A stretch of DNA of 29,258 bases from a virus: positions 1-29,258 of the IMG/VR virus record IMGVR_UViG_3300009481_000066; one strand, written 5' to 3'. The position numbers and the translations under genes are program-made. Numbering within the stretch: the stretch's first letter is position 1; each line of letters begins with the position of its first letter. The notes below the pieces were generated by a model that was not told the DNA's origin, searched no databases, and worked only from the letters and a program-made list of their open reading frames with translations. Shown in pieces: positions 1 through 29,258 of the stretch.

Positions 1-1068
1 CATGCGACAGACGCTGAACAGCGGCATGGAGTCGACCTCGGTCATCTCTCGCAGCAGCCAGGAGTCCGGTGCGTTGTCCGGGTACATGTCCGAGATGTTG
101 TCTGGGATCGTGGCGAACGCGAACTGCCCGCCTGCCGCGTAGCCGGGAAGCTCGAACAGCGCGAGGTTGTCCGTGTGCAGCTCGTCCTTCGTGCGCCCGA
201 GGATCCGCCCGATGGTTCCCTCCGGGCCCTTGTCGATGTCCGTCCACAACAGCTGCTTCAGGATGGCGTCCACACGATGTGGGGCTGCGCCGCCCACGGC
301 CTTCTCGCTCTTCTCGTTGGGGATGTCGACCGTGCTCGACCGACCCGAGATGGGGCTGAGGTTACCCCAGCGATCGATCCACTGCGTCCCCAGCCGATAC
401 GTCCCCTTGTCCAGGACGCCCGTGACTTCGGTTGCCCCGGCAGGGGTGCGTCCGTGGCCGACGCGCCCGAACTTGAAGTCTTCGTGCATCGTCGTGCCGT
501 CGTGGACGTAGCCCGACTGAGGCACATCCTCTACGGTCGTGTCGTTGTCATCGAAGATCGGCCCGTGGCCTGTGGGCGTCCCGGGGGCGCGGTCGTACCC
601 GAGGGGCAGCACCTCCTCGCCGTCGTAGAAGTACGCCCGAGCGCCCTGGGGCGCGATGACGATGCCCGTGGGCGTCACCTCGAACTGCGTTGGGAACCGA
701 GGACGCGTGTCGTCTGGCAGCTCAGCCTCGCGCTGCGGCGTGCTCGCTGACGAGCCCAGGAGCACGCGCCACGCACGGCGCCAGCCCTCATAGACCCAGA
801 TCTGATCTGCCGTGTGGACGAGGATGACCTCGCGCTCACCACCACGCAGCTTCGCGTGGAAGATCCCGTGCATGGTGCCGTAGGCGGGGTAGCCTGCGCC
901 GTAGTCCGGCACCATCGGCGCGGGGCCCCAGACGGCGCGGAGCGTACCCTCCTCCGTCGGGAACATGTTCTCCAGGCGAGCGGCCACACCATCCGGCTGG
1001 ATGAGCTGGCCGGACTCGATCCGGATGAACAGCGGACCAGCCGACTGCCTGAGTCGCCGATCCGCCAT
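1..1068 (-). CDS. Tail structural protein, probable nozzle/tail-tube component (C-terminus outside window)
   Basis: The frame is open from an ATG at 1068 through base 1, giving 356 codons with no stop, so the gene is truncated by the window edge. The protein begins MADRRLRQSAGPLFIRIESG and is rich in Gly, Asp, Trp and short beta-type segments (for example FEVTPTGIVIAPQGARAYFY), with no membrane segment. It is the last gene seen in the head/tail operon, directly after the adaptor and a small protein. In podovirus-like phages that position is commonly held by a tail tubular B/nozzle beta-propeller protein. The segment GTYRLGTQWIDRWGNLSPIS resembles a segment of the adaptor (SYVYTYVWGYRDDEIQNSGP), suggesting a shared small beta domain. 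The structural role is inferred from position and composition; no catalytic motif is seen. Confidence 0.72.
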   Translation of the reverse strand, partial: MADRRLRQSAGPLFIRIESGQLIQPDGVAARLENMFPTEEGTLRAVWGPAPMVPDYGAGYPAYGTMHGIFHAKLRGGEREVILVHTADQIWVYEGWRRAWRVLLGSSASTPQREAELPDDTRPRFPTQFEVTPTGIVIAPQGARAYFYDGEEVLPLGYDRAPGTPTGHGPIFDDNDTTVEDVPQSGYVHDGTTMHEDFKFGRVGHGRTPAGATEVTGVLDKGTYRLGTQWIDRWGNLSPISGRSSTVDIPNEKSEKAVGGAAPHRVDAILKQLLWTDIDKGPEGTIGRILGRTKDELHTDNLALFELPGYAAGGQFAFATIPDNISDMYPDNAPDSWLLREMTEVDSMPLFSVCRM

Positions 1069-1071
1069 GAA

Positions 1072-1476
1072 CTACTCCGCGGCCTCGGGCTTCTTCTTGG
1101 TGGCCGGCTTCCGGGCGGACGCCTTGGGGGCCTTGGCGGCCTTGGCGGCCTTGGCCTTCTCCAGGATGCCTTCCAGCGCGGCGACGCGCTCGGTGAGGCC
1201 CTCCAGCGACGCCATCACGTCGCTGAGCGAGCCGACGTACTCCAGGCCCTGGAAGGCGTCGTCGGACTCCTTGCAGCGGAGCGGCACCTCGCGGTACCCG
1301 TAGAGCGTGCCGCCACGGTCGCCGTTCTCGGCCTCCTCCATCGCGACGACGATTGCGTACTCCGTCCCCGAGCCCTCGCGGCGGGACAGCTTGTAGATGC
1401 CGCCCGGCTTCATCTTGACCTTGAGCGCATCTCGCGCGGCCTGCTTGGCTTCCAGTGCAGTCTTCGTCGTGGCCAT
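1072..1476 (-). CDS. Small lysine/alanine-tailed protein of the tail operon
   Basis: 134 aa, ATG at 1476 preceded by GAGG at a suitable distance. Residues about 1-75 form a mixed, probably globular part. Residues about 80-110 (SLSDVMASLEGLTERVAALE) have a leucine/valine heptad look and could form a short coiled coil. The C-terminus is a low-complexity Lys/Ala tail (AKAAKAAKAPKASARKPATK) of the kind that binds nucleic acid or stays disordered. It lies between the adaptor (17 nt upstream) and the partial tail protein (3 nt downstream), so it is translated with virion genes. No family recognised. A minor virion protein is plausible but unproven. Confidence 0.8.
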   Translation of the reverse strand: MATTKTALEAKQAARDALKVKMKPGGIYKLSRREGSGTEYAIVVAMEEAENGDRGGTLYGYREVPLRCKESDDAFQGLEYVGSLSDVMASLEGLTERVAALEGILEKAKAAKAAKAPKASARKPATKKKPEAAE

Positions 1477-1493
1477 GTCTCAGATCCTCTTCA

Positions 1494-3053
1494 TCAGGTG
1501 TTGCGCCACCACTTCCGGTGCGGTCGGCGGCGTCGGTACCCGGGCGTCGCACGGGCAAACCGTGTCATAACACCGCGGGACGCAGGTCGCAGCGTACCAT
1601 AGCGCTTTCGCGCTTCGCTCAGCTCGTGGTCGTAGCGCGACATCGACAACTTCGCACGTGCCGGATCCCCCAAGGACTCGTACGCGAAGACCAGTGCCCG
1701 GGAGAGCAGCAGCGTGGCGGCGACCTCCTCGTGCAGGTGCGGTGCATCTGCGTCGTCTTCGAGCAGCGGAGGCTTCCGCACGCAGCGGCAGTCGATCTCG
1801 TAGCGAGCATCTGGACGCGGGTGCAGGGCGATCGACTGGTAACCGTGGACAGGACGCAGCCGGCGGTGGTAGTCGGGAGACTGCAGCCCATCGTCCTGCC
1901 AGCTCAGCACCCAGTCCTCGACCTCCGCGATCAGGTAGTAGGCATCCGGCGTCTCGATCTGCGTACCTCCGGAGTCGATGGTCGCCAGGGGCCCCACGGA
2001 GTAGAGCGCCGTATCGACGGTGTGTCTGCGACGGTAGATCCGCTTGCGGAACCCCGCGTGCAGGTAGCGCGTCGTGCCGAGACGCCCGAAGCCCTGCATG
2101 AACCCGAAGTTCGGCAGCGTGACGAGGATGCTGCCTGAGGCACCGGGACCGGGAACGCCGTTGGCGGCGGTGATCGTAGCGCTGAGCGGGCTCGGAGGAC
2201 TCTCCCATCGAGGCTCGGGGAACGCGCTGGTCGACGCCAGGATCGACCCACTTGGGCCGGAGTTCTGGATCTCGTCGTCGCGGTACCCCCACACGTACGT
2301 GTAGACATAGCTGAACTGGCCGGCAGGCTCCGGGCCCAACCAAGGGTTGGCGACCTCGTCCTGGATGGTCAACGTCGGGGGCGACGTCGGAGCAGGCAGG
2401 TTGACGTGACCTCGGCGGAACGCTGACCGGGGTACGCCCGTGGGCACGTTCGCGGGCGAGTCGTCGAAGGAGTACTGCTCCGCGTCCATCTCCCCGATGA
2501 TGTCGAGGGGCCAGTTCTGGTTCGGCTCCACCAGCCGCAGCGAGCGCACCTCGATGACGTCGTCAGGCAGCGAGTACGTCTGGTTGTAGATCCGGTAGTC
2601 CATCGCCGTGTCCGTGACGTTGTGCCACGGACGGTACAGGCTCATGAACTGCCGCACTCCACCGACGTCCTCCCGCCAGATGTCCCGGATGCGGTGCTGG
2701 TGAACACGTCCGTCGGGAGCCGTGACCTCCACCATGCGCGAGTCCCAGTACCCGTCCTCGTTCCAGTCGGTGATGCCCGCCGTGGCCGTGGGGAGGGTCC
2801 GCTCCAGAACCCACGGATCTGTCGCGTTGACGCGCAGCGTGTCCGCACCCGCGGCCAGACCCCCCTGTGCAGGGAAGTCGGGCAGCGTGGCGAAGCGCAC
2901 CGTGTCCTCGAAGAAGACGAACGGCACCTCTTGCGCCATCGCGACGTAGGCACGGTTGATGAAGCCGTTGAAGCGGACGATCGCCTCAGGGGACTGGGTG
3001 GGAGCCCAGTCCAGTTCGGCGAAGATCCGCGTCCGGAGATCGAGGAGATTCAC
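1494..3053 (-). CDS. Head-tail adaptor protein with a large beta-rich insertion
   Basis: 519 aa with a GTG start at 3053; GAGG lies 8 nt upstream. The N-terminus, MNLLDLRTRIFAELDWAP then RFNGFINRAYVAMAQEVPF, is the helical pattern seen in podovirus-type head-to-tail adaptors (T7 gp11 / SU10 adaptor-like), which dock under the portal. Residues about 150-215 (YNQTYSLPDDVIEVRSLRL) also fit that fold. Residues about 230-375 are an inserted beta-rich region with VYTYVWGYRDDEIQNSGPSG and Gly/Ser/Pro-rich loops. The C-terminal part returns to helices (LHEEVAATLLLSRALVFAYE). At 519 aa it is about twice the size of a minimal adaptor. It follows the decoration-like and capsid genes, as expected for a connector component. 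Adaptor identity is inferred from pattern and synteny. Confidence 0.78.
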   Translation of the reverse strand: MNLLDLRTRIFAELDWAPTQSPEAIVRFNGFINRAYVAMAQEVPFVFFEDTVRFATLPDFPAQGGLAAGADTLRVNATDPWVLERTLPTATAGITDWNEDGYWDSRMVEVTAPDGRVHQHRIRDIWREDVGGVRQFMSLYRPWHNVTDTAMDYRIYNQTYSLPDDVIEVRSLRLVEPNQNWPLDIIGEMDAEQYSFDDSPANVPTGVPRSAFRRGHVNLPAPTSPPTLTIQDEVANPWLGPEPAGQFSYVYTYVWGYRDDEIQNSGPSGSILASTSAFPEPRWESPPSPLSATITAANGVPGPGASGSILVTLPNFGFMQGFGRLGTTRYLHAGFRKRIYRRRHTVDTALYSVGPLATIDSGGTQIETPDAYYLIAEVEDWVLSWQDDGLQSPDYHRRLRPVHGYQSIALHPRPDARYEIDCRCVRKPPLLEDDADAPHLHEEVAATLLLSRALVFAYESLGDPARAKLSMSRYDHELSEARKRYGTLRPASRGVMTRFARATPGYRRRRPHRKWWRNT

Positions 3054-3077
3054 GGTGCGGACCTCGTAGTCAGCCGA

Positions 3078-3575
3078 CTACCCCGGGCAGTTGAGCCAGG
3101 AAGTCGCCAGGGCGGTCGCCAGGGCGGCCTCGGTCGCCATGCCGAAGGCGTGGTCGGTGACCGCAGCGACGTCGTCAGCGCGGCCAGCGACGGCGTTGCC
3201 GACCACGAGCGCGGTGTCGGCGGTGATGCCGCCCGTGTCAGCCAGCACCTCTCCGATCCCGAGCTTCTGGATGAAGCCGTAGGAGCCGAAGGCGATGGTG
3301 TGCTGGGCGACGCCCATGACGCCCGCCGTGGCGGTGCCCGTGGGGGCGAGGTTGCCGGCGTAGGTGGCCACGCCCAAGTCGCGCGAGACGATGCTGCCCT
3401 GCGCGAACGCGGTGGCGGCCTCGGCGTTGAGCACGTAGACCCAGACCCGGGGACCCAGGTTCGCCCGGTCGCCCACCATGACGGCGGGGTCGACGAGGAG
3501 CTGGCCCAGGGGAGCCTGCTGATCGGTGGTGACGAGCGCCGATGCGACGCCCGCTGCGGTGGTGTAGAGACCCAT
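3078..3575 (-). CDS. Capsid decoration/stabilisation-like protein
   Basis: 165 aa, ATG at 3575 with AGGAG upstream. The sequence is Ala/Gly/Val/Thr-rich with repeated short beta strands (GVMGVAQHTIAFGSYGFIQK, ALVVGNAVAGRADDVAAVTD). This resembles small beta-barrel head decoration proteins that recycle 'G-V-A...I...G..G.V' units. It lies immediately after the major capsid gene and before the adaptor, the usual place for a decoration or capsid-cementing protein. No signal peptide, membrane helix or catalytic motif is visible. The alternative is a minor tail protein. Confidence 0.75.
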   Translation of the reverse strand: MGLYTTAAGVASALVTTDQQAPLGQLLVDPAVMVGDRANLGPRVWVYVLNAEAATAFAQGSIVSRDLGVATYAGNLAPTGTATAGVMGVAQHTIAFGSYGFIQKLGIGEVLADTGGITADTALVVGNAVAGRADDVAAVTDHAFGMATEAALATALATSWLNCPG

Positions 3576-3587
3576 GACGTTCAGCTC

Positions 3588-4667
3588 CTACGGGATGGAC
3601 CCGCCTTCGATCACGAAGTTGCAGCGGGGCTGCACGCAGTGCATCCCCATGTAGAGGACCAGCTCGTACCGGAAGGCGTCCTGGTCGGGAATCCGGAAGG
3701 GGCCGCGGGAGTCGAAGAAGCCCTTGGTCTCCTTCTGCGCGTCGTGGCCCAGGGTGTAGGCGTGCCACGAGGACGTCGCCAGCCCGTAGATGACGCCGTT
3801 CCGACCCGCACCGCCGTTGAAGGCGGTGATGTCGATGGCGTCCTCCAGGAAGAAGTCCGCCTGGAGGAACTTGACGCCCTCGCGGATCTTGCCGGGGATG
3901 TGGTCGTTCTCGACCGACTGGACGCGGACGTGGTCGTCCAGGTCTTCCAGGTAGTTGAGGTAGGACGCCTCGTCGCCGAGCATCAGGTCGATGCCCTTGT
4001 CGAACTTGGAGCCCTGGCGGCCCGCACGGAAGTACTCACGCCGCATGATCCGACGACCGTCGGTGCCCATGGAGGTGATGAGCCCGTACTGGTTGTGCCA
4101 GCCGGTCACGCCACCAGCGCCGCCGGACTTGACGAGCCCGTGGACGGTGTCGGTCTGCGCGGTGGTCGCGGCGAACTCGAAGATGCCGTCACGCGCGGTG
4201 CCGTCGGGCGAGTACGTGGTGTCGCCGTTGAAGGTCAGGAAGCCGCCCACGTCGGTGCCGTTGCCCACCACGGTCTGGTCGGCGAGGCGCTCGTGGAAGT
4301 CCGAGAGCGCCAGCTCCGGGTAGGACTTGATGATCTGGCCCATGTCCTGCTCGCCGCTGGCCTCAGCGAGGTCCTTGGCGGGCACGTCGTACGCGTAGAT
4401 CATGCGCGGAGCGTAGGTGTTGCCGCGCTGCGCGTTCTGGCGCCGGCCGCCTCCGATCAGCTCGGAGCCGCTCACCACGTGGGTGACCTGCCCGGGGCCG
4501 TCGGTGACGACGTTGAACTCGCGGTAGGGGCCCGTGAGGACGTTGCGGGAGAAGTTGCCCTTGAGGACGACGCGCTGCAGCACCGGGTGCCACTGCGTGA
4601 ACATCTCGCTGTACTTGGGCATCAGCTCCTGGAGCGCACTCGCCAGGACGTCAGGGGAGATCGCCAT
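3588..4667 (-). CDS. Major capsid protein
   Basis: 359 aa, ATG at 4667 with AGGAA upstream. It lies directly after the scaffold-like gene (2 nt gap) and before the decoration-like gene. Composition and layout fit an HK97-fold capsid protein: a helical N-arm (MAISPDVLASALQELMPKYS), an extended-loop-like region with YREFNVVTDGPGQVTHVVSG, a spine-helix candidate (MGQIIKSYPELALSDFHERL) and a beta-rich C-terminal half ending CNFVIEGGSIP. It resembles large-phage capsid proteins of the P22/SU10 style rather than short HK97 types, and no protease gene is evident. The call rests on gene order and general pattern, with no specific motif. Confidence 0.85.
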   Translation of the reverse strand: MAISPDVLASALQELMPKYSEMFTQWHPVLQRVVLKGNFSRNVLTGPYREFNVVTDGPGQVTHVVSGSELIGGGRRQNAQRGNTYAPRMIYAYDVPAKDLAEASGEQDMGQIIKSYPELALSDFHERLADQTVVGNGTDVGGFLTFNGDTTYSPDGTARDGIFEFAATTAQTDTVHGLVKSGGAGGVTGWHNQYGLITSMGTDGRRIMRREYFRAGRQGSKFDKGIDLMLGDEASYLNYLEDLDDHVRVQSVENDHIPGKIREGVKFLQADFFLEDAIDITAFNGGAGRNGVIYGLATSSWHAYTLGHDAQKETKGFFDSRGPFRIPDQDAFRYELVLYMGMHCVQPRCNFVIEGGSIP

Positions 4668-4669
4668 TG

Positions 4670-5557
4670 TCAGTTCCTCTTGATCTTCAGGACGTTGCGG
4701 ATCGCCGCTGAGCGCTCCGCGGAGAAGGGATCCAGGCTGGCCTCAGGGGCCACCTTTCGCGGCTTGGGCGCCGGCTTGGAAGTGGTTCCGTCGGCGCCAC
4801 CGACGATGGCTGCGGCAGGACGCGGCTCCGGAGTCGCGGGACGAGAACCCGCAGCCTGAAGGCGCGACATGAGCTTCAGGACGTAGGGCCCGGAGGCGCC
4901 GTTCTTCACCGCCTCCACAGCCATGTCGCGAGCATCGGGCTCCGCTCGGGACAGCTCGGCGGCCAACTCGGCCTCCATGCCCAGGCCGAACAGCTCCTTG
5001 TAGGTCTCCCACCGGGCGTCATCGGAGAAGACGTCCTTGTAGTGGTGCATCATCCAGCGAGCGTGCCGCTCGATGGCGGCCGTCTGCTCGGCCTTGACCT
5101 GGGCCTTGAACGACGTCAGATCCTGCCGCGCCTGCGACAGCTCCGACTCGACCGAGGCGTGCTTGCTCTGCCACTCGTCGCGCTCACCCGTAACCTCGGC
5201 GATCCGGGGGTCGTCCTCACCGCTCAGGTACGCGTTGAAGACGTCCTGATCGAAGGAGACCTTGTCGTACTTCTCGCGCCAGTGCGCTTCGAGGCGCTCC
5301 AGGGCGGGACGATGCGTGTCCGGCACGCCGTCAAGCGACGCCGGATCCCACGAATCCCAGTCGTACGGAGGCGGCGCCTCGTCCACGACGGGAGGAGGCT
5401 CCGGAGCGGTGTCCTTGGGACCAGTGTCCGCAGGCGGGGCTCCGACGACCTCGGTCACAGCGAGAGCCGCAGCAGTCGCCTCCACCGCAGGTGCGGCAGC
5501 GGGACTCGTGTCGACCGCAGGGGTCTCGACCTCGGGGGTGGTGACGACATCACTCAT
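4670..5557 (-). CDS. Scaffolding-like protein
   Basis: The ATG at 5557 is preferred (295 aa, begins MSDVVTTPEVET); an in-frame GTG at 5566 would add three residues. The gene start overlaps the end of the upstream acidic gene. Residues about 1-75 are disordered and rich in Pro, Ala, Glu and Thr. The middle (VTGERDEWQSKHASVESELS and AQVKAEQTAAIERHARWMMH) is charged coiled coil. The C-terminus is basic, with SAERSAAIRNVLKIKRN. A disordered acidic N-terminus, a helical middle and a basic C-terminal helix is the classic form of an internal scaffold, whose basic tail touches the inner capsid. Position directly before the capsid gene supports this. The C-terminal segment also resembles a motif shared with other proteins of this operon. 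Confidence 0.82.
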   Translation of the reverse strand: MSDVVTTPEVETPAVDTSPAAAPAVEATAAALAVTEVVGAPPADTGPKDTAPEPPPVVDEAPPPYDWDSWDPASLDGVPDTHRPALERLEAHWREKYDKVSFDQDVFNAYLSGEDDPRIAEVTGERDEWQSKHASVESELSQARQDLTSFKAQVKAEQTAAIERHARWMMHHYKDVFSDDARWETYKELFGLGMEAELAAELSRAEPDARDMAVEAVKNGASGPYVLKLMSRLQAAGSRPATPEPRPAAAIVGGADGTTSKPAPKPRKVAPEASLDPFSAERSAAIRNVLKIKRN

Positions 5558-5909
5558 CGTCGGCACCCTCGTCGGTGTCGTAGCCGTGCTTCTTCATCGC
5601 GTTGCGCACGCCATCGAGGCGCATCACGTCGATGTCCATGCCCTCATCTTCGCCTGCAGGCTCTTCGATACCGGGCTCTTCGCCGCCCAGTTCGATGCCC
5701 GCCGATTCCGTCGGGACGACATCGTAGCCGGAGTCCTTCAGCCAGGACACGATCGCAGCCGGATCGTCTCCGTGCTCCTTGAGCGCCTGTGCGACTGCAT
5801 CCTCAGGTGTGGACGGCGCCGCTGTCTCGGCAGCAGGCTCAGCCGACGGCTCAACTGTCGGCTCAGCCGAAGTCTCGTCGTCGATCATGTCCAGGGAGGG
5901 ATCAGGCAA
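5550..5909 (-). CDS. Acidic, Pro/Glu-rich head-operon protein
   Basis: 119 aa. A TTG at 5909 is taken as start because GAGGAG ends 6 nt upstream and a promoter of the local family lies 21-49 nt upstream; an internal ATG at 5888 is the alternative. The N-terminal half is Ala/Pro/Glu repeats (EPTVEPSAEPAAETAAPS). A short helical part follows (EDAVAQALKEHGDDPAAIVS), and the end is MRLDGVRNAMKKHGYDTDEG. It is strongly acidic overall. Its end overlaps the scaffold start by 8 nt, so the two are coupled. It may be a second scaffold component or an internal assembly factor. No family recognised. Confidence 0.72.
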   Translation of the reverse strand: MPDPSLDMIDDETSAEPTVEPSAEPAAETAAPSTPEDAVAQALKEHGDDPAAIVSWLKDSGYDVVPTESAGIELGGEEPGIEEPAGEDEGMDIDVMRLDGVRNAMKKHGYDTDEGADDE

Positions 5910-5929
5910 GAGGGGCTCCTCGTGTGAAG

Positions 5930-5958
5930 GGTGTACCGGAAACGATACGGGGTGTCAA
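5930..5958 (-). promoter_or_regulatory. Promoter of the scaffold/capsid unit
   Basis: On the minus strand, TTGACA (5958-5953), a 17-base spacer and TACACC (5935-5930). Predicted start is near 5923, 15 nt before the TTG start at 5909, with GAGGAG in the leader. It would boost expression of the acidic protein, scaffold and capsid genes. GTGTC-N6-GACAC (5952-5967) overlaps the -35. Confidence 0.6.
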
Positions 5959-6365
5959 GAACGACACGCGTTTTTCCGGTCACGCTCGCGGCGCTGGTGG
6001 TTGCACTGGTCTTCGTAGTCGCGGAACCCACGCGCCTTCGCCCGGGACTCCGCCTTCGCTCGGGTCTTGTCGTGATGGCTTCGCCACGAGGAGTCGTCCT
6101 TGGTGAGCATCCGCGCCCCGGGGTTCTCCGCCTCGTACTGCTTGATCTGCGACTTGGAGGTGAACTCCAGACCCGCATGCTTGATCACCAGCGGCTTGGA
6201 GGGCAGCGGGCCGGAGATGCCCGCAGGCTGTCCATGTCCGTAATAGCGCTCCGCCGGCTGCCCGCAGTCAGGGCAGGTGAGGCCGTTCTCGGAGAACTCG
6301 TCCACCGACATGACGTCGTCGAAGAGCTTGTCGCAGGGCCGGCAGCGGCCTTCGTAGAGGATCAC
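5955..6365 (-). CDS. FmdB-like zinc-ribbon protein
   Basis: 136 aa, GTG start at 6365 overlapping the portal stop (GTGA). An N-terminal zinc ribbon is visible: C8-x-x-C11 and C31-P-D-C34-G, in the pattern Y-E-G-R-C-x-x-C...L-T-C-P-D-C-G. This pattern is typical of small FmdB/putative-regulator zinc ribbons found in many phage head operons. The C-terminal half is Lys/Arg-rich (KTRAKAESRAKARGFRDYED) and could bind nucleic acid. Function in phages is not established. Position between portal and scaffold suggests a role in head assembly or late expression. The promoter for the next gene lies across this gene's last codons. Confidence 0.83.
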   Translation of the reverse strand: MILYEGRCRPCDKLFDDVMSVDEFSENGLTCPDCGQPAERYYGHGQPAGISGPLPSKPLVIKHAGLEFTSKSQIKQYEAENPGARMLTKDDSSWRSHHDKTRAKAESRAKARGFRDYEDQCNHQRRERDRKNACRS

Positions 6366-8161
6366 AGCTGCACTCCTGCAACAGGCTGCCCCAGGCCGGG
6401 CGACGGAGCGGGATGCCCCGGGCCGCCAAGGGGCGTGATGGGCTTCTCGACCGCGGGCGCCATCTCCGCGCCACCAGCCACCGTGTCCCCGCCCTCCGGC
6501 GGAGCGGGCATGCCCTGAGCGCTCGCGGCGGCCTGCGCTTCAGCCTGCTGGGTCGCGGGGTCGATGAGCGCGTCCTCCAACTCCATCAGCTTCGCGAGCT
6601 TCTGGTCGACCTTCTTCTGATCGAAGTTGGGAGACTCCACGAAGTAGGGCATCCACGACTGCATGCTCTTGAGCTGCACGAGTCGGTGGTTCTCGGTCGG
6701 ACTGTACGGGATCGCGTCGTAGTCGTAGTCGAGCGGACCCTCATCCTCTTCGTCTCGGATCTCACCCGCGGCGATCAGCTCCCGCGTCACGTCCATCGTC
6801 GAGTGCATGTCCGTGAGCCGCACGGGGATGACGCTCTCGGCGTCCAGGAACTCCTCGTAGAGCCCCATGGCGACCGCAGCCATCCAGCGCACCACGTCGT
6901 AGACCTTGGCCTGCCGCCGCCCGTTGCGGGTCTTGGTGGACTGGTCTGCGAGCGCCAGCTCGGTCGCCACGTCGGACGCCCCGACGCCACCGCGGGCGAA
7001 CTTCGGGATGCCGAGGATGTACTCAATGTTGGTGATCAGCCGCTCCCGCATCACCTTGAAGCTCGGGTTGATCTGCGGGGACTGCGAGTGCATGATGATG
7101 TTGGTGAGCGGCTGCTCCTTCAACGCCTCGATCGGAGTCAGCTTCCCGGGGTACGCACCCTCCTCCTTGACGGCGTAGAAGTTCTCCGGATCATCGAGCA
7201 GCCCTGTGTGCACGTACGTCTCCGGGATGGACGAGTGCGCGTGCATCAGCTCCAGCGTGTCGATCTCGTTGAGCCGCTCAAGGCTCGGCTCGATCAGCTT
7301 GATGTCCGACAGCCCGCCGATGTTGCGCAGGCTGTCGTTGAACGTCAGCATCCGGAAGACGTTCTTGACCCGCCGGTACGGCATCTTGCCTGCGAAGAGC
7401 GGCTCGCTGGCGTCGTCGAGGTAGTGGTAGTAGCGACCGGACGTGAAGTCGTAGAACTCGTAGACGGTGATCCACTCGAACGCTTCCCGCGCAGCCTCGA
7501 TCACCGTCACGTCAGCGTTCGCACTGTCCTTGAGCCACTCCGGGTACTTCCCCGTCTGCGCCTTCTTCGCGACCTCCTCCTTGTACCGACCCGCCTCGTT
7601 CCCTCGCCCAGGCTTCTTGACCCGGGCGGCGAAGTCCGCCTGCGTGATGACGGTGACGTGGATTGCGTAGCGGATGTCCTCCCACCTCCCGGCGGAGAGG
7701 TCGAACCAGAACTGTCGCGGATCGATGACGATGAAGTCCGGACGAGCGCTCTTCTTCGAGTACACGCCCTTGACGACGCCCCGCCCGTAGATGCCCGCAT
7801 GGGTCGCCAGCGACCAGAGCAGCTCCTTGCTGTTCACCTGCTTGAAGGCGTAGTTGATCAGCGCCTCTCGCGCCTCGGCCTGATCCTTCAGGTCGTCCTT
7901 CTTTGCAGCGACGGTGACCTGGGGGTTCGCCGGCACGACGTTGGACACCATGGTGTCGATGAAGGCGTACGGGTAGTTCGATTCGACGGAGAGATCGTCT
8001 TCCGTCTCTTCGATGTCTGCACCCGTAGGCTGGTCCGCGTCGGTCGGTGCGTACTCGGAGTTGTACCACGCCGCCCACTTGTCAAACTGGGCACGCTCCG
8101 CGTTGCCGTACTCCTTGTGGGCCCGGATGATCGCGGGAATCTGTGCTGCAGTGAGGGGCAT
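6362..8161 (-). CDS. Portal protein
   Basis: 599 aa, ATG at 8161. It is the dodecameric channel at the capsid vertex through which DNA is packaged. The pattern is that of P22-type large portals: a helical N-terminus (QIPAIIRAHKEYGNAERAQF), an exposed clip/wing region with DFIVIDPRQFWFDLSAGRWE, a long core ending in helices (RRQAKVYDVVRWMAAVAMGL), and a disordered Gln/Ala/Pro/Gly-rich C-terminal tail from about residue 520. The length suits the family. Gene order terminase - small genes - portal - scaffold - capsid supports the call. The stop overlaps the zinc-ribbon gene start. Confidence 0.88.
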   Translation of the reverse strand: MPLTAAQIPAIIRAHKEYGNAERAQFDKWAAWYNSEYAPTDADQPTGADIEETEDDLSVESNYPYAFIDTMVSNVVPANPQVTVAAKKDDLKDQAEAREALINYAFKQVNSKELLWSLATHAGIYGRGVVKGVYSKKSARPDFIVIDPRQFWFDLSAGRWEDIRYAIHVTVITQADFAARVKKPGRGNEAGRYKEEVAKKAQTGKYPEWLKDSANADVTVIEAAREAFEWITVYEFYDFTSGRYYHYLDDASEPLFAGKMPYRRVKNVFRMLTFNDSLRNIGGLSDIKLIEPSLERLNEIDTLELMHAHSSIPETYVHTGLLDDPENFYAVKEEGAYPGKLTPIEALKEQPLTNIIMHSQSPQINPSFKVMRERLITNIEYILGIPKFARGGVGASDVATELALADQSTKTRNGRRQAKVYDVVRWMAAVAMGLYEEFLDAESVIPVRLTDMHSTMDVTRELIAAGEIRDEEDEGPLDYDYDAIPYSPTENHRLVQLKSMQSWMPYFVESPNFDQKKVDQKLAKLMELEDALIDPATQQAEAQAAASAQGMPAPPEGGDTVAGGAEMAPAVEKPITPLGGPGHPAPSPGLGQPVAGVQL

Positions 8162-8164
8162 GCT

Positions 8165-8410
8165 CTACTCGCCTCCGCCCAGCGACTCACCGCTGGACCA
8201 TCGGTACTCGCGAGCAGCTTCGGTCTCGTAGTCTGGAGTGACCCCGAGGGTCGCCTTCGAGACGCTGGACCCGATCTGCTGCTTCCGCGTCTTCGCGAGG
8301 CGCTCCGCCTGTCGCGGCTCCAGCTCCTGGCTCTCCGCAGTGAGCGCGTTCCTGGCGGCAGTCTGCCGCGCGTCGTCCATCGTGTTGAGCGATTCGTCTG
8401 TGATCGGCAT
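8165..8410 (-). CDS. Small protein with a T-M-D-D-A-R / N-A-L motif
   Basis: 81 aa, ATG at 8410, 3 nt after the stop of the preceding small gene, whose end supplies a GGAGG. Near the N-terminus is TMDDARQTAARNALTAESQE, which closely matches segments of the two genes just upstream. The rest is charged and Gln/Arg-rich, probably helical or disordered. It lies 3 nt before the portal start, in the packaging operon. No known family recognised. The shared motif suggests a common binding partner, possibly portal, scaffold or terminase. Confidence 0.75.
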   Translation of the reverse strand: MPITDESLNTMDDARQTAARNALTAESQELEPRQAERLAKTRKQQIGSSVSKATLGVTPDYETEAAREYRWSSGESLGGGE

Positions 8411-8413
8411 GAT

Positions 8414-8590
8414 CTACTGGCCTCCGCCGAGAAGGTTCTTGCGGTAGTCCGTCATGGCGTTGGACACAGCCTTCTTCCGAGCCTCGTCCATCGTCTCCTC
8501 GCCTTCTTCCTCTTCAGGATCTGCATGCTCGTCGGACGTGCGGTTCTTGGTGTCTCGGCCGGTGAACTGGCCCAGCATCTCTCCAGCCAT
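8414..8590 (-). CDS. 58-residue protein sharing the operon motif
   Basis: Translating 8590 downward gives MAGEMLGQFTGRDTKNRTSD, an acidic stretch (EHADPEEEEGEE), then TMDEARKKAVSNAMTDYRKN and LLGGGQ-stop. GGAG sits 5 nt before the ATG, inside the end of the upstream gene; the downstream gene starts 3 nt after the stop. The motif TMDEARKKAVSNAMT is almost the same as in its neighbours on both sides, which supports it being real despite its size. Function unknown. Confidence 0.72.
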   Translation of the reverse strand: MAGEMLGQFTGRDTKNRTSDEHADPEEEEGEETMDEARKKAVSNAMTDYRKNLLGGGQ

Positions 8591-8592
8591 GA

Positions 8593-9078
8593 CTACTCCG
8601 TGGGCAGCTGCGACTTCAGGGGATCGCCGCCAGCCTCGGTGAGGGTGGCCTTCTGTGTCGCTGCAGGCAGCGCCTTCTCCGCAGCGGCTGTGTCGGCCTG
8701 CCCGGCATACCGCTCGTTTGTCGCCGTACCGAGCTGATCCATCTGCGTCTCGTACTCCGCGAGTCTGCGAGCGAAGTCCGGATTGAGCGAAACCACACCC
8801 GCCTGCTCAAGGCGCCGGATGGCGTGCGTGTCGGGATACCCGTCATCCGTGTCAGCCCACAGCTCCGGAAGCAGCTTCTTCGAGGCGGCAAGCCATGCCG
8901 ACTTCGCCCCGACGTCTCCGTCCGGCATCGCACGCACTGCAGCATCACCTGCAGCGCTTCGCTCACGCCCAGCATCGCGGGCGGCCTCCAAGTCCTCCAC
9001 TGGAGCCCAGGTCTCGCTCAGTGCGTTCTTGACGGCGTCTCCGCGCGTCTCGTCCCACGTCTTCGTGCCTTCAGCCAT
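8593..9078 (-). CDS. Hypothetical protein of the packaging operon, motif-bearing
   Basis: 161 aa from the ATG at 9078; GGAGG lies 5 nt upstream and the start overlaps the terminase stop (TGATG). A GTG one codon earlier is less likely. Residues about 7-20 are TWDETRGDAVKNALSETW, the same motif as in the next two genes. The middle has KSAWLAASKKLLPELWADTD and a helical stretch with RRLEQAGVVSLNPDFARRLA. The end is Ala/Thr-rich. It sits between terminase and portal. No family recognised; a packaging accessory or internal virion protein is possible. Confidence 0.78.
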   Translation of the reverse strand: MAEGTKTWDETRGDAVKNALSETWAPVEDLEAARDAGRERSAAGDAAVRAMPDGDVGAKSAWLAASKKLLPELWADTDDGYPDTHAIRRLEQAGVVSLNPDFARRLAEYETQMDQLGTATNERYAGQADTAAAEKALPAATQKATLTEAGGDPLKSQLPTE

Positions 9079-10814
9079 CACTTCCTCCCGCGGCGCTTCC
9101 GCACTGACTTGTACCGCAGGCGTGGCCGACCGCCAAGGGCCTTCTTCTCCGCCCGCGCCTTGCGCCTCGCTTCCTGATCGAAGTAGTCCTGCTGCTCCGA
9201 CACGCTACGCATGCCGAACGGCACCACGTTCGTGGGCTTCGGATCTTCCCGCTTCCTGCGCCGGGGCATCATCCTCGCACCCTGCACCGCCATCGCCAGC
9301 GCGCTGACCTTGTCCCAGTGGTGACGCTCGCGACGCCCGCGCCCGATGCCGCCTCGAAGCATCTCCGCAGATGCCCCGTCCTCCGTGCGCTTGTCGTTGC
9401 GGTACGTGCTGAGCTGATCGACCGTGTCCGCATCTCGCAGCACCAGCTCATCCATGAGCCCGTCGATCAGGTGGCCGAGGAACTTGTCGATGTTCGCCCC
9501 GGTGACGGTGACGCCCGGCTTGAACGGCTTCTCGTGATGGAGGTTCCGGTAGTCCGCCGCCTTCATCATCGCGAGAGCACCTGCACCCACGCCGTTGGCC
9601 TCCATCACCACCTTGGCCATGTTGTACCGTGTACCGACCTCGATCACCTTCTTGCCGAACGCCACCGGATCGACGTGGTCTGCGAATGACGCCACCTGCG
9701 TCCACTCACCGTCGAAGACCTTGAGCACGTGGAAGGCTGCGTGGTCTCGGGCGGCGAAGCCTGCGGGGTCTGCCCCGAGGACGTACTGCGCCCCGGGCTG
9801 TGGGTCCTCGTACTCCGAGTACGGCGGTGACCACGGCACCAGGATGGACTGCTGGTGGCGCTTCAGCGCCTTGCCGTGGATGACCCCGCCACGAACAGCC
9901 TGCCAGCAGGTGATGTCGTCGAAGGGGTAGAAGACCTTGAACAGATCTGGGTTCCGACGGATCTCGTCGTCGGTGTCCATCATCAGGCGGCGGAAGGCGA
10001 GGTTGTCCCACCGCAGGCCCTGGTGCTGGTACTTCTCGAAGAGGCGCAGCTCCTCCAGCGTCGGCGTCCAGGTCTTGTTCCAGGGCCGCGCGTTGAGCTT
10101 TCCGTCCCAGAACGGGAAGAAGGCGTAGATGAACCGCCCCTGCTGCCGTCTGGCAGATCCGCACATCTCGCGCCACGCGTCCACCGAGGGTGCATCTGCA
10201 GGTGCCGGCGTCGCCTCGTAGATGGCAAGCCCGGCATCCCGGTTGATCATGGACGGGATGATCAGGTTCAGCGAAGGGCCCAGCTCCGCCCAGAATGGAA
10301 GCTCCGATCCGTGGAAGCTGTCTGGCGACTGCCCAATGCCCACCGCACCCGCGTGCGCGGACAGCGTGCGCATCTTGCCGCCGGGCGCCTTGAACGTGAG
10401 CTGCCGACGCTCTCGCGACGCCGCGGTCTCCGCACGAACCTCCGCCTCCCAGTGCTCGTGGCAGACGTGCACGCGCTCGTGCAGGTAGTTCGCACGCTCC
10501 TTCTTGTCTGCAATGCAGGCGTGGTCCCAGTGCTCGTTGTACGCTGCCTTGACGTACGCGCACAGCTCAGGAGTCAGCGACTTGCCGCCCTGGCGGTAGC
10601 CCAGCAGAACGAGCCACGTCGTCTGCCCGTGCTCCGTCAGCGGAGGGTTGTCGAAGTAGCTGATGACCGTGTCTTGCAGCCGATGCGTGATCGCCCGGGA
10701 GTCGTACTTGACGAGCCGCGACCGCTTCTGGTCGATAACGTGCCCGAAGGAGTGGAGCGCCAGCGCGATGTTGCTGCCGAGCTTCTCCCTGATCTGCGGG
10801 TTCAGCGAGGACAC
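9078..10814 (-). CDS. terL: Terminase large subunit (packaging ATPase-nuclease)
   Basis: 578 aa, GTG start at 10814 overlapping the previous TAG by one base. It pumps DNA into the prohead through the portal and cuts concatemers. The ATPase half has a Walker A-like loop GYRQGGKS (residues 72-79) and a motif II FHGSELPFW (about 167-175) with Ser-Glu where Asp-Glu is canonical, a variant known in phage terminases. The RNase H-like nuclease half has D349 (VLGADPAG), E405 (KVVMEANGVGAG) and D501 (HHWDKVSALAMA), the expected three acids. The C-terminus is very basic (RRKARAEKKALGGRPRLRYK). Length and domain order are normal for the family. It lies between a possible small terminase and the portal region. 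Confidence 0.93.
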   Translation of the reverse strand: MSSLNPQIREKLGSNIALALHSFGHVIDQKRSRLVKYDSRAITHRLQDTVISYFDNPPLTEHGQTTWLVLLGYRQGGKSLTPELCAYVKAAYNEHWDHACIADKKERANYLHERVHVCHEHWEAEVRAETAASRERRQLTFKAPGGKMRTLSAHAGAVGIGQSPDSFHGSELPFWAELGPSLNLIIPSMINRDAGLAIYEATPAPADAPSVDAWREMCGSARRQQGRFIYAFFPFWDGKLNARPWNKTWTPTLEELRLFEKYQHQGLRWDNLAFRRLMMDTDDEIRRNPDLFKVFYPFDDITCWQAVRGGVIHGKALKRHQQSILVPWSPPYSEYEDPQPGAQYVLGADPAGFAARDHAAFHVLKVFDGEWTQVASFADHVDPVAFGKKVIEVGTRYNMAKVVMEANGVGAGALAMMKAADYRNLHHEKPFKPGVTVTGANIDKFLGHLIDGLMDELVLRDADTVDQLSTYRNDKRTEDGASAEMLRGGIGRGRRERHHWDKVSALAMAVQGARMMPRRRKREDPKPTNVVPFGMRSVSEQQDYFDQEARRKARAEKKALGGRPRLRYKSVRKRRGRK

Positions 10815-11224
10815 TATCCGACCTCGGCGTCAGGCTCGTCTGCGTCCAGGGAGAAGTAGGTCGCGTCGATCGGCTCGCTCTTCAGCCGCTCCTCCGCGTC
10901 GGTGAGCGCTGCGATGAGGTGCTGCGAGGCGCCCGCCACTGTGGGGCCCTTCTCCATCCGATCTGCCGAGAGTGCCACGAGCATCATCTCGGCCATCTCG
11001 CACAGCACCCTCGCGACCTCCGGGTGGATGTCGCCGCGCACGGTCTCCACCATCATCGCCTGCACGAAGTTGACATACTCCCCGTACGTGGAGATCGTAG
11101 TTGACCCCAGCCGGTTCGCCACGTCCTCGCGGACACCCTCGGGAACCGTCGCCAGCCACGTCATGTAGGCGCCATTCAGCGCCTTGCTGTTCGTGTTCGA
11201 TCGCTTCTTACGGGATTCGGGCAT
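10814..11224 (-). CDS. Possible terminase small subunit
   Basis: 136 aa, ATG at 11224. Its start overlaps the previous gene by 17 nt and its stop shares one base with the terminase start. The sequence opens with a basic segment (MPESRKKRSNTNSKALNGAY) and continues with helices (EYVNFVQAMMVETVRGDIHP, VARVLCEMAEMMLVALSADR), ending acidic. A basic N-terminus plus an all-helical oligomer-like middle directly before the large terminase is typical for small terminases, which recognise DNA for packaging. No helix-turn-helix is obvious, so the assignment rests mainly on position. Confidence 0.62.
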   Translation of the reverse strand: MPESRKKRSNTNSKALNGAYMTWLATVPEGVREDVANRLGSTTISTYGEYVNFVQAMMVETVRGDIHPEVARVLCEMAEMMLVALSADRMEKGPTVAGASQHLIAALTDAEERLKSEPIDATYFSLDADEPDAEVG

Positions 11225-11924
11225 AGGCTCGCACGTCGGGCACGTTCAGGTACTTTAGCCCAGGGCACAGCCGTCTGGGCTCCGAGCTTCTCTTCAGGTG
11301 ATCTGCCTTCGCGAACATGCGCAGCTCGACGTGCATCGACTTCGGGACGCTCACCTTCGGGTCGCGCAGGTCGAAGGTGGCGAGCTTCCCACGCTCCTTG
11401 AGTCGGCGCCGCAGGTCCCCCGTGAACTTCCACCGCTCAGGCAGCGCGAAGCTGACGTTCCGCGCCCACAGGTTGAAGAAGGGCTCGTTCCAGATGTCCT
11501 TCGCGCCCTGTCGGATCAGATCTGCGTAGTTGCCGCCCAGTGCGTCCTCGATGACGTGCTCCCCCGCGCCGAAGGCCCAGGCTGTGAGCGCGAGCGCTCC
11601 CTGGGTGGCGAGGTACTTCGTCGTCGTCGCGCGGTACCAGCAGGCCACGTCGATTGGCTTGACGTCCTCGCCCTCGGGGAAAATGTCGGATTCAGGCCAG
11701 CGCATCGGCGGCACGAGTGCGTCCTCCGAGCCCAGCCACAGCGCGAACACCGTTCCCACGTAGATCCGATCACGAATCTTCTTGTGGACGGTCGCGAGTC
11801 GTCCGAGGTCCGTCACATCGAAGAACAGCGGATCAGCGTGTCGTGCGAAGTGCGCCAGCGGGTGCACAGATCGCCCGTAGTTGCCGAGCACCGGACAGTC
11901 CAGCCGGCCGGTGCAGGCGGTCAT
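11208..11924 (-). CDS. Hypothetical protein (Cys-containing N-terminus)
   Basis: 238 aa from the ATG at 11924, whose ATGA overlaps the previous stop; an in-frame GTG at 11957 would add 11 residues. It begins MTACTGRLDCPVLGNYGRS. It includes HFARHADPLFFDVTDLGRLA, YVGTVFALWLGSEDALVPPM and a long Trp-rich middle (DIWNEPFFNLWARNVSFALP). It is soluble in composition, with a basic C-terminal third. No motif I can name. It follows the ribbon-helix-helix-like gene in the same operon and precedes the terminase genes. Confidence 0.75.
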   Translation of the reverse strand: MTACTGRLDCPVLGNYGRSVHPLAHFARHADPLFFDVTDLGRLATVHKKIRDRIYVGTVFALWLGSEDALVPPMRWPESDIFPEGEDVKPIDVACWYRATTTKYLATQGALALTAWAFGAGEHVIEDALGGNYADLIRQGAKDIWNEPFFNLWARNVSFALPERWKFTGDLRRRLKERGKLATFDLRDPKVSVPKSMHVELRMFAKADHLKRSSEPRRLCPGLKYLNVPDVRAYARIP

Positions 11925-12316
11925 CCCGCCGCGACAGCTGCCGTCCACTCTCGCCACAGAATGACGATGCGGCGGCGCTTCCCTCGGGCCTTGGCGTCCG
12001 TCCCAGCCTCAGCCCACGCGTCGGAGAGACCCTCCCCCTTCTGCGCCTTCCTGGCAACCGACGCCGTCGTGGACGCGCTGTTCGGCTGGTAGGACTTCGA
12101 TCCGATGAGCCAATTGCGGAACGCGTCCGCATCGTCGTAGGGCACCGTGCACGGCGGCGGCTCGGGATCGTACTCTCCGCTGCCGAGGCTCGCCGTGAGC
12201 GCCCCCCGGAGGACGTCGTGGTAGTCCGAGTCCCGGGCCTCAGCCTGGGCCTGGGCGGATGTCGCTACCTCCGGACGGATGTGCAGCGTCAGCTTGACGT
12301 ATCGTTCTTGACTCAC
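11921..12316 (-). CDS. Ribbon-helix-helix-like DNA-binding protein, probably leaderless mRNA
   Basis: 131 aa, GTG start at 12316. Residues about 5-45 (RYVKLTLHIRPEVATSAQAQ then RDSDYHDVLRGALTASL) read as a beta strand followed by two helices, the layout of Arc/CopG-type repressors. The remainder is polar, with a basic patch (AKARGKRRRIVILWREW). The -10 element TAAGGT ends 6 nt before the GTG, which would place the transcription start on the first base of the start codon. A 7-bp inverted repeat abuts the -35. As first gene after its own promoter it may regulate itself or the packaging genes downstream. The fold call is from pattern only. Confidence 0.7.
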   Translation of the reverse strand: MSQERYVKLTLHIRPEVATSAQAQAEARDSDYHDVLRGALTASLGSGEYDPEPPPCTVPYDDADAFRNWLIGSKSYQPNSASTTASVARKAQKGEGLSDAWAEAGTDAKARGKRRRIVILWREWTAAVAAG

Positions 12317-12322
12317 CGTGTC

Positions 12323-12351
12323 ACCTTATGACTTCGACGGAACGCTGTCAA
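12323..12351 (-). promoter_or_regulatory. Promoter of the leaderless ribbon-helix-helix gene
   Basis: On the minus strand, TTGACA (12351-12346), a 17-base spacer and TAAGGT (12328-12323). Six bases (GACACG) separate the -10 from the GTG at 12316, so the start point should coincide with the first coding base. Confidence 0.68.
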
Positions 12352-12367
12352 GGCGCATCATGCGCCT
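12351..12367. repeat. Inverted repeat AGGCGCA-TCA-TGCGCCT
   Basis: A perfect 7-bp inverted repeat with a three-base centre, between the stop of the 12367 gene and the -35 of the next promoter. It could be an operator for the ribbon-helix-helix protein encoded downstream, or a compact transcript-end hairpin. There is no U-run. Confidence 0.5.
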
Positions 12368-12807
12368 CAACTCCCCATCGGCTCCGTGATCTCATCCTCG
12401 ATGTCCTCGGCGACCGGAAGAAGCTCGGGCTCATCGGGGATGCCTTCCGGCGCGAAGATCTCCTCGAACTCCGCCCGCATGAACGCCATGACGTCCTTGT
12501 CCGGCAGATCTTGCAAGGGGCTGCGCACGCGCTCCGCAGGCTTGGCCTTCTCCGTCTTCTGCTCCAGCTCGCGGCGACGCTGTCGGATCTTCGTGACAGT
12601 CACCTCTTCCGCGTGCTTCTCGACGACCATGACGCCGTCCGAGAGGAGCTTGAACACCCGGGGCACGGGCTTGTCCATCGAGCGGAACATGTCGAGCAGG
12701 TGCGCCGGCACCGGCCTGAGCATCCCGTCGAGCTGCATCACGTAGTCCCCCGGACGCACGTCACGGTGCGCGGGGATCGGGATCTTCCGGAAGACCGGCT
12801 TCCCCAT
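12367..12807 (-). CDS. Hypothetical charged protein
   Basis: 146 aa. The ATG at 12807 shares its A with the stop of the upstream gene (TGATG), so translation is coupled; longer in-frame extensions only read the upstream gene in another frame. It begins MGKPVFRKIPIPAHRDVRPG and continues YVMQLDGMLRPVPAHLLDMF. A Lys/Glu/Arg-rich helix follows (TKIRQRRRELEQKTEKAKPA), and the end is acidic (EDIEDEITEPMGS). No family recognised. A 7-bp inverted repeat follows the stop. Confidence 0.75.
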   Translation of the reverse strand: MGKPVFRKIPIPAHRDVRPGDYVMQLDGMLRPVPAHLLDMFRSMDKPVPRVFKLLSDGVMVVEKHAEEVTVTKIRQRRRELEQKTEKAKPAERVRSPLQDLPDKDVMAFMRAEFEEIFAPEGIPDEPELLPVAEDIEDEITEPMGS

Positions 12808-13295
12808 CAGGGGTTCCACGTCGGCGTGTGCGCCCAGGGCGCCCAGGGCCCGTAGAGGAGCTGGACATCGTCCAGCGACGCGAACGCCGCCTGAGGCGTC
12901 ATCCCCCGCATGTTGTCTGCAGACCACTCGACACCGCGCACGCGCCACACCTGCCCCAGGCGTAGGGGTGGGACCTCCAGCGGCCACAGGTAGTCGACCG
13001 CCTGCAGCCCTTCCGAGAGGTCGACCTCGCGACCATCGAGGATCTCTTCGCCGCGGATGACCTTCGAGTACGACTCGTCCGTGTCCTGGTCGACCGCGGT
13101 GAACATGCGGACACCGTCACGGCGCACCCAGGCACCGCCCCAGTAGCGCCACCAGGGCCGCTTCGGGTGCGCGTCCTTCGGCTGCGGGTACCGATCGAAC
13201 GGAGCAGCCACCTGCCCGTTCTCGTTCAGGAAGAGCACGTAGCCGTGAGGACCCACGAGTCCCACGTTGACAGCCATCCCGGGGAATCCAGACAT
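12807..13295 (-). CDS. Hypothetical Trp-rich protein
   Basis: 162 aa with ATG at 13295 (MSGFPGMAVNVGLVGPHGYV); AAGGAG lies 6 nt upstream, so the in-frame TTG at 13301 is not used. Short beta-like segments dominate: VLFLNENGQVAAPFDRYPQP, RPWWRYWGGAWVRRDGVRMF, VDYLWPLEVPPLRLGQVWRV. It has its own promoter, TTGACT-17-TAGCGT, overlapping the end of the primase gene, with a leader of about 14 nt. No function can be assigned. Confidence 0.78.
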   Translation of the reverse strand: MSGFPGMAVNVGLVGPHGYVLFLNENGQVAAPFDRYPQPKDAHPKRPWWRYWGGAWVRRDGVRMFTAVDQDTDESYSKVIRGEEILDGREVDLSEGLQAVDYLWPLEVPPLRLGQVWRVRGVEWSADNMRGMTPQAAFASLDDVQLLYGPWAPWAHTPTWNP

Positions 13296-13315
13296 CGACA
13301 ACTCCTTGGTCCCTT

Positions 13316-13344
13316 ACGCTATCCTCCCTTCTCCTCAAAGTCAA
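13316..13344 (-). promoter_or_regulatory. Promoter for the 13295 gene unit
   Basis: On the minus strand, TTGACT (13344-13339), a 17-base spacer and TAGCGT (13321-13316). The TAG of the -10 is also the stop codon of the primase gene. Predicted start is near 13309, with AAGGAG in a very short leader. Confidence 0.65.
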
Positions 13345-15436
13345 CTCGGATGACCTCTCCGCCCTCGGGGCGCTGCCAACGCCACAGCCTGCGAGCCTTG
13401 CCCGCTTGCTGCTTGCGTCCCTTGGGGCTCGCGCCGATCTTCTTCAGGACGTCAGCAACACGCATCTGCTGCCCCCGCCCCATGCGGTCGGGCGTCAGCT
13501 CCAACGCGTGCTCCATCAGGTCGCGCACGGTGAAGGTCGCCCAGGTTCCCTGCTTGCCTCCCGCGATGAGCCAAGACTCGATCAGCTCGCCCCAGGCGTC
13601 CTGTGACGTGAACTCGTCCGCGACCAGCCCGCGCTCCTTCTCGCCACCACGGCTGAGCCACCAGGGCTCCTTCCTCTCGTAGAGCGCGACCGCTTCCGAC
13701 CACAGGTTCTCTCGATTCGCCCGAAGCCACTCCAGGTCGATCTTGCCCACCCGCACCGGCCAGAACCGCCGTGAGCCCGTGGGGTCGCTGAGGAAGGCGT
13801 CGTCGTTGGTGGTCGCGCAGAACACCGTGTGCCGATCGTGGCGCTCCGCTCGGCGCCCGTAGGGGAGGCGGAACGTGTCGTCCTGCGCGGAGAGGAACGC
13901 CTTGATGGTCGTGCGGTCCCGTCCTCGGAAGCCCTCCAGCTCAGCAATCTCGTAGATCCACGCAGCCCGGAGCTGCATGTAGGCGTCCTTGTTGCTGAGG
14001 TTCAGGGGGGTGTCGCTGAACCAGTCGTCGCCCGCCAGCGCCCGCATGGCCGTCGACTTGAACGCCCCCTGAGGCCCGACGAGCACGAGCACTGAGTCCG
14101 TCTTGGTGCCCGGCACCAGCCCGCGAGCGACGGCTTGGATGAGCCAGCGCTTGCCCATCTCCCGATGCAGCGGGGTGTCCTCGACGCCAAGGCCGCGGAT
14201 CAGCCACGTGTCTGCCCTATCGGTGCCATCCCACGCCATCGCCCGCAGCTGCTCCGCCAGGGGGTTCCGCGCCCGTGCCCGGCAGATGGCCGAGACCACG
14301 CTGGTCAGATCGGTCGAGGAGTAGTTCAACCCGTACGCCTGCTCGACCCAGCGCCGCATGCCGGTCTCGTCGGCGTCTGCCATCGGCACGTCATCGATCA
14401 TGTCGACCGCCCGCAGGACGTCGAACCACAACCGGCCCTTCCAACGCACGTCCTCTTCGAGGATGACGTGGAGGTTGTTGATCGACTTGCTCGGCGGCCA
14501 CTTCCGCTTGCCCTCCTTGTCGAGCTTCCAGTCGAGCTTGTCGAAGATGCCGACGTCTCCGGCGATCTTCGTGACTTCGGTCTCCTCCTCCCACCACCAC
14601 TTCGCCGGGGTCTCGATGTGCCCATGGTTGCCCGAGGTGCACACCAGGAGGACGCCCGTGCGTCGCTTGCGGAGGAAGGCGGCACCGAAGCTCGTCTCGC
14701 CCGGGACATGCGGGCAGTAGCACTTGAGCTTCTCGCCGGGGCTGGCCTTCCGGGCCCACTTGCGCACCATGACGATGCCCGACTCGTGGGAGACCGGCAT
14801 GTCCCCGTCGAGCATCTCCGCGCCCAGGGGGGCGCCGCTGTAGGTGCCCTTGAGCACCTCGTCGACATCCAGGCAGAAGCCCTCGACGTGTCGAAAGTGA
14901 TACGCGTCAGTGGCGACTGTCGGGACGAACCATGCGCGGCTCGGATCCTTGCACTGCTTGTCCGGCCGCGCTCCGGAGTCCGTGCTCCGCGCAGATGCCC
15001 ACGCCCAGATGCGGTAGTACTCGGAGACGGTGACGGGACGCGTGAAGGGGACGAACACCCGGCACTTCGGGTACTCCGCCCTGTGGCTGGGCGTCGTGTG
15101 GATCAGACAGCCCCAGTCATTCCAGATCTCCTCGACCAGGGCGAGCGAGCTGCCGCCGTCGTAGTCGAGGCCCAGGGCGTAGACGCCCTCGATGGCTTTG
15201 AGCCCCCGACTGGCGCCCTCTTTGAGTCTGACGGGCTGCCACAGCGGCAACTCCATCTTCGTGGCGCCGCGCTTCTTCCCGCGACCGATGCCCTCCTCGC
15301 ACAGCTTGGTGACCCACGTCAGCCACGCCGTCGGGCCGGTCTTGATGGGCGTCGACTGCGCTCGGTTGCCGAACACGCTCACCCACAGGCGCACGTCATC
15401 GGTTGACGCCGTCACCTGCCCTCCGCTATCGTTCAT
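13319..15436 (-). CDS. Primase-helicase (archaeo-eukaryotic-type primase plus VirE-like ATPase)
   Basis: 705 aa, ATG at 15436 with GAGG 6 nt upstream. The N-terminal part fits a primase of the AEP kind used by phages and plasmids: LGLDYDGG (89-95) supplies two acids, followed by CRVFVPFTRP (about 125-134) and DPSRAWFVP (164-172). The middle has a Cys/His cluster (KCYCPH at 238-243, VCTSGNHGH at 265-273), probably zinc-binding. The C-terminal ATPase matches virulence-associated E/phage helicases: Walker A GPQGAFKST (454-462), Walker B region WIYEIAELEG (493-502), sensor CATTND (540-545), arginine motif GSRRFWPV (554-561). It should prime and unwind phage DNA. It has its own promoter and a long leader with a hairpin, suggesting separate control. 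Confidence 0.88.
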   Translation of the reverse strand: MNDSGGQVTASTDDVRLWVSVFGNRAQSTPIKTGPTAWLTWVTKLCEEGIGRGKKRGATKMELPLWQPVRLKEGASRGLKAIEGVYALGLDYDGGSSLALVEEIWNDWGCLIHTTPSHRAEYPKCRVFVPFTRPVTVSEYYRIWAWASARSTDSGARPDKQCKDPSRAWFVPTVATDAYHFRHVEGFCLDVDEVLKGTYSGAPLGAEMLDGDMPVSHESGIVMVRKWARKASPGEKLKCYCPHVPGETSFGAAFLRKRRTGVLLVCTSGNHGHIETPAKWWWEEETEVTKIAGDVGIFDKLDWKLDKEGKRKWPPSKSINNLHVILEEDVRWKGRLWFDVLRAVDMIDDVPMADADETGMRRWVEQAYGLNYSSTDLTSVVSAICRARARNPLAEQLRAMAWDGTDRADTWLIRGLGVEDTPLHREMGKRWLIQAVARGLVPGTKTDSVLVLVGPQGAFKSTAMRALAGDDWFSDTPLNLSNKDAYMQLRAAWIYEIAELEGFRGRDRTTIKAFLSAQDDTFRLPYGRRAERHDRHTVFCATTNDDAFLSDPTGSRRFWPVRVGKIDLEWLRANRENLWSEAVALYERKEPWWLSRGGEKERGLVADEFTSQDAWGELIESWLIAGGKQGTWATFTVRDLMEHALELTPDRMGRGQQMRVADVLKKIGASPKGRKQQAGKARRLWRWQRPEGGEVIRVDFEEKGG

Positions 15437-15451
15437 CTGCTACCTCGTTCG

Positions 15452-15491
15452 GCGCCCGCTGGTCTGACCTCCCCAGGCTTCCAGCGGGCGC
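15452..15491 (-). promoter_or_regulatory. Leader hairpin of the primase-helicase mRNA
   Basis: GCGCCCGCTGG (15452-15462) and CCAGCGGGCGC (15481-15491) are perfect 11-bp inverted repeats with an 18-base loop. In the minus-strand mRNA the loop contains GGGGAGG, a Shine-Dalgarno-like run held in the loop. The stem ends 15 nt before the real start codon. No U-run follows, so it is not an intrinsic terminator; a translational control or protein-binding site is more likely. Confidence 0.6.
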
Positions 15492-15525
15492 TCTTCGTAG
15501 GGGGCACCACCTCGGCGGCCTGAGC

Positions 15526-15555
15526 AACCTACGAGGCTGATGCCCGTGGCGTCAA
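15526..15555 (-). promoter_or_regulatory. Promoter of the primase-helicase gene
   Basis: On the minus strand, TTGACG (15555-15550), an 18-base spacer and TAGGTT (15531-15526). The start would be near 15519, leaving a leader of about 83 nt that contains a strong hairpin. An inverted repeat GTGTC-N6-GACAC (15557-15572) sits just upstream of the -35. Confidence 0.55.
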
Positions 15556-15581
15556 GGTGTCGAAGTTGACACGGCGAGGGA

Positions 15582-15908
15582 TCAGCGCTCCACCGGCAGA
15601 TCTGGCATGCCCAGCACCCTGCGCAGCTTCTCCGTGTAGCAGGGCCCCGGGGTGAAGTCGCCGTGGTTCTGGCAGCCGCCACTGTGGTCGAGGCAGCACG
15701 GTGAGTCTGCGCCCGAGTCTTCCGCCATCATCTGGAGGAGCTGGCGCGACTCGATCATCTCGACCGCCATCGAGTACACCTCCTTGGCGTCCATGGCGTA
15801 GGTCGAGTGACCCCGGTGCATCGGCAGCGGGTCGAGTCCCTCGGGGTCTGGGCGCGGTGAAGCGGTCATCAGCACAAGCTCCAAGAGTCGTTCATCGGTG
15901 AGCCTCAC
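15582..15908 (-). CDS. Small Cys/His-rich protein
   Basis: 108 aa from a GTG at 15908 that overlaps the previous stop (GTGA) and has GGAGG just upstream. It starts VRLTDERLLELVLMTASPRP. A helical stretch follows (KEVYSMAVEMIESRQLLQMM), then CCLDHSGGCQNHGDFTPGPC, which has four Cys and two His and may hold a metal ion. It is the second gene of a two-gene unit driven by the promoter at 16181-16209. Function unknown. Confidence 0.7.
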   Translation of the reverse strand: MRLTDERLLELVLMTASPRPDPEGLDPLPMHRGHSTYAMDAKEVYSMAVEMIESRQLLQMMAEDSGADSPCCLDHSGGCQNHGDFTPGPCYTEKLRRVLGMPDLPVER

Positions 15909-16156
15909 GTTCTCCTCCCTTCCTTCCGATCCCACTCCTTGTGCTCTTCCCACCACGCCTGGACTTCAGGCGGCAGGAAGCTGTTGACGCCTCCCGGCCA
16001 CGAGACCTTCTCCAGCTCGCTGAGCGGGGCGCACAGGCCTCGTGAGAGCATGTCGATCTGGATGCCCCGCTTCATCGCGATGCGGCGAAGCTCCGAGATG
16101 CTGGAGGTGTTGTAGTCCGAGGCTGTGGGCCCGCCTGGGCCGCCGCTACATCCCAT
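15905..16156 (-). CDS. 83-residue hypothetical protein
   Basis: ATG at 16156 with AAGGGGAG about 5 nt upstream and a promoter whose -10 ends 25 nt upstream, giving an 18-nt leader. It begins MGCSGGPGGPTASDYNTSSI and continues ELRRIAMKRGIQIDMLSRGL, probably a helix, ending Trp/Glu/Arg-rich. The same frame stays open further upstream, but that part runs into the tRNA gene and cannot be coding. No family recognised. Confidence 0.7.
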   Translation of the reverse strand: MGCSGGPGGPTASDYNTSSISELRRIAMKRGIQIDMLSRGLCAPLSELEKVSWPGGVNSFLPPEVQAWWEEHKEWDRKEGRRT

Positions 16157-16180
16157 CGATTCTCCCCTTCGTTCACAGCC

Positions 16181-16209
16181 ACGGTAATAGCGCGTCTCCG
16201 TGACGTCAA
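16181..16209 (-). promoter_or_regulatory. Promoter for genes 16156 and 15908
   Basis: On the minus strand, TTGACG (16209-16204), a 17-base spacer and TACCGT (16186-16181). The predicted start is near 16174, about 18 nt before the ATG, with the Shine-Dalgarno AAGGGGAG in the leader. Confidence 0.65.
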
Positions 16210-16232
16210 GAAGAAATCTGAACCAGACGTGC

Positions 16233-16264
16233 GAAGACCCCGAGGGGCACTCCTCAGGGTCTTC
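16233..16264 (-). other. Strong hairpin downstream of tRNA-Pro
   Basis: GAAGACCC (16233-16240) pairs perfectly with GGGTCTTC (16257-16264). Inside, GAGG pairs with CCTC after a single mismatch, leaving a six-base loop. It lies 74 nt beyond the tRNA 3' end on the minus strand, just upstream of the -35 of the next promoter. It may end or protect the tRNA transcript. No good U-run follows immediately, so a classic intrinsic terminator is uncertain. Confidence 0.55.
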
Positions 16265-16337
16265 AGGTAGGATCCGTTCCTGCCTCGCGCGGCGGTGTCG
16301 GGTCGCAGCGAAGGTCAGCGTAGCAGGGCGAAGGAGG

Positions 16338-16411
16338 TTCGGGCGGCTGGATTTGAACCAACGACCGCCTGCTCCCAAGGCAGGTGCGCTACCAGACTGC
16401 GCTACACCCGA
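16338..16411 (-). tRNA. tRNA-Pro (anticodon TGG)
   Basis: The minus strand folds as a full 74-nt tRNA: acceptor TCGGGTG/CGCCCGA with one G-U pair, D stem GCGC/GCGC with a GG-containing loop, anticodon stem CCTGC/GCAGG with loop CTTGGGA (anticodon TGG), a five-base variable loop, T stem GTTGG/CCAGC with loop TTCAAAT, and discriminator A. CCA is not encoded. It reads CCA proline codons and possibly other CCN codons. It is the only tRNA seen and lies between two minus-strand gene units. Confidence 0.93.
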
Positions 16412-16540
16412 AGATCTCCGCCCCTGCTCAGCAGGTTGGTCGTTCGGGTCGGGTGGTACGCAGGATCATGTTGATGGCACCCCCCGGCTCTCGCACGGCA
16501 TCGCCCAAGGGTGAGTCCAGTACGCAGGGGGTGAGCAACC
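16412..16540. other. Short intergenic spacer with a palindrome
   Basis: About 130 nt without a gene between the 16541 gene end and the tRNA. It contains CCTGCTCAGCAGG (16423-16435), a 13-bp palindrome about 12 nt upstream of the tRNA 5' end. No convincing promoter was seen, so the tRNA is probably read through from the upstream genes or from an atypical promoter. Confidence 0.4.
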
Positions 16541-17011
16541 CTACTCCGTGGCGCCGAAGTTGTCCAGGAGGTCGCGAAGTACGCGCTCCAAGATGCCTGA
16601 AGCGGAGATGGCGTCTGAGGTCATCGACCCCGTCTCCCACAGGCGCACGCCCTCCAGCGCAGTAACCAGCTCGACCACGACGCGCAGATCCAGGGGTCCG
16701 TACTTGTTTCCTGCGAGCGCGTGGGCCCGATGGCGGTGGTAGGCGAAGGTCGGGTTGGGCGAGGGGCCGAGGTCTGACACGACTGCCCACAGCGCCCCCA
16801 CGGTGGCGGGGTCGGAGAAGTCCGGGCACTCGCCCTCTCCCAGCTCACACCAGTCACTTAGCCAGTCGTCAACCGCCCATACGGCGCTGTGCGGACTGGC
16901 CTTGACGCAGATGCCTCCAGCAGCCAGATCGCGCATCCCCGGCTTCCAGACCCAGCGCTTGCATGCGGCGGCCCGAATGCCCAAGTTCTTCAAGAACAGC
17001 TGCTCAGACAT
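16541..17011 (-). CDS. Hypothetical protein
   Basis: 156 aa, ATG at 17011 overlapping the previous gene by 8 nt, with GGAGG 6 nt upstream. The sequence has several Cys and Trp residues (AAACKRWVWKPGMRDLAAGG, VWAVDDWLSDWCELGEGECP) and a conserved-looking YHRHRAHALAG. The end is a helix (ASGILERVLRDLLDNF). Second gene of the leftmost unit leaving the central noncoding region. No function assigned. Confidence 0.75.
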   Translation of the reverse strand: MSEQLFLKNLGIRAAACKRWVWKPGMRDLAAGGICVKASPHSAVWAVDDWLSDWCELGEGECPDFSDPATVGALWAVVSDLGPSPNPTFAYHRHRAHALAGNKYGPLDLRVVVELVTALEGVRLWETGSMTSDAISASGILERVLRDLLDNFGATE

Positions 17012-17372
17012 CCTGATCCTCCCCGCCCTCTTCCGCGTCCTCTTCGTCCAGAATCCTCCGGAGCCGCGCAGGCAGCGGCGTTGATCGCACCCGCTCGGCG
17101 TGGCGCTCCCACTGCGCGTCGCGCTCCTCGCGCATCTCGCACTCCCACTGCCCCAGGCCCCGCACGATGAGATTCAGGATGATCGCGTTGCGCGACCACC
17201 CGGTGCCCAAGGCGTCCTTCGTCAGCCGCGTGGTGCGGGCAAGTCTCGTGAGCAGCTCGGGGGGCACGTTCAGGTGCAGCTGCGTATGCCCGGTGAGGTG
17301 GAATCGCGTCTTCGCCGCGAGTGCGGTCCAGACGTCATCGGCCCATGCGGGCGGGGGAACGGTTCGCGCCAT
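17004..17372 (-). CDS. Ribbon-helix-helix-like regulator (first gene of the minus arm)
   Basis: 122 aa. The ATG at 17372 is chosen because GGAG lies 7 nt upstream and the promoter start point falls about 17 nt upstream; a TTG at 17393 would lie on the start point itself. Residues about 29-75 (TQLHLNVPPELLTRLARTTR then GWSRNAIILNLIVRGL) fit a beta strand plus two helices of an Arc/MetJ-like protein. The C-terminus is Glu/Arg/Asp-rich. It is adjacent to the iteron region, so it could be the protein that binds there or a regulator of early leftward expression. Family is inferred from pattern. Confidence 0.72.
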   Translation of the reverse strand: MARTVPPPAWADDVWTALAAKTRFHLTGHTQLHLNVPPELLTRLARTTRLTKDALGTGWSRNAIILNLIVRGLGQWECEMREERDAQWERHAERVRSTPLPARLRRILDEEDAEEGGEDQDV

Positions 17373-17395
17373 GTCGGTCTCCAGTATTCTCAACC

Positions 17396-17424
17396 AAGGT
17401 ATAGACGTATGGGGGTTGTGTCAA
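17396..17424 (-). promoter_or_regulatory. Promoter of the first leftward unit
   Basis: On the minus strand, TTGACA (17424-17419), a 17-base spacer and TACCTT (17401-17396); TATACC at 15-base spacing is an alternative -10. The predicted start near 17389 gives a short leader to the ATG at 17372. It faces away from the iterons that begin 27 nt upstream, so origin binding could affect it. Confidence 0.65.
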
Positions 17425-17545
17425 CACCAGATTTGAGAAAATGCGGCCGACCGACCTCTACCGACCTCCGAGCAGCCCAAAAGCTTCCGCGAAGGCCCAT
17501 TCTCGCCCGCATCGACCGACCTCTACCGACCTCTACCGACCTCCG
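17425..17545. repeat. Iteron clusters A and B
   Basis: The ten-base unit CCGACCTCTA (or CCGACCTCCG at the end of a run) occurs in tandem at 17451 and 17461, then at 17516, 17526 and 17536. The exact 10-base period places all copies on one helix face, as for a replication initiator or regulator binding in a row. No coding frame fits the region. Confidence 0.72.
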
Positions 17546-17705
17546 ATAAAATGGTCGGTAAAGTCTAACCCCTCGGAATCCTTCCCCCTTTTCTATTACT
17601 CTACCATCTACCATCCTCTCAGGTATAGTATAAGAGAAGAAGAGTATGTTATAAAGAAAAGGTTTATAGAATAGGGAAACATACCAATCTGATATTGTAA
17701 GTAGT
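17546..17705. other. AT-rich stretch between iteron clusters, candidate unwinding element
   Basis: About 160 nt with runs such as AGGTATAGTATAAGAGAAGA and TATGTTATAAAGAAAAGG, sharply AT-richer than the GC-rich genes around it. It sits between iteron groups on both sides. With the repeats it has the layout of a replication origin. A diverged inverted unit (ATGGTCGGTA) lies at its left edge. Confidence 0.6.
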
Positions 17706-17711
17706 GACCCC

Positions 17712-17811
17712 CGTCGGTCGGTCGGTGAGGTTGGTCGATATTCGCGCATATCGCACCTTGAACCCAGCGTTTCGACAATGACCGACCTCTACCGACCTCT
17801 ACCGACCTCAC
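17712..17811. repeat. Iteron clusters C (inverted, diverged) and D
   Basis: At 17713-17726 the tetramer TCGG repeats three times, followed by GAGGTTGG, a one-mismatch inverse of the iteron. At 17782, 17792 and 17802 there are three more direct CCGACCT units in 10-base register, the last ending CAC. Direct copies here and in clusters A/B total eight. Confidence 0.7.
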
Positions 17812-18338
17812 GCACGTAAAACTAAATAAATGATTAGGTGAGAGGGGGTGAGGATGAGGATGCGGCATAATAGGGTCAGCGACTAATAGAGAGATTTACC
17901 TGTGTGAAGAGAGTACCTCCCCCCGGAATACCGGACCCCCCCGCCCCCAACACCGGGATGCCCCCCGGAGGCGACCGACCCCACCACCCCTGGCCCCTCT
18001 CCTGGCCTCTCCTGGGGTTTGTACCTACACGTGTCGGCGAAAACCCCGTGTTTGCTGTGTTCCGTTACGGAAGAGAGGGCCCCGGGTACCCCGACGCTAC
18101 CGAACGGAAGGGTAAAGAATAATGGGGTTATGACCGACACTCGATTTCCCTCAGGATCGACGCACGGCCCTTGGTCGGTACCCGTGCCTGCCTGGAAGGG
18201 GTCGACGCAGCCAGTGGCCAGCCAGACCCCTTCACGGTTATCTACTCACGGGTAGAATAGACCTGATTTCAGGTACTTAGGGCGCGTACCTCGAAAAAGG
18301 ATCAACATTGCTCTTGGATCGGCCCAGGAAAGGCGGAA
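17812..18338. other. Noncoding spacer right of the iterons, partly C-rich
   Basis: No convincing gene. The left part (17815-17900) is AT-rich. From about 17927 to 18016 the plus strand is very C-rich, with many runs of three or more C, so the minus strand has several G-runs that could form a G-quadruplex. Small inverted repeats occur (CCGG-AATA-CCGG near 17934; AGGTAC...GTACCT near 18271). A 41-codon frame opening at an ATG near 18130 lacks a ribosome site and is not called. Confidence 0.5.
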
Positions 18339-18366
18339 TATGCAGGAAAGGGGGATTTCCTGCATA
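18339..18366. repeat. 11-bp perfect inverted repeat
   Basis: TATGCAGGAAA (18339-18349) and TTTCCTGCATA (18356-18366) with a six-base centre GGGGGA. A second TGCATAAA lies about 30 nt to the right. It could be a protein site or an RNA hairpin. Confidence 0.6.
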
Positions 18367-18450
18367 AATATAAGGAATAGACGGCGTATCTTTGCATAAA
18401 ACCGAGGTTTCCCTCGCGCGGGGAGCCATATATAGCCAGGAGGGACTATT

Positions 18451-18539
18451 GCACTTCTGCACATTTCCACCCCAAACTGTGCAGAACCGCACAATGCCGA
18501 CACAACCCCCTGAAATCACTGATATTCCTGCACTTCTGC
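18451..18539. repeat. GCACTTCTGC repeats and TTCTGCACA inverted repeat
   Basis: GCACTTCTGC occurs at 18451-18460 and 18530-18539. TTCTGCACA (18455-18463) is matched by the inverted TGTGCAGAA (18478-18486) across 14 bases. This looks like a set of sites for one protein. Confidence 0.5.
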
Positions 18540-18601
18540 TGATCTATTAGCAAGATGGCCAACACGTTGGCAGGAGCGGCGCCTGGGCAGGCTGCGGGCG
18601 C

Positions 18602-18713
18602 GGTGCGCAAAGATCTACGCAGGGCGTGTAAACCGTTTCGCACCGCGTAGACCGGCCCGCCGGGCCAATCGGCGAGGATTTAGGGGCTTCTGGGGTGCGA
18701 AAAGATCTACGCA
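18602..18713. repeat. 20-bp direct repeat pair containing AGATCTACGCA
   Basis: GGTGCGCAAAGATCTACGCA (18602-18621) and GGTGCGAAAAGATCTACGCA (18694-18713) differ at one base. Between them, TTTCGCACC (18636-18644) is an inverted copy of the left half and GCGTAGACC (18645-18653) a near inverted copy of the right half. Probable regulatory or origin-related sites. Confidence 0.65.
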
Positions 18714-18740
18714 CTTGAGGGGCGGCGGATCGCGTAAGTG

Positions 18741-18895
18741 CCTGAAATGACGTGTTTTCAGGGGTTGGCACGGCCCCTGCAAGGCTCTCCAGGCATCGAC
18801 ACTGCGTCGATAGCCCCGGTCCGCCGGGGCACGGGCCCCACGGCCCGCGTCTTCCGGGACACAGGCGAGAGCTTGGGAATAAATCTCAAGTTTTT
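18741..18895 (+). ncRNA. Candidate small structured RNA ending in a terminator
   Basis: Four hairpins follow each other on the plus strand: CCTGAAA/TTTCAGG (18741-18762), AGGGG/CCCCT (from about 18760), ATCGAC/GTCGAT around 18794-18810, and CCCCGG-TCCG-CCGGGG (about 18815-18830). A terminator-like stem then follows at 18872-18895. No clear promoter or open frame was found, so this may be a small RNA or the end of a longer transcript. Confidence 0.4.
18872..18895 (+). terminator. Intrinsic terminator-like hairpin
   Basis: CTTGGGA (18872-18878) pairs with TCTCAAG (18884-18890; one G-U) around loop ATAAA and is followed directly by TTTTT. The stem is not GC-rich, so efficiency may be modest. 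It lies just upstream of the promoter for the large RNA and would insulate it. Confidence 0.55.
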
Positions 18896-18897
18896 GT

Positions 18898-18924
18898 TTG
18901 ACAGCCCCGGATATCGTGTAAAGT
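18898..18924 (+). promoter_or_regulatory. Promoter-like sequence before the large RNA
   Basis: TTGACA (18898-18903) is followed after 15 bases by TAAAGT (18919-18924). The spacing is short; reading the -35 one base earlier gives 16. It is the only such pair between the terminator and the structured region. The start would be about 18931. Confidence 0.5.
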
Positions 18925-18930
18925 GGTGTC

Positions 18931-19880
18931 CATCGGAGATGCGCTGATAGCGACTCTCCAAGCTCTTTTCCCCTCCCTGTGAGGCGCCGATGCAGCGGCG
19001 ATACCCCTGCGGACCCCCACGGGACTACGTGCGACGCCTGAGATGGCCGACCGCTTAGATGTCTCCTGGGCCTGGAGCAATAGTTCCGCACGGGCTCCCA
19101 GCCCGTGGGCGTTGACGTCGGCGAGACCGGCTAAGCGTCGTGCAACGTGGTCCCGGAATCAACCGGGCCCGTGGACAAGCCCCGAACCTGTCCCCGTCCG
19201 CAGTAGACCCCGCAAGGGGTAGAACCGGACACAGGCTCAGTAGGGATTCTATCTACGGTAGGGAGCAGGGCATACGCCCGTCAGGCTCCCAACGGCGTCC
19301 CCGAATGGCGTGGGGCGTGCGCGGCGCGGTGTCGGTCAGATACGGCGGGCAATGCCGCTGTCACTTGTGACGTAGCCGAGCCGAGGACGTTGGGAGTCCG
19401 GCTCGGAACCCTGAGGGAGAACCACGCGTCTCCGGGCCCCTCAGGCATAGCAAGCGAGACGCGACGGGCGAAAGGTGGGCCGGAGCTTTCGGGCTTCCAT
19501 GGCAGGCCACAATCACCATTCGTCCGGGCTGGCAACCGAAACAGGACCGAGGGCCCGAGAGCCCCGGAGCTGGACATGGGCACAAGTTGAGGACGGGCAT
19601 TGACTACGCCGGGCACTGAGGGGACTCGATCCCCCACTGCCCAACGGCAACGGTCGCAACCCCTGAACCCCCAGCAGTCAACCGATAGCGACACTGAAAG
19701 ACCGGGGCGACCCGGCTCAGCCGAGCTTAGACCGACTACAAAGCACCCTCCAGGCCGGGCAGACTCACGGGCCCTCCCCTGAAATGAGCTACCAGCTACG
19801 CGCCCCAAGTAGGGGCATCCCGCAAGGGAAACAGGGCTCTCGGCAAGACCGAGACGGGCGTAGCTGGTGGCTCTTTACAG
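18931..19880 (+). ncRNA. Candidate large structured noncoding RNA (about 0.95 kb) or giant operon leader
   Basis: No frame looks coding, yet perfect stems follow one another: GGAGA/TCTCC enclosing CGCT/AGCG (18935-18959); CACGGGCT-CCC-AGCCCGTG (19089-19107); CCCGG/CCGGG (19152-19167); CCTGT/ACAGG enclosing TCCG/CGGA and ACCCC-GCAA-GGGGT (19187-19235); GGGAGC/GCTCCC enclosing GGGC-ATAC-GCCC (19261-19290); CCGAGCC/GGCTCGG enclosing GGAC/GTCC (19376-19406); CCTGAGG/CCTCAGG (19410-19445); GGGCA/TGCCC enclosing GGGG/CCCC (19611-19642); and a 16-bp helix around three hairpins (19786-19873). GNRA loops occur twice. A promoter-like site precedes it, and the first rightward gene starts 21 nt after the last helix. 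Size and ornament resemble GOLLD/ROOL-class phage RNAs, but no family match was tested. Confidence 0.65.
19786..19873 (+). ncRNA. 3' four-way-junction domain of the large RNA
   Basis: GAGCTACCAGCTACGC (19786-19801) pairs with GCGTAGCTGGTGGCTC (19858-19873) over 16 bp with one G-U. Inside are three hairpins: GCCCC-AAGTA-GGGGC (19802-19816), TCCC-GCAA-GGGA (19818-19829) and TCTCGG-CAAGA-CCGAGA (19838-19854). Linkers are 1, 8 and 3 bases. This is not a tRNA: arm sizes and the closing stem differ. Confidence 0.75.
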
Positions 19881-19894
19881 GGAGGTGAGAGAAC

Positions 19895-20071
19895 ATGGCC
19901 AAGATCTACCGCGACGTGCGGAACCCTGAGCGCTACCTCGGCTACGGCGGGCAGTCCTACGGGGCGGCTCCCGTTCGTCGCCGCAAGGCAAGCAAGCCGA
20001 GCGAGCCTCGCATCAACCCGCGCCCCCCGGGCACGACGACTGTGCTCCGCAAGGCGGTGACCCGTGGCTAA
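19895..20071 (+). CDS. 58-residue basic protein, first gene of the plus arm
   Basis: ATG at 19895 with GGGAGGTGAGAG just upstream. It starts MAKIYRDVRNPERYLGYGGQ and is rich in Arg, Lys and Pro (PVRRRKASKPSEPRINPRPP), ending TVLRKAVTRG. A small nucleic-acid-binding protein is possible from composition only. Its stop overlaps the next start by 8 nt. It begins 21 nt after the last helix of the large RNA, so it may share that transcript. Confidence 0.72.
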   Translation: MAKIYRDVRNPERYLGYGGQSYGAAPVRRRKASKPSEPRINPRPPGTTTVLRKAVTRG

Positions 20072-20336
20072 GCTCCACCGCACCACCAGCCCCTTGGGCG
20101 TGGGCCACAAGCCCACCCACTGCGGGCTCAAGCCGAGCACTGCCTACGTGGTCAACAGCTACGGCTACAGCATGAGCAGCGCTCGCCACCTTGCCGACCG
20201 CATTCACGTCCCACTGTGCCGGCGCTGCTGGCCGGACGGCGACACCGCGCATCGCACGGACTGTGCGACGCAAATCGACCACGCCCTCCGCTGTACCTGC
20301 GAGAGGGAAGCAACCTGGGAGGCCACCCGTGGCTGA
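20064..20336 (+). CDS. Small Cys-containing hypothetical protein
   Basis: 90 aa, GTG start at 20064 inside the end of the previous gene. It has a possible treble-clef-like spacing of Cys and His (KPTHCGLKPST early, VPLCRRCWPDGDTAH in the middle, RCTCERE late). This looks like a phage zinc-binding protein with one HxxxC and one CxxC. Function unknown. Confidence 0.72.
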   Translation: MAKLHRTTSPLGVGHKPTHCGLKPSTAYVVNSYGYSMSSARHLADRIHVPLCRRCWPDGDTAHRTDCATQIDHALRCTCEREATWEATRG

Positions 20337-20556
20337 GTACAACGGACACCGCAACTGGAACCACTGGAACGTGAGCCTGTGGCTCTTCAATGACGAGGGG
20401 CTGTATCGCCTGATGCGACAGGCCGTGCGGCACCACTCGACGTTGGACGCTGCCGCCCGACGGCTCGTGTCCTGCTACCTCCCGAGCGAGACGCCCGACG
20501 GCGCCCCCTACACCTTCACCTCGGTCCGAGCTGCGCTCGTAGGCTGGGAGGAATGA
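20329..20556 (+). CDS. Small phage protein of the N-x-x-x-W-N-V-x-L-W type
   Basis: 75 aa, GTG at 20329 overlapping the previous gene by 8 nt. The N-terminus AEYNGHRNWNHWNVSLWLFN carries the pattern seen in a widespread small family of phage and plasmid proteins (Y-N-G-x-x-N-x-x-T/H-W-N-V-A/S-L-W), which has no established function. The middle is helical (LYRLMRQAVRHHSTLDAAAR). Confidence 0.72.
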   Translation: MAEYNGHRNWNHWNVSLWLFNDEGLYRLMRQAVRHHSTLDAAARRLVSCYLPSETPDGAPYTFTSVRAALVGWEE

Positions 20557-20813
20557 TGCCTGAGACCTACCGAGACTGCCCCCACTGCGACGGCGAGGGC
20601 CACGAGCCCTGGCACCCGCACCCGGGCTGTGGCGACAGCGAGCCCCCCGCCTGCCGCCCCTGCGACGGCACGGGCATCCATCCCGAGGAGCTGGCTCGCC
20701 TGGACCAAGAGCTTGAGCAGCGCCGGGCCTGGGTGCACGGCAAGCCGGGCAGCGTCAGCGAGTGCCACCACCTGGACCACGCCGATGCCTCGGGCCGGTA
20801 CGACGACTACTGA
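20556..20813 (+). CDS. Small protein with DnaJ-type zinc motifs
   Basis: 85 aa from the second of two consecutive ATGs (20553 and 20556); GGAGG is too close to the first. Two CxxCxGxG motifs, CPHCDGEG and CRPCDGTG, would form one zinc-binding unit like the DnaJ cysteine-rich domain. The remainder is helical and charged (EELARLDQELEQRRAW). It may be a small chaperone-like or regulatory zinc protein. Confidence 0.75.
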   Translation: MPETYRDCPHCDGEGHEPWHPHPGCGDSEPPACRPCDGTGIHPEELARLDQELEQRRAWVHGKPGSVSECHHLDHADASGRYDDY

Positions 20814-20823
20814 GGAGGTGAGT

Positions 20824-21078
20824 GTGAAGCGCGAAGACATGACCACGTGGGAGCTGCTGCGCCGGATCGAGCGCCGCATGGAGGGAGCACAGCTCAAGCT
20901 GAACAGCGCTGTGCTTGACGCCCGAGAGCTGCGCAAGCGGCTCGACACTGGGCCCGAGCTGCCCGAGGAGGGCGCCGAGGCGTGGCTCGCCATCGACATC
21001 ATGACCCGAACGGAAATCTCCGATGCGCAGGCCCGGCGGGTGCTGCGCACCATTCCCAAGCTCAAGGAGCGGATCTGA
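20824..21078 (+). CDS. Small helical hypothetical protein
   Basis: 84 aa, GTG at 20824 with AGGAGG 5 nt upstream. It starts (M)KREDMTTWELLRRIERRME, followed by a long helical segment (KLNSAVLDARELRKRLDTGP). It ends ARRVLRTIPKLKERI. No family recognised. Stop and next start overlap as TGATG. Confidence 0.72.
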   Translation: MKREDMTTWELLRRIERRMEGAQLKLNSAVLDARELRKRLDTGPELPEEGAEAWLAIDIMTRTEISDAQARRVLRTIPKLKERI

Positions 21079-21329
21079 TGACCCGTGACCAGCTCTTGAC
21101 CGAGGCCATCGACCGCCTGACCGAGGCCATCCGTCTGGCGGACGAAGCCTTTGACCTCGCCTGCACTCAGTTGGGTCGGCAGGTTGAGGACGACAGCACC
21201 TTGACGGACGACGAGTGCTGGGCTGTCGAGGAGGCAACCGAAGACCTCATCCGCATGACCGAGCCGATGGAAGCCTGCCGACGCAAGCTCCAGGGCGCGA
21301 GGGATCTGCCTGCCATCAAGGGGAAGTGA
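21078..21329 (+). CDS. Small helical hypothetical protein
   Basis: 83 aa, ATG at 21078 coupled to the previous stop. Mainly helical and acidic: QLLTEAIDRLTEAIRLADEA, then EECWAVEEATEDLIRMTEP-like composition with two late Cys. No motif that names a function. Confidence 0.7.
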   Translation: MTRDQLLTEAIDRLTEAIRLADEAFDLACTQLGRQVEDDSTLTDDECWAVEEATEDLIRMTEPMEACRRKLQGARDLPAIKGK

Positions 21330-21331
21330 GA

Positions 21332-21457
21332 ATGCGAGACCGACTGCTGACGATCGTGTGGCTGCTGACCGGAGTGATCTGGGTCGGCGTCGCGAACGCT
21401 GCCCTCGTGGGCTGCTACCTGGAAGGGCCCGACGCCGGGCTGGTGAGGGAGGACTGA
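21332..21457 (+). CDS. 41-residue single-span membrane protein
   Basis: ATG at 21332 two bases after the previous stop. MRDRLLTIVWLLTGVIWVGV and ANAALVGCYL form one hydrophobic helix with Arg residues at the N-terminal side and an acidic tail (GPDAGLVRED). It probably sits in the inner membrane with the N-terminus inside. Small membrane proteins in phage early operons can affect host physiology or superinfection; none is claimed here. Confidence 0.68.
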   Translation: MRDRLLTIVWLLTGVIWVGVANAALVGCYLEGPDAGLVRED

Positions 21458-21612
21458 TGGCTGTGATGGACACCCTGAGGGCCTACGTCGACAGCGACCG
21501 GGACGTGCTGAGCGTGCTCCGGTGGGCTGGAGAGCAGGGCTGGAGCCTCGATCGAGTGCTGAGAAACCCACAACGCGTCGTCACCCGATGGCGGGCGAGT
21601 CTGGAGGACTGA
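21457..21612 (+). CDS. 51-residue hypothetical protein
   Basis: ATG at 21457 coupled to the previous stop (TGATG), with GAGGGAGGA upstream. MAVMDTLRAYVDSDRDVLSV and LRWAGEQGWSLDRVLRNPQR suggest a helical bundle. Function unknown. Confidence 0.68.
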   Translation: MAVMDTLRAYVDSDRDVLSVLRWAGEQGWSLDRVLRNPQRVVTRWRASLED

Positions 21613-22121
21613 TGGATCCGACTGCTACCCTGAAGCTGCTACTCGGCGTGCTTGACCTCGACGATAGCCGCAAGCCCTGCTCCGATGCCTGTCGCGGAGA
21701 GCACGACTACCAGCAAGAGCGGGCGTGGCTCGCTGCTGAAGCCTACGAGCACGCCACAGCGTTGGATGCGTGGCTCATCTCGGGCGGGTTCCGCCCCACC
21801 GGGGACGAGGGCGGCGAGGCGTCAGCGAATGCCATCGCCAGGGCCTCCGAGCTGGCGAACGCTGTGCTCAGCGAGGCTCACCAGCGCGTGTTCCTGGAGA
21901 ACTGGTGTGAGTGTGAAGACTGCGGCGAGATGACCTTCGCCCCGGGTGACAACGGCGACGTCTGCGCCGCGTGCGGCGAGGGCCTCTGCACCATCGACTA
22001 CACCGATGGCTGGACCTACTGGACCTGCCTGCCCGGGTGCCTGCCTGACTCCGATCCCTTCGGCCCGTACGACACCATGGTGGACGCCGTGCAGGCTGCC
22101 CTCGATTCCCTTTGCGACTAA
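21612..22121 (+). CDS. Hypothetical protein with C-terminal zinc ribbon
   Basis: 169 aa, ATG at 21612 coupled to the previous stop. The N-terminal two thirds are helical and acidic (YQQERAWLAAEAYEHATALD). Near residue 105 is CECEDCGEMTFAPGDNGDVC followed by AACGEGLC, a CxxC...CxxC zinc ribbon. It may bind a partner or nucleic acid. No family recognised. Confidence 0.75.
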   Translation: MDPTATLKLLLGVLDLDDSRKPCSDACRGEHDYQQERAWLAAEAYEHATALDAWLISGGFRPTGDEGGEASANAIARASELANAVLSEAHQRVFLENWCECEDCGEMTFAPGDNGDVCAACGEGLCTIDYTDGWTYWTCLPGCLPDSDPFGPYDTMVDAVQAALDSLCD

Positions 22122-22129
22122 GGTGAGAG

Positions 22130-22339
22130 ATGAGCAAGCTCCAGACCCTGATCGACACTGTTCACGAGTGCCGCATGGAGGGTGTGCTCATTGAGCACCC
22201 CGCCGTCGGCGGTGTCGGGTTCGTCTGTGCCACCAACGCCCAGGCCAACGTCGTGCAGCGGTTCGCCCGCAGCCTGGGCATCCGCACCACCATCCTGGGC
22301 ATGACCGTCCACGCCTACGGCAAGGAGATCGAGCGATGA
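22130..22339 (+). CDS. 69-residue hypothetical protein
   Basis: ATG at 22130 with AAGGTGAGAG upstream. MSKLQTLIDTVHECRMEGVL, VGGVGFVCATNAQANVVQRF and SLGIRTTILGMTVHAYGKEI suggest an alpha/beta fold. Its stop overlaps the next ATG by 4 nt. Confidence 0.72.
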   Translation: MSKLQTLIDTVHECRMEGVLIEHPAVGGVGFVCATNAQANVVQRFARSLGIRTTILGMTVHAYGKEIER

Positions 22340-22647
22340 GCACCGCGATCCACACCCTGACGGCGGCTGACCGCCGCGTCAGTCTGATCTACGACCACGA
22401 CCACATCCCGGAGTACGGGCTCGACACCCCGAAGGAGACGGCGGAGGCTGTGGCCTGGGAGCAGGAACGCCTCGACGACGGGCGCCTCACTGCCTACGGC
22501 GTCGTCACCGAAGAGCGCTGCACCCACTGTGGCGAGTGGGCTGAGACCGACAGCATCTGGGGCTGCGTCGAAGCGTGCCCCCCTGGCGGCGAAGACGACG
22601 ACTTCACCCGCCACATGTACCAAACATTCATCGGAGGTGAGCTGTGA
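22336..22647 (+). CDS. Hypothetical protein with a CTHCGEW motif
   Basis: 103 aa, ATG at 22336 (ATGA overlap). The middle has EERCTHCGEWAETDSIWGCV then EACPPGG, giving a four-Cys set (CxxC, C, C) that may bind zinc. The N-terminal half has acidic and His residues (IYDHDHIPEYGLDTP). Function unknown. Confidence 0.72.
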   Translation: MSTAIHTLTAADRRVSLIYDHDHIPEYGLDTPKETAEAVAWEQERLDDGRLTAYGVVTEERCTHCGEWAETDSIWGCVEACPPGGEDDDFTRHMYQTFIGGEL

Positions 22648-23312
22648 CCTGGACCGAGACCATCTATGACGATGGCAAGGGCGCGACCCGCTACGTGGGC
22701 TGCGATGCCCTGCTGCACGGGGACTACTGCGGCAGCAGCTGCATCGGCGAGGCCAACATCGCCTCACTGATCGAGCTGTGCGACGAGTACGGCATCGAGT
22801 ACGACCACATCCCTGCCCGTGATGCGAGCGCGGACACCGTGCGCTTCGGCTTCCGCGACGCACCGCAGCTGCCCGTGCTCATCGTGGGCGGGGGCTGGTC
22901 AAGCCGGTGGGCGCTCATCCGGGACGACGACCCGAGCCCGGAGGGCAGCTACACCATGCCCAAGGTGCTGCGGGACGTGGTGGCTGCACTCGCTGACTAC
23001 CCCATCCTCGACGAGGACAAGCACAGTGAGACCGAGATGGAGGCACAGGCCGAGGCGTGGGAGAGCTGGGTCAGGGACGATCTGCGCCGGGGCCTGGACG
23101 AGGACGTGGAGGATGCGCTCGATGCGCACACTCCGCAGCCTCCCCACGAGGACGACGACATCGAGTACACCGCCTTCCGCACTGCCGCCGAGGAGTGTAA
23201 CGAGTACTGGATCGACGAGACGGGTGGCATGTACTTCCCCGTCGACCGGATCAAGGATGCGTACGCTGCGGCGCTGCGCGAACTGCTGGGCATGCTGCCC
23301 GAGGAGGACTGA
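22644..23312 (+). CDS. Hypothetical acidic protein
   Basis: 222 aa, GTG at 22644 (GTGA overlap) with GGAGG 6 nt upstream. The N-terminus has RYVGCDALLHGDYCGSSCIG and SLIELCDEYGIEYDHIPARD. A strand-like segment LPVLIVGGGWSSRWALIRDD follows. The C-terminal half is very acidic (RGLDEDVEDALDAHTPQPPH). No family recognised. Confidence 0.75.
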   Translation: MTWTETIYDDGKGATRYVGCDALLHGDYCGSSCIGEANIASLIELCDEYGIEYDHIPARDASADTVRFGFRDAPQLPVLIVGGGWSSRWALIRDDDPSPEGSYTMPKVLRDVVAALADYPILDEDKHSETEMEAQAEAWESWVRDDLRRGLDEDVEDALDAHTPQPPHEDDDIEYTAFRTAAEECNEYWIDETGGMYFPVDRIKDAYAAALRELLGMLPEED

Positions 23313-23656
23313 TGACGACTCGCTGCAGCAGCATGCTCGACATCGCACGCCGTCACCTCGAAGCGCACTCACTGGTCATCGACGAGTACATCATGCTCGC
23401 CGCCCACGATGTGGAGCGCACCGTGATCGGACCCATGTGTCGGTGGTACGGCCTGACCTACAAGTCCGGAATGGGCACGTGGTTCTTCGAGAAGGACGGG
23501 AAGATCCTGTTCGACGGAGTCTGGTCTGACGTTGAGTCCTGTCCGGCTGACTGGGCTGCCGACTACGAGGCAGCCCGCGACGCATTGCACACGGTGGTCG
23601 GAGGCATCACCATCTCGGACTACACCCGCGACTACATCCCCCCTACGGAGGACTGA
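23312..23656 (+). CDS. Hypothetical protein
   Basis: 114 aa, ATG at 23312 coupled to the previous stop, with GAGGAGGA upstream. Aromatic-rich middle (CRWYGLTYKSGMGTWFFEKD) and a helix (DWAADYEAARDALHTVVG). No motif assigned. Confidence 0.74.
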   Translation: MTTRCSSMLDIARRHLEAHSLVIDEYIMLAAHDVERTVIGPMCRWYGLTYKSGMGTWFFEKDGKILFDGVWSDVESCPADWAADYEAARDALHTVVGGITISDYTRDYIPPTED

Positions 23657-23659
23657 GAC

Positions 23660-24025
23660 ATGGCACGCAAGAGCTACCACGACAGGGCCGAGGCCCACGA
23701 GTACCTGTGGGATCTGTTCAAGGGACGGCGCAGCCGTGAGAGCCTGACGATCTATCCCGTGCTCCGCGCCGTGAGCAGGGACGGGATGTCCAGGTGCATC
23801 GACTTCTTCATCGTCCGCGACGGACAGATCCGCGACATCACGGGGCTCGTCGCCGGACTGCTGGGCTTGCGTCTCTCGACGAAGTTCGGCCCGGCGAACA
23901 ACTCCGCCATCGTCGGGGGCTGCGGCATGGACATGGGCTTCCACGTCGTGTCCAACGTGAGTCGCGCGCTCTTCCAGGGCAAGCGCGACCGCCCCGACTA
24001 CGTGATCAACTGCGAGTGGAGGTAG
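23660..24025 (+). CDS. Conserved-looking phage hypothetical protein
   Basis: 121 aa, ATG at 23660 with GGAGG 8 nt upstream. It carries RDITGLVAGLLGLRLSTKFG followed by NNSAIVGGCGMDMGFHVVSN, a Gly/Cys/Met-rich segment that I recall as typical of a family of phage proteins with no known role. The N-terminus is basic (MARKSYHDRAEAHEYLWDLF). Confidence 0.74.
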   Translation: MARKSYHDRAEAHEYLWDLFKGRRSRESLTIYPVLRAVSRDGMSRCIDFFIVRDGQIRDITGLVAGLLGLRLSTKFGPANNSAIVGGCGMDMGFHVVSNVSRALFQGKRDRPDYVINCEWR

Positions 24026-24027
24026 CT

Positions 24028-24423
24028 ATGGCTGAGCACTGGCTCGACATCCTGCCCGCCATCACGCTCGCTCGGGGGGTGCCAGTCACGTCCTCGTCCC
24101 GGGCTCTCGCCACGCAGTTCGGTGACTACGGGCGCGGCGTCGTCGGCCTGCACCAGGACACGGCATCCGGCCCGATGGTGCGGACCGTCCGGGACACGGG
24201 CGACCTCGATGGCGGGTGGACCGCCGAGCACTGCTTCCGGGTCGACCTCGACGACCCCCAGGGCTTCGGGTACGCGCTGCGGTGGCTGGCCATCAACAGC
24301 GACGACCGCGCGGACGACATCATCAACCGGCTGTCCGACCAATGGCTCAACTGGTGGGAGTCCATCAATCCCGCCGACCGCCTCGCCCTGGCCCGCGCCA
24401 TCGCTGAGATCATCAACACCTGA
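24028..24423 (+). CDS. Hypothetical protein
   Basis: 131 aa, ATG at 24028 with GGAGG upstream inside the end of the previous gene. It begins MAEHWLDILPAITLARGVPV; the middle has HCFRVDLDDPQGFGYALRWL and the end is helical (DRLALARAIAEIINT). No family recognised. It is followed by an 88-nt gap containing a hairpin. Confidence 0.74.
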   Translation: MAEHWLDILPAITLARGVPVTSSSRALATQFGDYGRGVVGLHQDTASGPMVRTVRDTGDLDGGWTAEHCFRVDLDDPQGFGYALRWLAINSDDRADDIINRLSDQWLNWWESINPADRLALARAIAEIINT

Positions 24424-24451
24424 AGGGCGGAGCCGGCAACGGCATGCGCCC

Positions 24452-24488
24452 GGGGGCTGCGGCGCTTCCTGCCTCGCGCCCAGCCCCC
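24452..24488 (+). other. Strong intergenic hairpin
   Basis: GGGGGCT (24452-24458) pairs with AGCCCCC (24482-24488); inside, GGCGC (24461-24465) pairs with GCGCC (24476-24480). It lies in the 88-nt gap after the 24423 stop. There is no U-run, so mRNA processing or partial termination is as likely as a true terminator. Confidence 0.5.
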
Positions 24489-24511
24489 ACCCCTTCCACC
24501 CTGGAGAGACG

Positions 24512-24787
24512 ATGTCCCTGATGCCCGAGCACCTCCGCACCGCGGCTACGATCTGCGGCCTGGAGGCCACCGCCGACCCGCAGGCTACCCACACTGCCCT
24601 GCAGCACGAGCTGTACACGGCGGGCCGCAACCTGAGCGGGGCGCACACCGTGCGCTCAATGTGCGAAGCGTTCCTCGAAGCGGCGGCCTCGGCCTGCGCT
24701 GACCTCAACGATCACGAGTCCGCCGGGCTCCTCCGCAACCTCGCTGCGCTGGCTGAGCCTGAGAAGGAGGACGCGAGCGATGAGTAG
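24512..24787 (+). CDS. Small Ala-rich hypothetical protein
   Basis: 91 aa, ATG at 24512 with GGAG upstream. MSLMPEHLRTAATICGLEAT opens a helical protein; later AFLEAAASACADLNDHESAG and an acidic end. It overlaps the next gene by 8 nt. No function assigned. Confidence 0.72.
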   Translation: MSLMPEHLRTAATICGLEATADPQATHTALQHELYTAGRNLSGAHTVRSMCEAFLEAAASACADLNDHESAGLLRNLAALAEPEKEDASDE

Positions 24788-25145
24788 CTGCGAGCACAAC
24801 GACTTCACCTTCGATCGCTACGAGGAGAATGGCAACAGCTACGTCGTCCACCTCACCTGCCGAAGCTGCGGTAGCTCCGGATCCTTTGCCATCGAGCACG
24901 AGTGGATCCTGTGGCCTGAAGAGGACGAAGAGGAGCCCACCGACTGCGACAGCTGCGACGGCACGGGCATCGTCGGAGGGCAGGGCTACCTGGGCAGCGA
25001 CAACATGGATGTGGTGATGGTCGTTATGCCCTGTGACGACTGCACTGCGCACGAGGCTGTGCCCGCTGAGATCTTCGGCACGTACGACTACGAGCTGCCC
25101 GCCCGTGTCGAGCGGTACCTCAAGGCGGTGGGCGTCTTTGACTGA
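24780..25145 (+). CDS. Zinc-binding protein with several CxxC motifs
   Basis: 121 aa, ATG at 24780 with GGAGG 9 nt upstream. CRSCGSSG, CDSCDGTG and CDDC are spaced like DnaJ-type or rubredoxin-like zinc sites; CEHN near the start may add a ligand. The region between is acidic (EEDEEEPTD). It resembles the gene at 20556 in the CDGTG motif, so the two may be related. Confidence 0.76.
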   Translation: MSSCEHNDFTFDRYEENGNSYVVHLTCRSCGSSGSFAIEHEWILWPEEDEEEPTDCDSCDGTGIVGGQGYLGSDNMDVVMVVMPCDDCTAHEAVPAEIFGTYDYELPARVERYLKAVGVFD

Positions 25146-25151
25146 ACCCTC

Positions 25152-25180
25152 TTGACACCATCTCTCTCCACTGTTAGCGT
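25152..25180 (+). promoter_or_regulatory. Promoter of the 25209 gene
   Basis: TTGACA (25152-25157), a 17-base spacer and TAGCGT (25175-25180). Predicted start is near 25187, 22 nt before the ATG, with AGGAGGA in the leader. The -10 is identical to those at 13316 and 28909. Confidence 0.68.
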
Positions 25181-25208
25181 CACCCCGTCCCCACTGAGGA
25201 GGAACCCC

Positions 25209-25763
25209 ATGTCCGTCGAGTCCTTCATCCCCACCACGAGCCGCAAGCGGCTGAAGCTGACGCACACCAAGCGTGCCCGCAAGCCGATCCCCGAGGCTGG
25301 CGTCGAGGTCGGCACCGAGTACTGGGCAGTGAAGCCCTACCGCCGTCCGCGCCGCATCTTCCTGGAGGAGCCCGCACCCGACGACGAGCGCCTGTTCGTC
25401 GTCAAGTACCTGAGCAAGAACGCGCTGATCCAGGTCGCGCGGGATGCCGTCGAGAGCCTCGACGTCAGCGACGGGAAGAACACCATCTACAACACGATCA
25501 CCGAGGCGGCGGACATCATCGAAGGCGCCGCCTCCGAGTACGGCGAGAGCCGCGACAACATGCCTGTCGAAGGCAGCGAGATGTGGGAGAAGCTCGACGA
25601 GATCGCCAACGCTGGCGAGGACGTGGCGTCCAACCTGCGCTTCGCCGCTGACGAGGTCGACGGCCTGGACGAGGACGGCGACGACTTCGAGGACGAGCTG
25701 GAGATGGCGCTCCAGGAGGCGCAGTCCGCAGCGGGCGACGCCCTGTCCTGGGACGACGTGTAG
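25209..25763 (+). CDS. Basic-to-acidic two-part hypothetical protein
   Basis: 184 aa, ATG at 25209 with GAGGAGGA 5 nt upstream, driven by its own promoter. The N-terminus is basic (TTSRKRLKLTHTKRARKPIP) and could bind nucleic acid. The C-terminal half is acidic and helical (EIANAGEDVASNLRFAADEV and an Asp/Glu-rich end). A dedicated promoter suggests high expression. No family recognised. Confidence 0.76.
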   Translation: MSVESFIPTTSRKRLKLTHTKRARKPIPEAGVEVGTEYWAVKPYRRPRRIFLEEPAPDDERLFVVKYLSKNALIQVARDAVESLDVSDGKNTIYNTITEAADIIEGAASEYGESRDNMPVEGSEMWEKLDEIANAGEDVASNLRFAADEVDGLDEDGDDFEDELEMALQEAQSAAGDALSWDDV

Positions 25764-25765
25764 CC

Positions 25766-25954
25766 GTGGCTCTCCTCTACTGCGCCGAGGACAAGCACGA
25801 GCCCGACGAGGACGTGATGTACCGAGACTGGTTCACCAACGTCGGGCACTGCTGGCTGACCCACTGCAAGCACTGCCCGCAGGAGATGATCATGCCCGAT
25901 GAGACCGAGGTGTGGGAGGTGCTGCTCACCCCCACCCCCACGAGGCCCGCCTGA
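25766..25954 (+). CDS. 62-residue Cys/His protein
   Basis: GTG at 25766, two bases after the previous stop. CWLTHCKHCPQEM gives a Cys/His set with CxxC that may hold zinc. The N-terminal part is ALLYCAEDKHEPDEDVMYRD. Its end overlaps the next ATG by one base. Confidence 0.68.
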   Translation: MALLYCAEDKHEPDEDVMYRDWFTNVGHCWLTHCKHCPQEMIMPDETEVWEVLLTPTPTRPA

Positions 25955-26340
25955 TGGCAGATCTGCACGACGAGCTGCACGAGGAGTGGCGAGCGTTCAA
26001 GCTCACCGACTGGACGAGCAACGGGCGGGCGTTGTTCCGCTTCTGGACGATGGACGGCGTGATCGTCCATCAGGCTGCGACAATCCGCGAGAGCGGAGAC
26101 AAGCCGTTCTGGCAGGTGTTCCGACCAGACGGCGCGACCTTGCGACAGGGGCCTTCGACGAGTGACGTCGATGCGAAGCGTGCCGTCACCGCCACGCTGC
26201 TCACGTTCATCTCCAAGATCAACGCACCCCGACCCAAGCACAGGCGCAACCGCAAGGGCGCCACCACCACCAACTACCTGGGCATCCTCGTCCTGATGTG
26301 GGCGATCGTGTTCTTCCTCGGAGACAAGGCATGCGGGTGA
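25954..26340 (+). CDS. Hypothetical protein with C-terminal membrane anchor
   Basis: 128 aa, ATG at 25954 coupled to the previous stop. A soluble part (ALFRFWTMDGVIVHQAATIR) is followed by a basic segment (RPKHRRNRKGATTTNY) and a hydrophobic helix LGILVLMWAIVFFLG near the C-terminus, so it is probably tail-anchored with the bulk in the cytoplasm. Confidence 0.74.
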   Translation: MADLHDELHEEWRAFKLTDWTSNGRALFRFWTMDGVIVHQAATIRESGDKPFWQVFRPDGATLRQGPSTSDVDAKRAVTATLLTFISKINAPRPKHRRNRKGATTTNYLGILVLMWAIVFFLGDKACG

Positions 26341-26603
26341 CACTGATCGAAGATCACTTCGGCTACGGCGCGGAGAACCCCTTCGAGCCCACCGCTACCG
26401 GCCCGTGGCTTACCTCCCGGATCACAGCTTGGCGGCACGTCGTGCTGCGCATCGGCGACCGCGTCGTGCGCTCCCCCGGCTACGTGCCCGCCGACGAGCG
26501 GTCGGCACACGAGCACCGCCAGGGCCTCATCGAGATGGCAATGGCTGCCGCTGACCTGGACGAGCTGATCGAGATCGGTTGGCTCGAAGACTACTGGAAC
26601 TGA
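26331..26603 (+). CDS. Hypothetical protein upstream of the helicase
   Basis: 90 aa, ATG at 26331 overlapping the previous gene by 10 nt; a GTG two codons later overlaps the stop as GTGA and is the alternative. It includes TSRITAWRHVVLRIGDRVVR and a helix (HRQGLIEMAMAAADLDELIE). Coupled to the helicase start (TGATG). Confidence 0.7.
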   Translation: MRVTLIEDHFGYGAENPFEPTATGPWLTSRITAWRHVVLRIGDRVVRSPGYVPADERSAHEHRQGLIEMAMAAADLDELIEIGWLEDYWN

Positions 26604-28066
26604 TGACCGCCTCTCCCCTCATCCCATCGACCCTCCGACCCTGGGTCCCCGAGTTCGCCGTCGACTACCAGCGTGAGGGCGTGCAGTGGGCGACCGAGCG
26701 CAACGCCGCCTACTTCGTGTGGGCAGCAGGTGCGGGCAAGACCCTCGGCGCCATCTGGACTGGGCTCGTGTGGCAGGCGTACTCCGGGAAGAAGGTGATC
26801 GTCGTGACCAAGGCCCCGGTGCGAGATCAGTTCCGTCGAGAGATCGAACGCTTCTCCACCATCCGCCCCCAGGTGCTCACCGGCAGGACGCCGCACCCCA
26901 TCCCGCAGGCGATCGACTGGGTTGTGCTGGGCTGGCCAACCCTGGCTGCATGGCAGCCGGAGCTGTCCCGCTGGGCTCGGGGTGGGATCGTCATCTTCGA
27001 TGAGCTGCACTACGCCCGTGCCTGGAAGCGAGTGGCGCGACGCATCAGCAGCAACAACAGGATCGTGTGGGACAACCTGGACAACATCTCCAACGCCGCC
27101 GCTGCGCTCTCGAAGGCGTGCCGCTATCGCCTGGGCCTCAGCGCAACGCCTGTGCCCAACAGCCTGATGGATCTGTGGAGTCAGCAGGATGTGCTTGAGC
27201 CCGGCTGCTGGGACACGAGCTGGAACTACGCCCACGAGTACTGCGACGCCTCGCCCGGTGAGTACGGCGGGCTCGACACCTCGGGCAAGTCGAACGTCGG
27301 CAGGCTGAAGAAGAACCTGCGGCGCACGTGGCACCGTGTGAAGCAGGCCCAGGTCAACCGCTTCCTCCCGCCCAAGCGGCGGCAGCTCGTCTACCTCCGG
27401 AAGGAAGATCAGTCCCGCCCGGCTGCGTTCAAGCAAGACCTGCGGCGGGCAGCCAAGAAGGGCAAGCAGAACCTGCTGGAGATGCGCCTCATGGAGGCCG
27501 CCACCCGCAAGCAGAAGTGGCTGGTCGACACAGTGATGGACGCCCTGATCTGCAAGCAGAAGGTGGTCATCTTCACCGGGCGGCAGAAGGACTGCGAGAA
27601 GCTCGCCGAGGTGCTGAGCAAGAAGATCGAGAAGCAAGGGCTCGGCTGCCCCGTCTGGTTCGGACACGGTGGCTTCGGCCCTGCCCACGTGGACACCACG
27701 TGCGTCGAGTACATGGCGCAGCCTGGGCCCGCCTTGCTGGTGGGAACCGGCGATGCCTACGGCGAGGGCAAGAACCTCCAGGACACCGACCTGCTGGTGC
27801 TGTCGATGCTGCCGTACACACCCGGGCAGATCCTCCAGCGAGAGAACCGGGTCGCCCGACTCGGGCAGACCCGCCCCGCCCTGGTGCTGTACCCCATCGC
27901 CGAGGGCACGGAGGACGAGCGCATCGCCAGCATCCTGCTGCCCAAGCTGGAGCAGGTGAGCGAGGCGGTGGGCGACGAGGAAGCCGAGGCTGTCATGGCG
28001 GCAGTCGCGGGAGACGAAGACGAAGAAGAGATCCTTGCGAGGATCTTGTGGGAGATGGACGATTGA
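26603..28066 (+). CDS. SNF2-like superfamily 2 helicase/ATPase
   Basis: 487 aa, ATG at 26603 coupled to the previous stop. Motifs in order: Q-like YQREGVQWA (22-30), Walker A AGAGKT (42-47), Ia IVVTKAPVRDQF (66-77), II DELH (133-136), III SATP (180-183), V GEGKNLQDTD (387-396), VI QRENRVARLGQ (412-422). This is the compact SNF2/DEAD-like helicase found in many phages, used in replication, recombination or remodelling of DNA. Basic residues between the two RecA lobes (about 230-300) may contact DNA. The C-terminus is acidic. It is followed directly by an HNH nuclease with overlapping codons. Confidence 0.9.
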   Translation: MTASPLIPSTLRPWVPEFAVDYQREGVQWATERNAAYFVWAAGAGKTLGAIWTGLVWQAYSGKKVIVVTKAPVRDQFRREIERFSTIRPQVLTGRTPHPIPQAIDWVVLGWPTLAAWQPELSRWARGGIVIFDELHYARAWKRVARRISSNNRIVWDNLDNISNAAAALSKACRYRLGLSATPVPNSLMDLWSQQDVLEPGCWDTSWNYAHEYCDASPGEYGGLDTSGKSNVGRLKKNLRRTWHRVKQAQVNRFLPPKRRQLVYLRKEDQSRPAAFKQDLRRAAKKGKQNLLEMRLMEAATRKQKWLVDTVMDALICKQKVVIFTGRQKDCEKLAEVLSKKIEKQGLGCPVWFGHGGFGPAHVDTTCVEYMAQPGPALLVGTGDAYGEGKNLQDTDLLVLSMLPYTPGQILQRENRVARLGQTRPALVLYPIAEGTEDERIASILLPKLEQVSEAVGDEEAEAVMAAVAGDEDEEEILARILWEMDD

Positions 28067-28599
28067 GCCAGTGGGCATACACCACGACGCGCTGGGCCAT
28101 CTACCTCCGTGACGGGCTCGCCTGTGTCTACTGCCGCGCCACCATCCAGGCCCTGGTGAAGGATCCGGACGGTGCGAACTTCCTCACCCTCGACCACGTC
28201 AGGCCCCGCACGAAGGCTGGCTCGAACCAGCCGAGCAACCTTGTCACTGCCTGCTACGCCTGCAACACACTCAAGGGCCGAGGCTCGCTGCTCAGGCTGT
28301 GCTCCGATCTCGGCCTGAGCTACAACGCAACCCGCTCTCGTAGCGGGCGTCATCGCCGGCAGGACATCGAGCGCTACCGCCCCGCCGCCAAGCTCCTGCT
28401 CGGCCGCATCCCCGGTGTGCCGATCGCCCAGCTGGTCGTCGACCACGACTGGCTGGTGCGCAAGCAGTGGGAGGGCGCCTTCGAGCAGGAGCTGTGGGAA
28501 CACCTGCAGTCTCAGAACGAGCTGTTCTGCCGCGAGTGCGGCGGGACGTTACCTCACCCCGAACAGGATCCGATCGAGTATGACGACAGCATCTTCTGA
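28063..28599 (+). CDS. HNH endonuclease
   Basis: 178 aa from a TTG at 28063 that overlaps the helicase stop (TTGA) with GGAG 8 nt upstream. Near the N-terminus: CVYC (21-24), LDHVRP (43-48, the catalytic His region), NLVTAC (59-64) and CYACNTLKG (64-72), a zinc-stabilised HNH/McrA-type nuclease core. A second CxxC (FCRECGG) is near residue 156. It could be a free-standing phage nuclease aiding recombination or packaging, or a homing endonuclease. Coupling to the helicase suggests joint action. Confidence 0.85.
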   Translation: MSQWAYTTTRWAIYLRDGLACVYCRATIQALVKDPDGANFLTLDHVRPRTKAGSNQPSNLVTACYACNTLKGRGSLLRLCSDLGLSYNATRSRSGRHRRQDIERYRPAAKLLLGRIPGVPIAQLVVDHDWLVRKQWEGAFEQELWEHLQSQNELFCRECGGTLPHPEQDPIEYDDSIF

Positions 28600-28608
28600 G
28601 GAGTCTCC

Positions 28609-28875
28609 ATGATCCTCCTCGCCCTCCTCGCCTGCGCCGAGCCTATCACTTTTGATACGGCTGCGCCGATCGAGTACCCTGAGACGGAGTGCTCCATCGA
28701 GATGAAGGTCTCGCCCACGATCACCGTCAACACCGATGGCACCGTCGAGTGGGTCGAGTGCTTCGACACCGTGAGCAGTCAGCCCACCATCGTGTACGAC
28801 TACAGCGGCTGCTGCCCAGCGCCCTGGGAGTACCTGTGGTTCGACGGCGGCTATGTCTACTGCGTCATCTGGTAG
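28609..28875 (+). CDS. Small lipoprotein
   Basis: 88 aa, ATG at 28609 with GAGGAG 5 nt upstream. MILLALLAC is an extremely short lipoprotein-like signal, with cleavage and lipid attachment expected at C9. No positive charge precedes the hydrophobic core. The mature part is acidic with paired Cys (CSIEMK, VECFDT, SGCCPAPWEY, YVYCVIW) that could form disulfides. It would sit in the cell envelope and might act in superinfection exclusion, but that is inference. Confidence 0.66.
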   Translation: MILLALLACAEPITFDTAAPIEYPETECSIEMKVSPTITVNTDGTVEWVECFDTVSSQPTIVYDYSGCCPAPWEYLWFDGGYVYCVIW

Positions 28876-28885
28876 ATCTTTTTCC

Positions 28886-28914
28886 TTGACGCTGGCTATC
28901 CATCTTGATAGCGT
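28886..28914 (+). promoter_or_regulatory. Promoter of the 28951 gene
   Basis: TTGACG (28886-28891), a 17-base spacer and TAGCGT (28909-28914). Predicted start near 28921. A TTTTT run at 28879-28883 after a weak ATCT-GGT-AGAT stem may end the previous transcript. Confidence 0.68.
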
Positions 28915-28950
28915 GCTCTCCCCAATCAACCGATCTCCCCCGGAGTCTTC

Positions 28951-29258
<308 letters not shown>

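Follow-up and report, generated by a model that had tools for sequence, protein, structure and literature searches.

A candidate giant structured RNA probably heading the rightward transcript of an uncultivated phage

INTRODUCTION

In an uncultivated phage, about 950 bases lie between the leftward and the rightward genes; what is their role, and could this stretch act as an RNA? To our knowledge, very few giant RNAs have been described from phages. Two of them, GOLLD and ROOL, whose function is unknown, are often located by tRNA islands and build RNA-only cages (PMC12286853). The object of the analysis was the IMG/VR virus record IMGVR_UViG_3300009481_000066, positions 1–29,258; this whole stretch of 29,258 bases is referred to below as the window. 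We analyzed coding potential, predicted folding, flanking expression signals, and possible homologues of the region 18931–19880.

RESULTS

Genome context and coding potential

The leftward arm of the phage encodes an SU10-type adaptor, a P22/SU10-like portal, the large terminase subunit (TerL), and a VapE-type primase-helicase, while small unknown proteins and an SNF2-type helicase are encoded in the rightward arm. The candidate region lies between these arms and forms the right-hand 0.95 kb of a non-coding stretch of ~2.5 kb in total (17394–19894). It is followed by the first rightward gene:

19895–20071, plus strand: gene of 58 aa that opens the rightward arm, with a positive codon score and a strong Shine-Dalgarno sequence; it starts 10 nt past helix P1 (described below)

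A tRNA-Pro (TGG) gene was found within the leftward arm at 16336–16411 on the minus strand (Rfam, 66.5 bits), 2.5 kb from the candidate RNA. The same virus is represented by a 46.7-kb contig (L004/L003, IMGVR_UViG_3300024344_000029), which is 100% identical to the window over 1–12782 and 24182–29258. It carries window positions 1–12784 and 24182–29258 at its two ends and lacks 12785–24181, including the candidate RNA region. This coverage suggests a genome of ~58 kb, circular or circularly permuted.

The adjacent segment 17394–18930 resembles control DNA with iterons and operators. At 17439–17819, ten-base iterons TACCGACCTC in tandem and inverted GGTCGGT copies surround an AT-rich stretch (~17590–17710), and a replication origin is plausible here. 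GGTCGGT repeats likewise surround an AT-rich stretch upstream of the primase of the closest cousin, L002 (L002:100–430). Operator repeats GGTGCGNAAAGATCTACGCA with an inverted copy are located at 18602–18621, 18628–18647, and 18694–18713, and similar GGTGCGAA....TACGCACC elements precede the rightward arm of another family member, G025. Inverted repeats CCTGAAATNA / TTTCAGG at 18255–18273, 18507–18535, and 18736–18764 are possible regulator sites.

All ORFs of at least 30 aa were scored with a codon-usage measure trained on the phage's own genes. The score was negative for every such ORF in 17394–19894, as opposed to +12 for the ORF 19895–20071, and GC content by codon position was flat over ~18881–19840 and became periodic past 19841. 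The absence of a believable gene noted in an earlier sequence-only reading is therefore borne out for 18931–19894. An unrecognized or decayed protein gene in this interval could be sought among its ORFs, which reach 175 aa (19281–19808, minus strand), but this longest candidate scored −62 and there was no codon periodicity, making such a gene very improbable.

Predicted structure of the RNA

Fold stability was expressed as z-scores against dinucleotide-preserving shuffles. The plus strand of 18925–19895 (971 nt) had z −4.53, compared with −3.39 for the minus strand. The 950-nt plus-strand interval 18931–19880 (z −4.06) was the most extreme among 950-nt windows sampled across the phage on both strands, none of the others passing −2.6 on either strand. 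The region thus combined two properties expected of a large structured non-coding RNA: it is non-coding, and its plus strand folds more stably than dinucleotide shuffles and than the rest of the genome. The predicted elements are the following.

18931–19885, plus strand: candidate large structured RNA, non-coding, predicted from one sequence (z −4.06 and −4.53 for the intervals above)
18935–18959, plus strand: 5' hairpin GGAGA..UCUCC, pair probability 0.95–1.0, z −3.2 alone
18972–18983, plus strand: 5' strand of the end-closing helix P1, CCUCCCUGUGAG, pairing with 19874–19885 (p 0.96)
19110–19345, plus strand: domain 1, z −2.98 on the plus strand vs −0.10 on the minus strand, including a GCAA hairpin arm (19196–19230)
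19542–19781, plus strand: domain 2, a long branched arm with a GCGA hairpin; z of 19540–19785 −4.59 plus and −3.8 minus, basal helices p 0.98–1.0
19786–19873, plus strand: domain 3, a 16-bp stem leading to a four-way junction that bears three hairpins (one GCAA); z of 19784–19876 −7.84 plus and −7.2 minus, with 0/200 shuffles as stable; 19784–19875 folded alone, z −6.85
19874–19885, plus strand: 3' strand of P1, UUUACAGGGAGG, overlapping the Shine-Dalgarno sequence GGAGGTGA (19881–19888)

P1 comprises 12 bp and joins both ends of the predicted fold; an equally good helix appeared in 5 of 1000 shuffles. Its interpretation as the terminal repeat of a transposon was rejected, as no flanking target duplication was visible. 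In domain 1, the GCAA hairpin is accompanied by an internal loop, AGUA/GAA (arm 19187–19236, z −3.2), which, by eye, resembles a bulged-G (sarcin-ricin) motif.

The two GCAA tetraloops reported earlier are present (19212 and 19822), along with a third GNRA hairpin, GCGA, at 19707. GNRA hairpins occur only on the plus strand of the region, at 3.1 per kb compared with 0 on the minus strand and 0.2–0.65 per kb elsewhere, that is, ~5–15 times more densely, albeit in small numbers.

The fold signal is unevenly distributed. About 40% of the candidate's length folds near chance level (18931–19110, z −1.4; 19345–19540, z −0.8), and the signal is partly strand-symmetric, as seen in the minus-strand score of domain 3. 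Nine strong local perfect stems were counted vs 7.9 ± 2.3 in shuffles, and under a stricter score 3 vs 3.8. Since simple strong hairpins are at the shuffle mean, their number is not evidence in itself, and the excess resides in the architecture. Of the original claim of at least nine strong stems, the count thus loses its weight, while the larger plus-strand architecture, with its domains and end helix, stands (z −4.1 to −4.5). Likewise, one stable element by itself would not stand out here, because non-coding gaps of related phages contain isolated 200-nt windows at z −4 to −7. Taken together, the fold statistics, the GNRA enrichment, and the non-coding character support the proposed large structured plus-strand RNA as a prediction for this single sequence.

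Putative expression signals flanking the region

Three elements upstream of the region could govern its transcription.

18766–18781, plus strand: sigma-54-like −24/−12 element TGGCACGGCCCCTGCA, preceded by CGTAAGTGCCTGAAAT (flank from 18733), shared with the related contigs G025 and L052
18871–18899, plus strand: terminator-like hairpin GCTTGGGA/ATAAA/TCTCAAGT followed by the T tract TTTTTGTTT, −8.0 kcal/mol
18898–18924, plus strand: weak promoter-like TTGACA - 15 nt - TAAAGT, read from the sequence, with a putative start near 18931

The first element and its flank are nearly identical at G025:24741 and L052:4097 and may represent an upstream rightward promoter of the sigma-54 type. Both the intrinsic-terminator-like hairpin and the TTGACA (18898–18903) of the sequence-only reading are in place. 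The hairpin was not among the calls of a consensus terminator scan. The promoter is weak: a sigma-70 scan did not call it, its 15-nt spacer being below the range allowed by the scan.

The same consensus scan revealed no plus-strand intrinsic terminators in 17000–21000, and the predicted fold extends into the Shine-Dalgarno sequence of gene 19895 with no terminator in between. This arrangement favors a physical link between the candidate RNA and the rightward operon. Translational gating by P1 is not claimed, since the Shine-Dalgarno sequence is predicted to be mostly paired even without the leader (unpaired 0.27 vs 0.21).

Comparison with known RNA families

A search against Rfam, suggested as a check in the sequence-only reading, was performed with Rfam 15 covariance models (inputs of 1501, 616, and 371 nt; gathering thresholds and, for short inputs, a relaxed E of up to 10). 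No match was obtained to GOLLD (which we take to be RF01998, the identifier given in that reading), ROOL, OLE, group I or II introns, RNase P, or tmRNA, and ARAGORN was also negative for tmRNA. The proposed relationship to GOLLD or ROOL is therefore not supported, even with the cutoff for short inputs relaxed to E 10, while the earlier failure to see an intron, RNase P, or tmRNA signature agrees with the models. Weak matches to mascRNA, CC3664, and che1 were far under the gathering scores. A tRNA-Pro called by ARAGORN at 19144–19213 (minus strand) was judged false, because the Rfam tRNA model did not match even at E 10.

Search for homologues

Blastn searches of the phage and plasmid collections, some of them relaxed to E up to 10, returned only chance matches of 20–43 nt. 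The phage family was defined by shared TerL and comprised 88 contigs with the motif FPFWDGK, mostly ~50–58% identical over most of TerL. In 14 contigs of relatives plus G001 (~690 kb in total), nhmmer found no homologue and blastn gave only short chance matches. The contig of L002, 83% identical in TerL and primase, ends before the candidate region. No sequence homologue was present in the divergent gaps of G020, G019, and G038. The four-way-junction domain, used as a covariance model, matched only itself; the model's two best other matches (E ~0.1), inside the gene directly before the major capsid gene in two relatives, were dismissed as chance. Among the matches listed in a scan for the loop pattern AGTAGA-GCAA-TAGAA, none kept the stems, nor did any in a scan for GCAA-AAACAGG-CAAGA.

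The longer pattern FFPFWDGK had four matches in genome contigs. Related TerL and portal genes are present on two of these contigs, one from a Myxococcales MAG and one from a Proteobacteria MAG. The Myxococcales MAG chromosome (CP070713.1) carries a family relative with 53% identity in TerL and 46% in the portal, a hint at the host range of a family otherwise found mainly in environmental contigs. A search of 379 genomes of the same phylum yielded only short GC-rich noise.

G025 shares the upstream control element, but its first rightward gene begins ~160–180 nt after it, whereas this distance is ~1,110 nt in the window. As far as could be seen from these contigs, the RNA-like segment is lineage-specific, the leader of G025 at this position being only ~160 nt long.

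DISCUSSION

Probably, the rightward transcript begins with a functional structured RNA formed by this region, although as a candidate it is represented by a single sequence. The best explanation, to which we give about even odds, is a ~955-nt plus-strand non-coding module that heads the rightward-operon transcript and acts as RNA, most likely as a cis leader that arose by lineage-specific expansion. Transcription would start near 18931 or, alternatively, farther upstream at the sigma-54-like element and then pass through the hairpin at 18871–18899. The RNA would then fold into a closed multi-domain structure, bringing domain 3 and P1 next to the ribosome-binding site of gene 19895. Because the last domain of the closed fold and P1 adjoin this site, the RNA would most likely act in cis, serving the operon as a giant structured leader; it might also be processed off as a stable species. 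We counted in favor of a leader the non-coding character, the full-length and domain z-scores, P1, the plus-only GNRA hairpins, the upstream hairpin and TTGACA, the missing terminator, the contact with the Shine-Dalgarno sequence, and the leader of G025. Counted against it were the single sequence, the ~40% of chance-level folding, the strand-symmetric part of the signal, the weak promoter with its 15-nt spacer, and the Shine-Dalgarno sequence that is paired without P1.

The segment may instead have no RNA function and represent GC-rich control DNA or a relic or inserted segment, whose few inverted repeats have a role at the DNA level or none. Its neighbor, 17394–18930, looks like control DNA, local stem counts are at chance, parts of it fold no better than shuffles, G025 lacks it, and the gaps of relatives also contain isolated windows of high stability. 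This reading is nevertheless rather unlikely, considering that no other window tested in the phage reaches the plus-strand stability of the full-length region, that 19110–19345 is strand-biased, and that GNRA hairpins are confined to the plus strand. Moreover, phages seldom keep 1 kb of idle DNA. We also consider it unlikely that the region encodes a discrete trans-acting giant ornate RNA similar to GOLLD or ROOL, a large particle made during lysis rather than a regulator of the adjacent gene, which would be released from the primary transcript through processing or Rho-dependent ending. The helix that closes the ends, the GNRA loops, and the large, branched domains would suit such an RNA, as would its size and phage setting, GOLLD being a phage-borne RNA of many domains, often >800 nt (PMC12286853). 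A precedent is phage ICP1, where a ~1-kb ORF-less gap yields an abundant non-coding RNA of ~800 nt, comparable in size to GOLLD and ROOL (PMC7567579). On the other side are the negative Rfam searches, the 3' end at which no terminator was found and the RNA continues into a Shine-Dalgarno sequence, the lack of a detected homologue to support conservation, and the presence of only one tRNA gene nearby, 2.5 kb away and on the opposite strand.

As a giant phage RNA of a new kind, the candidate is credible but unproven. More specifically, we tentatively propose, while regarding it as somewhat unlikely, a new giant ornate class unrelated to GOLLD and ROOL, with its own large architecture, located downstream of the early rightward promoter and ahead of the first gene in a lineage with SU10-type adaptor and portal. 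If true, an unrelated class visibly linked to both promoter and operon would make it easier to ask whether giant RNAs are leaders, scaffolds, or decoys. At present, the candidate is well defined and offers exact boundaries for testing.

The leader interpretation places the candidate beside the structured leaders of phage early operons, since it lies between a promoter and the first rightward gene and overlaps the ribosome-binding site of the latter. It differs from them in being far longer: all such leaders that we know of are far shorter, as is the ~160-nt leader of G025. With GOLLD, it shares the phage setting, a length of ~800–1000 nt, and a multi-domain organization, but it has no covariance-model match at a useful score, is joined to a gene with no terminator between them, and yielded no homologues. 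GOLLD is often, though not always, located near tRNA genes; one tRNA-Pro gene lies 2.5 kb from the candidate, on the other strand. ROOL is likewise a large ornate phage RNA; here too, the covariance model did not match, and no homologues of the candidate were found. The ICP1 transcript also comes from a ~1-kb ORF-less phage stretch, and the phage collection gave no match to the candidate. Expression of GOLLD rises during lysis and its cage is a 14-mer, and the ICP1 transcript was seen by RNA-seq, whereas the candidate is a prediction from sequence. By these comparisons, it is a member of neither GOLLD nor ROOL and resembles both of them, as well as the ICP1 transcript, in size and setting.
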